The notes under the pieces are model-generated. The model did not search any database, was not told where the DNA came from, and was given only the letters and a program-made list of their open reading frames with translations. The position numbers and the translations under genes were made by a program. Shown here piece after piece: positions 1-64,000 of a stretch of 64,000 bases of DNA. Positions within the stretch are counted from its first letter, which is position 1, and each line of letters starts with the position of its first letter. Source of the stretch: Bacteroides caccae (GTDB taxonomy: Bacteria > Bacteroidota > Bacteroidia > Bacteroidales > Bacteroidaceae); the NCBI RefSeq assembly GCF_002222615.2, contig NZ_CP022412.2, forward strand, positions 2,542,001 through 2,606,000. The letters are read 5' to 3'.

Positions 1-1384
1 CAATATTGGTATCGTATTTTTCTGTAGGATTACCTTTATATATACCACTTTCTGTATAATAGGCACCAGATACGAAATATCTGGAACGTGCCGAACCGCC
101 ACGCACATTCAATGTATACCGGTGATTATGTGTATTCTTTCTAAGCAGTTCACCTATCCAGTCTGTATCCGGATAAAGATCACGGTCTGTACTAGTACGA
201 AACTTTTCTATTAATTCAGCGCTGAATAAATCGGGTTCCCCGTCATTATTTAATGCTTCATTATATAAACTTAAATAATCAGCAGAACCTACAAATTCAG
301 GCAGACGTTGTGGACTTGAAATGGAGTGTTCTGTTTTAAATGTAATTTTAGGTTTTTCGTCCTTACCGCGTTTGGTTGTAACTAATATAACGCCATTTGC
401 TCCTTCAGCACCATAAATAGCAGTTGCGGCAGCATCTTTTAATACTGAGAATGTTTCAATCTCATCCGGTTCAATATCGGTGATTTTACGAGGAACACCA
501 TCTACTAAGACTAAAGGGGTTGATGCGGAACTGTTAGATGCGAATGTGCTGATACCGCGAATCCAGAATTCTGCATCATCGTATCCTGGTTCACCGGAAC
601 GTTGTACGGCAATTAAACCGGATACTTGTCCTGCCAGATTGTTGGTCAAATTTCGAGTCGGGGCAGCGATTTCCGAAGGCTTTACCGAACTCATGGATAC
701 CACGACGCTCTCTTTTTTTTGTTGTCCATAACCGATGACAACTACTTCGTCCAATGCTTTGGTGTCTTCGCGTAACCGGATGTTAATGTTGCGCCGTCCG
801 TTAATCTTGATTTCTTCTGTTGCGTAGCCCAGGAAAGAAACTATAAGAATATCATTTTTGTTAGGGACACTAATGGAATATCGTCCATCCATATCTGAGA
901 TTCCTCCTAATGTTGTTCCTTTTACTTTTACTGAAACGCCAATCATGGACTCTCCTTGTGCATCGGTTATTACACCGGTGACTGTAAATTTGTTACTTTG
1001 TTGTTGGCTGTTTGGTTGTTCGCCTTTATGGTAAATTGTGATTTGTCGGTCGTTGATGCTGTAAGTATTATCTGTACCGAGAAATAGCTGGTCCAAAATA
1101 GCGCTCACTTGCTGATTTTTTACATCAATATTTACCTTACGATTCGTATCGATGATTTGGTCCATGTAGAAAATTATGTATTCACTATTTTTTTCAATTT
1201 CTTGAAAGACTTGTTTCACAGTCTTTTGAGAGGTCTTCATTGTGAATAATTTGCTTTGCAAATACGAATTTGTTGCCAAGCAATGCCCTATTCCTATCAG
1301 TAGAAAAAATGAAAAGAACTTCATAATTAGCAATAATTGTTTTTCTTCAGTCTTTTTTAGACTGAATAATTGGTGTTTTTCCAT
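1..1384 (-). CDS. SusC-family TonB-dependent outer-membrane receptor with STN domain (partial, C-terminus beyond window)
   Basis: About 461 codons are visible, with no stop, running off the left edge. Translated from 1384, the order is a signal-like hydrophobic stretch, an STN signalling domain (about residues 50-100, around EIEKNSEYIIFYMD), a carboxypeptidase-regulatory-like domain (VTGVITDAQGESMIGVSV), the SusC plug motif (LDEVVVIGYGQQKK) and the first part of the barrel. Such receptors import glycan oligosaccharides together with a SusD lipoprotein. The STN domain normally contacts a FecR-type anti-sigma factor, and one lies immediately upstream (1511-2722). A second in-frame ATG at 1324 gives a shorter signal peptide and may be the true start. 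SusD and the substrate genes would lie to the left, outside the window. The family call is firm; the substrate is unknown. Confidence 0.92.
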   Translation of the reverse strand, partial: MEKHQLFSLKKTEEKQLLLIMKFFSFFLLIGIGHCLATNSYLQSKLFTMKTSQKTVKQVFQEIEKNSEYIIFYMDQIIDTNRKVNIDVKNQQVSAILDQLFLGTDNTYSINDRQITIYHKGEQPNSQQQSNKFTVTGVITDAQGESMIGVSVKVKGTTLGGISDMDGRYSISVPNKNDILIVSFLGYATEEIKINGRRNINIRLREDTKALDEVVVIGYGQQKKESVVVSMSSVKPSEIAAPTRNLTNNLAGQVSGLIAVQRSGEPGYDDAEFWIRGISTFASNSSASTPLVLVDGVPRKITDIEPDEIETFSVLKDAAATAIYGAEGANGVILVTTKRGKDEKPKITFKTEHSISSPQRLPEFVGSADYLSLYNEALNNDGEPDLFSAELIEKFRTSTDRDLYPDTDWIGELLRKNTHNHRYTLNVRGGSARSRYFVSGAYYTESGIYKGNPTEKYDTNI

Positions 1385-1510
1385 ACTTTTATAACGAATT
1401 AGATTATTAATATTTAAACGTGTAAGTAATTTAATTTAAGGTCGGGTGATATGCGGGTATTATCCGGCCTTATCATTTTCTAGGAAGTCATATTTTCATA
1501 GGCTATTAAT

Positions 1511-2722
1511 TTATTTAGATTTGACATTAATATAGATTTTCTCATTTGATTCTGTTATTTGAGCCGGGACGGTTTGAATCAGCGTATGCAACACATCATC
1601 TAGTTCTTCTTTCAGATCTAGCTTACCACTACAAGTAATATTAGCAAGCTGTTTGTCGGTAATGATTGTCTTACCATAGTACTTGCTGAGTTTTTTTGTA
1701 ATAATTTCCAACCTCTCTTTTTTGAATTGGTAAAATCCATCTTTCCAAGCTATGTATTCTTGTACATCTACAGGATGTACGCTGATACCTTGCTGATCAT
1801 TATATGCAAGTAAATTGTTTGGTGATAAAGTTTTCGTTTCGTTATTGTTAGTCTTTACTTCTACTTTTCCAGTGACAAGTACTACTGTTTGTATATTCTC
1901 TTTTTCGTATGCACAAACGTTAAAAGTAGTACCTAATACCTGTATGTCCATTTTATTCGTTTTTACAATAAATGGTCGACTTTTGTCGTGATAAACATCT
2001 AGGAAGGCTTCACCTTCTACATAAATCTCCCGTTTGTTCTTCATAAATTCAACCGGATAAACAACTCGTGAACTGGCGCTTAGCCAAATACGTGTCCCGT
2101 CGGAAAAAGTAATTGACGAGCGTTTTCCGGCCGGCACTATTAATTGATTATAAGTATCTTTTTTCTTATCGTTTTCAGTTTCCTGATTAATGGTTTGAGA
2201 ATTGACATTTAATTTTCCCTGTTGGTTGTAATGTAGCTTACTTTCTTTACCTTGTATAGCTATCTGTTTCTTTTCGGATAGAATCAAAAGGGTTTGATTG
2301 GTAGAGACATCAGGTTTCTTTACTGCGACTATATCAGATTTTTCCATGCACTCGCTTGTCTGATAAATATTTTGCAGATACCAACCACTTACAAGGAAGA
2401 CAACAATGCAAGCTGCAGCTAAAGTGCGGTATAGAATGCGTCTCTTTCTTTTGTTCTGTATTTCCAAACGATTCTGATCGGATATACATTTCCAAATGGA
2501 ATCTACTTTTTGTTGAGGCAGATAGGGTTTAGGAACATGACGGAGAATATGTAGAAAATTACGCGCAATAGCTATTTCCTTAGCTAACTGCTTGTTTTCT
2601 TGAGCTAATTTATCCCAAAACATAATACTTTCCGGAGTCGGATGTTGTTCCGATTCTAAAAAATAAGCATCATTGAGTAATGAGTCTGCTTTATAATTAT
2701 TATAGTCTATTTTTGAATCCAT
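1511..2722 (-). CDS. FecR-family anti-sigma factor
   Basis: A 403-residue inner-membrane anti-sigma regulator. The cytoplasmic N-terminal half would bind the sigma factor. A basic stretch (KRKRR) leads into one membrane helix at about residues 95-115. The periplasmic FecR domain follows at about 193-290 (LIVPAGKRSSITFSDGTRIW, then YVEGEAFLDV and VLGTTFNV), with a DUF4974-like C-terminal domain at about 325-400. The gene lies 65 bp after the ECF sigma gene and 126 bp before the SusC-type receptor, the standard order for Bacteroides trans-envelope glycan sensing. It is inferred to hold the sigma factor inactive until the receptor's STN domain signals ligand uptake. Confidence 0.93.
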   Translation of the reverse strand: MDSKIDYNNYKADSLLNDAYFLESEQHPTPESIMFWDKLAQENKQLAKEIAIARNFLHILRHVPKPYLPQQKVDSIWKCISDQNRLEIQNKRKRRILYRTLAAACIVVFLVSGWYLQNIYQTSECMEKSDIVAVKKPDVSTNQTLLILSEKKQIAIQGKESKLHYNQQGKLNVNSQTINQETENDKKKDTYNQLIVPAGKRSSITFSDGTRIWLSASSRVVYPVEFMKNKREIYVEGEAFLDVYHDKSRPFIVKTNKMDIQVLGTTFNVCAYEKENIQTVVLVTGKVEVKTNNNETKTLSPNNLLAYNDQQGISVHPVDVQEYIAWKDGFYQFKKERLEIITKKLSKYYGKTIITDKQLANITCSGKLDLKEELDDVLHTLIQTVPAQITESNEKIYINVKSK

Positions 2723-2787
2723 TTTATGCGTTGTTTATATAAGGACAACTCAAAAAATGGAATCTACTCACTGAACTTGTATTTTTT

Positions 2788-3405
2788 TTAAAGAAAATGC
2801 ATTTTTTGTGTTTCTCTGAAGAAAGTGGTCAAGATACTTATCCATGCGATGCATTCAGGTGTTCCGAAAGTATCTCTTACTTTTTGTAGTGAGCGTTGAA
2901 GTAAATTGTAGGCTGATTGATAATTAATGTCCATAATCTGACATATTTCATCATATTCCATTTCTTCTATAAAACGATAATATATGATTTCTCGTTGTCT
3001 GGGAGTTAGCACATGGAGTATTTTTTTGATTTCATTAATTTGTTCGCGACGTTCTTCTTCATTGATAAAGTCATTCTCTGTTATATATTGTTCTTCCATA
3101 GAGTAGAAGTTGAAGGCATAGGATTCTTCTGAACGCTCTTTACTGAAAACATTATAGATACTGTTTTTAAGAGAAATCATCAGATAGATTTTTACATTTT
3201 GGGGTATACTTAATTTATTTTTATTCTTGTATATTCTTATAAATACATCTTGTATACAGTCTTTTATCACTTCTGTGTCAGGAGTGATTTGTAATCCATA
3301 TTGATACAGTAATTGAATATGGTGTGTATAAAGCCAACTATAAGCTTCATCATTGCCTTCGAGAAAAAGTTTCCATTTAATATAACTTTCGTCTTGAATT
3401 TGCAT
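2788..3405 (-). CDS. ECF-type RNA polymerase sigma-70 factor
   Basis: A 205-residue sigma factor with only regions 2 and 4. Region 2 is at about residues 25-85 (CIQDVFIRIYKNKNKL). Region 4 is at about 125-180 (LTPRQREIIYYRF followed by a helix-turn-helix, EICQIMDINYQSAYNLLQRS). It begins 12 bp after the sulfatase stop, so the two are probably co-transcribed. The adjacent FecR protein is the likely partner, and the SusC operon the likely target. The C-terminal tail after region 4 (about 20 residues, ending TFFRETQKMHFL) is a little longer than in minimal ECF factors. Confidence 0.93.
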   Translation of the reverse strand: MQIQDESYIKWKLFLEGNDEAYSWLYTHHIQLLYQYGLQITPDTEVIKDCIQDVFIRIYKNKNKLSIPQNVKIYLMISLKNSIYNVFSKERSEESYAFNFYSMEEQYITENDFINEEERREQINEIKKILHVLTPRQREIIYYRFIEEMEYDEICQIMDINYQSAYNLLQRSLQKVRDTFGTPECIAWISILTTFFRETQKMHFL

Positions 3406-3417
3406 AGATGTTAATTT

Positions 3418-4968
3418 TTAAATTCCGGTATCTACCGGACTTTTATCAGGAAATAACGGGCTATAAAGAATTGTCTGTTTTAATACCTGTAACTTACCGT
3501 CTTTCACAAACTTTTCACCACGTTCGGAAAGATGATCAATCATAGCTTGACGAAGCTCATTTAATTGCTGTTTGTATTTTTTATCTGTTACTACATTCTT
3601 TAGTTCATGAGGGTCTTTCGAGAGATCAAACAACTCTTCTGTCCCGGTGTGAAAACGCCAGATATATTTTATTTTTCCGTCGGTTAATGCACACCAATAA
3701 TTGTCAGGACTATAGCAAGTCGCATGTTCTAAATCTATGTATTTCCTCCATTGATCGGTTTTACCTTCCATTAACCGGAGTAAAGATTGACCGTCCATAT
3801 CTTGCGGGATAGAACTTCCGGCTATTTCAAGGAAAGTTGGTAATAAATCACGCAATTCTACCGGTTGGGTAATTTTGTTTCCTTTAGTAAAGTGATAGCT
3901 AGCTGGCCATTTAACGATATAAGGAACATGTACCGAACCTTGGTAAGGGTACGTTTTACGCCAATGATAATGGTCTCCTAACATATCACCGTGATCAGAA
4001 ATGTAGCAGATAAGTGCATTGTCATATATACCTTTTTCTTTCAAAGTTTTAATTACTTTACCTATCTCTTCGTCAATAAATGTCACATTAGCATAATAGT
4101 GCCTCCGTGAGTCTTTTGCATATTCGTCACCGAAATTACCATAAGGAGCATCTTTTTTCACTTTTTGAGGATCCTTTAGTTTGGCATACGGCTTATCTTT
4201 ACACCATTCTCCTATCCAAGGTGCAGGTATATCCCGGTTCGCGTATTCGTCCAATAAACGTTGGGGAGGATCATAAGGACTATGTGGACGGGCAAAGGAT
4301 ATTTTCAAGAACAATGGTTGGTTATTGATACCTTCGTAATTGCGAATCATTTCGCAAGCCATTTCTCCTGTCCATGCTGTGGGATGCAATCGTTCCGGAA
4401 GTTTATAAGTAGCTGCTCCATGGTCATTCCAACCGATATGAGTAGAATCTGGGTTTAAGCCGGGAGCTTGCATTTGGAACCATAATCGATAGTCACTGAT
4501 AAAATCGGGACTTTCTACGCGTCCGCTTTCATCAACTAATGTTCCCCGGAATCCATGCAGAGCCTTTTGAGGATACCAGTGCATTTTACCAATACCAAAG
4601 CTGTAGTAGTTTAAGTCTCCCAACATACGAGGCATCTCATAACGGTATTGGCTGGCTACCCTGCCGTATCCTAGCATACCATGATGCCAGGGAGAAAGTC
4701 CGGTCAATAATCCGGAACGTGCCGGTGTACTACTAGGGGTAGAAGAATAACCGTTTGTAAAGAGTGTACCGTCTTCTGCCAAAGCGTCCATATTCGGAGA
4801 AATGACAGAAGTATTTCCCATACAATTCATGGCATCTCCACGATGTTGGTCGGATACAATTAAAATGATATGAGGACGTGTTGAAGTTTGGGCAAAAAGA
4901 AGTTGCGGAAGGATATAAACTCCCGTAGTCGCAAGTAATGAGCTTTTTAATAAAAAGGATGTTTTCAT
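3418..4968 (-). CDS. Exported Ser-type sulfatase (S1 family)
   Basis: A 516-residue type I sulfatase that hydrolyses sulfate esters, probably on host or algal glycans. A signal peptide covers residues 1-26 (ending LLFAQ). The sulfatase signature is S80-T-P-A-R84-S-G-L-L-T-G, so the residue to be converted to formylglycine is serine, not cysteine. The N-terminal metal site (LIVSDQHRGD) and the C-terminal half-site (YISDHGDMLGDH) are both present. A Ser-type enzyme depends on a radical SAM maturase under anaerobic conditions, and such an enzyme lies at 11882-13126. The gene leads the minus-strand unit sulfatase-sigma-FecR-SusC and has its own -7 box at 4999-5006. Substrate specificity cannot be read from the sequence. 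Confidence 0.93.
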   Translation of the reverse strand: MKTSFLLKSSLLATTGVYILPQLLFAQTSTRPHIILIVSDQHRGDAMNCMGNTSVISPNMDALAEDGTLFTNGYSSTPSSTPARSGLLTGLSPWHHGMLGYGRVASQYRYEMPRMLGDLNYYSFGIGKMHWYPQKALHGFRGTLVDESGRVESPDFISDYRLWFQMQAPGLNPDSTHIGWNDHGAATYKLPERLHPTAWTGEMACEMIRNYEGINNQPLFLKISFARPHSPYDPPQRLLDEYANRDIPAPWIGEWCKDKPYAKLKDPQKVKKDAPYGNFGDEYAKDSRRHYYANVTFIDEEIGKVIKTLKEKGIYDNALICYISDHGDMLGDHYHWRKTYPYQGSVHVPYIVKWPASYHFTKGNKITQPVELRDLLPTFLEIAGSSIPQDMDGQSLLRLMEGKTDQWRKYIDLEHATCYSPDNYWCALTDGKIKYIWRFHTGTEELFDLSKDPHELKNVVTDKKYKQQLNELRQAMIDHLSERGEKFVKDGKLQVLKQTILYSPLFPDKSPVDTGI

Positions 4969-4998
4969 ATTCTAAAGGATATCGTGTTTCCCATTTGA

Positions 4999-5006
4999 CA
5001 AAAGTA
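4999..5006 (-). promoter_or_regulatory. Bacteroides -7 promoter element for the sulfatase unit
   Basis: On the minus strand the sequence reads TACTTTTG, a match to the Bacteroides -7 consensus TAnnTTTG. It lies 31 bp upstream of the sulfatase ATG, giving a short leader. No clear -33 TTTG is visible. Confidence 0.6.
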
Positions 5007-5078
5007 CAATTTCTTTTTGAATAAAAGAAAAATAGCCGTATTTTTACACTTCTTAAGAATCTCTTGACTAGTTATAAA

Positions 5079-5117
5079 AAAGAGTGACGCTATCACATAC
5101 GGATAACGTCACTCTTT
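5079..5117 (-). terminator. Rho-independent terminator after the thioredoxin operon
   Basis: A perfect 11-bp stem (AAAGAGTGACG / CGTCACTCTTT) with a 17-nt loop. Read on the minus strand the stem is followed by a run of T (CTCTTTTTTATAAC). It lies 48 bp beyond the stop of the 155-residue thioredoxin gene. Confidence 0.75.
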
Positions 5118-5164
5118 GCTTCTTATGGCGTCATAATCCTGACCGGATATCGACACTCTTTTTT

Positions 5165-5632
5165 CTACTTCAATAAAAACTCATCAATTGCTTTCTTGTA
5201 AGTTGCTTTGTCTGCAGCTCCGCGGAAAAGCTGGGGATCTCCTTTCATGGGGATGAATACGAACAACGGAATACTTGTTGCATTGAACAGGGCAGCCAGT
5301 TCTTTCTGCTTATCTACATTTACTTTGTAGATTACAATTTTCCCGGCATATTCTTTTGCCAATTCTTTCATAATAGGAGCTGTTTGGCGGCAAGGTCCAC
5401 ACCAGTCGGCATATAAATCGATAATGGCAGGCTTGTCGCCTTTGTATTTCCACTCTTTTGACTTTTCATAATCGAAGACGTCTTTCAGAAACATTTCTTT
5501 ATTCATTACGACGACTTCTCCGTTGTTACCTGTTACTTCTTTTTTACCTTGTTTGGCTTCAGCTCTGTCATTGAACGCGTATACGATTACGCTTACCATG
5601 ACGAGTGCTACCATGACTAATACTTTCTTCAT
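5165..5632 (-). CDS. Exported thioredoxin-fold protein
   Basis: 155 residues. A signal peptide covers about residues 1-20 (MKKVLVMVALVMVSVIVYA). A thioredoxin domain follows with the redox motif W77-C-G-P-C81-R-Q and the cis-proline region (NATSIPLFVFIP). It is probably a periplasmic disulfide reductase or oxidase. It follows the cytosolic-type thioredoxin gene by 15 bp and is presumably co-transcribed with it, so a compartment pair (cytosol and periplasm) is encoded together. The partner proteins are not evident here. Confidence 0.88.
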   Translation of the reverse strand: MKKVLVMVALVMVSVIVYAFNDRAEAKQGKKEVTGNNGEVVVMNKEMFLKDVFDYEKSKEWKYKGDKPAIIDLYADWCGPCRQTAPIMKELAKEYAGKIVIYKVNVDKQKELAALFNATSIPLFVFIPMKGDPQLFRGAADKATYKKAIDEFLLK

Positions 5633-5647
5633 TCGTTATTTATCTTT

Positions 5648-5947
5648 TTATGTATAATGCCGTTCTATTACCCCTTGTAATTCACTGCTATGAATTACAC
5701 CGGAATGTCTCCATACCGCTTCTCCATTTTTGAACAGGATAAAGGTTGGTACAGCTTGTATACGATATTTTGTAGCCAAGTCTTCATGTTGGTCAACGTC
5801 TATCTTGACAATACGGGCCTTATCACCTACAACTAATTTGAGCTCTTCCAGAACGGGTTTCATAGCTTTACATGGTCCGCACCATTCTGCAAAGAAATCA
5901 ACTAAAACGGGCATCGGTGATTGTATTAAATCTTCAAATTTCTCCAT
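5648..5947 (-). CDS. trxA: Thioredoxin
   Basis: A 99-residue, single-domain thioredoxin without a signal peptide. The active site is W22-C23-G-P-C26-K, with the conserved Asp in the preceding strand region (VDFFAEWCGPC) and cis-Pro in IQAVPTFILF. It would reduce cytosolic disulfides using thioredoxin reductase encoded elsewhere. It is the first gene of a two-gene minus-strand operon. A TATATTTG -7 box lies 43 bp upstream of the ATG. Confidence 0.9.
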   Translation of the reverse strand: MEKFEDLIQSPMPVLVDFFAEWCGPCKAMKPVLEELKLVVGDKARIVKIDVDQHEDLATKYRIQAVPTFILFKNGEAVWRHSGVIHSSELQGVIERHYT

Positions 5948-5990
5948 AATCTTTCCTTTCTTAAAATTAAATGACAGTCATTGAAGACTG

Positions 5991-5998
5991 CAAATATA
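5991..5998 (-). promoter_or_regulatory. -7 promoter element for the thioredoxin operon
   Basis: TATATTTG on the minus strand matches TAnnTTTG and lies 43 bp before the trxA ATG. Confidence 0.6.
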
Positions 5999-6033
5999 GA
6001 TTCTATTTTATTAATATAACGGGAAAATGCTGT

Positions 6034-6117
6034 TTTTGTTCATCGAATAGTAACCGGAGAGTCATTTTGTTGTAATCTGAAAACGGGAGTTTTGCATATC
6101 GAAAAGTAACGGGAGTT
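6034..6117. repeat. Imperfect direct repeat in the divergent trxA/glycosyltransferase spacer
   Basis: Two 28-nt copies at 6034-6061 and 6090-6117 agree at 21 of 28 positions. The shared core is ATCGAA-A/T-AGTAAC-C/G-GGAG, with a period of 56 bp. They sit between the divergent promoter regions and could be operator half-sites; no regulator is identified. Confidence 0.4.
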
Positions 6118-6146
6118 AAAGTTATGAACTAAATAATAATCGCTAT

Positions 6147-7274
6147 ATGAAATTCTTATTTATTGTTCAAGGTGAGGGGAGAGGACATCTGACACAGGCT
6201 ATCACCCTCGAAGATATGTTGCAGCGTAATGGGCATGAGGTTGTAGAAGTATTAGTCGGTAAAAGTTCCTCACGCACATTACCAGGTTTTTTCAATCGGA
6301 GTATTCATGCACCGGTGAAGCGTTTTATCAGTCCGAATTTTCTGCCTACGACAGATAATAAGCGAGTGAATCTAAAGAAAAGTTTAGCTTATAATTTATT
6401 GAAACTACCGGAATATTTCCGTAGTATGTACTATATAAATCAACGGATTAAGGAGACAGGGGCGGAAGTCGTCATCAACTTCTACGAACTTCTGACCGGA
6501 CTTACCTATGCGTTCTTCCGTCCCTCTGTTCCGTATATTTGTATTGGACATCAATATTTGTTTCTACATCGTGATTTTCAGTTTCCGGATAAGAGTCCGG
6601 TCCAGTTATGGATGTTGCGTTTCTTTACACGAATGACGGCTCTTAGATCATCAAAGAAGTTAGCTCTATCTTTCAGGGAAATAGAACGGGATGATGAACA
6701 TCAGATTGTTGTGGTACCTCCTTTGATTCGCCGGGAAATAACGGCAATCCAGCCGGAAGAAGGAAATTATATTCATGGATATATGGTAAATGCCGGTTTT
6801 GCAGATACAGTGGAGAGTTTTCACACAATGCATCCGGAAGTTCCTTTAAGATTTTTCTGGGATAAGACGGAGACAGAGGAAGTAGTACGGGTGGACGAAA
6901 CATTGAGTTATCATCAGATTGATGATGTGAAGTTTCTTAATGGAATGGCGAACTGCAGGGCTTATGCCAGTACGGCTGGTTTCGAGTCTATTTGTGAAGC
7001 GATGTATCTTGGCAAACCGGTATTAATGGTTCCGGCGCATATCGAACAGGATTGTAATGCTTATGATGCTATGATAGCAGGGGCAGGAATTATCGGTGAT
7101 TCGTTTGAACTGGAGTCCTTGCTTCGTTTTGCGGGAAAATATATTCCAAATTGTGATTTCATTTATTGGGCACGCAGTTGCGAGCGTCGGATTATTCTTG
7201 AATTGGAAAAACTGGCTGCTTCACAATCAGAAATAACTTCAATATCAACATATACTAATTATTTACCAATATGA
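6147..7274 (+). CDS. GT28-like glycosyltransferase family protein
   Basis: A 375-residue protein resembling the GT-B fold glycosyltransferases of the MurG/GT28 and MJ1255-like group. The N-terminal glycine-rich loop is FIVQGEGRGHLTQA (residues 4-17). The C-terminal donor-binding half contains GFESICEAMYLGKPVLMVPAHIEQDCNA, the typical pattern in which a sugar-nucleotide pocket is followed by an acidic residue. There is no signal peptide or membrane helix, so it is probably cytosolic or membrane-associated. Donor and acceptor are unknown. It overlaps the next small gene by 4 bp (ATGA), which suggests translational coupling. Confidence 0.75.
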   Translation: MKFLFIVQGEGRGHLTQAITLEDMLQRNGHEVVEVLVGKSSSRTLPGFFNRSIHAPVKRFISPNFLPTTDNKRVNLKKSLAYNLLKLPEYFRSMYYINQRIKETGAEVVINFYELLTGLTYAFFRPSVPYICIGHQYLFLHRDFQFPDKSPVQLWMLRFFTRMTALRSSKKLALSFREIERDDEHQIVVVPPLIRREITAIQPEEGNYIHGYMVNAGFADTVESFHTMHPEVPLRFFWDKTETEEVVRVDETLSYHQIDDVKFLNGMANCRAYASTAGFESICEAMYLGKPVLMVPAHIEQDCNAYDAMIAGAGIIGDSFELESLLRFAGKYIPNCDFIYWARSCERRIILELEKLAASQSEITSISTYTNYLPI

Positions 7275-7453
7275 AACTGAATAAAACAGATTATGTACTT
7301 GAACGTGCATCAGACGGTGGCTATTATGCTTGGCTGACTGTAAATATGCAATGTAATGCTTATGGAGAGTCTCCTGATGAGGCTATTCGGAACCTGGAAG
7401 AATCAATGAATGAGATAATTGATGAAATGTATATGGTGGAAGATTTTGTCTAA
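7271..7453 (+). CDS. HicB-like small domain protein
   Basis: 60 residues. The fold pattern of a truncated HicB antitoxin core is visible: a beta-strand pair (YVLERASDGGYYAWLTV) and then a helix (SPDEAIRNLEESMNEIIDEM). The DNA-binding HTH or ribbon-helix-helix tail of true HicB antitoxins is missing, and no HicA toxin gene is adjacent. Its start overlaps the stop of the glycosyltransferase gene by 4 bp. A role linked to that enzyme is possible but unproven. The reading frame is supported by the ATGA overlap and by the terminator just downstream. Confidence 0.7.
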   Translation: MKLNKTDYVLERASDGGYYAWLTVNMQCNAYGESPDEAIRNLEESMNEIIDEMYMVEDFV

Positions 7454-7470
7454 TGAATAATGTGAAATGA

Positions 7471-7512
7471 AAAACGGATAATGAAACAGAACCCGGTTTC
7501 ATTATCCGTTTT
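7471..7512. terminator. Bidirectional hairpin terminator between convergent genes
   Basis: A perfect 17-bp stem (AAAACGGATAATGAAAC and its complement) with an 8-nt loop. It is flanked by A and T runs and lies between the stop at 7453 (plus) and the stop at 7528 (minus). Confidence 0.8.
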
Positions 7513-7527
7513 CAATAAATGATTTTT

Positions 7528-9690
<2,163 letters not shown>

Positions 9691-11850
9691 TTATTCTACG
9701 ATTGTCATTTCATTAATCAGGTGTCCGCAGTTTCCTAGTTTTTCAAGGATGAACAATACATAACGGATATCCAGGTTGATACAACGTTGCAGGTTATTGT
9801 CAAAGTTGATATCGCCACTCAATGATTCCCAGTTGCCGTCAAAGGCACAACCGATCAGTTCCCCATTCTCATTCAATACTGGGCTTCCGGAGTTACCTCC
9901 GGTAATATCGTTTGTAGATAGGAAGCAGACAGGCATATCACCGTTGGGTAATGCATAGCGACCATAATCTTTCTTCTCGATCAACTCTTTCAGTTTGGCG
10001 GGTACTACAAATTCGCGGTCTTCCGGATTTTCTTTTTCAAGAATACCTTTAGTTGTCGTATAGTAGTTGTAGTGTACTCCGTCTTTCGGATCGTAAGGTT
10101 TCACGTTACCGTATGTCAGACGAATGGTAAAGTTGGCATCCGGATAAGAAGGAACTGGCTGTTTCATTTCGCCAAGACCACGGATATAGGTCTTGTGAAG
10201 TAAAGTCAACTCTTTATCCATATCTTCTAATTGAGAAACAATTTTCTCAAATTGGTCATATTTAGACTGACAGTATTGCAAAGCCAAATCATTATCGATA
10301 GCCTTTACAGACGGTTTCTTGACAAACTTCTCAAAGTTCTCACGGTTAGAGAAAATAGAGTTGTCATACATATCATCGACAAACTTGTCATAGTTACCTT
10401 TATATTTCTGCTCAATGACTTTGTAGATAGACAGACGCTGGTCTGCCGGAATCATTTCTGCATAAAGGGGAAATAAAACTTTAGCTACTTTACGGTCTAC
10501 CTCATGGTCATAGTCCTTATTGTGAATACTTTCATACGTATCTTTCAGCGCTTCGATACGTACTTTTATCAGAGAATCATTCTTCTCTATCAATGCTTCA
10601 CGTGTCTTAGCCAGCATGACACTTCCAAATTCGATTGCTCCGAAGAACGTTTCTCTCAGACAGGTGAACTGATAGTTGAGAGGTGCTGTCTTAGCTACCA
10701 GATCATCTATTTTTTTCACTACCGTTGCATAATCAGCATTATTCTTTTCCTTTGCAAATTCTGCAAATTTAGCTTCTTGCGCAGCTTTCGTACCCAATAC
10801 ATCGTTGTCGATGATTGCCCTGTTCATTCCGATAGAATTTTTCCAGTAGTTACTGGAACCGGCATATTTGTTTGCATACTGGATGCGGATTTTATCACTT
10901 GCATTCATCACTTCCTTCAATACAGCCAGACGGGCACCGCGGATACGGATACGCGGGTCGTTTTCCGATTCCATGCGTTCTTTTACTTCCGATACGGTCA
11001 GATAACGGCTTGTACTTCCGGGGAATCCCATAATCATTGCATAATCTCCTTCTTTCAAACCTTTGAGCGAGATAGACAAATGTTTTTTTGTTTTCAAAGG
11101 AGTATTGTTTGCGCTGTATTCTGCCGGTTCTCCGTTAGCATCCGCATAAATACGGAACATGGAGAAATCACCGGTGTGACGGGGCCACATCCAGTTATCC
11201 GTTTCGCCACCGAACTTACCGATAGAGGAGGGGGGAGCGGCAACCATACGTACATCCGGATATATTTTCTTATAAAATAGATAGAATTTGTTTCCGGCAT
11301 AAAATGGAAGTGCTTGTGGAACGATTCCTTTTTTATCTTTCAGATCGCTTTTATTGTAAAGCTCGTTGGCCAGTTTCTGAAGAAAAGCACTACTGAAAGA
11401 TTCAGATTCGGTAATTTCTTTAGCGGCAATCTTTGCATTGACAATATCCGTGATATCTTCGATACGTTCGATAAATGTGAACTTCAATCCCGGAGTCGGA
11501 AGCTCCTTGTCTCTGGATGTAGCCCAGAAACCGTCTGTCAGGTAGTCATGTTCTACGCTACTGTGCTGCTGGATGGAAGCATAACCACAGTGATGATTTG
11601 TCAGAATTAAACCTTCAGGTGAGATAATTTCCCCCGTACATCCTCCTCCGAAGATACCGACTGCATCTTTCAAAGAGACGCCGTTCGGGTTATATAAGTC
11701 CTGGGCTTCCAGTTTCAATCCTTGTTTTTTCATCATATCTATGGAATGTTGCTGTTGCATTAATTGCAATAACCACATACCTTCATCCGCTTTAGCGGAG
11801 CACACGATGAGCGCTGTCAGCGCTAATAAATAAAGTCTTAGTCTGTTCAT
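9691..11850 (-). CDS. S46-family dipeptidyl-peptidase, DPP7-type (hydrophobic P1)
   Basis: A 719-residue paralogue of the neighbouring gene, with a signal peptide (about residues 1-21, ending CSAKA). The S46 triad motifs are [15 protein letters not shown], the [14 protein letters not shown] region and Ser654 in GGNSGSP. The S1 position (nucleophile +18) is Gly672 (AFDGNWES). By the published Gly-versus-Arg rule this predicts DPP7-like preference for hydrophobic P1 residues. It starts 31 bp after the maturase gene stop and abuts the DPP11-type gene, so all three are probably one minus-strand operon. Confidence 0.92.
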
Positions 11851-11881
11851 TTTTTAATGATAAAATTTGAATATATGATTG

Positions 11882-13126
11882 TTAGTCTTCAATTTCCAAT
11901 TCTCCGTTTTTCAATGCTTCCATAATATTGGCGGGCGGACGTTGGTTCATCAGTTCGTTTTTCATGTAGTCCATGTAGGGAGCTACATGTTGGAAGAACT
12001 GATAGTATCCTTTACATAAGTAATTCAACCCGGGTTCGCCGTCGGCTGTCTGGCTGAAACGGTTCTTGGGACATTCTCCGTTGCAGGCAAAAAGGAAATC
12101 ACATTCTTTACATTGGGTGGGTAGAGATTGATATTTCATGTTTCCGAACTTGTGTTGACGTTCGCTATGCATCATTTCTACAAGTGTCTGGCTGTATATG
12201 TTTCCCAGTTTATATTCAGGGAATACAAAGTGGTCGCAAGAATAAACATCCCCGTTGAATTCCATAACACCAGCGTGTCCGCAGGTCTTCGCCATTGTAC
12301 AAATGCCAGGTTGTTCACCTACCCAGTTTGCTAAGGTGGAGTCGAATATCTGTATGTAGTATTTGCCTACATCTTCTTTCACCCATTCATCGAAAAGGGT
12401 ACAGAGAAATTTACCCCATTGTTCGGGGGTGATAGAGAAATCTGCCAGTTCACCTTTTTGGTTTTCTGCAAGAGAAGCGAGGTGGCGGCCGTCCTGATGT
12501 TCAAGGATACGTTCAACGATAGGTGCAAATTGGATATATTTGCAGTCTATCTCCTTGAAGAAATGATAAAAATCCAGTGGATAGTCAGCATTGAAGTCAT
12601 TAATAACCGCCATTGCATTCCATTCTACACCATGTTTTTTCAGAAGATTAATCCCTTGCATCACTTTGACGAAGGAGGGCTTCCCCATTTTATTTTTACG
12701 ATATTCATCGTGAAATTCTTGAGGTCCATCAATCGAAACGCCTACCAGCCAGTTATTTTCTCGGAAGAACTCGCACCATTCATCGGTCAGCATGGTTCCG
12801 TTGGTTTGGATGCAGTTATCGATCGTTCGTCCGCGGGCGTATTTCTTTTGCAGTTCCATAGCCTTTTTGTAGAAGGAGAGCGGGCGCATAAGTGTTTCTC
12901 CTCCGTGCCAGGTGAAAAGTACCTGTGGCATGGTCTGAGAGTTGATGTACTCGTCGATGAATTTTTCCAAAAGTTCATCGCTCATTACGTGTTTCGGGTT
13001 GTCTTTGTATAGATTCGCTTTTTCCAGATAGTAGCAATAATCGCATGCAAGGTTACATACGGCACCTACTGGCTTTACCATAACGTAAAGCGGTTTGGCA
13101 AAAGGAGCATAAGTTGATGTTTTCAT
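11882..13126 (-). CDS. chuR: Anaerobic sulfatase-maturating enzyme (radical SAM/SPASM)
   Basis: A 414-residue radical SAM enzyme that oxidises the active-site Ser or Cys of sulfatases to formylglycine without oxygen. The SAM cluster motif is C24-N-L-A-C28-D-Y-C31. The C-terminal SPASM region supplies further cysteines (CTMAKTCGHAGVMEF, YSCDHF, CKECDFLFACNGECPKNRF). The sequence closely matches my memory of the B. thetaiotaomicron enzyme (anSMEbt, ChuR). The open frame extends 96 codons further upstream, but the family starts at MKTSTYAPFAKPLYVMVKPV and a -7 box lies at 13132-13139, so the start is set at 13126. It would mature the Ser-type sulfatase at 3418-4968 and others. Confidence 0.95.
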   Translation of the reverse strand: MKTSTYAPFAKPLYVMVKPVGAVCNLACDYCYYLEKANLYKDNPKHVMSDELLEKFIDEYINSQTMPQVLFTWHGGETLMRPLSFYKKAMELQKKYARGRTIDNCIQTNGTMLTDEWCEFFRENNWLVGVSIDGPQEFHDEYRKNKMGKPSFVKVMQGINLLKKHGVEWNAMAVINDFNADYPLDFYHFFKEIDCKYIQFAPIVERILEHQDGRHLASLAENQKGELADFSITPEQWGKFLCTLFDEWVKEDVGKYYIQIFDSTLANWVGEQPGICTMAKTCGHAGVMEFNGDVYSCDHFVFPEYKLGNIYSQTLVEMMHSERQHKFGNMKYQSLPTQCKECDFLFACNGECPKNRFSQTADGEPGLNYLCKGYYQFFQHVAPYMDYMKNELMNQRPPANIMEALKNGELEIED

Positions 13127-13131
13127 AGCTG

Positions 13132-13139
13132 CAAAATTA
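13132..13139 (-). promoter_or_regulatory. -7 promoter element for the maturase/S46 operon
   Basis: TAATTTTG on the minus strand matches TAnnTTTG and ends only 5 nt before the maturase ATG, implying a leaderless or nearly leaderless mRNA. It also argues against any upstream start. Confidence 0.55.
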
Positions 13140-13254
13140 GATAAACTAAATGAAAAAAAGCGCCTTATACCTATGTTTATAAGGATTATTAAAGAAAAGA
13201 CTCTTACAAGTTTTAAATATTGATAAAATGTTTCTTTGAAGTCCGAATCAGTTG

Positions 13255-13262
13255 TACCTTTG
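13255..13262 (+). promoter_or_regulatory. -7 promoter element for the DUF4369-like lipoprotein gene
   Basis: TACCTTTG matches TAnnTTTG, with a TTTG 16 bp upstream (13235-13238). It lies inside the longest open frame starting at 13236, so it favours the GTG start at 13290. Confidence 0.6.
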
Positions 13263-13289
13263 TACTCGGAATTTAATGAATGGACGAAC

Positions 13290-14018
13290 GTGAATAAAAT
13301 TTTGCCTTTTTTACTTCTGCTTCCGTTTCTGGCTTCGTGTACTAGTAAGTATAGGATAGAAGGAACATCTTCAGTAAACAGTCTGGATGGAAAAATGCTG
13401 TATCTAAAGACCATGCGTGACGGGGAATGGGTGAAGCTGGACTCTGCTGAGGTAGTGCATGGACTGTTCTCTATGAAAGGAAAAGTAGACTCCGTACAAA
13501 TGGTGACGCTTTATATGGATGATGAGAGTATCATGCCGATTGTATTGGAAAGCGGTAAGATTAAAGTTACCATTAGCAATACGGATTTAAAAGCAGCAGG
13601 AACTTCCTTGAATGCAGCACTGTATGACTTCATTGACAAAAGAAATGCATTGGAAGAAAGTATTGGGGAGCTGGAACAAAAGGAAACTCGTATGGTAATG
13701 GAAGGGAATGATTTGGAAGAAATTCATGCACAGCTGATGGTGGAAGGTGATTCGCTGATGACGGCAATGAACCAGTATGTGAAGACGTTCATTTCAGATA
13801 ATTATGAGAATGTGTTGGGACCTAGCGTATTTATGATGCTTTGTAGTTCTTTGCCATATCCTATTATGACACCTCAGATTGATGATATCATCAAAGATGC
13901 TCCTTATTCTTTTAAGAGTAATAAACTTGTGAGAGAGTTTTTGTCTAAAGCAAAAGAAAATATGAAGTTGATAGAAGAACATCAACGGTTGGAGCAAAAT
14001 ACATCAACGAATAAATAA
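13290..14018 (+). CDS. DUF4369-like lipoprotein
   Basis: A 242-residue predicted lipoprotein starting at GTG 13290 (VNKILPFLLLLPFLASC, lipobox LASC). The longer frame from 13236 would place the promoter inside the coding region and bury the signal peptide. The N-terminal half (YRIEGTSSVNSLDGKMLYLK to ESGKIKVTISN) resembles the beta-rich DUF4369 domain often found at the start of Bacteroidetes thiol-disulfide proteins. No thioredoxin domain follows. The second half is helical and acidic (EESIGELEQKETRMVMEGND). The role is unknown; it is probably anchored in the envelope. Confidence 0.8.
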   Translation: MNKILPFLLLLPFLASCTSKYRIEGTSSVNSLDGKMLYLKTMRDGEWVKLDSAEVVHGLFSMKGKVDSVQMVTLYMDDESIMPIVLESGKIKVTISNTDLKAAGTSLNAALYDFIDKRNALEESIGELEQKETRMVMEGNDLEEIHAQLMVEGDSLMTAMNQYVKTFISDNYENVLGPSVFMMLCSSLPYPIMTPQIDDIIKDAPYSFKSNKLVREFLSKAKENMKLIEEHQRLEQNTSTNK

Positions 14019-14036
14019 GTCAGGAGATTTTTTTTG

Positions 14037-14044
14037 TATATTTG
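14037..14044 (+). promoter_or_regulatory. -7 promoter element before the 41-residue lipoprotein
   Basis: TATATTTG matches TAnnTTTG and lies 19 bp before the ATG at 14064. Confidence 0.5.
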
Positions 14045-14063
14045 TGCAAAAGCTCCAGATAAA

Positions 14064-14189
14064 ATGAAAACGACTGTTAGTGTATTCGCCGCTTTCTTTT
14101 TTATTTCTGTGTTATCGGTTTCTTGTCAGGGAGATCCGGGTGATTTTAATACGACTTTTTCTGAAATAGAAAAGTTGATGAATACGTAG
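14064..14189 (+). CDS. Tiny predicted lipoprotein (41 residues)
   Basis: A short frame below usual gene-calling limits: MKTTVSVFAAFFFISVLSVS then Cys21 and about 20 polar residues ending LMNT. The hydrophobic core and lipobox (SVSC) make a convincing lipoprotein signal. A consensus -7 box sits just upstream, 19 bp from the previous stop region. After signal processing only about 21 residues would remain. It could instead be the 5' remnant of a decayed lipoprotein gene. Function unknown. Confidence 0.45.
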   Translation: MKTTVSVFAAFFFISVLSVSCQGDPGDFNTTFSEIEKLMNT

Positions 14190-14253
14190 CCCGCGATACA
14201 GCCTTGTATCATGGTAGAGTAATGCTGGAGTCTGCCCACATATAATACATATA

Positions 14254-15012
14254 TTATCGGTCTTGGTCTTCGTTTTTTACCATTCCTTTATATTTCTCCG
14301 GAAGTGCACTCTCTACGGCAGTATAGGCTTCGGCCATAGTAGCTTTGATATTCTCCATTCCTTTTCCTTTGGGAGGAATAGGATCGTGAATTGTCAGGAT
14401 CATGCGATGGCGGTGTATCCATTTTCCGGTACGTGGCAGGATTTCAAACGAACCGTCAATGGTGACAGGTACAACAGCTAGTTGTAAATCATCCGCTAAC
14501 TGAAAAGCTCCCTTCTTGAAATATCCCATGTGTCCTGTGAAAGTACGTGCTCCTTCGGGGAAAACAACCAGAGAAACACCGTCTTTCAACGAGGCTTTAG
14601 CCTGTTGAATGGTCTCCAACACTTTTTTCGGTCCCGAACGGTCTACGAAGATATGTCCCGCGCTTTCACAGGCTTTTCCTACAAACGGTAGTTTACGCAG
14701 ACTTTTTTTCATCATCCACTTGAAGTTTCTTCCGATGAAACCGTAAATAAGGAATATATCGAATGAACCCTGATGATTAGGTACGAAAATATAGGATGTC
14801 TTGCCGTGTAACTTTTCACGTCCACGAATCTTTACAGGAATTAATAGAAAAAGACAAATTAATTGTGACCATATTTTTCCTGGATAATATCCCCAAAAGT
14901 GAGCTCCTCCCACGAGAGAACCTACGATAGTGACGATTGCCGTGAGGATAGTCAATACCAATAAAATAGGCAAAGCAATACAAATTTGATAAATATAATA
15001 CAGTATCTTCAT
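14254..15012 (-). CDS. plsC: 1-acyl-sn-glycerol-3-phosphate acyltransferase (PlsC family)
   Basis: 252 residues, with N-terminal membrane helices (about 5-35 and 45-62). Acyltransferase block I is N79-H80-Q-G-S-F-D85 (HX4D), and block III is FPEGART, followed by KKGAFQLA and VVPVTIDGS. It would acylate lysophosphatidic acid to phosphatidic acid at the inner membrane during phospholipid synthesis. It is transcribed alone, with a TATATTTG box at 15033-15040. A second HX4D acyltransferase lies at 36979-37533 and is shorter and divergent. Confidence 0.92.
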   Translation of the reverse strand: MKILYYIYQICIALPILLVLTILTAIVTIVGSLVGGAHFWGYYPGKIWSQLICLFLLIPVKIRGREKLHGKTSYIFVPNHQGSFDIFLIYGFIGRNFKWMMKKSLRKLPFVGKACESAGHIFVDRSGPKKVLETIQQAKASLKDGVSLVVFPEGARTFTGHMGYFKKGAFQLADDLQLAVVPVTIDGSFEILPRTGKWIHRHRMILTIHDPIPPKGKGMENIKATMAEAYTAVESALPEKYKGMVKNEDQDR

Positions 15013-15032
15013 AGGGTTGGATTTTTATCCTG

Positions 15033-15040
15033 CAAATATA
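15033..15040 (-). promoter_or_regulatory. -7 promoter element for plsC
   Basis: TATATTTG on the minus strand, 20 bp before the plsC ATG. Confidence 0.6.
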
Positions 15041-15095
15041 CATGATTATTTGGTAAAAAAGAGAGGTGGATACGATATAATCTTTTTGATTGTAC

Positions 15096-15103
15096 TATTT
15101 TTG
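15096..15103 (+). promoter_or_regulatory. -7 promoter element for sbcDC
   Basis: TATTTTTG matches TAnnTTTG and lies 30 bp before the sbcD ATG. Confidence 0.5.
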
Positions 15104-15133
15104 TATCTTATTATATGAGATAGTTACAAAAAT

Positions 15134-16381
15134 ATGATACGTATATTACATACTGCCGACTGGCATTTGGGGCAAACTTTCTTCGGGTATGACCGTGCCG
15201 GTGAACATGAAGTCTTTTTGAACTGGCTGGCCGGAGAAATTCGTGAAAGGGAGATTGATGCACTGATTATAGCCGGAGACGTTTTTGATGTTTCCAATCC
15301 TTCTGCTGCGTCTCAAAGCCTGTATTATCATTTTATTTATCGAGTGACGGCGGAGAATCCCACTCTTCAGATTGTGATTGTTGCCGGCAATCATGATTCT
15401 GCGGCGCGGTTGGAAGCTCCTTTACCCTTGCTGCAAGCGATGCGGACGGAGGTTCGGGGGGTAGTACGCAAGTCGGACGATGGGGAAATTGATTACGATC
15501 ATTTGACGGTTGAGTTAAAGAACCGTGACGGGGAGGTGGAATTGCTTTGTATGGCAGTTCCTTTTTTGCGGCAGGGAGATTATCCGACAGTCCCGACAGA
15601 AGGTAATCCGTATGCGGAGGGAGTCCGGGAGCTTTATACGCAGCTTTTGCAAAGGCTATGGAAGCGACGGAAAGAGAATCAATCTATACTTGCTATCGGC
15701 CATTTACAGGCTATCGGTTCGGAGATTGCGGAGAAAGATTATAGCGAACGTACAGTGATTGGTGGTTTGGAATGTGTGTCACCTGATGCATTTTCCGAAC
15801 AAATTGCTTATACGGCTCTTGGTCATATTCATAAGGCGCAACGCGTATCCGGCAGGGAGAATGTGAGATATGCCGGAAGTCCCATTCCGATGTCTTTTGC
15901 AGAGAAGCATTATCATCACGGGGTCGTGGAAGTGACTTTCGACGGAGGGTGTGCGGTAGATATAATGCGGGTGGAATGCCCGAGGTTAATACCTTTGATG
16001 AGCGTGCCGAATGGAGAACCTGCGTCTCCGGAAATTGTGTTGGAAATCTTGAAAGAGTTGCCGGTAACGGAAGGAGCAGAACCTTATCTGGAGGTAAAAG
16101 TGTTGTTGGATGAACCGGAGCCAATGCTCCGGCAGGAAGTTGAGGAAGCATTGGCTGATAAAAATTATCGGTTGGCGCGTATTGTCTCTACTTATCGTAA
16201 TGAAACGGGAAATGCAGAGAAGGAAAATGAGAATTGGAAAAGAGGATTACAGGAAATGTCTCCGTTGCAGATCGCTCAATCTGCATTTGAAAAGATTTAT
16301 CAGGTGGAAATGCCTGAGGAGTTGACGGACTTGTTTCAGGAAGCCTACCTGGCTGCTACACGTAAAGAGGAGGAAGAATGA
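15134..16381 (+). CDS. sbcD: Exonuclease SbcCD, nuclease subunit SbcD
   Basis: A 415-residue Mre11-type phosphoesterase. The metal-binding motifs come in order: TADWHLG (residues 7-13), AGDVFD, AGNHDS and LGHIH. With SbcC it forms an ATP-dependent nuclease that opens hairpins and processes blocked double-strand ends in the cytosol. The stop overlaps the sbcC start by 4 bp (ATGA at 16378-16381), the usual coupled arrangement. Confidence 0.95.
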   Translation: MIRILHTADWHLGQTFFGYDRAGEHEVFLNWLAGEIREREIDALIIAGDVFDVSNPSAASQSLYYHFIYRVTAENPTLQIVIVAGNHDSAARLEAPLPLLQAMRTEVRGVVRKSDDGEIDYDHLTVELKNRDGEVELLCMAVPFLRQGDYPTVPTEGNPYAEGVRELYTQLLQRLWKRRKENQSILAIGHLQAIGSEIAEKDYSERTVIGGLECVSPDAFSEQIAYTALGHIHKAQRVSGRENVRYAGSPIPMSFAEKHYHHGVVEVTFDGGCAVDIMRVECPRLIPLMSVPNGEPASPEIVLEILKELPVTEGAEPYLEVKVLLDEPEPMLRQEVEEALADKNYRLARIVSTYRNETGNAEKENENWKRGLQEMSPLQIAQSAFEKIYQVEMPEELTDLFQEAYLAATRKEEEE

Positions 16382-19242
16382 AGATATTAGCGATACGATT
16401 GAAAAATCTTACTTCGATAGAAGGAGCGGTAGAAGTTGATTTTGCAATGGAGCCGTTGAACTCGGCAGGAATATTTGCGATTTCAGGTGCTACGGGAGCT
16501 GGCAAATCTACTTTATTAGATGCATTGTGTCTGGCATTGTATGATAAAGCACCTCGTTTTGCAAATTCGGTAGAAAGTATAAATTTGGCGGATGTAGGAG
16601 ATAATCAGATTAATCAGTCGGATGTAAGGAATCTGCTTCGTCGTGGTACGACCGACGGATATGCAGAGGTTGATTTCTTAGGAGTCGATGGTCATAGATA
16701 CCGTTCTCGCTGGTCGGTGAGACGGACAAGAAATAAGGTGAGCGGTTCCTTGCAACCACAAACGATGGAAGTGAAAGAGCTGGATACAGGGAAAGAGTTT
16801 CAAGGAACCAAAAAGGAACTGCTGGCTCAACTGACAGAATTGGTGGGTTTGACGTATGAGCAGTTTACCCGGACTGTCTTATTGGCTCAAAATGATTTTT
16901 CTACATTCTTGAAATCGAAGGGAGTCGCAAAAGCCGAACTGCTTGAAAAATTGACGGGAACCGGTGTTTATTCCCGTATTTCTCAGGAAGTTTTTTTACG
17001 AAACAAGTTGGTACAGGAAGAAGTGACTACGATTCGAAATAGAATGAGTGTAATCGACCTCTTGCCGGAGGAAGAACTTCTTGCTTTACAGAAAGAAAAA
17101 GAATTGCTGATTGCGAAACGTGCAGTGGGGATTCAATTACTGGCGGAACAGAATGCCCGGTTGAACATTGTCCGTTCGTTAAAGATGCAGGAGGAACTTT
17201 GGAAAAAGAAGCAACAGGAAGAACAAGGCGAAGAGGCAAAGTTGAGACTCCTGCAGGAAACACTGGCTTCACAGGAAGAAGGGTTGGTACGTTTTAAAGC
17301 ACAATGGGAAGCTATACAACCGGATTTGAAGAAAGCCCGTCAGTTGGATGTGCAGATACAGTCTCAACAGGAAGGCTATAATCAGTTGCGGCAGATATTG
17401 GAAACAGCTTGCGGGCAGGTGGCGGAGCAGGAAGAGAAGATGCGGATGGCAACGAAACAGTTGCAGGGGGCTTATCGTTCATTAAACCGTTTGTTGACGA
17501 ATACGGAAACGGAGTCGTTGCCGCTTGAACAAGTAGAGGATATTCTACAGCAGGAAGAAGATAAACTGAAAGCCGCCATAAAAGCCAATGAGGAACGACT
17601 GGTCCGGCTAAATGCTTTTGATTATGTATCATTAGACGAAGAACAGAAGAAACTACAAAAAGAACTGGTTCGTCAACAGAATGTCCGGCAGTTGACTGAG
17701 TCGCAGGAGAAAGTGAAAACAGAAATAGTAAGACTGGAGAAAGAAACGGTTGATTGTTCGACGCAGTTAACAGAACAGGAAGCGACACGAAAAACGATTC
17801 AGCGTCTTTATGAAAATGCCCGTATGGCAGTGGGAAAAGACGTGAAAGCATTGCGTCAACAGTTACAGGAAGGAGAAGCTTGTCCGGTTTGCGGCAGTAC
17901 GTCACATCCTTATCACCGGGAACAGGAAGTAGTGGATATTCTTTTCCGAAATATAGAGCAGGAGTATAATACGGTGGTGATTGCCTGTCAGCAAACAAAT
18001 AATCAGCATATAGCCCTGCAACGTGATCTGGCGCATCAAAAAACTGTTGCCGGACAGATCAAAGAACAGTTATCAATATGGCAGAAAGAAGAAATTCATG
18101 CAGGAAACGAAGAACAGATACAGAACCGTTTACAGGAATTGGCAAAACGTATTCAGGAGTATAGTAGTCTCTATACGGAGTGGCAACAAAATGATGAGAC
18201 GATAAAGAAGATACGTGTCCATAGTGAGGCTTTGCGTGAAAATGTTTCCCAATGTCGTTTGACTATGCAGCAAGTTTCGTCCGCTAAAGAACAGTTGGCA
18301 CTATTACAAAACGCTGCTTCTGCCGAACAGAAACGCTTTGAAGTAGTAGAGAAAGCGTTGGATACACTTCGTCAGGAACGGTCGCAATTATTAAAAGGAA
18401 AGAGTGCGGATGAAGCGGAAGCCGCTGTAGCCAAAAGGGAAAAAGAGCTGACTCATGCTTTAGACGGGGCTCGGTTGGGAGTAGAAACTTCGCACAACCG
18501 TCTTTTAGGTTTACAAGGGGAAATGAAACAGATTGCCGCAACTGTCGGGGAATTGCAGGAGCAACAGAAAAAGATTGAATCTCCCGAACAACTTCCCGAA
18601 ATAATAAAGCAACAGCAGGAAGACAATCTAAATACGGAACGTAGCCTTTCTGCTATCGAAGTCCGCCTGTTGCAACAGGCAAAAAATAAAGTAACAGCCG
18701 AACTGATAGCTAAAGAGCTGGCCGAAAAGCAATTGATTGCCGAACGTTGGGCTAAACTGAACAAGTTGATCGGTAGTGCCGACGGAGCAAAGTTCAAAGT
18801 TATAGCACAAAGCTATACATTGAATTTATTGTTACTTCATGCCAACAAGCATTTGTCTTATCTATCCAAACGCTATAAATTGCAGCAAGTACCCGGCACT
18901 TTGGCGCTTCAGGTGATTGATTGTGATATGTGTGATGAAATACGGACTGTATATTCTCTTTCCGGAGGAGAGTCGTTTCTGATATCTTTGGCATTGGCAC
19001 TGGGACTGTCCTCGCTGTCGAGCAACAACCTGAAAGTAGAATCTCTTTTTATTGACGAGGGATTCGGCTCTTTGGATGCCGATAGCTTGCGGACAGCTAT
19101 GGAAGCGTTGGAACAATTACAGATGCAAGGAAGGAAAATAGGAGTAATTTCTCATGTACAGGAAATGAGTGAACGGATCTCCGTCCAGGTGCAGGTGCAT
19201 AAGAAAGTCAATGGAAAGAGCGTGCTTACCGTCGTAGGGTAA
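16378..19242 (+). CDS. sbcC: Exonuclease SbcCD, ATPase subunit SbcC
   Basis: A 954-residue Rad50-type SMC protein. Walker A is G37-ATGAGKS-T45. Long coiled coils rich in Q, E and K fill about residues 180-480 and 530-790. The zinc hook is C502-P-V-C505 in the middle. The ABC signature SGGES begins at 862 and Walker B (LFIDEGFG) follows at about 890. It partners SbcD, encoded just upstream. Its last 17 bp overlap the end of the convergent phosphoesterase gene. Confidence 0.95.
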   Translation: MKILAIRLKNLTSIEGAVEVDFAMEPLNSAGIFAISGATGAGKSTLLDALCLALYDKAPRFANSVESINLADVGDNQINQSDVRNLLRRGTTDGYAEVDFLGVDGHRYRSRWSVRRTRNKVSGSLQPQTMEVKELDTGKEFQGTKKELLAQLTELVGLTYEQFTRTVLLAQNDFSTFLKSKGVAKAELLEKLTGTGVYSRISQEVFLRNKLVQEEVTTIRNRMSVIDLLPEEELLALQKEKELLIAKRAVGIQLLAEQNARLNIVRSLKMQEELWKKKQQEEQGEEAKLRLLQETLASQEEGLVRFKAQWEAIQPDLKKARQLDVQIQSQQEGYNQLRQILETACGQVAEQEEKMRMATKQLQGAYRSLNRLLTNTETESLPLEQVEDILQQEEDKLKAAIKANEERLVRLNAFDYVSLDEEQKKLQKELVRQQNVRQLTESQEKVKTEIVRLEKETVDCSTQLTEQEATRKTIQRLYENARMAVGKDVKALRQQLQEGEACPVCGSTSHPYHREQEVVDILFRNIEQEYNTVVIACQQTNNQHIALQRDLAHQKTVAGQIKEQLSIWQKEEIHAGNEEQIQNRLQELAKRIQEYSSLYTEWQQNDETIKKIRVHSEALRENVSQCRLTMQQVSSAKEQLALLQNAASAEQKRFEVVEKALDTLRQERSQLLKGKSADEAEAAVAKREKELTHALDGARLGVETSHNRLLGLQGEMKQIAATVGELQEQQKKIESPEQLPEIIKQQQEDNLNTERSLSAIEVRLLQQAKNKVTAELIAKELAEKQLIAERWAKLNKLIGSADGAKFKVIAQSYTLNLLLLHANKHLSYLSKRYKLQQVPGTLALQVIDCDMCDEIRTVYSLSGGESFLISLALALGLSSLSSNNLKVESLFIDEGFGSLDADSLRTAMEALEQLQMQGRKIGVISHVQEMSERISVQVQVHKKVNGKSVLTVVG

Positions 19243-20392
19243 GCACAGTGATTTCCGGCCAGGCGCCGAAACGGAAAGGTAATCCCACGTAGCCGATTCC
19301 TACATTGACGTAAAGCCCGCGAGTACCTTCCAAATACATCCCTCCCCATTCCGGATAAATATAAACGGAAGGGGAATAATTGCCCAGTTGCAACTGCATG
19401 GCGTGGGTATGTCCTGCCAACATTAAATCTATATCCGATTCCGGAAGTACTTCCCGTCTCCAATGTGTCGGGTTATGGCTTAAAAGTAGCTTGAACATTC
19501 CTTCGATTCCTGCTTTCGCTTTTGGAAGGTCGCCATGTTGCGAAAAGGGAGGTTCTCCTTGGTTTTCTACTCCGATAAGGGCGATGCTGTCATTGCCTTG
19601 AATCAGAAATGTATGTTCGTTGTTTAATAACTTCCAGCCCATAGCTGCCTGCCTTTGTTTAAGTTCGATCAGATTATTGTCCTGATCTTGTTTGCTTTTC
19701 CAATGAAAATAAGGTCCGTAATCATGGTTTCCAAGTATGGAATAAACTCCATCTCCGGCTTTCAGGCCGGCTAGTATTTCCTGGAAATCATTCAGCTCGA
19801 CAGCCCGGTGATTTACCAGATCTCCGGTGAAAACAATCAGGTCGGGTTGCTGGGCATTCACTAAATCCACTAACTTCCGAATAGCAGGAGTGTTTCCTTG
19901 CCAACTGCAGATATGAAGGTCGGATAACTGTACAATACGATAACCGTCGAAAGCCTGCGGGAGTCGGGGAGAGGTGTAAGTGACTTCTTTTACTTCAAAC
20001 CGGGTTCGTCCGACAAAAGAGCCGTAGAGAATCATAACAATACTAAGTACGGCCAGTGTCAGTCCGGTGCATATAAACGGTGTGCGCGGCCAGCGAAGCC
20101 ATTTATGAAAAGGGATTCCGAGTACGGTAAATAAGACCAGCAATAGTTTGGGAGCTGTAAACAGGAAAAAGATGATAGAGAACCACCCGATGTCCTGTGT
20201 ATGGCGTTCCGCAAAAGCATTGTTGGCAAAGTAAACCAAGTAAAGAAGCCCTGCGGTTAGCAAGAAACTGGGTACCCAGTAAAGAACGCGTAACCACCAT
20301 TTTGCGGTGAGACGAACAATGAATCTCAAGTAAAGATAGAGGTCCGGAAGTACCAGAAAAAGTAGGAGGAATATAAATAAGCGTTGCAACAT
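19226..20392 (-). CDS. Membrane-anchored metallophosphoesterase
   Basis: 388 residues. The N-terminal part has about four membrane helices (residues 1-150). A calcineurin-like phosphoesterase domain follows with VQLSDLHICS, VFTGDLVNHR, LGNHDYG and LAGHTHAMQ. Related YkuE/YaeI proteins act on lipids or other phosphoesters at the membrane face; the substrate here is not known. It is the last gene of a minus-strand run after an ECF sigma and its putative anti-sigma (25-bp gap). Its 3' end overlaps the sbcC 3' end by 17 bp. Confidence 0.88.
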   Translation of the reverse strand: MLQRLFIFLLLFLVLPDLYLYLRFIVRLTAKWWLRVLYWVPSFLLTAGLLYLVYFANNAFAERHTQDIGWFSIIFFLFTAPKLLLVLFTVLGIPFHKWLRWPRTPFICTGLTLAVLSIVMILYGSFVGRTRFEVKEVTYTSPRLPQAFDGYRIVQLSDLHICSWQGNTPAIRKLVDLVNAQQPDLIVFTGDLVNHRAVELNDFQEILAGLKAGDGVYSILGNHDYGPYFHWKSKQDQDNNLIELKQRQAAMGWKLLNNEHTFLIQGNDSIALIGVENQGEPPFSQHGDLPKAKAGIEGMFKLLLSHNPTHWRREVLPESDIDLMLAGHTHAMQLQLGNYSPSVYIYPEWGGMYLEGTRGLYVNVGIGYVGLPFRFGAWPEITVLTLRR

Positions 20393-20417
20393 ATGTGTCT
20401 TTAGTTATAATGGATAT

Positions 20418-20993
20418 TTACATTAATTCGTTTAATTCACTTAAATTCTTTTTGATTTCGTGGATACGGTTCAGGAATTTCTTGCGATAAATCCATAGAA
20501 TGAGTATAAGACCTCCTCCCCACAACAGGATGAAGAACAGAATCATACCTATTCCGTATTGCCATATCTGCCAGTAGACGAAAGAAAGAATGGCAAGTAT
20601 CAGGAGGAAAGCGGTGGCAATCAGCCGTTCTCTGATTGTCCAGTGATGAATGCGGTTGACACGGGCAATCACTTCCACAAGAGGCATTTCGTCTATTTGA
20701 GTCCGTTGAAGAAATCGCGTGGTGGCGATATCCCAGCAAAGAGCGGGAATCCATGCCAGAAGGATAATGATGTAGATCGGGTTTAATCTGTTGTGCAGTA
20801 TCACTTCCGTCAAAAATAAGATTAATATCGGCAGGGAAATCAGGATTAGCCTGATGTTCAGGCGGGCAATGGCATGGATACCTTTGTCGGCGTGTCCTAT
20901 CAGCCTTTCAAGTTCGTCTTCTTTGATGAGTTCTTTGTCCTTTAAGTGCTCATCGAGGGCGTTCCATGATTTTTTCAGTTCTTCCAGTTCCAT
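20418..20993 (-). CDS. Four-helix membrane protein, probable anti-sigma partner
   Basis: 191 residues. A charged N-terminus (EELKKSWNALDEHLKDKELIKEDELERL) precedes four hydrophobic segments in two pairs (about residues 45-65, 70-90, 122-140, 145-165), and a basic helix ends the protein. It begins 5 bp after the stop of the ECF sigma gene. There is no ZAS zinc motif or FecR domain. The location and the soluble N-terminal helix suggest an anti-sigma factor of the short Bacteroidetes type, but this is inference from context. Confidence 0.7.
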   Translation of the reverse strand: MELEELKKSWNALDEHLKDKELIKEDELERLIGHADKGIHAIARLNIRLILISLPILILFLTEVILHNRLNPIYIIILLAWIPALCWDIATTRFLQRTQIDEMPLVEVIARVNRIHHWTIRERLIATAFLLILAILSFVYWQIWQYGIGMILFFILLWGGGLILILWIYRKKFLNRIHEIKKNLSELNELM

Positions 20994-20998
20994 ATATC

Positions 20999-21511
20999 TT
21001 ATTCCTCCTTTTTCATTCTTTTAAGTTTGTCTTTGATACGGCTTAGTTTGGTAGCTATGTTAGTCACCGTCAAGCCGGTAATTTCCGCTATTTCCTCGTA
21101 GCTTTTATCTTCAAGGTATAGCAGGATGATTGACTTGTCGAGTTGTCCCAGTTGGTTAATCATCTGGTAGAGTTGCTTCAGCATTTCATTGATAGGGTCA
21201 TGTGCTTCTATTGTCCGGTCAATGTCTTTGGTGAGGCTGATAATTTCCGGTACATTCTTCTCTTTACGATAAAAACTGATACAAGTGTTCAGGGCGATAC
21301 GGTAAATCCATGTCGATATTTTACATTCTTTCCTGAATTTAGGATAAGCTTTCCAGAGGTTCAGTACTACATCCTGATAGAGGTCGTTGAGCGGAGCGTT
21401 GGGATGAGTATACAGATAGCATACTTTGTAGATTACCCGCTCATATTCGCGTATAACCGACAAGAACTCTTGCTCAATAGGGTTGTTTGCCTCTGTTGTT
21501 GGTTCTCTCAT
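20999..21511 (-). CDS. ECF-type RNA polymerase sigma factor
   Basis: 170 residues. Region 2 is DLYQDVVLNLWKAYPKFRKE with the -10 recognition helix CKISTWIYRIALNTCISFYRK. Region 4 is QLDKSIILLYLEDKSYEEIAEITG followed by TVTNIATKLSRIKDKLKR. This is a classic RpoE-like ECF factor, unlike the SusC-linked one at 2788-3405. It lies within a minus-strand run and is paired with the membrane protein at 20418-20993. The stimulus and regulon are unknown. Confidence 0.93.
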   Translation of the reverse strand: MREPTTEANNPIEQEFLSVIREYERVIYKVCYLYTHPNAPLNDLYQDVVLNLWKAYPKFRKECKISTWIYRIALNTCISFYRKEKNVPEIISLTKDIDRTIEAHDPINEMLKQLYQMINQLGQLDKSIILLYLEDKSYEEIAEITGLTVTNIATKLSRIKDKLKRMKKEE

Positions 21512-21579
21512 GGATTTTAGGATTGCTTTTCTGGTTAGTTAGTCGTGAGAAAAGGAGAAAAATCACACGAAGATGCAAG

Positions 21580-22488
21580 CTATTGCAGATTGGCTGCCAG
21601 GAATTTGCGCATTTCTTCAATACTTCTTCTCCGGCGGCGGGCATAGTCTTCGAGTTGGTCTTCTCCGATCTTTCCGACAGAAAAATATTCGGATACAGGA
21701 TGTGCAAACATCAGGCCGCACACCGATGCATGAGGATACATTGCCCCGTTTTCAGTCAGTGAAATGCCGATCTGTTTCATGTCCAGCAGTTCGTCCAGCA
21801 GGAAGTTGACGGACTGATCCGGCAAAGAAGGATAACCGACGGCAGGACGGATGCCTTGATATTTCTCGACTAATAAGTCCGCCATGCCTAAATTTTCGTC
21901 TTTCGCGTATCCCCACGCTTCTTTTCTCACATACTCGTGCATTTTTTCTGTGGCTGCTTCCGCAAGTCGGTCAGAAAGGGTTTGTACGAGCAAATGTTTG
22001 TAAGGATCCTGTTCGTATAGTCCTTCCATGTCTGCGTCAATGGAAGAAGCGAAAGCTCCCAACGTATCCGGAATGCCGGAAGAAAGCGGACGGATGAAGT
22101 CACTCAGGCAAAGGAAAGGACTTCCGTCCTTCTTAGGTGTTTGCTGACGGAGTAAGGGAAAGACCATGAACTGATTCTCTGCTTTTTCAATTACCAGATT
22201 ATCCCCGTCGGAGTTTGCCTTACACAACTTGAAGATTGTTCTGACCTCATAGTCCCGGTCGAGTACATCCAGCATACGGTTTGCCTCCTTGAACAGTTGC
22301 ATGGCTTCCGAAGCCTTGTTACGTTCCTCTACCGGAAAGGAGGCCAGCCACATGGCACGGCAGGCATCGCAACCATGAATATTGGCGATAGCTGCATAGC
22401 GAGGTTGGAATCCCCAGGCATGGAAAAAGTAAATCCAATTGATGTAGGGGGTAACGGTATGTATTTTATAAGATAGAATAGTGCTCAT
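21580..22488 (-). CDS. Stand-alone methionine synthase activation-domain protein
   Basis: A 302-residue protein resembling the C-terminal AdoMet-binding reactivation domain of cobalamin-dependent methionine synthase MetH. Diagnostic stretches are DFIRPLSSGIPDTLGAFA, EYVRKEAWGYAKDEN and the AdoMet-binding motif GIRPAVGYPSLPDQS; near the C-terminus TENGAMYPHASVCGLMFAHP is also typical. In most bacteria this domain is fused to MetH. Here it stands alone, with no MetH in the window. It may reactivate a MetH lacking the domain, or another corrinoid protein. It starts 24 bp after pyrC. Confidence 0.85.
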   Translation of the reverse strand: MSTILSYKIHTVTPYINWIYFFHAWGFQPRYAAIANIHGCDACRAMWLASFPVEERNKASEAMQLFKEANRMLDVLDRDYEVRTIFKLCKANSDGDNLVIEKAENQFMVFPLLRQQTPKKDGSPFLCLSDFIRPLSSGIPDTLGAFASSIDADMEGLYEQDPYKHLLVQTLSDRLAEAATEKMHEYVRKEAWGYAKDENLGMADLLVEKYQGIRPAVGYPSLPDQSVNFLLDELLDMKQIGISLTENGAMYPHASVCGLMFAHPVSEYFSVGKIGEDQLEDYARRRRRSIEEMRKFLAANLQ

Positions 22489-22512
22489 AAGTTTGCCGAT
22501 GACGAATTATAT

Positions 22513-23850
22513 TTATCTGAATCTTAATTCTTGTCCACGATAAGTTTCGTCTATTTTTCCGTTATCGTATAACAGGTGACCGTTCACAAATGTTTTCTCC
22601 ACTTTCCAGTTGAAGGTATGACCTTCCAGCGGACTCCATTGGCATTTGCTTACAATGCAATCCGTTGTTACTGTCCATTTGGAGTTGGGACGTACTAATA
22701 CAAGGTCTGCCTGATAACCTTTATGGATAAATCCGCGATTATTTATTTCATACATTTGAGCAGGCGCATGAGACATCTTTTCTACTATTTTCTCGATAGA
22801 GAAGATACCTTTATCTACAAGTTCCAGCATACTGGCCAGAGAGAATTGGATCATTGGCATTCCGGACATCGCTTTCAAAGCGCCTCCCTCTTTTTCGCTT
22901 AGCAGATGCGGGGCATGATCGGTCGCAATGGCGTCGATCAGACCGCTGTTGACAGCTTCCTGCAAAGCCTTCCGGTCTTCGGCTGTTTTAATGGCAGGGT
23001 TACATTTGATGCGTGCGCCTAAAGTCTGATAATCATCTTCCGTGAAAAGTAAGTGAGAAACACAAGCTTCCGCCGTAATTCGCTTCGTTATCAAAGGAGC
23101 GTCGGAAAATAAATCCAGTTCTCTGGCTGTGGAAATATGCATGATGTGCAAGCGGGCATTTGCCTCACGTGCCAGTTGTACTGCCAGTTCGGAGGAACGG
23201 TAACAAGCTTCTTCCGAACGGATAACCGGATGAAGGGTCAAAGGCACATCGTCCCCGTATGCTTTTTTATATTTGTCTGTATTTTCTTTGATAATTCCCT
23301 GGTCCTCACAATGGGCGGCGATAAGTAAATCGGTTCCGCCGAATATATTGCGCAGGCTCGCCATGCGGTCTACCAGCATATTGCCTGTGCTTGATCCCAT
23401 AAATAGTTTTACGCCACAAACACGGTGTTTGTCCAGTTGGGCAAACTGCGGGTAGTTATTGTTGGTTGCCCCGAAGTAACAGGAATAGTTGACGGCCGAC
23501 TTCCCGGCCAATAAAGTAAGTTTCTCATCCAGAGCCTCTAACGTTGTCGTCTGCGGATTCGTATTCGGCATATCCATGATAGAGGTAACGCCTCCGGCGG
23601 CCGCAGCACGGCTTTCGGTAGTTATATCCGCTTTATGAGTCAGTCCCGGGTCACGAAAATGCACGTGTTCGTCAATTGCGCCCGGCAAAAGATAACATCC
23701 GGTTGCGTCTATGATTTCATCGCAAGGTGTAGTTGTTTTTTCTTCTCCGGTCAGTATTTCGGCAATCTTCTCGCCTTCGATAACAACCGAACCCAGAACT
23801 TTTCTTCCTTCGTTGACTATAACGGCATTTTGAATCAGTGTACGTTTCAT
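22513..23850 (-). CDS. pyrC: Dihydroorotase
   Basis: A 445-residue amidohydrolase of pyrimidine synthesis, closing carbamoyl-aspartate to dihydroorotate. The zinc motif is EHVHFRDPGLTHKADI. Later metal ligands lie around LHIMHIST, and the catalytic Asp in ATDHAPH. A further motif, SGMPMIQFSLASML, is typical of the longer bacterial dihydroorotases. The start is set at ATG 23850 (MKRTLIQNAV), which overlaps the stop of the glycosyltransferase gene as ATGA. The longer frame to 23877 adds nine residues without family support. Confidence 0.93.
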   Translation of the reverse strand: MKRTLIQNAVIVNEGRKVLGSVVIEGEKIAEILTGEEKTTTPCDEIIDATGCYLLPGAIDEHVHFRDPGLTHKADITTESRAAAAGGVTSIMDMPNTNPQTTTLEALDEKLTLLAGKSAVNYSCYFGATNNNYPQFAQLDKHRVCGVKLFMGSSTGNMLVDRMASLRNIFGGTDLLIAAHCEDQGIIKENTDKYKKAYGDDVPLTLHPVIRSEEACYRSSELAVQLAREANARLHIMHISTARELDLFSDAPLITKRITAEACVSHLLFTEDDYQTLGARIKCNPAIKTAEDRKALQEAVNSGLIDAIATDHAPHLLSEKEGGALKAMSGMPMIQFSLASMLELVDKGIFSIEKIVEKMSHAPAQMYEINNRGFIHKGYQADLVLVRPNSKWTVTTDCIVSKCQWSPLEGHTFNWKVEKTFVNGHLLYDNGKIDETYRGQELRFR

Positions 23851-24590
23851 TTCTTTTGGGGGAATTTGTGGAACCAACTATTTACTTTTAATTTAATCAC
23901 TCCGAATACGGCCTCTCCGAAGATACTGCTGTTCATTTTCGAAGTACCCAACTCGCGATTGATGAAGATAACGGGAACTTCGATAATCTTGAAACCACAT
24001 TTATAAGCGGTAAATTTCATTTCGATCTGGAAGGCATATCCCTTAAAACGAATGTGTTCTAGATCAATCGTTTCGAGTACCTGTCGGCGGTAACAAACAA
24101 ATCCGGCAGTGGTATCGTGGATAGGAATACCTGTAATGAACTGCACGTATTTGGATGCGAAATAAGACATCAGTACTCTGCCCATAGGCCAATTGACTAC
24201 ATTCACTCCGCTGACGTAGCGGGAGCCGACAGCTACATCTCCTCCTGCTTCCGCACACGCCTGACACAGACGGGGCAAGTCATTCGGATTATGACTGAAA
24301 TCAGCATCCATTTCAAAAATATATTCGTACGAATGTTCCAGTGCCCACTTGAATCCGGCGATATAGGCAGTGCCCAGCCCTAACTTTCCTTTGCGTTCAA
24401 TCATAAAAAGACGTTCGGGAAATTCTTGTTGCAAAGTCTTGACGATGTTTGCCGTTCCGTCCGGCGAACCGTCCTCTATTACCAGAATATGGAATATCTT
24501 AGGAAGTCCGAAAACGGCACGGATGATATTTTCTATGTTCTCCCGTTCATTATAGGTAGGGATAATTACAATGCTATCCGATATTTGCAT
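23847..24590 (-). CDS. Polyprenol monophosphomannose synthase-like GT2 glycosyltransferase
   Basis: 247 residues. The GT2 fold has the nucleotide-binding start VIIPTYNERENIENII, VIEDGSPDGT and the DXD-type EMDADFSHNP, then AVGSRYVSG and the typical GTSKMNSSIFGEAVFGV near the C-terminus. The match is to dolichol/polyprenol-phosphate mannose synthases that charge a lipid carrier at the inner membrane. No C-terminal membrane helices are present, as in the soluble Dpm1 type. It heads the six-gene minus-strand run down to 19226. Confidence 0.88.
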   Translation of the reverse strand: MQISDSIVIIPTYNERENIENIIRAVFGLPKIFHILVIEDGSPDGTANIVKTLQQEFPERLFMIERKGKLGLGTAYIAGFKWALEHSYEYIFEMDADFSHNPNDLPRLCQACAEAGGDVAVGSRYVSGVNVVNWPMGRVLMSYFASKYVQFITGIPIHDTTAGFVCYRRQVLETIDLEHIRFKGYAFQIEMKFTAYKCGFKIIEVPVIFINRELGTSKMNSSIFGEAVFGVIKLKVNSWFHKFPQKK

Positions 24591-24613
24591 ATAAATACTA
24601 TAAATTTTAGAAA

Positions 24614-24621
24614 CAAAAGTA
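24614..24621 (-). promoter_or_regulatory. -7 promoter element for the GT2-pyrC-sigma operon
   Basis: TACTTTTG on the minus strand matches TAnnTTTG and lies 23 bp before the GT2 ATG. Confidence 0.6.
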
Positions 24622-24754
24622 GTTCTTTTCCTTTAGTTACGAACGGACTAAGGATAATTTAACGTGGAAGTATATGGTAAGTTTAGCTTTTTAGTACTAG
24701 TATTTAGATGTTTTTGCCCTTAAGGACTAAGTTCTTTTATGCAAGATTCTATTT

Positions 24755-24841
24755 GTCTGACAATAGTTGAGTTTGCGTTTGACAGTTGTTGAACTTTCGT
24801 TTGACAGCTGTTAGACGAAAACTCAACAGCTGTCAAACGAA
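24755..24841. repeat. Three 22-bp tandem repeats plus an inverted fourth copy in the GT2/mfd spacer
   Basis: Copies start at 24755, 24777 and 24799 with an exact 22-bp period (consensus GTTTGACAGYTGTTGAAC plus TTTC). A fourth copy lies on the minus strand at 24819-24840. Copies three and four form a perfect 17-bp inverted repeat, 24796-24812 and 24825-24841, with a 12-nt loop. The rest of the 24591-24976 spacer holds only the two divergent promoters. Confidence 0.85.
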
Positions 24842-24949
24842 TAAAGGATAGTATATTGAGAAGTAAACGAATGGGGAAATAGAATTAAATTCAAGCGGTA
24901 CTGCCTTTAATTTCTAACGGTAATGTACAAGGTGCTCGCGTTATTTTTG

Positions 24950-24957
24950 TACTTTTG
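24950..24957 (+). promoter_or_regulatory. -7 promoter element for mfd
   Basis: TACTTTTG matches TAnnTTTG and lies 19 bp before the ATG at 24977. It is inside the longest open frame (from 24923), so it excludes that start. Confidence 0.6.
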
Positions 24958-24976
24958 CGGGGAAATTTTTATAGGT

Positions 24977-27900
24977 ATGACGATAACTGAGTTGCAACAA
25001 CTATATGCTGCCCATCCTAACATGGCAATGATGAAGCGTTTGTTGAAGGATACTTCTGTTCAAACTATTTTTTGTGGAGGATTATATGCGTCTGCTGCTT
25101 CGCTTTTTTCTTCTATATTGGTGCAGGAGGGAGGTTGTCCTTTTGTCTTTATTCTGGGCGATCTGGAGGAAGCGGGGTATTTTTATCACGACTTGACGCA
25201 AGTGTTGGGGACAGAAACTGTACTTTTCTTTCCTTCTTCGTTCCGCCGTTCCATTAAGTACGGGCAAAAAGATGCGGCAAATGAGATTCTCCGCACGGAA
25301 GTATTGAGCCGTTTGCAGAAAGGGGAGAAGGGCTTGTGCATCGTCACCTATCCGGATGCATTGGCGGAGAAAGTCGTATCCCGTAAAGAATTGAGCGATA
25401 AGACTCTGAAACTGAATGTCGGCGAGAAGGTAGACACGACCTTTATCACGGATGTGTTGCATAGTTATGGTTTCGAATATGTGGATTATGTATATGAGCC
25501 GGGGCAGTATGCCGTTCGTGGTAGCATCATCGACGTCTTTTCTTTTGCTTCGGAATATCCTTACCGCATTGACTTTTTTGGAGACGAAGTAGAGAGTATC
25601 CGTACCTTTGAGGTTGAATCCCAGCTATCTCGGGAGAAGAAAGAAGGAGTGTCTATCGTGCCCGATTTGGCTGTGACGGGAGATGTTACTACCTCGTTTT
25701 TGGATTTCATACCGAAAGAGACTACCTTGGCAATGCGTGACTTCCTTTGGTTGCGTGAACGGATTCAGGTCGTGCACGATGAGGCGTTGACACCGCAGGC
25801 GATAGCCGTACAGGAAGTCGAAGAAAATGGCGGTATTACGTTGGAAGGCAAACTGATAGACGGCAGTGAATTTACCGTGCGTGCACTTGATTTCCGCCGG
25901 CTGGAGTTTGGTAACAAGCCGACCGGTACTCCGAATGCCAGCGTCACTTTTGATACTTCCGCACAGCCTATCTTTCATAAAAACTTCGACTTGGTAGCCG
26001 GCTCTTTCAAGGAGTATTTGGAAAAAGGATATACCCTTTATATTTGTAGTGACAGCATGAAGCAGACGGATCGTATCCGGGCAATCTTCGAAGACCGAGG
26101 GGATAAGATCAAATTTACTCCTGTAGAACGTACTGTGCATGAAGGTTTTGTTGATAACACATTGCGTCTCTGTTTCTTTACAGATCACCAGTTGTTCGAC
26201 CGTTTCCATAAATATAATCTGAAAAGCGATAAGGCTCGTTCAGGTAAAGTGGCCCTGTCCTTGAAAGAACTGAATCAGTTTACTCCGGGTGATTATGTGG
26301 TGCATACGGACCACGGTATCGGACGTTTTTCCGGATTGGTGCGTATTCCGAATGGAGATACTACGCAAGAAGTTCTGAAACTGGTTTTTCAAAATGAGGA
26401 TGTGGTGTTTGTCTCGATTCATTCTTTGCATAAGGTCTCTAAATATAAAGGTAAGGAGGGCGAAGCTCCCCGCCTTAATAAGTTGGGAACGGGGGCATGG
26501 GAGAAACTGAAAGAGCGTACAAAAACCAAAATCAAGGATATTGCCCGCGATTTGATTAAGTTGTATTCGCAACGTCGTCAGGAGAAAGGCTTTTCTTATA
26601 GTCCCGACAGTTTCTTGCAGCGTGAGTTGGAAGCGTCTTTTATTTATGAAGATACACCCGATCAGAGCAAAGCTACTGTCGATGTGAAGACCGATATGGA
26701 GAGTGACCGCCCAATGGACCGTCTCGTCTGTGGGGATGTAGGCTTTGGAAAAACGGAAGTGGCTATCCGGGCAGCTTTTAAGGCGGTGGCGGACAATAAG
26801 CAGGTTGCAGTTCTGGTGCCGACCACGGTGCTTGCTTATCAGCATTTCCAGACCTTCCGCGAACGTTTGAAGGGATTGCCTTGCCGGGTGGAATATCTGA
26901 GCCGTGCACGTACGGCCGCACAGGCAAAAGCGGTGCTGAAAGAATTGAAGGAAGGTGATGTCGGTATACTTATCGGTACTCATCGTATTTTGGGAAAAGA
27001 TGTCCGGTTCAAGGATTTAGGATTACTGATTGTTGATGAGGAACAGAAATTCGGTGTTTCCGTCAAGGAGAAGTTACGTCAGTTGAAGGTAAATGTCGAT
27101 ACATTGACTATGACTGCCACGCCCATTCCCCGGACGCTGCAATTCTCATTAATGGGTGCGCGAGACCTGAGTGTGATCTCTACACCGCCGCCTAACCGTT
27201 ATCCGATTCAGACCGAAGTGCATACCTTTAATGAAGAAGTGATAACGGACGCTATCAACTTTGAAATGAGTCGTAACGGACAGGTGTTTTTTGTCAACAA
27301 CCGGATAGCAAACCTGCCCGAATTAAAAGCGATGATTGAACGCCATATCCCTGACTGTCGTGTGGCAATTGGACACGGGCAGATGGAACCTGCCGAACTG
27401 GAGAAAATCATTTTTGATTTTGTCAACTATGACTATGACGTACTCCTTGCAACTACTATTATTGAAAGTGGCATTGATATTCCGAATGCCAATACGATCA
27501 TCATCAATCAGGCGCAGAATTTTGGTTTGAGTGACCTTCATCAGATGCGTGGCCGTGTAGGGCGCAGCAATAAGAAAGCGTTCTGTTATTTGTTGGCTCC
27601 TCCGTTGAGTAGCCTGACAGCAGAGGGACGCCGTCGGTTACAAGCAATTGAGAATTTTAGTGATTTGGGCAGTGGTATCCATATCGCCATGCAGGATTTG
27701 GATATTCGCGGTGCCGGTAACTTGCTTGGAGCCGAGCAAAGCGGATTTATCGCCGACCTGGGATATGAAACGTATCAAAAGATTCTTTCCGAAGCTGTTC
27801 ACGAATTGAAGAATGATGAATTTGCAGATTTGTATGCGGATGAAATCAAAGGTGAAGGGCAGATTAGCGGTGAAGGTTTTGTGGATGAATGTCAGGTGGA

Positions 27901-28348
27901 AAGTGACCTTGAACTGTTATTGCCTGCTAATTACGTGACGGGCAGTAGCGAACGTATGTTGCTTTATCGTGAATTGGACGGTTTGATGCTGGATAAAGAC
28001 GTAGAGGCATTCCGTTCCCGTCTGGAGGACCGTTTCGGACCTGTTCCGCCGGAAACGGAAGAATTGCTTCGTATTGTTCCTCTCCGCCGTCTGGCAGCAC
28101 GCTTGGGAGCGGAGAAGATCTTCCTGAAAGGTGGTCGGATGACGTTGTTCTTTGTCTCCAACCCGGATAGTCCGTTCTATCAAAGTCAGGCTTTCGGTAA
28201 AGTGATAGATTATATGATGAAATATACCCGCCGTTGTGACCTGCGTGAACAGAACGGCAAGCGAAGTATGCTGATAAAAGATGTGACTAATGTGGAAACT
28301 GCGGTGAGTGTGTTGCAAGAAGTTGTGGCGTTGCCGGTGAAAGAATGA
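24977..28348 (+). CDS. mfd: Transcription-repair coupling factor Mfd
   Basis: A 1123-residue SF2 translocase that removes stalled RNA polymerase and recruits UvrA. The order is an N-terminal UvrB-like module, the RNA-polymerase-interaction domain (about residue 440, FTPGDYVVHTDHGIGRFSGL), and helicase motif I GDVGFGKTE near residue 590. Motif II is IVDEEQKFGV near 685, followed by TATPIPRTLQFSLMGARDLS and the motif VI region MRGRVGRSNKKAFCY. A C-terminal TRCF domain ends the protein. The start at 24977 (MTITELQQLY) is chosen because a -7 box lies at 24950-24957. It is convergent with ygiQ. Confidence 0.96.
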   Translation: MTITELQQLYAAHPNMAMMKRLLKDTSVQTIFCGGLYASAASLFSSILVQEGGCPFVFILGDLEEAGYFYHDLTQVLGTETVLFFPSSFRRSIKYGQKDAANEILRTEVLSRLQKGEKGLCIVTYPDALAEKVVSRKELSDKTLKLNVGEKVDTTFITDVLHSYGFEYVDYVYEPGQYAVRGSIIDVFSFASEYPYRIDFFGDEVESIRTFEVESQLSREKKEGVSIVPDLAVTGDVTTSFLDFIPKETTLAMRDFLWLRERIQVVHDEALTPQAIAVQEVEENGGITLEGKLIDGSEFTVRALDFRRLEFGNKPTGTPNASVTFDTSAQPIFHKNFDLVAGSFKEYLEKGYTLYICSDSMKQTDRIRAIFEDRGDKIKFTPVERTVHEGFVDNTLRLCFFTDHQLFDRFHKYNLKSDKARSGKVALSLKELNQFTPGDYVVHTDHGIGRFSGLVRIPNGDTTQEVLKLVFQNEDVVFVSIHSLHKVSKYKGKEGEAPRLNKLGTGAWEKLKERTKTKIKDIARDLIKLYSQRRQEKGFSYSPDSFLQRELEASFIYEDTPDQSKATVDVKTDMESDRPMDRLVCGDVGFGKTEVAIRAAFKAVADNKQVAVLVPTTVLAYQHFQTFRERLKGLPCRVEYLSRARTAAQAKAVLKELKEGDVGILIGTHRILGKDVRFKDLGLLIVDEEQKFGVSVKEKLRQLKVNVDTLTMTATPIPRTLQFSLMGARDLSVISTPPPNRYPIQTEVHTFNEEVITDAINFEMSRNGQVFFVNNRIANLPELKAMIERHIPDCRVAIGHGQMEPAELEKIIFDFVNYDYDVLLATTIIESGIDIPNANTIIINQAQNFGLSDLHQMRGRVGRSNKKAFCYLLAPPLSSLTAEGRRRLQAIENFSDLGSGIHIAMQDLDIRGAGNLLGAEQSGFIADLGYETYQKILSEAVHELKNDEFADLYADEIKGEGQISGEGFVDECQVESDLELLLPANYVTGSSERMLLYRELDGLMLDKDVEAFRSRLEDRFGPVPPETEELLRIVPLRRLAARLGAEKIFLKGGRMTLFFVSNPDSPFYQSQAFGKVIDYMMKYTRRCDLREQNGKRSMLIKDVTNVETAVSVLQEVVALPVKE

Positions 28349-28385
28349 TATATTGTTAATGAGGAACTCTTTTAATCGTTTTTGT

Positions 28386-28423
28386 TTATATGGAAAGAAG
28401 AATTATTTCTTCTTTCCATATAA
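28386..28423. terminator. Hairpin terminator at the mfd/ygiQ convergence, overlapping the ygiQ stop
   Basis: A perfect 17-bp stem (TTATATGGAAAGAAGAA and its complement) with a 4-nt loop. The right arm encodes the last ygiQ codons (LYGKKK) and the ygiQ TAA lies in the loop. It could serve as a transcription terminator for mfd. Confidence 0.7.
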
Positions 28424-30262
28424 TTTATCTATCAGGTCCTGACGTCCGATACGTCTCAACTCATTGATAATGTTTTTCCGTTCTTCGGGCTTATACCAGA
28501 AGAAGAATTGTCGTTGGGCAAGTTTTTCCCGCTGTGTTTTAGCACTGAAGATAGGTTCCAGTGTGTACGGGTGAAATCCGGTATACCAAGCCTCAGTCGC
28601 TACTGTCATAGGAGTAGGGGTGAAGTCCTGTACCTGTTCCAAGTGGAAGTCCAAGCGTTTGGTGATAACGGCAAGCTCCGCCATATCTTCTTCTTTGCAT
28701 CCGGGATGTGAAGATATAAAATAGGGAATGAGCTGCTGACGCAGGTTTTCTTCCCGGTTGATGCGGTCGAATATCTTCTTGAATGTTTCAAACTGTTCAA
28801 AAGAAGGCTTGCGCATGATGGACAATACACGGTCGCTTGTATGTTCCGGAGCTACCTTTAACCGCCCACTGACGTGACTGGCTATCAATTCACGGGTATA
28901 TTCGGCCGTACTGCGATTGGTTGCCGTATCTTTGCTTTGATGTAGTAACAGGTCATAGCGTACTCCACTGCCGATAAAGGATTTCTTAATACCGGGCAGA
29001 GCGTCTACCGCATGATAAATATCCAATAGGGGACGGTGGTCTGAATTTAAGTTCGGACAAACTTTAGGATGTATGCATGAGGGGCGTTTGCACTTCTTGC
29101 AAATCGCCTCGTCTTTTCCTTTCATCTGATACATATTGGCAGAAGGACCGCCGAGATCGCTTAAATATCCTTTGAAATCAGGTAGTTGCATCACCTCTTT
29201 TACTTCTTTCAAGATAGATGCCTTACTACGGCTGACAATGAATTTCCCTTGGTGTGCCGAGATGGTGCAGAATGCGCAGCCACCGAAACAGCCCCGGTGA
29301 ATATTGACGGAGAATTTAATCATATCATACGCAGGAATTCTCTTCCCTTTGTATTTGGGATGAGGCAGCCGGGTATAAGGCAAATCGAACGAATGGTCGA
29401 GTTCTTCCTGACTCATCGGAGGGTATGGAGGATTGACTACTACCACTTTGTTTCCTACCGCCTGTGTGATGCGTGAAGCTGCATATTTGTTGGATTCTTC
29501 TTCAATATGCCGGAAGTTGCTTGCCTGCTTCTTCTTGTCTGCCAGGCATTCTTCGTGAGAATAAAGTTGAATGTCTTCTTCGGCTGCCGTCCATTCTGCT
29601 GCACGGCAAAGATAGGCTGTTTGAGGAATTGTTCCGACGATCGTTTTAAATTCGTTGGTTGTCAACGTGGCTTGTTCTGTGGGGAGCAAGTTTTTCATTT
29701 TGCGGATTAATTCTACAATAGGTTTTTCGCCCATACCATAGATCAGCAAGTCTGCGCCACTGTCACATAAAATGCTTTTTTGTACTTTGTCCTGCCAATA
29801 ATCGTAATGGCTCAAGCGTCTCATACTTGCTTCGATACCTCCTAATATTACGGGGGCATCGGGATATAGCTTTTTCAGAATTTGGCTATAAACGATAGAA
29901 GGATATTCCGGGCGCATATCCGAGCGGGCGTCCGGTGTATAAGCGTCTTCGCTGCGCAAGCGTTTGTTGGCAGTATATTTATTGACCATTGAATCCATGC
30001 TTCCGGCGGAAATGCCGAAAAATAAACGGGGGCGTCCCAATTTCTTGAAGTCACGCAGGTCATCGCGCCAGTTTGGTTGGGGAACGATAGCAATTTTTAA
30101 TCCTTCTGCTTCGAGGATACGTCCGATAACAGCCGCTCCGAAGGAAGGGTGGTCTACGTATGCATCACCGCTGAAAAGAATGACGTCCAATTCATTCCAG
30201 CCGCGAAGTTCTACTTCTTTTTTTGTTGTAGGTAACCAGTCAGTCAGTCGAAAATCTTTCAT
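28403..30262 (-). CDS. YgiQ-family radical SAM protein
   Basis: 619 residues. The radical SAM cluster motif is C325-F-G-G-C329-A-F-C332 in the context SVNIHRGCFGG. A second cysteine set (AICKKCKRPSCIHPKVCPN) may bind another metal centre. The N-terminal cobalamin-binding-like domain includes GGIEASMRRLSHYDYWQ. This UPF0313/YgiQ family is widely conserved but its reaction is unknown. It is transcribed alone. The TATCTTTG box ends 4 nt before the ATG, suggesting a leaderless message. Confidence 0.9.
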   Translation of the reverse strand: MKDFRLTDWLPTTKKEVELRGWNELDVILFSGDAYVDHPSFGAAVIGRILEAEGLKIAIVPQPNWRDDLRDFKKLGRPRLFFGISAGSMDSMVNKYTANKRLRSEDAYTPDARSDMRPEYPSIVYSQILKKLYPDAPVILGGIEASMRRLSHYDYWQDKVQKSILCDSGADLLIYGMGEKPIVELIRKMKNLLPTEQATLTTNEFKTIVGTIPQTAYLCRAAEWTAAEEDIQLYSHEECLADKKKQASNFRHIEEESNKYAASRITQAVGNKVVVVNPPYPPMSQEELDHSFDLPYTRLPHPKYKGKRIPAYDMIKFSVNIHRGCFGGCAFCTISAHQGKFIVSRSKASILKEVKEVMQLPDFKGYLSDLGGPSANMYQMKGKDEAICKKCKRPSCIHPKVCPNLNSDHRPLLDIYHAVDALPGIKKSFIGSGVRYDLLLHQSKDTATNRSTAEYTRELIASHVSGRLKVAPEHTSDRVLSIMRKPSFEQFETFKKIFDRINREENLRQQLIPYFISSHPGCKEEDMAELAVITKRLDFHLEQVQDFTPTPMTVATEAWYTGFHPYTLEPIFSAKTQREKLAQRQFFFWYKPEERKNIINELRRIGRQDLIDKLYGKKK

Positions 30263-30266
30263 GCCG

Positions 30267-30274
30267 CAAAGATA
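30267..30274 (-). promoter_or_regulatory. -7 promoter element for the YgiQ-family gene
   Basis: TATCTTTG on the minus strand ends 4 nt before the ATG at 30262. Confidence 0.55.
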
Positions 30275-30285
30275 CGGATAAACTT

Positions 30286-30349
30286 ATAAAGTTATAAGAT
30301 GATAGGGCTATAAAGTTCAGCCACGCCTCTTATCACCTTATAACTTTAT
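30286..30349 (-). terminator. Probable terminator hairpin after the TusA-like gene
   Basis: Two 19-nt arms (30286-30304 and 30331-30349) are complementary except at one position, with a 26-nt loop. The hairpin lies between the TusA-like stop and the ygiQ promoter. There is no strong T-run, so it may also be a structured leader or an exonuclease block. Confidence 0.5.
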
Positions 30350-30366
30350 GCTTTATCGCTTTGTAG

Positions 30367-30588
30367 TTATTTCTTTGCGATTGTAAATTGCACAGTCAAC
30401 TGTTCGCCGTCATAGATCTCACGAAAGCCGATGCTTTGCTCTGACAGATATTCTTTTAAATCCTGAAATGCGTCGGCATGGTTCATGATGATTTCTAGCG
30501 TTTCGCCGGGAACAGCGTTACACATGGCTTTGATTGCGGGAATTAACGGACTGTATGCCGTTGTTCCCCGGGTATCCACCGTAATCAT
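30367..30588 (-). CDS. TusA/SirA-like protein lacking the catalytic cysteine
   Basis: 73 residues with the two-layer TusA fold pattern: an N-terminal strand and loop D5-T-R-G followed by helix PLIPAIKAM, then GETLEIIMNHADAFQDLKEYL. In TusA sulfurtransferases the loop reads G-x-x-C-P-x-P. Here it is G8-T-T-A11-Y-S-P14, so the sulfur-carrying Cys is Ala and the following Pro is Tyr. Sulfur transfer by the usual persulfide is therefore unlikely. It overlaps the 106-residue gene upstream by 4 bp and is co-transcribed with it. Its role is unknown. Confidence 0.75.
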   Translation of the reverse strand: MITVDTRGTTAYSPLIPAIKAMCNAVPGETLEIIMNHADAFQDLKEYLSEQSIGFREIYDGEQLTVQFTIAKK

Positions 30589-30905
30589 TCTTCCTCCTCT
30601 TCTTCTGCTTCCGGACTGGAGAGCCAGGTCAGATAGAGCTTGATAAGCTGTTGCAGGCCGAACGCTTTCATATTATTGTGATAAATCACATCAATACAAA
30701 GATCCAGCAAATCTTTACTGTCTTCTTCCTGACTGGCGATAAGAGAGCGGACATTCAATTTCAGTTTGTCCAGCACCGGTTCGTCTACAATACCTGTACT
30801 GTCAATCAGGTGACGGAACAGAGAATATTTTTCAATTGTTCTTAGATTTTCAGTAGATACCTCTATGCTGCGTGTACCGCTGGGATTTGCTTGTATAGTA
30901 TACAT
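30585..30905 (-). CDS. Conserved-looking hypothetical protein with acidic tail
   Basis: 106 residues, not recognised. The N-terminus is strand-like (MYTIQANPSGTRSIEVSTEN). The middle is helical, with DKLKLNVRSLIASQEEDSKD and LLDLCIDVIYHNNMKAFGLQ. It ends in a run of glutamates (SPEAEEEEEE). There is no signal peptide or membrane segment, so it is cytosolic. The stop overlaps the start of the TusA-like gene by 4 bp, suggesting that the two products work together. A -7 box lies 33 bp upstream of the ATG. Confidence 0.75.
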   Translation of the reverse strand: MYTIQANPSGTRSIEVSTENLRTIEKYSLFRHLIDSTGIVDEPVLDKLKLNVRSLIASQEEDSKDLLDLCIDVIYHNNMKAFGLQQLIKLYLTWLSSPEAEEEEEE

Positions 30906-30937
30906 TGTTCTTTAGTTTTAAGAGTTATTGTTTCTTG

Positions 30938-30945
30938 CAAAGATA
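30938..30945 (-). promoter_or_regulatory. -7 promoter element for the TusA-like two-gene operon
   Basis: TATCTTTG on the minus strand, 32 bp before the ATG at 30905. Confidence 0.6.
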
Positions 30946-31006
30946 GAATTTAAAATGAAAAACAGGCTATAAAAAGGGATATTTTTTGTTTCCCTGCAAT
31001 GAACTC

Positions 31007-33919
31007 TTATTTTTGAGTAAAGAATCCCAATATGCCTGCCATAACGATTGCACGGTCTGCTTCCGACAGGATACTTTCAAAAGGGAAACCCAGTACGAAG
31101 GTACGATAGTTTCCTTTATAGGCAATACCTGCACTTTGATTGCCAGGCGCATAAGTAAATACCGGAAATGCGGAATCTACCGGGACAATGCAATCCGGAG
31201 CGGGGATCGCATAGTTGTTCTCATTGGGCAATCGGGGAATACTGATTGTGCGTCCGAGTCCGTTGATCCGATTAGAATTTTTGTCCGTCAGACTACCTTG
31301 ATACCCATATTTCAGAACTCTTTGTGTAAATTCCCTGTTTCCTTGCGTGCCATTCATGTCACTGCCTACGTATGCACCACTCACAAGTATATTTCCGCCG
31401 GATTGGCAATAACTGGAGATAATGCGTTGCATTGCCGAAGAAAATGTTTTGTAATAAGCCTTAGTTGACGCATCCTCTTTCTCAAGTCCTAAGATATAAT
31501 CTACAATCGGATAATCTTCCAACGTGACGATTCCGTTTTCTACCGCTTCGTCACTGCATGATACGAAACTGTATTTTCCGGTTGCCTGAATCGCTTTCCC
31601 ATGAATGAATGGATAATCAAATGTATTTCCTGCTATTTTCATTCCTTCCAATTCACTACTGCTGTGCCCCAAACTTCCTTTCCCTTCTTTCCCCGCTTGT
31701 GTGCGGTCGAATCCGCTTTGTACTCCGCAGAATGAGAAATTCGACAGATACGGAACTCCCGGATCCTGCTCTAAGTCGAATCCTGCTTTATCCGGAGTAT
31801 TGATGACGGCCGGACCGCTGATCCTATCAAATCCATTGATGATTAAAACTTTTTCACGTTCACGTTTTGCTTTGTAGGCTGAGAGTATTTCAGAAGGGAA
31901 ACTCTCTCCACCTCTGTTTGCGGCCGTTACTTTGAATGAATAAACCAGTCCCGGCTCTATCTTAACAGTGTATGAAGACTTGCTGACTAAAGTTCCGTTG
32001 TCAAAACCTCCGTAACCAATGCGTGTATATACAATGTATTCCCGTGGACGTGCTGAAGGCTCCTGCGGGTCATCTTCTCCTTTCCACGAAAGTTCCAGCG
32101 TATTCTTTTTTTTGCCGAAACGAATAGCAAAGTTGCTAACAGGAAGCGGTTGTACCACATAATCTTTATCATGTTGGCTGGTAATAAACTGCAAAATTCC
32201 TTTGTAAATGGCGCGTCCTACCGTGAATTTGAAGTTGGGGTCATGGCCGAGCTGCATATCGGCAAAGTTCTGATGTGAAAGCAGCTCGATAATGGTGGAA
32301 GGCGTAGCCGGAAGCCGTGTCTCGCTATAATTCCGGTTCCACATACTGCGCCGTGTCCAAGGGAGATTATAGCTTGAACGAATATCTTTTTGAATTTGTG
32401 TGAGCAGAATATCCGCCAAATCACGTGAAGCATACCGGTCCGTTCCCATATTCAGTTTGCCGTTATTGAAATCAGTAGTGTAAATGCCGAGCGAACCGAT
32501 GATTTCGTCCGTTTTGCTGTATCCGGCATCACTGTGAAGTGCCATTGTCATTTCCAATGGTACTCCTAGCCCTGGTTGCGTAGGATTATAAACAGAACCT
32601 CCCGATAGATAATTGATTGTATTGGAGCGTGTGTTGATATCGTCCGCATAATCATTCTCGCCTTTACGCCCGGCATATACATCGTAAGGCATTCCCGCCC
32701 ACTGGGCAGAGTAGCGTGCCCCTTCCAGATAGCGCGGCAATCCGCTTATCTTTCCTCCGCGGGAAATATTACCCATTCCTCCACCGAAACGCACCGCATC
32801 GGCACATACTACACCATGTTCGCTGCTTTCATTACTCAATACCACCATGCCATAATCGTTGTTGCCTTTGTCAAATTCAAAGGTGCCGAGGTATACCCAA
32901 GTTCCTCCGCCTATCTTTTGGTTTACTTTAAATTCCGTAACCCCTCCATTATGAAAGACAAGATATTTGGCGTCACTTACGCTGTTGGGTAATGTCTGAT
33001 AAGAAACATAAACAGCGTATGTTCCGGTTGCCGGCAGGGTAGGTACCCATTCGGCAAAAGCTTGGTCCTTGTTCTTCTTTTTCTTTCTTTCTGTGGAGAT
33101 CATTCGGCAAGTACCGTCTGCGAAAGGATTTTCCCCATCTTGGTAGATTGTTTTCTTTTGGGCGAATCCTCTTACCGAGGCTCTGTCCCATTTAGCTTTT
33201 TTACTGCCTACCTCCAGATAGAGAGAAGCGTTAGGCGTATCATTATCCACAATGATTTCATTCTTTTGCGTATCCCGTTCGCGAGGCGTGTAGACAACGG
33301 CGCCTGCATTTTCCAACATCGGAATTACATAAGGAAGAACAAAAGATTGAGTGAACAGATCTTCTGTTGTGCAGAACAAGCGGGGGCGTTGCCAGCCCCA
33401 TTCGTTTTTATCGTTTTTGAAATAATTACCGTGGCTTTGCCAGACAGCGATATGGCGGTCTTGTAACCCGCGTGATACTTCATTGGGGCGTGAGATGTTT
33501 TTCACCCAGGGAACTCCTTTATAATCAATGTCCAAAGACATCCGTTCCTTATCTTTTTTCTTGTTTCGATAAAGGTTGGGCACTAAATTTTCAATCGGCT
33601 TGCCGTCTGCATAAATAGTGAGCTGGTAGTAATGAACCGGACCGGGAAGTAAATCTTTTACTTGATTATAAATAGTCTCTACGGTTTCCGACCGAAAAGG
33701 TTGGTAGGCAAAGCTTTCAGAGGCATAAACAGCAATTGTTTTGCGGTCATAATCAATGTCGAAGCTATTCAGTTTTGGGGTGCTGATTTTGGCAGTTGCG
33801 GTATATTTATTGAAATAATCCGTTAGCCGCTCTTTTATATTACTTTCGATGTCTTGGGCAAAAAGAATATTAATCCCCATTGTCAGATATATGAAGAACA
33901 CTATTATTTTTTTCATCAT
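31007..33919 (-). CDS. Exported golvesin-domain, amidase-like protein (often called xanthan lyase)
   Basis: 970 residues with a signal peptide (about 1-22). A golvesin C-terminal-like domain sits at about 265-385 (GTYAVYVSYQTLPNS, EFKVNQKIGGGTWVYLGTF, ADAVRFGGG). Next comes a region resembling zinc N-acetylmuramoyl-alanine amidases (about 400-590), with ALHSDAGYS and IIELLSHQN as candidate metal and acid residues. An FN3-like module follows (about 595-685), then a C-terminal alpha/beta domain (KVLIINGFDRISG to GNILVSGAYVGSD). It probably acts in the periplasm or on the surface, perhaps on peptidoglycan. The common lyase name is not supported by any motif seen. Confidence 0.75.
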   Translation of the reverse strand: MMKKIIVFFIYLTMGINILFAQDIESNIKERLTDYFNKYTATAKISTPKLNSFDIDYDRKTIAVYASESFAYQPFRSETVETIYNQVKDLLPGPVHYYQLTIYADGKPIENLVPNLYRNKKKDKERMSLDIDYKGVPWVKNISRPNEVSRGLQDRHIAVWQSHGNYFKNDKNEWGWQRPRLFCTTEDLFTQSFVLPYVIPMLENAGAVVYTPRERDTQKNEIIVDNDTPNASLYLEVGSKKAKWDRASVRGFAQKKTIYQDGENPFADGTCRMISTERKKKKNKDQAFAEWVPTLPATGTYAVYVSYQTLPNSVSDAKYLVFHNGGVTEFKVNQKIGGGTWVYLGTFEFDKGNNDYGMVVLSNESSEHGVVCADAVRFGGGMGNISRGGKISGLPRYLEGARYSAQWAGMPYDVYAGRKGENDYADDINTRSNTINYLSGGSVYNPTQPGLGVPLEMTMALHSDAGYSKTDEIIGSLGIYTTDFNNGKLNMGTDRYASRDLADILLTQIQKDIRSSYNLPWTRRSMWNRNYSETRLPATPSTIIELLSHQNFADMQLGHDPNFKFTVGRAIYKGILQFITSQHDKDYVVQPLPVSNFAIRFGKKKNTLELSWKGEDDPQEPSARPREYIVYTRIGYGGFDNGTLVSKSSYTVKIEPGLVYSFKVTAANRGGESFPSEILSAYKAKREREKVLIINGFDRISGPAVINTPDKAGFDLEQDPGVPYLSNFSFCGVQSGFDRTQAGKEGKGSLGHSSSELEGMKIAGNTFDYPFIHGKAIQATGKYSFVSCSDEAVENGIVTLEDYPIVDYILGLEKEDASTKAYYKTFSSAMQRIISSYCQSGGNILVSGAYVGSDMNGTQGNREFTQRVLKYGYQGSLTDKNSNRINGLGRTISIPRLPNENNYAIPAPDCIVPVDSAFPVFTYAPGNQSAGIAYKGNYRTFVLGFPFESILSEADRAIVMAGILGFFTQK

Positions 33920-33942
33920 TCAATGCTTTTAGGTTTTCCCCG

Positions 33943-33950
33943 CAAAAATA
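33943..33950 (-). promoter_or_regulatory. -7 promoter element for the golvesin-domain gene
   Basis: TATTTTTG on the minus strand, 23 bp before the ATG at 33919 and immediately after the preceding terminator. Confidence 0.5.
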
Positions 33951-33957
33951 AACAAAA

Positions 33958-33989
33958 AAGAGTGAGAAGTATCGAAACTTCCCACTCTT
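33958..33989 (-). terminator. Rho-independent terminator after the NagB-LmbE gene
   Basis: A 13-bp stem with one mismatch (AAGAGTGAGAAGT / ACTTCCCACTCTT) and a 6-nt loop, followed on the minus strand by a T-rich run. It lies 41 bp past the stop at 34031. Confidence 0.75.
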
Positions 33990-34030
33990 CTTTCATTGTT
34001 TTATATTCTCTTAATTAAGAGCTTTTCTAT

Positions 34031-36022
34031 TTATAGCGGAATATATTCTACGAATGCTTCCATAGCTTCGTAAGAAGCCAGACCTAACTGGTCGTACAAA
34101 GTAGCTGTGCCACGATTACGGTCTTCACTGCGCTGCCAGAACAAACGTTCGTCATTACCCAGGAACGGAGCACTTTCCATTTGTGACTGATGTTTCAGGA
34201 TAGAGTTACGTTTTGCACGAAGTTCTTCCGGACTGATAGGCACTGCCATTTCAATGTTTTCAATTTCCCATTCAGCCCATGCACCACGATACATCCAGAT
34301 ACGGCAGTCTTTCAACCATTTTGCACCTTCTTCTTTTTCGAGGTCGACGGCAGCAAATACGGCGTCCGTACATACACGGTGTGTTCCGTGAGGATCTGCG
34401 AGGTCACCGGCTACAAAAATCTGATGAGGTTTCACTTCACGAAGCAGGTTACGTACGATTTCCACATCCGCTTCACTAATTGGGTTCTTCTGAATCTTAC
34501 CTGTTTCGTAGAATGGTAAGTCGAGGAAGTGACAACGTTCTAGTGGTATATTGTTATAAGTACAAGCGGTACGTGCTTCACCACGACGAATCAAGCCTTT
34601 GATAGTAAGTATATCACGGCTGTCCATATCACCGTCTTTCTTTTCTTTCAGGAAGTTACGTATTTCTGCATACTTCTCATTGATAACCTGGTCTTCGCTG
34701 TTGTTGAAGAGTTGGTTGAATCCGTTGATGAAATGCATGAAACGAACTACTTCCTCATCACCTACGGCAATATTGCCGGAAGTCTCGTAAGCTACGTGCA
34801 CCTCATGTTTCTGTTCTACCAGACGACGGAGTGTTCCACCCATGGAGATTACATCATCATCTGGATGCGGAGAGAAGATAATCACACGTTTCGGATATGG
34901 TTTGGCACGTTCCGGACGGTAAGTATCGTCAGCATTCGGTTTGCCACCCGGCCAACCTGTGATAGTATGTTGCAAATCGTTGAATATCTTAATATTCACA
35001 TTGTATGCCGAACCATACAATGCCAGAAGTTCGCTCAGACCGTTTTCATTGTAATCCTTATTTGTTAATTTCAAAATAGGCTTACCTGTCAACTGGCATA
35101 GCCAAACGATAGCGCTGCGGATTAATTTATCATTCCATTCGCAAGAAGTAACCAGCCAAGGGCGTTGGATACGGGTTAAGTTCATAGCAGCCGAGAGGTC
35201 AAGGGCTACATGGGCATTGTTGTGAGTTTGCAGATAAGATGCAGGAATGGTATCAGAGATAGGTCCTTCTACACATTCTTTAATCATAGCTGCTTTATTT
35301 TCACCCCACGCAAGTAAATAGACTTTCTTTGCACCGAGAATAGTTGATACTCCCATTGTGATAGAACTGATCGGCGTATTATCCAACGTTCCGAAGATTT
35401 TAGATGCTTCATTGCGTGAAGCATTATCCAGCAAAATCAGGCGGGTGGTAGAATTCAGTCGGGAACCCGGTTCGTTGAATGCGATATTGCCTACGCGACC
35501 GATACCTAACAGAGCAATGTCAATTCCTCCGAAACTTTCAATGCGTTGTTCATACAACCGGCAATATTCGAAGATTGTATCTTTGGCGATTGTTCCGTCA
35601 GGAGTAAATATATTCTGTTTGTCAATATCAATATGATCCAACAACATCTCTTTCAATGCATTGAAGTTACTGTTGATTGCATCAGAAGATAACGGATAGT
35701 ATTCGTACATATTAAATACAATCACGTTACGGAAGCTAAGGCCTTCTTCTTTATGCATACGGATCAGTTCCTGATATACATGGCTGGGTGAATTACCTCC
35801 GGGAAGTGCTAATACGCAGAAACGTCCTGCTTTTTGTTTTTCGCGGATGGTCTGTGCTATTTCTCGAGCAATATAGTTAGCCCCTTCTTCTACAGATTCA
35901 TAGATGTCCGTAGGGATTTTTTCGAGTCTTGTCAAGACTGATTTTTCAAATGCATTCTCCGGTCTGTAGTATCTGGGGGAGACCCGGTGGAGGCTGATTT
36001 GAGAACTAAGATTTGTTTTCAT
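34031..36022 (-). CDS. NagB-like domain fused to a LmbE/PIG-L deacetylase
   Basis: 663 residues from ATG 36022; the longer frame to 36088 runs through the -7 box. The N-terminal half follows the glucosamine-6-phosphate deaminase fold (ALPGGNSPSHVYQELI, GIGRVGNIAFNEPGS). The key residues differ from E. coli NagB: FNMDEY has become FNMYEY (Asp72 to Tyr106), and DGH has become V177-G-N179 (Asp141 and His143 lost); Glu of NEP remains. The C-terminal half from about residue 375 is a zinc deacetylase of the LmbE type (FSPHPDDDVISMGGT, DPHGTH). It is often annotated as a deaminase, but that activity is doubtful; sugar binding plus deacetylation is more likely. Confidence 0.85.
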   Translation of the reverse strand: MKTNLSSQISLHRVSPRYYRPENAFEKSVLTRLEKIPTDIYESVEEGANYIAREIAQTIREKQKAGRFCVLALPGGNSPSHVYQELIRMHKEEGLSFRNVIVFNMYEYYPLSSDAINSNFNALKEMLLDHIDIDKQNIFTPDGTIAKDTIFEYCRLYEQRIESFGGIDIALLGIGRVGNIAFNEPGSRLNSTTRLILLDNASRNEASKIFGTLDNTPISSITMGVSTILGAKKVYLLAWGENKAAMIKECVEGPISDTIPASYLQTHNNAHVALDLSAAMNLTRIQRPWLVTSCEWNDKLIRSAIVWLCQLTGKPILKLTNKDYNENGLSELLALYGSAYNVNIKIFNDLQHTITGWPGGKPNADDTYRPERAKPYPKRVIIFSPHPDDDVISMGGTLRRLVEQKHEVHVAYETSGNIAVGDEEVVRFMHFINGFNQLFNNSEDQVINEKYAEIRNFLKEKKDGDMDSRDILTIKGLIRRGEARTACTYNNIPLERCHFLDLPFYETGKIQKNPISEADVEIVRNLLREVKPHQIFVAGDLADPHGTHRVCTDAVFAAVDLEKEEGAKWLKDCRIWMYRGAWAEWEIENIEMAVPISPEELRAKRNSILKHQSQMESAPFLGNDERLFWQRSEDRNRGTATLYDQLGLASYEAMEAFVEYIPL

Positions 36023-36077
36023 AAAGTTGTTTATTAAGTTATGTAAGATTAGCGTCCTTACGACTGTATTTTCACGA

Positions 36078-36085
36078 CAAAGATA
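36078..36085 (-). promoter_or_regulatory. -7 promoter element for the NagB-LmbE gene
   Basis: TATCTTTG on the minus strand, 55 bp before the ATG at 36022. It excludes the upstream Met at 36088. Confidence 0.6.
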
Positions 36086-36170
36086 CAAAAGAAGTCTATA
36101 TGTTTAACTACTAACATCTAGGTATTGTTGCTATATCAAGCCGTTTTTAACATTTGTTTTATAGCAAATA

Positions 36171-36947
36171 CTAAAGATGAAATTCGTCTGCATCTTTCCA
36201 AACCGGAAACTTTTCCCTGAGCCGGTTGAGAGCACCCAGTTGGAGGCTTGTCGTAGCTATTCCTTCCTGTTCGTCCGGCAATGAGGTTATTTCTTCTCCG
36301 AAAGCGGAATAGATTTTGCTTCCTCCATTATATTTAAGATGATATCCGTCCATGCCTGTTCTGTTGACACCGCATACATAACATTGATTTTCCAAAGCAC
36401 GTGCTCGGAGCAAAGCGTCCCAAGCCAGGCGACGGGGGATAGGCCAGTTTGCTACATATATTAATAAGTCATATTCATTCTTGACGTTCCGGCTCCACAC
36501 AGGAAAACGGAGATCGTAACATACAAGCAGGCAGATATTCCACCCATGATAGGGAATGATGATCCGTTTGTTACCTGCGGAAAAGTGTTCGGCTTCACGT
36601 CCCATGCGGAACAAATGGCGTTTATCGTAAAAATAGTATTCTCCTTCGGGAGTGAGGAAGAAAGCACGGTTATAAAACTGTCCGTTATCAGTGGCAATAT
36701 AGCTTCCACAGATAGCCAGTTGAAATAAGGATGCCCATTGTTTCAAAGTAGAGATTGTTTTGCCGGAATTGGGCTCTGCTAATGTCTGGCTTTGCATACT
36801 GAACCCTGTCGAGAACATTTCCGGTAAAACAACAATCTCCGTTGTTCCACGGAGGCTTTGTAGCTTTTCGTGGAGCAAACGGAGATTTTCTTGTTTATTT
36901 TCCCAAACGATATCGGTTTGTATGATAGAAACTCGAATGGAATCCAT
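36171..36947 (-). CDS. Nitrilase-superfamily omega-amidase (YafV-like)
   Basis: 258 residues with the nitrilase-superfamily triad: Glu43 in VVLPEMFSTGF, Lys in YDKRHLFRMG, and Cys in LLVCYDLRFPVWSRN. The spacing and the MFSTGFS motif fit the YafV/Nit2-like omega-amidases, which hydrolyse 2-oxoglutaramate or 2-oxosuccinamate in transamination repair. It is cytosolic. It is the third gene of a minus-strand run 37810-36171, with a 31-bp gap after the acyltransferase. Confidence 0.88.
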   Translation of the reverse strand: MDSIRVSIIQTDIVWENKQENLRLLHEKLQSLRGTTEIVVLPEMFSTGFSMQSQTLAEPNSGKTISTLKQWASLFQLAICGSYIATDNGQFYNRAFFLTPEGEYYFYDKRHLFRMGREAEHFSAGNKRIIIPYHGWNICLLVCYDLRFPVWSRNVKNEYDLLIYVANWPIPRRLAWDALLRARALENQCYVCGVNRTGMDGYHLKYNGGSKIYSAFGEEITSLPDEQEGIATTSLQLGALNRLREKFPVWKDADEFHL

Positions 36948-36978
36948 TATGGTTAGTACTTATTGTCTAATACTTAAA

Positions 36979-37533
36979 TCATATTTCTCCAAGAGCAAAG
37001 TTCTCAGGATGTTTTCCTTTGAAATCTTTGTAATAGAGCTTGATTTCCCTCATGTCTTTATTAATATCTCCCGAAGGCATAATGGCTTTGGTTGCCGAAA
37101 TCGTCTTCTTTTCATAGTCGATGCCAATCAATACGATAGGCACCTGCGCTTTGAGGGAGATATAATAAAATCCTTTTTTCCAGTTTGGATTGGCTTTCCG
37201 GGTTCCTTCGGGGGTAATGGCCAGATGAAACTTTTTGCATTCGTTAAAGTGGTGAACCATTTGGTCTACCAATGAAGTCTTCCGTCCACGATCTACGGGA
37301 ATCCCGCCTACAGCTTTGAAAATTAATCCTAATGGAAAAAAGAACCATTCTTTTTTCATCATGAAACTTGTCTTGCGGCCTAAAGCACCGTAAAATAGTT
37401 TTCCAATAAATAAATCAAAGTTCGTTGTGTGTGGTGCGGCACATATCACGCATTTATCATAATTAGGTACCGTAACGTTTGTTTTCCACCCTAACAGGCG
37501 GTAATAGATAAAGCTATAAATTGCTTTCTTCAT
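36979..37533 (-). CDS. Short PlsC-like acyltransferase
   Basis: 184 residues. HX4D motif H35-T-T-N-F-D40 is followed by MMKKEWFFFPLG, VDRGRKTS and the block III-like PEGTRKANPNWKKGFYYIS. There is no N-terminal membrane anchor comparable to the plsC gene at 14254, and the protein is about 70 residues shorter. It belongs to the lysophospholipid-acyltransferase superfamily, but the acceptor is unknown. It starts 7 bp after the small gene upstream. Confidence 0.85.
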   Translation of the reverse strand: MKKAIYSFIYYRLLGWKTNVTVPNYDKCVICAAPHTTNFDLFIGKLFYGALGRKTSFMMKKEWFFFPLGLIFKAVGGIPVDRGRKTSLVDQMVHHFNECKKFHLAITPEGTRKANPNWKKGFYYISLKAQVPIVLIGIDYEKKTISATKAIMPSGDINKDMREIKLYYKDFKGKHPENFALGEI

Positions 37534-37540
37534 TCTGTTT

Positions 37541-37810
37541 TTAGTTCAATTTTCCGATAGCTTCAATAATCTCGTTTACCTTTGCATTAAAATCAGCACG
37601 GAATTTTTTATAAAAAACTTTCACATTGCCCGGTTCTGTGTGGCTGATACGGGTCACAAATTCATCCTGCATCTTCAATACTTCAGACATCAGCTCATCT
37701 GCTTTATCCTTATCTGTTCCAGGGATAAACATGCTGTTGATTAAACACTCGGTGAACAACTCTCCTGCGATATAGTTTACGTTTTTCTTTAGTTCTCTTC
37801 TACTTGCCAT
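37541..37810 (-). CDS. Small hypothetical helical protein
   Basis: 89 residues from ATG 37810 (MASRRELKKNVNYIAGELFTE); the frame extends 18 codons further upstream without support. It is helical throughout, with pattern DKDKADELMSEVLKMQDEFV and a C-terminal KFRADFNAKVNEIIEAIGKL. There is no signal or membrane segment. I do not recognise the family. It heads the run with the acyltransferase and the omega-amidase. A near-consensus TATCTTTA sits about 40 bp upstream. Confidence 0.75.
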   Translation of the reverse strand: MASRRELKKNVNYIAGELFTECLINSMFIPGTDKDKADELMSEVLKMQDEFVTRISHTEPGNVKVFYKKFRADFNAKVNEIIEAIGKLN

Positions 37811-37955
37811 AATCTTTACATTTAATGGTGAATAATAAAAAATACTTGTGGTAAAGATAGGCACTTTCTTTGATTTGTGCGAATAAATAATCGAAAAAAC
37901 ATTATTCGAGCCTTTATCTTTTTATTTTTATAGTGGTCGAAATCATAAAGTAGCT

Positions 37956-37963
37956 TATTTTTG
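37956..37963 (+). promoter_or_regulatory. -7 promoter element for the recombinase
   Basis: TATTTTTG matches TAnnTTTG and lies about 40 bp before the recombinase start, outside the invertible segment. Confidence 0.5.
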
Positions 37964-38000
37964 TTCTTTCTCATACATTATATTATTTATAAAATTATTT

Positions 38001-38963
38001 GTGATGCAAAAAATGAATAAAAATGGATTTAGCCGATGTGCAGAGATGTATATCGAGCGTTTACGGAAAGAAGGACGGTATTCTACGGCGCATGTCTATA
38101 AGAATGCCCTTTTATCTTTCACTACGTTTTGCGGTACGTTCAATGTATCGTTCAGGCAAGTGACCCGGGGACGTTTGCGTTGTTATGGGCAGTACCTATA
38201 TGAATGTGGCTTGAAACCTAATACGGTTTCTACATATATGCGTATGCTTCGCAGCATTTATAATAGAGGAGTAGAATCGGGGAGTGCCCCTTATGTGCAC
38301 CGATTATTTCACGATGTCTATACAGGGGTGGATATCCGGCAAAAGAAAGCCTTGCCGGTTGCCGAGCTTCACAGGCTTTTGTATGATGATCCCAAATCGG
38401 AGCGCTTGCGTCATACACAAACTATTGCTGCTTTGATGTTTCAGTTTTGTGGAATGTCATTTGCCGATTTGGCTCATTTGGAAAAGTCGTCCTTAGACAG
38501 TAATGTGCTACGATATAATCGTATCAAGACTAAGACTCCTATGAGTGTGGAAGTACTTGATACTGCGAAGGAAATGATTAATCAGCTTCGAAGTAACCAA
38601 GTGACTCCTTCTGACTGTCCCGATTATCTGTTTGATATCCTGTCTGGCGACAAAAAACGGAAAGATGAAGGAGCTTATCGGGAATATCAGTCTGCACTTC
38701 GAAAGTTTAATAATCGTTTGAAGGATTTGGCAAGAGTGCTTCATCTAAATTCGCCTGTATCTTCATACACTCTTCGTCACTCTTGGGCAACAACAGCTAA
38801 ATATCGCGGAGTTCCTATTGAAATGATAAGTGAATCATTAGGCCACAAATCTATAAAAACAACACAAATCTATCTGAAAGGTTTCAATCTGCAAGAACGT
38901 ACAGAAGTAAATAAAATGAATTTATCTTACGTTAGAAATTGCTATGTAACTAGGGGTAAATAG
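38001..38963 (+). CDS. Tyrosine site-specific recombinase (Tsr-like invertase)
   Basis: 320 residues from GTG 38001; ATG 38004 or 38013 are equally possible. The N-terminal core-binding, SAM-like domain is at about 15-95 and the catalytic domain after 110. Catalytic-domain motifs: YTLR259HSWATTA, LGH282KSIKTTQIY291, with Tyr291 as the likely nucleophile. The position of the first catalytic Arg reads FC150-G-M-S-F-A-D, so neither the XerD-like Arg nor the Arg usual two residues earlier in Bacteroides relatives is present. It ends 33 bp before the left inverted repeat of the invertible promoter, the arrangement of the B. fragilis Tsr recombinases that invert adjacent DNA. It probably flips that segment. 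Confidence 0.9.
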   Translation: MMQKMNKNGFSRCAEMYIERLRKEGRYSTAHVYKNALLSFTTFCGTFNVSFRQVTRGRLRCYGQYLYECGLKPNTVSTYMRMLRSIYNRGVESGSAPYVHRLFHDVYTGVDIRQKKALPVAELHRLLYDDPKSERLRHTQTIAALMFQFCGMSFADLAHLEKSSLDSNVLRYNRIKTKTPMSVEVLDTAKEMINQLRSNQVTPSDCPDYLFDILSGDKKRKDEGAYREYQSALRKFNNRLKDLARVLHLNSPVSSYTLRHSWATTAKYRGVPIEMISESLGHKSIKTTQIYLKGFNLQERTEVNKMNLSYVRNCYVTRGK

Positions 38964-38996
38964 GTAAAATGCTGATAATAAGCAGTGAGGTATGTG

Positions 38997-39287
38997 TGTT
39001 ACTTCTTAGGTAACAGAATTAAATTTGACGCAAAGATAGACAAAAAAAGAAATAGCAAACAAATAATCCTCCATTTTTTTTCGTTTTATCTGAAACATAG
39101 GGCAAAAAAATATCCGAACATGAAATAATATTGTCTTCATGCTCTGTTGCTAATTTGTTTATATTCAAAAGGATTTCCTCTTTCACTAAAGCCAGAAAGC
39201 CCTTTGGTACCACATTTGTCGATGTTTTTCTCTATTTTCATTCCGCTTAGTTTCGATTGTGTGTGTTCTGTTACCTAAGAAGTAACA
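38997..39287. repeat. Invertible promoter segment bounded by perfect 22-bp inverted repeats
   Basis: The left repeat is 38997-39018 and the right repeat 39266-39287; they are exact reverse complements. Each repeat contains its own dyad TGTTAC-N7-GTAACA, the layout of a tyrosine-recombinase crossover site with a 7-bp spacer. The 247 bp between them is AT-rich and carries one consensus promoter. With its flanks it fills the 38964-39292 spacer. It resembles phase-variation switches known in Bacteroides. Confidence 0.9.
39031..39059 (-). promoter_or_regulatory. Promoter inside the invertible segment, facing left (OFF)
   Basis: On the minus strand, TTTG (39056-39059), 17 bp, then TATCTTTG (39031-39038): a full Bacteroides -33/-7 pair. 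It points toward the recombinase. After inversion the same elements would lie at 39225-39228 and 39246-39253 on the plus strand, about 40 bp before ATG 39293. No TAnnTTTG faces right in the present orientation. Confidence 0.75.
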
Positions 39288-39292
39288 GAAAT

Positions 39293-40114
39293 ATGAATAG
39301 TAAAAATAGCAGATTAATCAATTCTTTGAGAAAATTGCTATTGGGGAACAATATACAAATTGAGATGGAACAAACTAAAGCTGTTTTCAGGAATAAGCCA
39401 TTTATTTTATTGAAAGGCATTATTCTACTTCTGATTTTCATATTGACGACCAGTTTGGTTCGTGCACAATACTCCTTGGGATCGACAGGACAATTAATGA
39501 TACCTACTGCCGAGATGCAGGAAACCGGTACGTTTATAGGAGGAGCAAACTACCTACCCGAGCAAGTTACCCCTTCTGTTTTCAGTTTTCCTACAATGAA
39601 TTATTTCGTGGATATGACACTGTTTTCTTTCATTGAATTTACTTATCGAATGACATTACTCAAAATGACAACGGCTACGGGAAGAACAGGTTATCACAAT
39701 CAAGACCGTTCCAATACGATTCGTATTCGTCCGTTAAAAGAAAGCCGTTATTTTCCGGCTGTTGTGATTGGGGGGGATGATCTTCTGACTGAAGGAAAAA
39801 CTCCATATTGGGGTGCCTACTATGGTGTGCTTACTAAAACAATCGGATTCCGTTCGGGACATCAACTGGCAATTACGGCGGGTTGGTATTTTCATCAGGG
39901 TGATAAGCCTGTATATAATAAAGGACCTTTCGGCGGAGTTCGTTATACTCCCTCTTTTTGTCGGGAATTGAAATTCATGGCGGAATATGATACGCATGGT
40001 TGGAACATTGGTGCTGCTATGCGCTTTTGGAAGCATCTATCCGTCAACGTGTTTACCCGCGAATTTACATGTGTGTCTGCCGGTTTACGGTATGAATGTA
40101 CATTAATACATTAA
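39293..40114 (+). CDS. YjbH-like outer-membrane protein, N-terminal half (phase-variable operon gene 1)
   Basis: 273 residues from ATG 39293; ATG 39365 gives a more typical signal peptide (MEQTKAVFRNKP then a long hydrophobic core ending LVRA|Q). The mature start YSLGSTGQLMIPTAEMQETG and the beta-rich body (FVDMTLFSFIEFTYRMTLL, TIRIRPLKESRYFPAVVIGG) resemble the first part of the YjbH outer-membrane proteins linked to exopolysaccharide. It ends with a barrel-like aromatic strand (VSAGLRYE). It is directly downstream of the invertible promoter. Its stop is adjacent to the next ATG. Confidence 0.7.
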   Translation: MNSKNSRLINSLRKLLLGNNIQIEMEQTKAVFRNKPFILLKGIILLLIFILTTSLVRAQYSLGSTGQLMIPTAEMQETGTFIGGANYLPEQVTPSVFSFPTMNYFVDMTLFSFIEFTYRMTLLKMTTATGRTGYHNQDRSNTIRIRPLKESRYFPAVVIGGDDLLTEGKTPYWGAYYGVLTKTIGFRSGHQLAITAGWYFHQGDKPVYNKGPFGGVRYTPSFCRELKFMAEYDTHGWNIGAAMRFWKHLSVNVFTREFTCVSAGLRYECTLIH

Positions 40115-41338
40115 ATGAAGATGAAAAGAATAGTTGGTATAGTATATGTTTTTCTCTGTTGGGGAATTTCGTTACATGCACAGTCCGTTCGTGTGATCGA
40201 AACTTTGAAAAAACTGGAAATGGAGAATATCTCGGTTGTAGAGAAAAGTGACACGATAACAGCGGCTTTTGAGACTTCTGTGTATAGAGGAGCTTATAAT
40301 GGGATCGGTATTGCCATACGTCATTTGGTTGCTATGCCAGAAATGCCGACTCTACAATTGGTTATATTAGATAATGCGTTACCCCAGCTGTGTATAACTC
40401 TCCCGGCAAAACTGGTTCAACAGTATCAGTCCGGTGAATACACGTTGGATGAGGTATATCGTAATATGGAGATGACGACTTCTACAGGAACCGCCATGCG
40501 TCGTTTGAAAGGAATAAAAAGGGAAGACAGTACTTTCGGTAAGGTGGATTTGGTGTTATATCCTGGTGTGATGTTAGTCAATAATGTAACTTATAAACTA
40601 TATAAGGCGGCTCTTGATCTGCAACCCGCTCTGGAAATGCAATTATGGAAGGGGGCTTCGCTACGGATGCAAGTCAGTCTGCCTATCGTAAATAATGAAG
40701 AAGGAAAGTGGGACTGTGTTCGCTTGGGATTCATGACTTTACGTCAGGATTTTCGTTTGGCTAATCATTGGAAAGGATACCTGACAGGCGGTAATTTCTC
40801 AGATGATCGTATGGGAGTTGCTGCGGGAGTCGGTTATTTTTCTGCAAATGGTCGGTGGACGGTAGAAGGTGAAGGAGGAATTACCGGTTCTTCTCATTTC
40901 TACGGTAGCAAGTGGGAGATGAGTAAGTGGAAAAGAATCAATGGACGGCTTAGTGTGGGATATTATGTGCCGGAAGTGAACACGCTGGTGAAGGTGGAAG
41001 GATCCCGTTTTATTTATGGAGATTATGGAATACGCGGAACTCTTTCACGTTATTTCGGCGAATATATTGTGGGTATATATGGTATGTATACGGACGGGGC
41101 AAAGAATGCAGGGTTTAACTTCTCTATTCCGTTGCCGGGGAAGAAACGCAAACGGCATGCATTGCGGATTATGCTTCCCGAATATTTTGCTTTTCAGTAT
41201 GATATGCGTAGTGGGAATGAATACGCCCACCGTTCTTTGGGGGAAAGTTATAATACCGAGCCTAGGTCTGTCGAGAATTCACGTTTCTGGCAACCGGATC
41301 ATATTCGCTATTATTTAATTAGGACGAGTGAGAATTGA
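40115..41338 (+). CDS. YjbH-like beta-barrel protein, C-terminal half (phase-variable operon gene 2)
   Basis: 407 residues with a signal peptide (about 1-22, ending SLHA|QS). The first 120 residues form an alpha/beta part (VRVIETLKKLEMENISVVEK). A barrel region with alternating strands follows: LYPGVMLVNNVTYKLYKAAL, MQLWKGASLRMQVSLPI, GVAAGVGYFSANGRWTVEGE, NAGFNFSIPLPGKKRKRH. This matches the later part of YjbH. Together with the preceding gene it looks like a YjbH protein encoded as two polypeptides. The ATG follows the previous stop directly. It is probably located in the outer membrane. Confidence 0.7.
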   Translation: MKMKRIVGIVYVFLCWGISLHAQSVRVIETLKKLEMENISVVEKSDTITAAFETSVYRGAYNGIGIAIRHLVAMPEMPTLQLVILDNALPQLCITLPAKLVQQYQSGEYTLDEVYRNMEMTTSTGTAMRRLKGIKREDSTFGKVDLVLYPGVMLVNNVTYKLYKAALDLQPALEMQLWKGASLRMQVSLPIVNNEEGKWDCVRLGFMTLRQDFRLANHWKGYLTGGNFSDDRMGVAAGVGYFSANGRWTVEGEGGITGSSHFYGSKWEMSKWKRINGRLSVGYYVPEVNTLVKVEGSRFIYGDYGIRGTLSRYFGEYIVGIYGMYTDGAKNAGFNFSIPLPGKKRKRHALRIMLPEYFAFQYDMRSGNEYAHRSLGESYNTEPRSVENSRFWQPDHIRYYLIRTSEN

Positions 41339-41381
41339 ACATGATTGATATGAATAAGTATTTTAACAAATTTGAAACATT

Positions 41382-42815
41382 ATGAAAAGTGTAAAATGGA
41401 TGTATGTGAGTGCCATGGCGATAGCCTTTGGTATGTTGTCTTTTGCTACAGTTGCATGTCATGACGATGATGACGATCCTAAACCGGCAGAAGGAGAAGT
41501 AATTGAAACTCCGAAACCGGTGGTAGAGTATTACATTAAAGGTGCTGTAACTGTAAAAGGTGAAGGAAAAAGTGGGGTAAAAGTGAAAGTTGGCGATAAA
41601 GATTGTATAACGGATTCGAAAGGTGAGTTTTCTGTAACGGAAAGTAATACGGGAACTTATGAGGTTTCTGTTGCTCCTAATGGTTATCTTTCTCAGAAAA
41701 CTTCTGTGAAAATTGCTGATAATGCTGAGAATCGTAGTGTAGTAAAAGTTGCTTTTGCCTTGACGGAAGTAAGTCCGGTAAAAGAAGTGGTATTGGATGA
41801 AATGACAGATCCAATTACTGTAGAGGATGAAAGTACATCAAATGAGGCGATTCCTACAACCACAGAAGACTTTGGACAGGTTGAGCCGGACAAAGTTGTT
41901 GAAGATATGCCTCTTGCGAAAGTGGAAATTGTGATCCCGGCAGGTGTAATTAAAGAAGATGCGCAGGAGGATCCGACCCTTGTGAAAAACGGTAAAGTTG
42001 ATATCAGTGTAACTACATTTGTTCCTGCTCCTAAAGAGGTTGTTACTGAAGTTAAGCCTACTGAGGTCGTAGAAGCTGTAAAAAGTATACCTTTGGCTGC
42101 TGCTCAATTTCAGCCGACAGGTTTGCAGTTTAGCGAACCTGTAAATATTTCTATTCCTAATCCTATTCCGGGGGTAACTTTCCCTAAAGCAACTATGCAA
42201 CTTTCCTATCTGAATCCGGATAACGGGGAATGGGAAGTACAGGCTGCTGAAGTTACAGTGGGTGAGGCTAATTATAAAGCTCCTGTTACACACTTCTCTG
42301 CTTATGCTATAGAGAATCAAGTAAATAGTAAAGTAGAAAAAGAAGTAATTCAGAAAGACGAAATCCTTGGACAGGAAAGTCGTGACAATAGCGAGAATGC
42401 AAAGGCCTTGACAGGTATCGTGTTGAAGTATAAAGAAAAAACAGGTTGGGATTACGAGAAAGGTAGAGGTGTAGTTGAGGCTATAAAAGAAGCATTAGGA
42501 AGTAGCGTTCCCGAAAATACACTAAACGCAATGGCTGCTTATCTTAAAACTCGTATGTACTCATTAATGGGAACAACATCTGGAGTAACCGAAACTGAAC
42601 GTACATACAATACAGTGAATGTAAATGGTTATACTGAGATGAACTATACTTGTTATGCCAAGACTCGTAAAACTACATTATCTACAACAGTAGTGTATGG
42701 CGGAAGCGAAAAAACAATATCTGTCTCTGCGATACGTTATACAGGTGCTGATCAGCAATATAAGACGGTAACTTATAATCCTACTCACAGCGGTGGTAAG
42801 GGAGGTAGTATCTAA
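41382..42815 (+). CDS. Surface or periplasmic lipoprotein with regulatory-like and ZU5-like domains (phase-variable operon gene 3)
   Basis: 477 residues. A lipoprotein signal ends at Cys26 (SFATVAC), followed by HDDDDDP, an acidic start typical of surface-exported Bacteroides lipoproteins. A carboxypeptidase-regulatory-like beta domain lies at about 50-130 (GAVTVKGEGKSGVKVKVGDK). A domain resembling ZU5 lies at about 180-310 (VEIVIPAGVIKEDA, FQPTGLQFSEPVNISIPNP, LSYLNPDNGEWEV). The C-terminal part is unrecognised. It follows the barrel gene by 43 bp and would be phase-variable with it. The partner or ligand is unknown. Confidence 0.75.
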   Translation: MKSVKWMYVSAMAIAFGMLSFATVACHDDDDDPKPAEGEVIETPKPVVEYYIKGAVTVKGEGKSGVKVKVGDKDCITDSKGEFSVTESNTGTYEVSVAPNGYLSQKTSVKIADNAENRSVVKVAFALTEVSPVKEVVLDEMTDPITVEDESTSNEAIPTTTEDFGQVEPDKVVEDMPLAKVEIVIPAGVIKEDAQEDPTLVKNGKVDISVTTFVPAPKEVVTEVKPTEVVEAVKSIPLAAAQFQPTGLQFSEPVNISIPNPIPGVTFPKATMQLSYLNPDNGEWEVQAAEVTVGEANYKAPVTHFSAYAIENQVNSKVEKEVIQKDEILGQESRDNSENAKALTGIVLKYKEKTGWDYEKGRGVVEAIKEALGSSVPENTLNAMAAYLKTRMYSLMGTTSGVTETERTYNTVNVNGYTEMNYTCYAKTRKTTLSTTVVYGGSEKTISVSAIRYTGADQQYKTVTYNPTHSGGKGGSI

Positions 42816-42835
42816 GATATTTATTTGAGATATAT

Positions 42836-42876
42836 AGTAGGGGCTTAGATTTATTCGTAGCGTGTGAATCCCTACT
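42836..42876 (+). terminator. Weak hairpin after the phase-variable operon
   Basis: A 7-bp stem AGTAGGG / CCCTACT with a 27-nt loop and a short T-run, 20 bp past the stop at 42815. Confidence 0.4.
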
Positions 42877-43128
42877 TTACTATGCTGGTTAGGAAAAGTA
42901 CAGAGGTACATCTTATCTAATCTAGCTTACGCATCAGATTTTATTTTGATGCACATTTCCCCTTAATATCAACTGTCTGTGAAGATCGTTGATATGATTT
43001 TGATGTTATCTGTCTGATTGAAGTCAGTAGAATAAGTTTTTAATAATTAATTTTTTAAGATAAAACCCTTTTGTGTATGCTCCTTTTTTAATAAACCCTT
43101 TGGGGCATATTCATATAGAGTATAGAGA

Positions 43129-43160
43129 GAGGAGGTCACTGTGAAGCGGCTTCCTCTTTT
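43129..43160 (+). terminator. Possible hairpin terminator before the efflux operon
   Basis: A 7-bp stem (GAGGAGG / CTTCCTC, one G-U pair) with a 14-nt loop, followed by TTTT. Confidence 0.35.
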
Positions 43161-43286
43161 GCATTTGAATGAATCCAGTATCTTCTATTGACTGCTAATA
43201 TAAGTTAATCTTTACAATTGTGCTTCTTGTAATATAAATAAACCCTATCTTTATCAGCCAATACAACATAGGCTTAACAAAATGTC

Positions 43287-44180
43287 ATGAGCATAACTAT
43301 TAAAAACCTCAATAAGATTTATCCAAATGGAAACCATGCATTGAAAGATGTCAATCTGGAGATTCCTACGGGGATGTTTGGCTTATTGGGTCCCAACGGT
43401 GCCGGCAAATCTACTTTAATGCGTATTCTGGTAGCTCTAATGGAGCCAACTTCCGGACAGGTTGAAATCTGTGGATACGATTTGATGAAACAACGGAAAG
43501 AAATTCGTGGTATTTTAGGATATCTCCCTCAGGACTTTCGTTTCTTTGCCAAATATAAAACGTATGAGTTTTTGGACTATGCAGCCCGTCTGTCGGGAAT
43601 GACTCAAAACAGGCAAAGAAAGCAGGCTGTGGATGAAATGCTCGAAAATGTAGGATTGTTTGATGTACGTGAGCGGTATGCTAACAAATTATCAGGAGGC
43701 ATGAAGCGTCGGTTGGGAATTGCGCAGGCATTGATACATCATCCTAAAGTAATTATTGTAGATGAACCTACTACCGGGCTTGACCCCGAAGAACGTATTC
43801 GTTTCCGTAACCTTCTTTCCGAAGTTAGTGAAAATGACGTCACTATTATTTTATCTACCCATATTGTAGGAGATATCTCCAGTACTTGTAACAATATGGC
43901 GTTGATGAACCGGGGGGAAGTTTCTTTCTATGGGTCTCCGCAAGATATGTTGAAGAAAGCCGAAGGCAAGGTGTGGAGGATCAGAGCCGGTGGCGATCAA
44001 TTGCATGAGATTGATAAAAAATATCCGGTCATATCTACTATTCCCTCAGGGACAGCTTGGGAGGTACAGGTGGTTGCCGATAAAGTAGAAGGATACGAAG
44101 CGGAGCCATTTCCTCCTAATCTTGAACACGCCTATGTATATTATATGGAGAATCAATTAAACCTTTGGACAAACGACTAA
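43287..44180 (+). CDS. ABC transporter ATP-binding protein (efflux operon gene 1)
   Basis: A 297-residue cytosolic nucleotide-binding subunit. Walker A is G35-PNGAGKS, the Q-loop region LGYLPQDFRFF, the signature LSGGMKRRLGIAQAL, Walker B VIIVDEPTTGLDPEERIR and the H-loop LSTHIVGD. The C-terminal 70 residues (KVWRIRAGGDQLHEIDKK) form an extra domain common in ABC-2 type exporters. It precedes its likely permease by 15 bp. It closely resembles the ATPase fused to the RND permease later in the same operon (both have TGMFGLLGPNGAGKSTLMR and GLDPxERIRFRNLL), so one probably arose by duplication. Confidence 0.93.
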   Translation: MSITIKNLNKIYPNGNHALKDVNLEIPTGMFGLLGPNGAGKSTLMRILVALMEPTSGQVEICGYDLMKQRKEIRGILGYLPQDFRFFAKYKTYEFLDYAARLSGMTQNRQRKQAVDEMLENVGLFDVRERYANKLSGGMKRRLGIAQALIHHPKVIIVDEPTTGLDPEERIRFRNLLSEVSENDVTIILSTHIVGDISSTCNNMALMNRGEVSFYGSPQDMLKKAEGKVWRIRAGGDQLHEIDKKYPVISTIPSGTAWEVQVVADKVEGYEAEPFPPNLEHAYVYYMENQLNLWTND

Positions 44181-44195
44181 ACACGATATGCTGAT

Positions 44196-47100
44196 ATGAC
44201 CTTTTTATCTAATATACAATCGGTAGCAAAGTATGAAAGCAAGTTATTAATAAGAAGTTGGTTCTTCCGGGTGTTTACAGTGCTCGCCATAGGTATCACT
44301 ACTCTTTTTAATTTTCTCCTATTTGTATCGGAGGATACTTACGGATTTTGGATTGCTATGTCCATTCCGTCGAATATCCCTTATCTAATTCTGCTATTGC
44401 TGAATACAGGACAGGCTGTCATTGCTATTTTTCTTGCCTCTGATTTTCTGAAAAGGGACAAGAAACTGGATACGTCGGAAGTCTTTTATGTCCGTCCGTT
44501 AAGTAATGCCGAGTACGTGATTGGTAAGATCTGGGGGAATCTGCGTGTTTTTCTGCTGCTCAATCTTATTATTATGGGCATTACAATGGCATTCAATCTG
44601 ACAGTGGGAGAAGTGGACTGGATAGCTTATTTATTATATTTTCTGCTGATTAGTGTACCTACGCTCGTTTTTATTATTGGCCTGTCTATCTTTCTGATGT
44701 TGGTGCTGAAGAATCAGGCACTCACTTTTGTTATTCTGTTGGGGTATATCGGATTGACTGTTTTTTATATTGAGGATAAGTTTTATTACCTTTTCGATTA
44801 TATGGCGTATAGTCTCCCATTAGTAAAATCTACTATTGTTGGATTTTCCAATTGGGAAGTAATTTTGAATCACCGGGCTATCTATTTTCTCGCCGGCCTG
44901 GCATTTGTCTTTTTCACTATCTCTCTATTCCGGCGTCTGCCTCACTCGTCGCGTAGCAATTATCCATGGGTCTTTCTTTCTGTGTGTACACTCTTGCTGA
45001 GTTTAGCTTGCGGATATTGGCATGTGCATTCCATTTTGTATCAGGGCGATATACGGGCTGCATATACACGTGTTAACAACCAATATGTCGCTACTCCGAA
45101 GCTGTTTATTCATCAATATGATTTTTCGGTAGAACAACGTCTTGATGACTTTCTATCCGAAGTAACCATGAGGGGGGTAGCTTTGGACTCGTCTGCCGTA
45201 TTTACGTTTTGCCTGAATCCGGGGCTGACCGTACGTTCCGTTGATTCGGATGGACAACCACTTAAATTCAAGCGTGACAAGCAAATCGTATTAGTGGATT
45301 TCGGTACGAATCTGGCAAAGGGAGACACTGCCTCAGTGACATTTAAGTATGATGGACAAATAGATAATTCGTTTTGTTATCTGGATATTCCTCCGGAAGT
45401 GTTACAGGCTTCTAAAAAGAAATTTCTGTTCAATATTGATAAACAATACTGTTTCCAGACAAAGGATTATTTATTGCTTACTCCCGAAACATATTGGTAT
45501 CCTCGTGCCGGAACTGGTTATAGTGATGAAAATCCGGACTGGCAACAAACTTATTTCAGCAATTACCATTTGAAAGTGAAGCCTCTAGCAGGGTTGGTTC
45601 CGCTTTCCCAAGGCGAAGGTAAGAGCGATGAACATGGGGTTTATACGTTTAAGGGAGATTTTCCGTCTCAAACAATATCACTGGCCATAGGAGATTATCA
45701 GCAGAAAAGTATATCTGCAGACAGCATCCTATATAGTATCTGGCATCTGAAAGGACATGACTTCTTTTCGGCAGCTTTGGATTCTATCCACGATACGATC
45801 CCTTCATTAATACGTAATGTTAAAGACCAACTGGCTCGAAACTATAAATTGGATTATCCTTTCAAACGGTTTTCGTTGATAGAAGTACCAATACAATTTG
45901 TGGGTTATGAACGTGCTTGGTCGCAAGCACAGGAAACCGTGCAACCGGAAATGGTCTTATTTCCGGAAAAAGGGGCATTGTTTGATGATATGGATATGAA
46001 GAAACAGGTTCAAAACCATATACGTTGGTCGAGATATGGAGACAGGAATGAAATCAGTTTGCAGGAAGCACAGATGCGTACGTTCAATAATTTTATCTGG
46101 AGATTTGCGCAAACGGAAGGAAATTATAATTTTTCATCCGGTAGCAGGGGAAAAGGTAATCTTTCGTCAGAGGCAAATCCTTATTTTCTTTTTCCACAAA
46201 TCTATAATTTCCGGTATAATATTTTTTCTTCGGAATGGCCTGTTGCCAACCGGGTGATTGAGTTGTATTTGCAAAAAAAATCAGAGAATGGAGGTTGGGA
46301 GCGTCAGATTAATGGTATTAGTAATAATGAAAAGGCTGTTCTGTTGCTGGAGAAGCGTACATTTAAAGAATTGCTGGTCGATATGGAACTGCGCAACTTG
46401 CAGAATAATATCGTCGGACAGGAAGCAAGCCGTCTTTTTGCCAGGGCAGAAATAAATATGGGCGTAGAAGCCTTTAGGGACTCATTATATTCATTGCTGA
46501 AACGTAATACTTTTTTGAATATAAAGTTTGAAAATATGCTCGATACATTGGGAGAGATAAGTCGGACAGATATTCGTTCATTGTTGGGAGAATGGGAAAA
46601 AACAACACCTCTTCCTTTTTACTCGTTAGGGGAACCAACATTGACTAAAATTACCAATAAGGGTGGAGAAGAATTTTTTGTATTGAAAATGCTGATAAGT
46701 AATAATTCGGATTATGATGGGATTATTCACATGGATATTCGTAAAGACGGTTGGTGGTATCAGCCTTTGGAAGACCCCAGAGCCAAAACAAAAATAGAGA
46801 TGCCTGCTCATACCAGTAAGGAATTTGTTTCGGTTTGGGAAGATCAGATCCGTAATGTTGAGATTAATACTATGGTTTCGGGGAATCTTCCGAATATAAT
46901 TAGTCAAGACATAAATAATGTCAAACAGGAACGAAACAAAATAGTCAAAGACAGTATTTATATATTGCCGGAATCTTCGTTCGATTTGCCGGGGGAAATT
47001 ATTGTGGATAATGAAGATTCTACTCTTTTTATTCTTTCCGCTCCTCCCATTGTGGGGCTCTTGCCTAAGTGGTTGGACGAAGTGGAGGAAACACCTTTTA

Positions 47101-47513
47101 AATATTCGGGTATATCCTGGTGGCGTCCGCCTTTACAATGGACGGCTACTACCAATGACAGATATTATGGAAAATATATTCGTTCGGCTTTTGTGATTAA
47201 AAGTGGGGACGGCAGCCAGACTGCTACATGGAAAGTACCTGTACCGGAAGTCGGTCAGTATGACTTGTATTATCATGTATTCAAGGATGATGAACTTCGT
47301 TGGAACAATAATCTTCAGGGGGAATATCATTTTAAAGTAAAGTATGGCAGTGAGGTAGAAGATGCCTATGTTAACCTGAGAAAAGCAAATGAGGGGTGGG
47401 AACAACTGGGTAGTTACTACTTTGACTCAGATACGGTCCGGGTGGTACTGACAGATGAATGTAAACTGCGGTCTGTAACAGCCGACGCAGTGAAAATAGT
47501 GAAACGATATTAA
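44196..47513 (+). CDS. ABC permease with peptidase-M1-like and golvesin-like periplasmic domains (efflux operon gene 2)
   Basis: 1105 residues. The N-terminal membrane part has about six or more helices up to residue 270 (ABC-2 permease type, opening FLSNIQSVAKYESKLLIRSW). A large extracytoplasmic region follows, which by overall pattern resembles M1-aminopeptidase-linked permeases of Bacteroidetes (RFSLIEVPIQFVGYERAW, VQPEMVLFPEKGALFDD). No HExxH zinc motif is present, so it is probably not a peptidase. The last 100 residues (about 1000-1105: GQYDLYYHVFKDDELRW, YHFKVKYG, WEQLGSYYF, TADAVKIVK) look like a golvesin C-terminal domain, also seen in the gene at 31007. It is the partner of the ATPase at 43287. 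Confidence 0.8.
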   Translation: MTFLSNIQSVAKYESKLLIRSWFFRVFTVLAIGITTLFNFLLFVSEDTYGFWIAMSIPSNIPYLILLLLNTGQAVIAIFLASDFLKRDKKLDTSEVFYVRPLSNAEYVIGKIWGNLRVFLLLNLIIMGITMAFNLTVGEVDWIAYLLYFLLISVPTLVFIIGLSIFLMLVLKNQALTFVILLGYIGLTVFYIEDKFYYLFDYMAYSLPLVKSTIVGFSNWEVILNHRAIYFLAGLAFVFFTISLFRRLPHSSRSNYPWVFLSVCTLLLSLACGYWHVHSILYQGDIRAAYTRVNNQYVATPKLFIHQYDFSVEQRLDDFLSEVTMRGVALDSSAVFTFCLNPGLTVRSVDSDGQPLKFKRDKQIVLVDFGTNLAKGDTASVTFKYDGQIDNSFCYLDIPPEVLQASKKKFLFNIDKQYCFQTKDYLLLTPETYWYPRAGTGYSDENPDWQQTYFSNYHLKVKPLAGLVPLSQGEGKSDEHGVYTFKGDFPSQTISLAIGDYQQKSISADSILYSIWHLKGHDFFSAALDSIHDTIPSLIRNVKDQLARNYKLDYPFKRFSLIEVPIQFVGYERAWSQAQETVQPEMVLFPEKGALFDDMDMKKQVQNHIRWSRYGDRNEISLQEAQMRTFNNFIWRFAQTEGNYNFSSGSRGKGNLSSEANPYFLFPQIYNFRYNIFSSEWPVANRVIELYLQKKSENGGWERQINGISNNEKAVLLLEKRTFKELLVDMELRNLQNNIVGQEASRLFARAEINMGVEAFRDSLYSLLKRNTFLNIKFENMLDTLGEISRTDIRSLLGEWEKTTPLPFYSLGEPTLTKITNKGGEEFFVLKMLISNNSDYDGIIHMDIRKDGWWYQPLEDPRAKTKIEMPAHTSKEFVSVWEDQIRNVEINTMVSGNLPNIISQDINNVKQERNKIVKDSIYILPESSFDLPGEIIVDNEDSTLFILSAPPIVGLLPKWLDEVEETPFKYSGISWWRPPLQWTATTNDRYYGKYIRSAFVIKSGDGSQTATWKVPVPEVGQYDLYYHVFKDDELRWNNNLQGEYHFKVKYGSEVEDAYVNLRKANEGWEQLGSYYFDSDTVRVVLTDECKLRSVTADAVKIVKRY

Positions 47514-47530
47514 TTAAAACAGCAAACTAT

Positions 47531-49027
47531 ATGCAAATTGACTTACTACTATTAAAAAGAATGCTACTGGCAATTGTTGTTTTCATGGGAATTACATTAC
47601 CCTCGCAAGGGCAAATTCCCTTAACGATTGACAAGGCTATGGAAATTGCGCAGGAAAACAGTCCTTCTCTCCGCCGTTCCTATATGAATTTGGAAAGGTA
47701 TAAACAGAACCTGATTGCTCAGAAGGCTTCGTTGAAATCGCGGTTCTCGTTAAACCTGAATCCGTTAGATTATAACAAAAACAGGCGTTTCGATAACCGG
47801 CTGTCGCAATGGTATACTAATGAAACGCTCAACAGTAGTGGGACTTTTCAAATTGAGCAACCCATCTTATGGACGGACGGTACGATTTCGTTAATCAACA
47901 AGTTCGGTTGGCAAGACAATAATTCCATTTTGGAAGGGAATAAAACCAGCGACCGGGCATTCAGCAATGACCTCTATTTGCAATTGACTCAACCTATCTT
48001 CACTTACAACAAGCGGAAAATGGAATTGAAACAGATTGAATATGATTATGAAAATGCTGATATTAGTTATGCTCTGCAGCGGTTGAATACGGAAAAAAGT
48101 ATAACAGACCAATTTTATGCTGTTTATATGGCGCAAAGTAATTTGGAAATCAGCCGTGAGGAACTAATCAATGCCCAGCAAAGCTATGATATTATAAAAA
48201 ATAAGGTAGAAGCGGATTTAGCAGCCAAAGACGAACTTTTTCAGGCTGAGTTGAATCTAGCGACAGCTCGTTCGTCGGTAGACGAGAGTAAGGTGAGTTT
48301 GGAAAATGCGAAAGATAAGTTGAAACAAACACTTGGAATGAGATTGGATGAGGATATTTTAGTATTTGCCGAAGTTGATATTAAACCTATTCAAGTAGAT
48401 TTGGAACAAGCTATCACACATGGATTAGGCTCACGGTTGGAACTTCGTCAGCGTGAAATAGAAAGTAAAGAACTTGAGTTTGAAATGATTAAGACGAAAG
48501 CATTGAATGAGTTCAAAGGGGATATCTCTTTGTCATTCGGATTAATGGGAGATAACCGTCATTTGAATAAAATGTTTAATAATCCGACACAAAATCCACG
48601 TGTTTCTATCAGTTTTACTGTTCCTATATTCGATTGGGGAGAAAAGAGAGCACGAATCAAAGCACAAAAGGTTGCACAACAAATTAATGAACTTGAATTT
48701 CATGAAGAAAAGGTAGATATTGAACTGAATATCCGTCAGGTATGGCGTAGTCTTGAGAATCTCCGTACTCAGATCAAAATTGCCGAGCAGAATGTGCAAA
48801 ATGCTCAATTAACTTATGATCTGAACCAGACACGTTATCGGGAAGGCGATATTACCGGTATGGAAATGAGTCAGTTCCAGACACAACTTTCAAATAAGAA
48901 AATCACTTATACGCAAGCATTAATCAACTACAGAATAGAATTACTTAATCTTAAAATTCTTTCATTGTATGACTTCGACAAGAATATTCCTATTGTTCCG
49001 ATGAAAGATATAATCGATAAAAAATAA
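47531..49027 (+). CDS. TolC-family outer-membrane efflux channel (efflux operon gene 3)
   Basis: 498 residues with a signal peptide (about 1-27, ending LPSQG|Q). It has the TolC pattern of two OEP repeats: a start ITLPSQGQIPLTIDKAMEIAQENSPSLRR (abridged by its first helix), long helices with coiled heptads (EISREELINAQQSYDIIKNK), and the second repeat with SFTVPIFDWGEKRARIKAQK. It forms the outer-membrane and periplasmic duct of a tripartite pump. It begins 17 bp after the permease gene and 7 bp before the adaptor gene. Confidence 0.92.
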   Translation: MQIDLLLLKRMLLAIVVFMGITLPSQGQIPLTIDKAMEIAQENSPSLRRSYMNLERYKQNLIAQKASLKSRFSLNLNPLDYNKNRRFDNRLSQWYTNETLNSSGTFQIEQPILWTDGTISLINKFGWQDNNSILEGNKTSDRAFSNDLYLQLTQPIFTYNKRKMELKQIEYDYENADISYALQRLNTEKSITDQFYAVYMAQSNLEISREELINAQQSYDIIKNKVEADLAAKDELFQAELNLATARSSVDESKVSLENAKDKLKQTLGMRLDEDILVFAEVDIKPIQVDLEQAITHGLGSRLELRQREIESKELEFEMIKTKALNEFKGDISLSFGLMGDNRHLNKMFNNPTQNPRVSISFTVPIFDWGEKRARIKAQKVAQQINELEFHEEKVDIELNIRQVWRSLENLRTQIKIAEQNVQNAQLTYDLNQTRYREGDITGMEMSQFQTQLSNKKITYTQALINYRIELLNLKILSLYDFDKNIPIVPMKDIIDKK

Positions 49028-49034
49028 GCAGACC

Positions 49035-50096
49035 ATGAAACAGTATCACATTTTAATAGCATTTTCTTTATTAGCAACTATAGGCTTGACAAGCTGTGGT
49101 GACAGACCACAAAACGCACCCAATAACATTGCTACTCCGGTATCTGTTGTCGAACTGAAAAAAGGTTCGATCAGTAAACTGATAAATACAACAGGAACAG
49201 TACAGCCTACTTATGGGGTGTCTCTGAACTCTGAAATGAGCGGCTTTTATAAACTTCAAATTAATCCGAAGACAGGAAAAACTTTCAAAATGGGAGATAG
49301 GGTGAGTAAAGGTACGATAATTGTCCGGTTGGAAGACAAAGAATATGAAAACGGCATTGCTATCGACGCTAAAAAGCTCAGTCTCGAAATAGCCGAACAG
49401 GAGCAATCGAAACAAAAAGCGCTTTATGAAAAGGGAGGGGTGACGATGAGTGAGATGCGGAATACGGAAGTTAAGGTGACGAATGCCCGTTATGATTATG
49501 AAAACGCACAACTCAATTTGGAGAAAATGAAGGTAAAAGCTCCGTTTGATGGTGTGATTGTTGACCTGCCCCATTATACAACTGATATCAGGGTAGAGCA
49601 GGGTAAGCCGGTAGTAAGTCTAATGGCTTATGATAAAATGTATATGGATATCAATCTGCCGGAGAGCAGCATCCGCTATGTCAAGGAAGCACAACCGGTA
49701 TATATTACTCATTACACCATACCGGGTGATACTTTGAGAGGGAAAATCAGCGAATTATCTCCCGCAATCAGTTCGGAAACGCGTACCTATAAAGGAAAGG
49801 TTTTAGTTGATAACAATCAACTAAAATTGCGTCCGGGTATGTTTGCTAAAGCAGATATTGTGGTAGACAGAGCAGACAGCTCCATTATTATCCCCAAGGA
49901 CGTGATTCTGTCGAACCGTCGTCGCAAATATGTATATGTCGTTGAGAAGAATACCGCAAAGATACGTAATTTAGAAACAGGCTTAGAGGATGAATATAAC
50001 ATTGAAATCATATCCGGACTCAAAGTAAATGACAATCTGGTAGTGAAGGGGTTTGAAACATTGAAGGAAGATGCTAAAGTAAAAATTCAAAAGTAA
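49035..50096 (+). CDS. RND-type periplasmic adaptor lipoprotein (efflux operon gene 4)
   Basis: 353 residues with a lipoprotein signal (lipobox LTSC, Cys21). The membrane-fusion protein order is a biotinyl-lipoyl half (LNSEMSGFYKLQINPKTGKTF), a short helical hairpin (LEIAEQEQSKQKALYEKGGV), the second lipoyl half (VKAPFDGVIVDLPHY), and a beta-barrel with membrane-proximal domain (IIIPKDVILSNRRRKYVYVV). It couples the inner-membrane pumps to TolC. It sits between tolC and the first RND gene, as expected. Confidence 0.92.
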   Translation: MKQYHILIAFSLLATIGLTSCGDRPQNAPNNIATPVSVVELKKGSISKLINTTGTVQPTYGVSLNSEMSGFYKLQINPKTGKTFKMGDRVSKGTIIVRLEDKEYENGIAIDAKKLSLEIAEQEQSKQKALYEKGGVTMSEMRNTEVKVTNARYDYENAQLNLEKMKVKAPFDGVIVDLPHYTTDIRVEQGKPVVSLMAYDKMYMDINLPESSIRYVKEAQPVYITHYTIPGDTLRGKISELSPAISSETRTYKGKVLVDNNQLKLRPGMFAKADIVVDRADSSIIIPKDVILSNRRRKYVYVVEKNTAKIRNLETGLEDEYNIEIISGLKVNDNLVVKGFETLKEDAKVKIQK

Positions 50097-50144
50097 ATTA
50101 TTCGTATGACGAATAAACGTGCCTTTTGAAAATAGGAAATACTT

Positions 50145-53100
50145 ATGAAGAATATAGTCAAATTTGCAGTAGGCAATCCGGTTACAATTTGTATGATTGT
50201 ATTTGCCCTCTTATTGTTGGGAAAGGTGTCATACGATCAGTTGAGTGTCGACTTATTGCCTGATCTGAATAATCCCCGCTTGTTTATCGAACTAAAGGTA
50301 GGAGAACGTCCTCCTGAAGAGATCGAAAAACAATTTGTGAAAAACATGGAATCCATGGCTATTCGGCAGAGTGACGTTACACAGGTGTCTTCGGTGATTA
50401 AAGCGGGAACGGCACGGATTACCGTAGAATATACTTGGACAAAGGATATGGATGAAGCTTTTCTCGATTTGCAGAAAGCTATGAATCCGTTTGCCCAGAA
50501 TAAGGAGATTACGGAACTAAAAATAACGCAACACGACGCGAATCTGTCGCCAGTTGTCCTGGTGGGGATGTCTCATCAGAATATTACGGATATGGCGGAA
50601 TTGCGAAGGATTGCGGAAAGTTATATCCGTAACGAGCTGATTCGCTTGGAAGGTGTTGCCGAAGTGACTCTTTCGGGAGAGGAAGTGACTACCCTTACCG
50701 TTCAGACTGATCCTTATAAATTAAATGCTTTCCAATTAAAGATAGAGGATATCGCTTCGCGTATTGAGTCTAATAATCAGAGCATATCCGGAGGACGGGT
50801 AAGTGAATTGGGATTGCAGTATTTAGTGAAAAGTTCGAGTCTGTTTTCCACAGAAGCCGATTTTGAAAATTTGATCGTCGGATATAAACCGGTACAGCAG
50901 GAGACTTCAGGGAATAGTTCTTCTGAAACTGTGACAGATCTCAACAAGGCTCCCGTCTTTTTGAAAGAAGTAGCTACTGTGCAGTTTGTGAATGCACGTC
51001 CCGAAAACATTGTACGTATTAATGGAAAACGTAGTATCGGTTTGTCTATTTATAAGGAAATGCGTTTCAATACGGTGAAGGTGGTAGACGAAGTAACTAG
51101 TCGGTTGGCAGTGATAGAAGATGCTTTGCCCGGCTATCATTTTCAGGTAATCTCCAATCAGGGGACTTTTATAAAAAGTGCTATCGGTGAAGTGAAAAGC
51201 AGTGCTATATTGGGTATTGTCCTTGCTGTCATTGTATTGTTTGTATTCCTTCGTCGAATGGGAACAACGTTGATTGTCAGTCTTTCTATTCCAATCTCTA
51301 TTGTAGCAACTTTCAATTTGATGTTTTTCAATGGGCTTACGCTGAATATTATGACTTTGGGAGGGTTGGCTCTCGGAGCGGGTATGCTGGTAGATAATGC
51401 CATTGTAGTTATAGAAAGTATTTTCCGGAATCAGGAAAAAGGAGTGAGTGTTAAGGAGGCAGTGGTCACCGGAACTGCGGAGGTGGCAAATGCGGTTATT
51501 GCTTCTACTTTGACGACTATTGTGGTATTTCTTCCGATTGTTTATCTTCATGGAGCTTCGGGTGAACTGTTTAAAGATCAGGCTTGGACAGTTACTTTCT
51601 CACTTGTATCTTCCTTGTTTGTTGCTATCCTAGTGATTCCGATGTTATATACTCAACTTTCCGGTAAGAAAGTAAAAATGGAAGAAGTGAAATCAATCCG
51701 TATTACTAGATATAGCAAGATACTTCGCAAGTTGGTTCGACATCGTTGGTGGGTAATTGGTATGGCAGTGTTATTACTTGTAGTTACAGGTTTGCTGACT
51801 CCGTTCATTGGTACGGAGTTTATGCCGAGGGCGGAAAGTAAGGCTTTTACTGCTGTTGTGAAAATGCCTGAAGGTACGCAAATGGAACGTACTGCTGCGG
51901 CTGTGGGTAATCTCGAAGATTTATTATATACTATTGTCGGAGGCGATTCTCTGTGTACGATATATAGTCATGTCGGAGAGGGAAGCGGTTCGGAAAATGC
52001 CATATTTGAAGGAGAAAATACGGCGATGATGAAAATTATTCTTTTTCCGGAGTGTATTCTTTCTCCAGAAAATGTAATTGCCCGGTTCCTTGAAGAAGCG
52101 AAGAATCCCGATGGTCTGGAATTATCTATCCGTCAGGATGAAAATTCTTTGAGTTCTCTGTTGGGTAGTGAAGGAGCTCCTATTGTAGTGGAAGTGAAAG
52201 GAGAGGAGTTGGACGAAATAGCGAAGATTACCGGAGAAGTAAAGGAAAGAATGCAGGAAGTGGATGGGGTGTATGACGTTGTAACTTCTATTGAAGACGG
52301 TGCTCCGGAAGTAGTGATTTCAATAGACCGTACCATAGCCGGGATCAATAATCTGAGTGTTGCTACAGTGATTGAACAGTTGAAACAACAGTTGAGTGGT
52401 AAGGAAGCCGGTAAAATGGAGTATCGCGGTGAGATGCGTGATATCGTGATTAAAGTACCGGATATATCTTTAGGAGCTCTCGGATCACTTGTTATCAGAA
52501 GTGGTACACAAGAGTTTTTGTTGGACGAGATCGCTAGTATTACTCATGGGCAGGCACCTAAAGAGATTCTACGTCGCAATCAGAGCCGTATAGGTAAAAT
52601 AATGGCTAATATGGACACTGGCAAATCACTTGATAAAGTGGCGGCAGAAGTGCGTTTGGCTGTTAAAGATATTGATTTGCCTGCTAATTATAGTATCACA
52701 GTGACCGGAGAAGAAGAAAAACGGCAGGAGTCTATGCATAGCTTATTGTTTGCTTTATTGCTTTCTGTTGTACTTGTTTATATGGTCATGGCTTCACAGT
52801 TTGAATCGTTGTTACATCCTTTTACGATTCTGCTGACTATTCCGCTGGCTGTGGTGGGTGCTATCTTGCTTTTCTTCATTACTGGAACCACGATTAATAT
52901 GATGGGAGTTATCGGTATCGTGATGTTGGGAGGTATTGCCGTTAATAACTCTATTATTCTGGTAGACCGTATCAACCAACTTAGCCAGGCAGGAATGGAG
53001 TTGACTGACGCCATTGTAGAAGCAGGACAGCAACGTATCCGTCCTATCATAATGACTACGTTGACTACGATTCTGGCTATGCTTCCAATGACATTCGGAT

Positions 53101-53255
53101 TTGGTGAAGGTGCTTCCCTTCGTTCGCCAATGGCTATTGCTGTGATTGGAGGACTGATAACTTCTACTTTGATGAGTTTGATGGTTATCCCATGTGTATA
53201 TTATGTCCTTGAAAAGATAAAAAGGCGTATAAATCACCGAACTAAAAAAAGCTGA
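50145..53255 (+). CDS. RND efflux permease (efflux operon gene 5)
   Basis: A 1036-residue, 12-helix RND protein of the AcrB/HAE type. The opening MKNIVKFAVGNPVTICMIVF and the repeated large periplasmic loops are typical. The proton-relay site in TM4 reads GMLVD417-N418-AIVVIES, so the second Asp of AcrB (Asp408) is Asn. In TM10, GGIAVNNSIILVD replaces the AcrB Lys940 with Asn. The same substitutions occur in SwrC-like RND pumps. It is 2 bp before the fused RND-ABC gene, and the pair may form a heteromeric trimer as MdtB and MdtC do. Confidence 0.93.
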   Translation: MKNIVKFAVGNPVTICMIVFALLLLGKVSYDQLSVDLLPDLNNPRLFIELKVGERPPEEIEKQFVKNMESMAIRQSDVTQVSSVIKAGTARITVEYTWTKDMDEAFLDLQKAMNPFAQNKEITELKITQHDANLSPVVLVGMSHQNITDMAELRRIAESYIRNELIRLEGVAEVTLSGEEVTTLTVQTDPYKLNAFQLKIEDIASRIESNNQSISGGRVSELGLQYLVKSSSLFSTEADFENLIVGYKPVQQETSGNSSSETVTDLNKAPVFLKEVATVQFVNARPENIVRINGKRSIGLSIYKEMRFNTVKVVDEVTSRLAVIEDALPGYHFQVISNQGTFIKSAIGEVKSSAILGIVLAVIVLFVFLRRMGTTLIVSLSIPISIVATFNLMFFNGLTLNIMTLGGLALGAGMLVDNAIVVIESIFRNQEKGVSVKEAVVTGTAEVANAVIASTLTTIVVFLPIVYLHGASGELFKDQAWTVTFSLVSSLFVAILVIPMLYTQLSGKKVKMEEVKSIRITRYSKILRKLVRHRWWVIGMAVLLLVVTGLLTPFIGTEFMPRAESKAFTAVVKMPEGTQMERTAAAVGNLEDLLYTIVGGDSLCTIYSHVGEGSGSENAIFEGENTAMMKIILFPECILSPENVIARFLEEAKNPDGLELSIRQDENSLSSLLGSEGAPIVVEVKGEELDEIAKITGEVKERMQEVDGVYDVVTSIEDGAPEVVISIDRTIAGINNLSVATVIEQLKQQLSGKEAGKMEYRGEMRDIVIKVPDISLGALGSLVIRSGTQEFLLDEIASITHGQAPKEILRRNQSRIGKIMANMDTGKSLDKVAAEVRLAVKDIDLPANYSITVTGEEEKRQESMHSLLFALLLSVVLVYMVMASQFESLLHPFTILLTIPLAVVGAILLFFITGTTINMMGVIGIVMLGGIAVNNSIILVDRINQLSQAGMELTDAIVEAGQQRIRPIIMTTLTTILAMLPMTFGFGEGASLRSPMAIAVIGGLITSTLMSLMVIPCVYYVLEKIKRRINHRTKKS

Positions 53256-53257
53256 AG

Positions 53258-56200
53258 ATGAACTTTTTACTAAATAGGAGAATTACGATCTGTATGCTGT
53301 TTATTGCACTTAGTCTTTTGGGCTATGTGTCCTACAAACAGCTTCCGGTAGAGTTGCTGCCTAATGCAGAGCTTCCGGTATTGTTTATCCAAGTGTCGTC
53401 GCAGCAGGATATGGACCCTTCGTATGTGGAGTCGGAAGTGATAATTCCGCTTGAAGGAGCTGTCAGTACGATAGGAGGAGTAGACAAACTGCAATCTTAT
53501 ATAGACAGGAGGCAATCGAACATACAAATTGATTTTAAGAAGAATGTCAATTTCAAGATGACTGCTCTTAAGTTGCAGGAAAAGGTGAATGAAGTGGCAG
53601 CATCTTTTCCCAGTGGTTTTACTGTGCAGGTACAGAAAGTTGATATTGCACAGATGAACAATAACTTTATGGTACTTCAGGTACGGGGTTCGGGAGGGAC
53701 AGACCGTGTCAGGAACTTAGTGGAGGATAATATTCTTTCCGATTTGGAGAACATAGATGGTGTGGCATCTGTCAATATATATGGCGGACGGCAAAAAGCG
53801 ATTGAGATACGTCTCCATTCGGAGGTGTGCAAAGCGTTGAACCTTACGGCGTCAAAGATAAGTAATCTGCTTTCACAGAATACGCAGGAGAAAACGTTTG
53901 TCGGTTTTGCCAATGAGCCGGATAGTAAGATTTTTGTTCACGTAAATGCGATGTATACGAAAGTATCTGACCTGGAAAATATTGTGGTGGCTCCCGGACC
54001 TGTCTTGTTGAAAGATGTGGCAACCGTATTCTTTGATCTGAAAGATGAAACCACTTATAGTCGTGTAAATGGGAAAGAGGCTGTTTCTGTGGTATTGATA
54101 AATGATTCGCAGGCAAATCTTATAGAGCTTTCCCACCGTGTTTCTGATGCGATTGACAAACTGAATGAAAAAATAGTTCCGCTTGATCTGGAAATAGTCG
54201 TTCAGGAGAATAAGGCTGAAACGATGGAGAATAACATCAATCAAATCATTAACCTGGCATTGGTCGGTGGATTGTTGGCTGTTTTCATTCTCTGGCTTTT
54301 TTTGAAAAATATGCGGCTGGTGTTCTTTATCGCACTTTCAATTCCGATCTCAGTTTATACGGCCTTCAATTTCTTCTATGCTTCCGGCATTACTATCAAT
54401 AGCCTTACATTAGTGGGAATGGCACTTGCCATTGGGATGCTACTGGATAATAGTGTCGTAGTGCTGGAGAATATTTATCGTTTATCCGGAAGCGGCTACA
54501 CACCCGAGCGCTCAGTTACTCAGGGCACTAAAGAGGTGTGGCGCTCTATTGTAGCAGCTACGTTGACTACTGTCACTGTTTTCCTGCCGTTTGTCTTTTC
54601 AGATAATTTCCTGATTAAACTGATAGGGCATCATATCGGGGTGTCTATTATATCTACGCTGATTATTTCCTTGTTTGTGGCTTTGCTTTTCATTCCTATG
54701 GTCACTTATGTTATTCTGAAAAAGAAGAAAGGAAGAAGTGTCGTTTATGAGAAGGTGTCGATTATTCAACGTCCGATACAAGTGTATCTGGTTTTACTGA
54801 AGACGTGTATGCGTAATCCGGGAGTCACTATATTCGGAGCGGTGATTTTACTTTTTGCTACTCTGATATTATCACTGACCTTGAATGTGCAGCAGATGAA
54901 AGAAGTGGATTCGGATCGGTTTAATATAAGTGTTGTAATGCCTACCGGAAGTACCCTTGAGAATACGGACAAGATAGTCAAAGCGCTGGAAGAACGTCTG
55001 AAGGATTTCCCAGAAAAGAAAGATTTGATCTGCCGTGTCCGGGAGAAAGAAGCAACTATTACGCTCGTTTTGCAAAAAGATTATCAAAAGATAGGTAAAC
55101 GGAAAATTACGGATATCAAATCGGATGTGCAATCCAAAGTCTCGAACATTAATGGGGCGGAAGTCTATGTCTCTGATGCTATGGGAGGCGGACAGGAAAA
55201 TTCGGTATTGAGTAGTCTTGGAGGCTTTATGCGTTTACTGGGTATTGGTGATAATAATGAACGAGTGGTTGTCAGAGGTTCTGATTTCGAAATGATGCAA
55301 ATGGTAGCTGAGGAAATCCGCTACCTACTGGATGAACAGGAATTTGTGCAACATACTCATGTATCGTATACTCCTCGTCAGCCAGAGATAAATCTGAACT
55401 TTGACCCGATTCTGCTGACTACTTATGATATCAATCGTGCTAATATAACTTCGGGATTAACGGCACTCAATAACGAGTTTTCTTCTGAAGTGACTTTTAA
55501 AGTGGGAGAAGATAATTATGACATTATCATTCGCGATGAAATTCTGAAAAAAAGTACAGAGACGGAAGAAGAAGCGGAGGAGAAGGTTCAAAAAGAAAAG
55601 ACAGTTGATGATTTGCGTGCTGTTCGGATAGAAAATGTAAAGGGTGGAATGCACAATCTGGAAGATATAGCCTCTATTAATTATGGTCGCGGACGTTCGC
55701 GGATCATACGTGTCAATCAGGATAAACAACTTGAAGTTTATTATAATTTCTCAAGAGATGTGCAGTCCTCAAAGGAATTATTGGGAAGTTATCGTTCTGA
55801 TATAGACCAATTGATTGCCGGTTATAATCTACCTTCAGGCGTTGCCTTGCAAGTATTCCATGAGGAGGATCAGTTTGGAGATTTCAAATTTCTTATTCTG
55901 GCAGCCTTCATTTTGATTTTTATGATACTTGCTTCTGTTTTTGAGTCTGTAGTAACTCCTTTTGTATTACTTTTTACTATTCCGCTTGCTGCTATCGGCT
56001 CTTTGCTGGCGTTATTGCTTTCGAGCAATAGCCTGATGAATGCAAATACGCTGACGGGGTTCTTGATTCTGCTGGGAGTAGTCGTAAATAACGGAATTAT
56101 CCTTATAGACTATGCTAATATTTTACGTAAAAGAGGATATCGCCGGAATCGGGCATTAATGACTGCCGGAATGTCACGTATCCGTCCGATTTTGATAACT

Positions 56201-57973
56201 TCTATCACAACGATCGCCGCTATGTTGCCGTTGGCCATGGGAGATACGGAATATGCCGGAGCCATTGGGGCGCCTTTTGCTATTACAGTGATTGGTGGGC
56301 TTCTTTTCTCTGCCTTATTGACGTTGATTTTGATTCCTACTGTCTGCATGGGATTGGAAAATGTGCTTTGGTGGTATCGTTCTTTGTCTCGTAAAATGTG
56401 GATTTTCCATTTTGTTCTTTTTGTAGTTGGCGTTGTCAGTATCTGGCTATATGCTGAAGGAATACTTTGGCAGTCTATCTATTTAGTAGCACTGATTGCG
56501 GGTATACCAGGACTGACTTATTTTACACAGACTAGTCTTAGAAGAGCTAAATCGAAAGTCATAGATCCGAATGAAGAAATACACATATCTGTCCGGAATC
56601 TGGTTAAGATATATGATTGGCCGGGACGTATCAGTCGTCAATGGCATAGTGGTCTGCAAATACGGAAAAGGCTGGGAATGAGTCGTGAATATCATTCTCT
56701 AAAAGACTTCGTCAATGTGTTGTGGCAATTCGGTATGTTAGCGTTCGGTGTTTATTTTACTTATTTTTTTATTCAAAATAGACTTTGGATATTTCTGTTT
56801 TCGTTTGCTATTTATGCATCGGCTTTGTACTTGTGGAGAAAAATACGTTCTTATTTATATTATCGTTACGAAAATAGTAAGGGAGTAAAGGCAGTAAACC
56901 GTGTGATATTCTGGGGACTTCCTCCTGTTATCTTGTTCGAACTGTTCAAGCGACTGGATAATAACGGTTTGGTGGTAATGATTGGGCTGTTGTGGTTTGC
57001 GGGTATTGCTATCTACGTTACCTCACAGTATCTATATGAACATAATGTAAATATAGAACGTGTTACCGGACGATTTGCCGGACTTCGCCGCTCTTACTTC
57101 CGTATGGTAAAGAGTGTTCCTTTGATTGGAAAACAACGTAAACCTTTTAAAGCATTGCGTGGAGTTTCGTTTGAGATTCAGACAGGTATGTTCGGACTCC
57201 TGGGACCGAACGGAGCCGGAAAGTCAACTTTGATGCGCGTGATTTGTGGCATATTCGAGCAGAGTTATGGCAGTATCTGGATTAATGGTATGGATACCCG
57301 TATCTATAGGGAAGAATTGCAAAGCTTGATAGGATTCCTTCCGCAGGAATTTGGCACTTACGAAAATATGACATCTTGGGAGTTTCTTGATTATCAGGCT
57401 ATACTGAAAGGAATAATAGATGAGGATTTGCGTAAGGAACGGTTAGAGTATGTTTTGAATGCGGTACATATGTATGAGCGGAAAGATGAAAATATCGGTT
57501 CTTTCTCGGGAGGTATGAAACAGCGGATCGGCATTGCATTGATTTTGCTCCATTTGCCACGTATTCTGGTAGTAGATGAGCCGACAGCAGGACTCGACCC
57601 TCGTGAGCGTATCCGTTTTCGTAATCTGTTGGTGGAATTGAGTAAAGATCGTGTGGTCATTTTTTCTACTCATATCATTGAAGATATATCCAGTTCCTGT
57701 AATCAGGTTGTGGTAATAAACAAGGGTGAACTGAAATATTTCGGTGATCCGGCGGACATGGTGGAAATGGCTAATGGAAAGGTATGGCAGTTTAATATAG
57801 ATAAAACGGAGTTTGAAAAGGCATTGGATAAATCTTTGGTCATACATCATATCCAGCAAGGGGATACTATCCGTGTTCGTTATCTTTCTGTTGAGCAACC
57901 ATACGAAGGAGCCGAAGAAGTTGAGGCCAATCTGGAAGATGCTTATCTCTGCCTATTGAAGAATATGAATTAA
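53258..57973 (+). CDS. RND efflux permease fused to an ABC ATPase domain (efflux operon gene 6)
   Basis: 1571 residues in one uninterrupted frame. Residues 1 to about 1030 form a complete RND permease (TM4 site GMLLD397-N398-SVVVLEN; TM10 GVVVNNGIILID). Two extra helices follow at about 1047-1067 and 1070-1090. At 1110 an ABC first strand (ISVRNLVKIYDW) appears, then about 175 residues with four predicted helices (about 1155-1262). The ATPase resumes at K1298 (KALRGVSFEIQTG), with Walker A 1316-1323 (GPNGAGKS), signature SGGMKQR from 1417 and Walker B with Asp1440. All ATPase motifs are intact. This fuses a proton-driven pump to an ATPase, and the ATPase itself is interrupted by a membrane insert. 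The function is inferred as export. Confidence 0.9.
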   Translation: MNFLLNRRITICMLFIALSLLGYVSYKQLPVELLPNAELPVLFIQVSSQQDMDPSYVESEVIIPLEGAVSTIGGVDKLQSYIDRRQSNIQIDFKKNVNFKMTALKLQEKVNEVAASFPSGFTVQVQKVDIAQMNNNFMVLQVRGSGGTDRVRNLVEDNILSDLENIDGVASVNIYGGRQKAIEIRLHSEVCKALNLTASKISNLLSQNTQEKTFVGFANEPDSKIFVHVNAMYTKVSDLENIVVAPGPVLLKDVATVFFDLKDETTYSRVNGKEAVSVVLINDSQANLIELSHRVSDAIDKLNEKIVPLDLEIVVQENKAETMENNINQIINLALVGGLLAVFILWLFLKNMRLVFFIALSIPISVYTAFNFFYASGITINSLTLVGMALAIGMLLDNSVVVLENIYRLSGSGYTPERSVTQGTKEVWRSIVAATLTTVTVFLPFVFSDNFLIKLIGHHIGVSIISTLIISLFVALLFIPMVTYVILKKKKGRSVVYEKVSIIQRPIQVYLVLLKTCMRNPGVTIFGAVILLFATLILSLTLNVQQMKEVDSDRFNISVVMPTGSTLENTDKIVKALEERLKDFPEKKDLICRVREKEATITLVLQKDYQKIGKRKITDIKSDVQSKVSNINGAEVYVSDAMGGGQENSVLSSLGGFMRLLGIGDNNERVVVRGSDFEMMQMVAEEIRYLLDEQEFVQHTHVSYTPRQPEINLNFDPILLTTYDINRANITSGLTALNNEFSSEVTFKVGEDNYDIIIRDEILKKSTETEEEAEEKVQKEKTVDDLRAVRIENVKGGMHNLEDIASINYGRGRSRIIRVNQDKQLEVYYNFSRDVQSSKELLGSYRSDIDQLIAGYNLPSGVALQVFHEEDQFGDFKFLILAAFILIFMILASVFESVVTPFVLLFTIPLAAIGSLLALLLSSNSLMNANTLTGFLILLGVVVNNGIILIDYANILRKRGYRRNRALMTAGMSRIRPILITSITTIAAMLPLAMGDTEYAGAIGAPFAITVIGGLLFSALLTLILIPTVCMGLENVLWWYRSLSRKMWIFHFVLFVVGVVSIWLYAEGILWQSIYLVALIAGIPGLTYFTQTSLRRAKSKVIDPNEEIHISVRNLVKIYDWPGRISRQWHSGLQIRKRLGMSREYHSLKDFVNVLWQFGMLAFGVYFTYFFIQNRLWIFLFSFAIYASALYLWRKIRSYLYYRYENSKGVKAVNRVIFWGLPPVILFELFKRLDNNGLVVMIGLLWFAGIAIYVTSQYLYEHNVNIERVTGRFAGLRRSYFRMVKSVPLIGKQRKPFKALRGVSFEIQTGMFGLLGPNGAGKSTLMRVICGIFEQSYGSIWINGMDTRIYREELQSLIGFLPQEFGTYENMTSWEFLDYQAILKGIIDEDLRKERLEYVLNAVHMYERKDENIGSFSGGMKQRIGIALILLHLPRILVVDEPTAGLDPRERIRFRNLLVELSKDRVVIFSTHIIEDISSSCNQVVVINKGELKYFGDPADMVEMANGKVWQFNIDKTEFEKALDKSLVIHHIQQGDTIRVRYLSVEQPYEGAEEVEANLEDAYLCLLKNMN

Positions 57974-57987
57974 AAGAAAAGAATGAT

Positions 57988-58701
57988 ATGACATTTAATC
58001 AATTAATAAAGCTGCTGCCTAAGGTGGTAAAATATAATTTGAAGATTATTTTTGCCGGAAAGTTCTTTTGGTTTCTGTTAGCGGCATTTGGATTCTTTGC
58101 CTTTTTTATGTTTCAGAGTGCGTGGAACCGGGCAGAAATTAATGAAGGGCTTATCTATAATATACTCATGTTCCCATGTTTATTGCTGATATTCTACCCG
58201 GCTGTCTTCGGCATTCAAAATGACGAAGACAGCCGGATATTGGAAATACTTTTTGGTATTCCTGACTATCGGTATAAAGTATGGGGAGTACGGTTACTCA
58301 TGATTTACGTGGTTATTTTTGCTATTCTAATCGTCTTTTCGTACATCGCTATCTTATTGCTGTATCCAATCAATCCTTTTGAGATGTCTTTGCAGTTGAT
58401 GTTTCCGGTTCTTTTTTTTGGTAATTTGACTTTTATGTTTTCTACGATTACCCGGAGTGGAAACGGAACGGCTGTACTTATGATTATCATTGGCATTGTA
58501 CTGATGTTTTTCAGTAATATGAATAGCATAGAACGTTCATTTTGGAATATTTTGCTGAATCCCTTCCGTGTGCCTGATAATTTTCATCCGATGATATGGG
58601 AAGGGATTCTTATCAAAAATCGTATATTTCTTTTCTCCTCCAGTCTGATCTGGATGATGATCGGTCTGCTGAATTTACAGAAGCGGGAAAAATTTGTATA
58701 G
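57988..58701 (+). CDS. ABC-2-type permease (efflux operon gene 7)
   Basis: 237 residues with about six membrane helices: FWFLLAAFGFFAFFMF, ILMFPCLLLIFYPAVFG, LLMIYVVIFAILIVFSYIAI, LQLMFPVLFFGNLTFMF, GTAVLMIIIGIVLMFFS, and the final FLFSSSLIWMMIGLLNL. The charged loop NDEDSRILEILFGIPDYRYKV after helix 2 is typical of ABC-2 permeases, where it couples to the ATPase. It begins 14 bp after the RND-ABC fusion, so the fused ATPase domain is its probable partner. It is the last gene of the operon and converges with the patatin gene (29-bp gap). Confidence 0.85.
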   Translation: MTFNQLIKLLPKVVKYNLKIIFAGKFFWFLLAAFGFFAFFMFQSAWNRAEINEGLIYNILMFPCLLLIFYPAVFGIQNDEDSRILEILFGIPDYRYKVWGVRLLMIYVVIFAILIVFSYIAILLLYPINPFEMSLQLMFPVLFFGNLTFMFSTITRSGNGTAVLMIIIGIVLMFFSNMNSIERSFWNILLNPFRVPDNFHPMIWEGILIKNRIFLFSSSLIWMMIGLLNLQKREKFV

Positions 58702-58730
58702 TATAAAGTTTAAATTATAAAAGATTGGAA

Positions 58731-60950
58731 TCAGAAATAATATCCCAGATTCACAAAGCAGCTTCCTTTATCAGTCTGATTGGAATATCCCAATGATATT
58801 TCCAGAGGACCGAAAACGCTATCCATTCCATAACCTGCGCTGATGCCGAACAATTGTTTGCCTTTCAGTATTTCGAAGAAGTGACTGTCCGTCAAACCGT
58901 AGTTGCCTGTCAGGGTGAGGTAATGAATACTTCCCATACGTTGCCTGAACTTCAGAGAAGTAATGATAATAGAATTTTCCATTAATTCCATGTTTGTTAC
59001 GCCGGCAAAAGGCAACTGTTGTGGAATATAAAAACCGTATACTTCACCACCGATAGCATTTTTCAGGGGATAAGGAATTCCTTTCCCTATCAGGACACGC
59101 CCATAGATCGACGGAATGATAGAAAAACGGCGGGTGGCAGGAATCACACTTGCCCACGAAGCACTCAGTGCGGAAAATGGGGCCTGTTCATTGTATTGCG
59201 CCATATTATCGGTATAGAGTGAGTAGGCGGCTTTGAAATCACTTCCTTTGGAGGGGAAATATCCTTTATCGTATGTGTTATAGTGCACTTGTGCAAAATA
59301 GCTAAGGAAGTGTTCTGATTCTACATCCAAGCCGATAAATTCCGGCTTCTTAAATAAGAAGTCTTTGTATTTATAATATTCGAAACGGAATCCGAGACCA
59401 AAACGGAAATTCTTATACCATACATCCGAGAAGCCAAATTCAGCTAAATGATATTTGTAAGTAGTGTTATAGGCGCGTTCTCCTTCTTCATATATGTTGA
59501 TGTCATTATACTGAAACATATACGAAAAATTGAAGTTGCGCTGTTGCATAGGCTCTAATGTATAGTCAATGCGCGCCGCATACTGTTTCCCTAATCGCCC
59601 GGTAAGAGATAGTCGGGAAGGAATATGAGTTTTGAGGTCTGCCGTTCCATTGATTAATAAAGAGGCTATTTCTTCCGAATCGAAACGGATCCCCAGATTA
59701 ATTCTTTTTTCATACTTTGCTTGCAGTAGGAAATTGAGGTGATAACCTTCGGGAGTGTCCGTCAACGTATAGCTGGCACTGGAATAAGATTGGCTTCCTC
59801 TTAATTGATATAATGCCTGTTCTATCTGTTGGGTGGTAATATTACTATTTTCTTTCAGGTTGCATTTTTTCATTAGCCATTTCTTGTCGTCAGCTTCTAC
59901 ACCGGAGAATGATATGTCTGTCACATAAATTGTACGTACATTGGAGAGGGAAGAATACGGACCATGTCGTTTGGGAACATAATTATCGGATATTCCTATC
60001 TTCTTTTTCAAAGCGAGTAAGGAATTCCATTGTGCTTTAGCTGCTTCTTCTCCTCTTCGCATTAAAGTGTCAATAGCGGCCGGAGTAAAACTAGCCGAAG
60101 AATAACCGTCTACGTTTACACGAATGTAAGTATCGGTAAGGTCTACATTCTTTTCATGATTGGATTGGCAGGTAATATCTACGATTTGCCCTAAGATATC
60201 AGGAGCACTGTTCAGCTTATCCGCTTTTTTCAAGGCGTTTTGTACATCCACTCCGATGATAACATCAGCTCCCATAGCTTTTACAACATCTGCCGGATAG
60301 TTATTTACAATTCCACCGTCCACCAATACCATACTGTCTTGTCGTACCGGTGTAAATACACCTGGGATAGCCATACTGGCCCGCATGGCAGTTGACAGGA
60401 TCCCGTTGTGGAATATAATTTGTTCTCCATTGACAACATTTGCTGCTACACAAGCGAAAGGGATGGGGAGTTTATCAAAGTTGATAGAATCATGATAGCC
60501 CATAGTCAAGTCTGAAAATAGATTGGCAAGATTTTGCCCTTTGATAATTCCGCCCGAAGAAGCCGCATCTTTGGGACTTTTGGTGAAAGGTATGGAGACA
60601 ATGAACTTTTCCGACCGTTCACGGTCGGTCAATGACATGGCACTTCGTTTGATACGGTCGCTTAACAGAAACGTCCAGTTTTGTTTTCGAACCATACTGT
60701 CCAATTGCTCGGGAGTATAACCAATAGCGTAGAGTCCTCCTACAATGGCTCCCATACTAGTTCCGGCTATGTAATCGATAGGAATACCCGCTTCTTCGAT
60801 CACTTTTAATGCTTTGATATGCGCCATTCCTTTGGCACCGCCGCCACTCAAAACTACACCTACCTTTTTGCGTTGCTCCTGAGAATATAAGGAAAAAGGC
60901 AATAGTAGGCACATTGATAAAACTAATGTTGAGAAGATTTGTTTTTTCAT
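58731..60950 (-). CDS. Patatin-like phospholipase with outer-membrane barrel (PlpD-like)
   Basis: 739 residues. The signal peptide ends about residue 24. The patatin domain at about 28-320 has the oxyanion loop SGGGAKGMAHIK, the nucleophile Ser65 in AGTSMGAI and the catalytic Asp in LVDGGIVNNYP. A POTRA-like segment follows at about 330-410 (TDISFSGVEADDKKWLMK), then a BamA/TamA-type beta-barrel to the C-terminus, ending LGYSNQTDKGSCFVNLGYYF. It resembles type Vd autotransporters, and the lipase domain is probably exposed or released across the outer membrane. Transcribed alone. Confidence 0.92.
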   Translation of the reverse strand: MKKQIFSTLVLSMCLLLPFSLYSQEQRKKVGVVLSGGGAKGMAHIKALKVIEEAGIPIDYIAGTSMGAIVGGLYAIGYTPEQLDSMVRKQNWTFLLSDRIKRSAMSLTDRERSEKFIVSIPFTKSPKDAASSGGIIKGQNLANLFSDLTMGYHDSINFDKLPIPFACVAANVVNGEQIIFHNGILSTAMRASMAIPGVFTPVRQDSMVLVDGGIVNNYPADVVKAMGADVIIGVDVQNALKKADKLNSAPDILGQIVDITCQSNHEKNVDLTDTYIRVNVDGYSSASFTPAAIDTLMRRGEEAAKAQWNSLLALKKKIGISDNYVPKRHGPYSSLSNVRTIYVTDISFSGVEADDKKWLMKKCNLKENSNITTQQIEQALYQLRGSQSYSSASYTLTDTPEGYHLNFLLQAKYEKRINLGIRFDSEEIASLLINGTADLKTHIPSRLSLTGRLGKQYAARIDYTLEPMQQRNFNFSYMFQYNDINIYEEGERAYNTTYKYHLAEFGFSDVWYKNFRFGLGFRFEYYKYKDFLFKKPEFIGLDVESEHFLSYFAQVHYNTYDKGYFPSKGSDFKAAYSLYTDNMAQYNEQAPFSALSASWASVIPATRRFSIIPSIYGRVLIGKGIPYPLKNAIGGEVYGFYIPQQLPFAGVTNMELMENSIIITSLKFRQRMGSIHYLTLTGNYGLTDSHFFEILKGKQLFGISAGYGMDSVFGPLEISLGYSNQTDKGSCFVNLGYYF

Positions 60951-60988
60951 TAGGACATGGTCTAGTGTTGATGATGTATATATAAATA

Positions 60989-60996
60989 CAAATGTA
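60989..60996 (-). promoter_or_regulatory. -7 promoter element for the patatin gene
   Basis: TACATTTG on the minus strand matches TAnnTTTG and lies 38 bp before the ATG at 60950. Confidence 0.55.
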
Positions 60997-61224
60997 GGGC
61001 ATAATTTGTTTAGTTGTTGAAATCGGAATTAAAAAAAATGTTCCAAAAGTCGGAAATGTGGATTAATTCTACACTTTGCAGCTAAACTCCCCATTCTCAC
61101 GAAAGAATGTGAATGACATAAATGGTTGATTATTAGATAACAAAAGATCAAAGTGATTTTGGCATGCAAATTGTATAAATGTGGATATAACAAACATAAG
61201 TTAAATTAAATAATAAGATTCGAT

Positions 61225-62460
61225 ATGAGATTATTCTTTTCGAAACATGAATTGAAACTGAGGAGAAAGAGAACCATTGCTGCTATAATCTGTGCGGTAG
61301 TTGTGTTGGGCGTGTATTGGATGTTGACCCGACCTCAGAAGGCTACGCCGGAAATGCCGACAGTCATTGTTGAACCGGTAGTAAAAGATGATGTAGAGAT
61401 ATACGGGGAATATGTGGGACGAATTCGTGCCCAACAGTTCGTCGAAGTACGTGCCCGGGTGGAAGGTTATCTGGAAAATATGCTTTTTGCAGAGGGTACG
61501 TATGTGAATAAGAATCAGGTTTTGTTTGTAATCAACCAGGATCAATATCGGGCAAAAGCCGACAAGGCCAGAGCACAGTTGAAAAAAGACGAAGCACAGG
61601 CTTTGAAGGCTGAACGAGATTTGAAGCGTATACGTCCATTGTTTGAACAAAATGCTGCAAGTCAGTTGGACTTGGACAATGCTGAAGCTGCTTATGAAAG
61701 TGCCGAAGCTACGGTCGCCATGAGTGAGGCGGACTTGGCGCAGGCTGAATTGGAACTGGGATATACCATTGTCCGGTCGCCATTGTCTGGTCATATCAGT
61801 GAAAGAAATGTGGATTTGGGTACCTTGGTGGGACCCGGAGGAAAATCTCTACTCGCTACTATTGTGAAAAGTGATACCGTACTGGTCGATTTCAGTATGA
61901 CAGCACTTGATTATCTGAAAAGTAAAGAAAGAAATATTAATTTAGGCCAGCAAGACTCGACCCGTTCCTGGCAACCGAATATTACGATTACTTTAGCAGA
62001 TAATACCGTTTATCCTCATAAAGGTTATGTTGATTTTGCTGAACCTCAGGTAGATCCTCAGACGGGTACTTTCTCCGTACGTGCGGAAATGCCTAATCCC
62101 AAACAAGTATTATTGCCGGGACAGTTTACGAAAGTAAAGCTGTTGCTGGATGTTCGCGAAGGAGCCCTTGTTGTTCCAATGAAAGCTGTTACTATCGAAA
62201 AGGGCGGAGCTTATATTTATACTCTGCGTAAAGATGACGCGGTAGAAAAACGTTTCGTGGAATTAGGACCGGAAGTCGGAAATAATGTAGTAGTGGAAAG
62301 AGGTTTGGCGGAAGGAGAGAAGGTTGTAGTGGAAGGTTTCCATAAATTGACACCGGGAATGAAAGTACGAATCAGTACACCGGAAACAAAAGTAAAAGAC
62401 ACTACAACTGAAACTGGAAATACTTCGATAGAAATGAAGGATAACACAAAAGGAGAATAA
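61225..62460 (+). CDS. RND periplasmic adaptor (AcrA/MexA type)
   Basis: 411 residues. The N-terminal membrane anchor is at about 17-33 (TIAAIICAVVVLGVYWML), without a lipobox. Lipoyl halves are VEVRARVEGYLENMLFAEGT and VRSPLSGHISERNV, separated by a helical hairpin rich in Ala and Glu (KAERDLKRIRPLFEQNAAS, then AAYESAEATVAMSEADLAQA). The beta-barrel and membrane-proximal parts follow (LLPGQFTKVKLLLDVREGAL). It precedes the pump gene by 3 bp. This is a conventional AcrAB-type pair, distinct from the mixed ABC/RND operon. Confidence 0.93.
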   Translation: MRLFFSKHELKLRRKRTIAAIICAVVVLGVYWMLTRPQKATPEMPTVIVEPVVKDDVEIYGEYVGRIRAQQFVEVRARVEGYLENMLFAEGTYVNKNQVLFVINQDQYRAKADKARAQLKKDEAQALKAERDLKRIRPLFEQNAASQLDLDNAEAAYESAEATVAMSEADLAQAELELGYTIVRSPLSGHISERNVDLGTLVGPGGKSLLATIVKSDTVLVDFSMTALDYLKSKERNINLGQQDSTRSWQPNITITLADNTVYPHKGYVDFAEPQVDPQTGTFSVRAEMPNPKQVLLPGQFTKVKLLLDVREGALVVPMKAVTIEKGGAYIYTLRKDDAVEKRFVELGPEVGNNVVVERGLAEGEKVVVEGFHKLTPGMKVRISTPETKVKDTTTETGNTSIEMKDNTKGE

Positions 62461-62463
62461 GAG

Positions 62464-64000
62464 ATGAAAGTTACTTTTTTTATAGATAGGCCGGTTTTCT
62501 CGGCTGTAATTTCTATTGTGATAGTGATTGTCGGAATTATCGGTCTGACAATGCTTCCGGTGGACCAATATCCGCAGATCACGCCTCCGGTAGTGAAAAT
62601 CAGTGCCTCATATCCGGGTGCCAGCGCACTTACCGTGTCACAAGCGGTAGCTACTCCGATTGAGCAGGAAATCAACGGTACACCGGGAATGCTTTATATG
62701 GAATCAAATAGCTCTAACTCTGGAGGTTTCTCGGCAACGGTTACTTTTGATGTATCTGCTGATCCGGATTTGGCGGCAGTTGAGATTCAGAATCGTGTGA
62801 AGCTAGCTGAATCCCGTCTTCCGGCAGAAGTGATTCAAAATGGTATTTCAGTAGAAAAACAGGCTCCTAGTCAATTAATGACGCTCTGTCTGACTTCTAC
62901 TGATCCGAAGTTTGATGAAATCTATTTGAGTAACTTCGCTACAATCAATGTGCTTGATGTGATTCGCCGTATCCCGGGAGTAGGACGCGTTTCTAATATT
63001 GGTAGCCGTTATTACGCCATGCAGATATGGGCACAACCCGATAAGTTGGCAAATTTTGGGTTGACCGTACAGGATTTACAAAATGCTTTGAAAGATCAGA
63101 ACCGTGAATCTGCGGCAGGTGTATTAGGACAGCAACCGGTGGAAGGATTGGATATTACTATTCCTATCACTACTCAGGGACGTCTTTCCACTGTCGGACA
63201 GTTCGAGGATATTGTAGTACGTGCCAATGCTAACGGTTCTATTATCCGATTAAAAGATGTGGCACGCGTGTCGTTGGAAGCTTCTTCTTATAATACAGAG
63301 AGTGGGATCAATGGAGAGAATGCTGCTGTACTTGGTATCTATATGTTACCGGGTGCTAACGCAATGGAAGTGGCCGAGAGAGTAAAAGAGGCTATGGATG
63401 AAATTAGCGAGAACTTTCCGGAAGGATTGAGTTATGAGATTCCATTTGATATGACGACTTATATCTCCGAATCTATTCACGAAGTATATAAGACTTTGTT
63501 TGAAGCATTGGTGCTGGTAGTATTGGTGGTATATCTGTCTTTGCAAAGCTGGCGTGCAACGTTGATTCCGATTGTGGCAGTTCCTATCTCGTTGATTGGT
63601 ACTTTCGGATTCATGTTAATATTCGGTTTCTCGTTAAATATATTGACATTACTCGGATTGATTCTTGCTATTGGTATTGTCGTGGATGATGCGATTGTGG
63701 TGGTGGAAGGTGTGGAACATATAATGGAAACGGAACATCTAAGTCCTTATGAAGCTACCAAGAAAGCAATGAACGGACTTGCCAGCGCTTTGATTGCTAC
63801 CTCATTGGTGTTGGCTGCAGTATTCGTTCCGGTTAGTTTCCTGAGTGGAATTACGGGACAGTTGTATCGTCAGTTTACGGTGACTATCGTGGTGTCCGTA
63901 CTTATTTCTACAGTGGTTGCTTTGACACTGAGTCCCGTGATGTGTTCGTTAATATTGAAGCCGGATAGTGGAAAGAAAAAAAATATTATTTTTCGGAAGA
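62464..64000 (+). CDS. RND efflux permease (AcrB/MexB type, partial, C-terminus beyond window)
   Basis: 512 codons are visible from ATG 62464 (MKVTFFIDRPVFSAVISIVI). The HAE1 hallmark is MLPVDQYPQITPPVVKISAS and GNTS-like pore loop sequences. The TM4 proton relay is GIVVD408-D409-AIVVVEGVEH, with both Asp residues as in AcrB (407/408). This separates it from the two Asp-Asn RND proteins at 50145 and 53258. It forms a pump with the adaptor just upstream. An outer-membrane channel gene probably follows beyond the edge. Confidence 0.93.
   Translation, partial: MKVTFFIDRPVFSAVISIVIVIVGIIGLTMLPVDQYPQITPPVVKISASYPGASALTVSQAVATPIEQEINGTPGMLYMESNSSNSGGFSATVTFDVSADPDLAAVEIQNRVKLAESRLPAEVIQNGISVEKQAPSQLMTLCLTSTDPKFDEIYLSNFATINVLDVIRRIPGVGRVSNIGSRYYAMQIWAQPDKLANFGLTVQDLQNALKDQNRESAAGVLGQQPVEGLDITIPITTQGRLSTVGQFEDIVVRANANGSIIRLKDVARVSLEASSYNTESGINGENAAVLGIYMLPGANAMEVAERVKEAMDEISENFPEGLSYEIPFDMTTYISESIHEVYKTLFEALVLVVLVVYLSLQSWRATLIPIVAVPISLIGTFGFMLIFGFSLNILTLLGLILAIGIVVDDAIVVVEGVEHIMETEHLSPYEATKKAMNGLASALIATSLVLAAVFVPVSFLSGITGQLYRQFTVTIVVSVLISTVVALTLSPVMCSLILKPDSGKKKNIIFRK

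Follow-up and report, generated by a model that had tools for sequence, protein, structure and literature searches.

How can one polypeptide carry both an RND permease and an ABC ATPase, and what would such a protein do? The question is raised by a gene at positions 53258..57973 (+ strand) of the 64,000-nucleotide stretch of Bacteroides caccae DNA analyzed here (the window), which an earlier note had read as a permease and an ATPase in one frame. To our knowledge, these two classes of export motor are usually thought to cooperate through the shared periplasm only. We favor a reading, to which we assign a probability of about 0.58, in which the fusion gene and its six neighbors specify a single export machine that spans the envelope and draws on two power sources.

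A single frame encodes an RND permease and an ABC ATPase

The frame comprises 1571 codons without an internal stop. Pfam assigns ACR_tran to residues 2–1029 (53261..56344, +; E = 6e-157, 524.5 bits against a curated cut-off of 28) and ABC_tran to residues 1300–1444 (E = 4e-26, far above the cut-off), which bears out the fusion described in the earlier note. The main part of the ATPase (residues 1297–1571; 57146..57970, +), defined by Pfam, motifs, the predicted model and structural alignment, contains the Walker A motif GPNGAGKS (residues 1316–1323; 57203..57226, +), the ABC signature SGGMK (residues 1417–1421; 57506..57520, +) and the Walker B Asp1440 (57575..57577, +). These motifs, and the strands starting at residues 1110 and 1298, lie exactly where they had been placed earlier. 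The protein scores below the curated cut-off of all 25 best NCBIfam models (of 193 matched); the multidrug RND subfamilies reach at best 452.7 bits against 1250, and the GldA model TIGR03522 177.2 bits against 402.6. The source genome, a single 4.57-Mb contig, contains one full-length match to the entire fusion protein.

Both ACR_tran (at E 1e-10) and ABC_tran were found in all 31 fusions scanned by Pfam, a subset of the 52 full-length ones that includes the protein from the source genome. Residues 1038–1305 were matched in 40 of 295 genomes of the same order (source included), under 22 family labels; 32 of these matches lie in frames of 1515–1640 aa and eight in shorter ones (seven cut by a contig end). 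The fusion was also found in two further lineages. Since it is conserved in relatives, chance or artefact is excluded, and the alternative that a sequencing or assembly error had joined two genes, in favor of which no point was found, is refuted.

The ATPase is split by a membrane insert

The first strand of the ATPase, with the A-loop tyrosine (ISVRNLVKIY, residues 1110–1119; 56585..56614, +; followed by an aspartate), is not adjacent in sequence to the second (KALRGVSF, from residue 1298), unlike in the usual ABC ATPase. The distance from this tyrosine to Walker A is 130–246 residues in all 52 fusions, compared to 22 residues in 28 of the 31 measurable orthologues (32 in total) of abc1, the free-standing ATPase of the same operon. 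In a strand-ranking comparison, the 12-mer at residues 1109–1120 ranks first in 52 of 52 fusions, and the A-loop Y1119 is kept in 51 of 51 distinct fusions.

An AlphaFold2 model of the insert and ATPase (pLDDT 84) forms the first segment as a strand with a local pLDDT of about 89. In this model and in structural alignment, the strand packs with its A-loop aromatic on the ATPase sheet. Among the matches listed, 50 of 50 solved structures align with the fused ATPase from model residue 5–11 onward, a range that takes in the split strand. The structure prediction called for in the earlier note therefore places the 1110 strand with the ATPase, and the contrary outcome, an unrelated strand, was not borne out.

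The intervening segment contains four long predicted helices at about residues 1148–1261 (56699..57040, +), in agreement with the four membrane helices proposed before. By a crude count, four hydropathy peaks are present in the inserts of 37 of the 52 fusions and three or five in 13; the two with one and two peaks have a short insert. The insert is shortened in L068 and L069. In L070 (~14700–15200) and L053, extra low-complexity stretches follow the first strand, ahead of the first insert helix.

Two further membrane helices, which were absent from the earlier reading, are predicted by AlphaFold2 between the RND part and the 1110 strand (residues ~1045–1098; 56390..56551, +), with a local pLDDT mostly of 70–87 that falls to 48 at the end. 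They come from a first model (residues 1040–1571, 17 rows) that was poor overall (mean pLDDT 64.9, pTM 0.40, one stretch below 50 running from residue 1288 into Walker A) and was therefore used for these two helices alone. Taken together, the sequences and predicted models support an ATPase that is split by a membrane insert within a real single protein, and suggest that a membrane domain may be inserted after the first strand of an ABC ATPase without loss of the fold.

Catalytic and proton relay residues

The fused ATPase has a Walker A, Q-loop, signature, Walker B, catalytic glutamate and H-loop, and K1322, Q1363, S1417, D1440, E1441 and H1472 are kept in all 51 distinct fusions. A motif-by-motif check of 47 fusions found serine at residue 1323 in 40 and threonine in seven. 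The key catalytic residues of abc1 are likewise invariant (32/32), so that the two ATPases, judged by their residues, could form an ABC heterodimer with two working sites.

On the RND side, D397 of the fusion is conserved in 51 of 51 sequences, and R974 and T981 in 47 of 47; the equivalent residues of rnd1, the RND permease without an ATPase, are D417, R964 and T971 (49/49). We take the TM4 aspartate and the TM11 arginine and threonine of both subunits to correspond to the proton relay of AcrB. The AcrB-type TM10 lysine appears to be absent from both subunits: asparagine is found at N944 in 51 of 51 fusions and at N934 in 49 of 49 rnd1 proteins, presumably the position of AcrB Lys940. The relay therefore differs from that of AcrB. 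The second TM4 aspartate position is also asparagine, in 41 of 47 fusions and 49 of 49 rnd1 proteins. The asparagines at these two positions count against a proton-driven RND part; from the aspartate, arginine and threonine kept in both subunits, we infer a pump that is probably still driven by protons.

These residues bear on a different reading, in which the RND subunit itself is the target of the fused ATPase, whose ATP cycle would drive or gate the RND protomer in place of protons or in addition to them. The two extra helices and the insert would provide a direct mechanical path through a covalent link, and the asparagine at the lysine position of both RND subunits sets the relay apart from that of AcrB; against this, the aspartate, arginine and threonine are invariant, and perm2, the short membrane protein gene after almost every fusion, would not be needed by an ATPase that served the RND subunit only. 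We regard this reading as unlikely.

A conserved seven-gene operon

The fusion gene is the sixth of seven genes in the order abc1-perm1-OMF-MFP-rnd1-fusion-perm2, all head to tail on the + strand with gaps of 2–48 bases. abc1 (43287..44180) encodes a 297-aa ABC ATPase (Pfam ABC_tran 19–163), and perm1 (44196..47513) a 1105-aa ABC-2-like permease with a large extra domain that ends in Golvesin_C (residues 981–1102). They are followed by a TolC-like outer-membrane factor (47531..49027; Pfam OEP, E = 1e-44), a periplasmic adaptor or membrane fusion protein (49035..50096; Pfam HlyD_D23 and HlyD_3) and rnd1 (50145..53255; ACR_tran 4–1022). perm2 (57988..58701) encodes a membrane protein of 237 aa.

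perm1 matches ABC2_membrane_2 below the curated cut-off (E = 0.0006); its likeness to Peptidase_M1 is sub-threshold (E = 0.079), with an HExxH motif in one of 34 sequences, and comparison with PDB sequences returned nothing at E up to 1. Weak matches to ABC2_membrane_3 were found in five of 40 perm2 orthologues (best E = 1.1e-4) and none in the perm2 of the source genome; by these matches, perm2 may be an ABC-2-type permease half. The profiles of perm2 and of the membrane part of perm1 show no significant mutual match (hhalign probability 2%). The weak likeness of perm2 to ABC-2 permeases and the lack of a match between the two profiles both count against a two-engine machine.

All five upstream genes are present at 31 of 53 loci; a further 21 are cut short by the end of the locus or contig, which leaves L018 as the sole true exception. 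perm2 follows the fusion at 51 of 53 loci, 47 found by script and four (L048, L062, L013 and L015) added from coordinates; the overlap in L048 exceeds the script limit, and perm2 of L062 lies ~870 bases downstream. The remaining two are L055, which has no room for it, and L018, which has no perm2 there. In the draw of genomes from the phylum, perm1 (E up to 1e-20) occurs in the same six genomes as the fusion, of 390, with up to six candidates per genome scored for the insert profile and up to two for perm1.

In a 56-tip tree, the fused ATPases group with abc1 in a single clade (support 1.0), within which the 16 fused ATPases (0.90) and the 12 abc1 proteins (1.0) are each monophyletic. As outgroups, 20 viral-contig ATPases and eight from the source genome were used, which leaves room for a nearer relative elsewhere. 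Since abc1 and the fused ATPase are sister paralogues, their sequences suggest that they form a heterodimer. Neither this paralogy nor the conservation of the operon was part of the earlier reading. The near-constant set of seven genes suggests a two-engine pump across the cell envelope.

Some ABC ATPases, of the FtsE type, act without transport, and FtsE is among the structural neighbors of the fused ATPase. The ATPase might accordingly regulate the RND complex, or help to assemble it as a chaperone, instead of powering transport, but we give this little credence: two sister ATPases and two permease-like proteins occur in the same operon, for which a transporter is the simpler reading.

Among the neighbor genes listed, no constant regulator was found by eye beside the operon. 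A scan for promoter-like sites (56 against 44.8 expected) and terminator-like sites (6 against 10.4 expected) was uninformative.

Distribution of the fusion

A scan of a species collection with exact peptide patterns returned 20 loci, of which 18 are relatives of the fusion gene, from Bacteroides, Tannerella, Proteiniphilum, Parabacteroides, Rikenellaceae, Prevotellaceae and others; L023 and L024 hold distant ATPases only. The fusions in this collection occur solely in records named Bacteroidales or its members, and four relatives with 88–90% identity are named Bacteroides species. Within the genus, eight of 119 genomes match. In the phylum draw, the insert profile matches seven of 395 genomes, with four true matches outside the order. 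The match in G362 was rejected as chance (52 of 271 positions, internal stops), and the surrounding 19 kb contain no operon matches. Given the counts for order, phylum and genus, the gene appears to be old or often transferred, patchy in distribution and fixed as a fusion.

In the corresponding draw from the class (up to six candidates scored per genome), all ATPases above 510 bits, in five of 385 genomes, are fused, and no unfused ATPase was found that scores like the fused ones; the next best, at 303 bits, lie in stand-alone frames. At ten loci with the best stand-alone ATPases (one locus of only 3.8 kb), no RND, adaptor or channel neighbor was found; two of them have a weak perm1-like neighbor (23 and 35 bits).

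Several loci depart from the common arrangement. In two Bacteroides metagenome assemblies (L013 and L015), operon genes including the fusion are broken into several frames, as is perm2 of L015, which may reflect decay or assembly error. In L071, a 418-aa frame just 5' of abc1 (1–1254) matches perm1 with 97 bits, in this relative alone. In the metagenome-assembled genome G801 (L018, L098, L101 and L102), the fusion stands alone and perm2 stands alone on another contig, while abc1 and perm1 share a second contig and perm1 and the outer-membrane factor a third; the two perm1 copies lie near contig ends. In G801, the rnd1 matches found do not exceed 31% identity. Either the system is dispersed in this genome, or the assembly is mixed or broken.

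The dispersed genes of G801, and the lack of a closer rnd1, count against a single machine. The dispersal fits a reading in which the fusion is no more than an anchor, the ATPase and perm2 forming a separate ABC transporter that gains co-localization or equal dosage from the RND part without handover or coupling: fusion and perm2 both persist in this genome, and the link to the ATPase contains stretches with a pLDDT below 50 (residues 1121–1125 and 1289–1294 of the predicted model). Such independence is opposed by the co-occurrence of perm1 with the fusion in each of the six genomes from the phylum and by the fixed order with the adaptor, the channel and a second RND gene, and we consider it improbable, slightly more so than an ATPase that drives the RND subunit.

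A putative two-engine export machine

In the favored reading of one machine with two power sources, we infer the pairing of subunits, their stoichiometry, the direction of transport and the handover of substrate. The RND part would be a proton-driven hetero-oligomer of rnd1 and the fusion, linked by the adaptor to the outer-membrane channel. The ABC part would be a heterodimeric ABC-2-type exporter composed of abc1 and the fused ATPase with perm1 and perm2 as permease halves. The C-terminus of known RND pumps is cytoplasmic. From this terminus, the two extra helices would take the chain across the membrane and back, so that the first ATPase strand lies on the cytoplasmic face, and the four insert helices would return the chain to the cytoplasm for the rest of the ATPase. 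The insert could thereby hold the ATPase close to the membrane and next to the pump, where it would serve perm2. ATP hydrolysis would carry a substrate, taken up from the cytoplasm or the inner leaflet, across to the periplasmic side; the perm1 domains may receive it in the periplasm, and the RND-adaptor-channel part would then expel it.

Of the two functions considered in the earlier note, tethering of the ATPase that serves the permease at 57988 thus fits better than direct coupling of ATP hydrolysis to the RND pump, because perm2 follows 51 of 53 fusions and both RND subunits keep the aspartate, arginine and threonine.

A more specific form of this machine, which we put forward tentatively, would place one polypeptide in both a proton-driven RND trimer (two rnd1, one fusion) and a docked ATP-driven ABC heterodimer (abc1, fused ATPase, perm1, perm2). 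Were the RND part to have the 2:1 composition of an MdtBC-like heterotrimer, each trimer would contain a single fusion, in keeping with the single fused ATPase of each ABC heterodimer. The ABC motor would then carry the substrate across the inner membrane and the RND motor across the outer one, and docking of the split strand, hence ATPase activity, would depend on correct assembly with the pump. If true, the fusion would physically connect the two main classes of bacterial export motor, and the idea of a relay could be tested directly on one purified complex.

Relationship to known systems

MdtB and MdtC are not known to carry an ATPase. Pumps of the MdtABC type resemble the present system in having two tandem RND genes with an adaptor; here the second RND subunit has an ATPase, and the operon adds two permease-like genes and a second ATPase. 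MdtBC is reported to be a B2C complex (PMC4338810).

The fused ATPase itself resembles those of the GldA/DrrA/ABCA/ABCG exporters. GldA and DrrA are its best-scoring ABC models, ABCA3 and ABCA1 its best ABC matches in the PDB by sequence among the matches listed, and its fold is like that of TM0544 (1vpl), with ABCG ATPases ranked lower. It differs from all of these in the split of the first strand by a membrane insert and in its position behind a whole RND permease. In MacAB-TolC, an ABC transporter works with an adaptor and an outer-membrane channel, as proposed here, whereas the present operon combines the adaptor and channel with RND genes; at E 0.001, none of the fusion, perm1 and perm2 shows a MacB-type Pfam domain.

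Each half is known. We found no description of the combination, of the insert-split ATPase or of the fixed seven-gene set among the literature matches listed from open-licence papers, which is weak evidence of absence for an RND-ABC fusion. The excerpted text of PMC8277102 holds nothing on such a fusion, the one paper matched by wording for it concerns phage shock proteins, and the text of PMC12694919 mentions an ABC-type operon of Bacteroides uniformis, BACUNI_01926-01932, with seven locus numbers.

Neighboring genes in the window

Upstream of the operon, two adjacent genes (39257–41338, +) match positions 3–127 and 274–601 of YjbH, an exopolysaccharide family, and look like one protein split in two. 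Downstream, a second adaptor gene is followed by another RND permease that leaves the window (61225–64000, +). Between the latter and perm2 lies a gene for a patatin-like phospholipase fused to an Omp85-type barrel (58731–60950, −). No such phospholipase-like neighbor was seen among the more distant loci listed; a protein with a similar start adjoins perm2 in five Bacteroides relatives (L006–L009 and L021).
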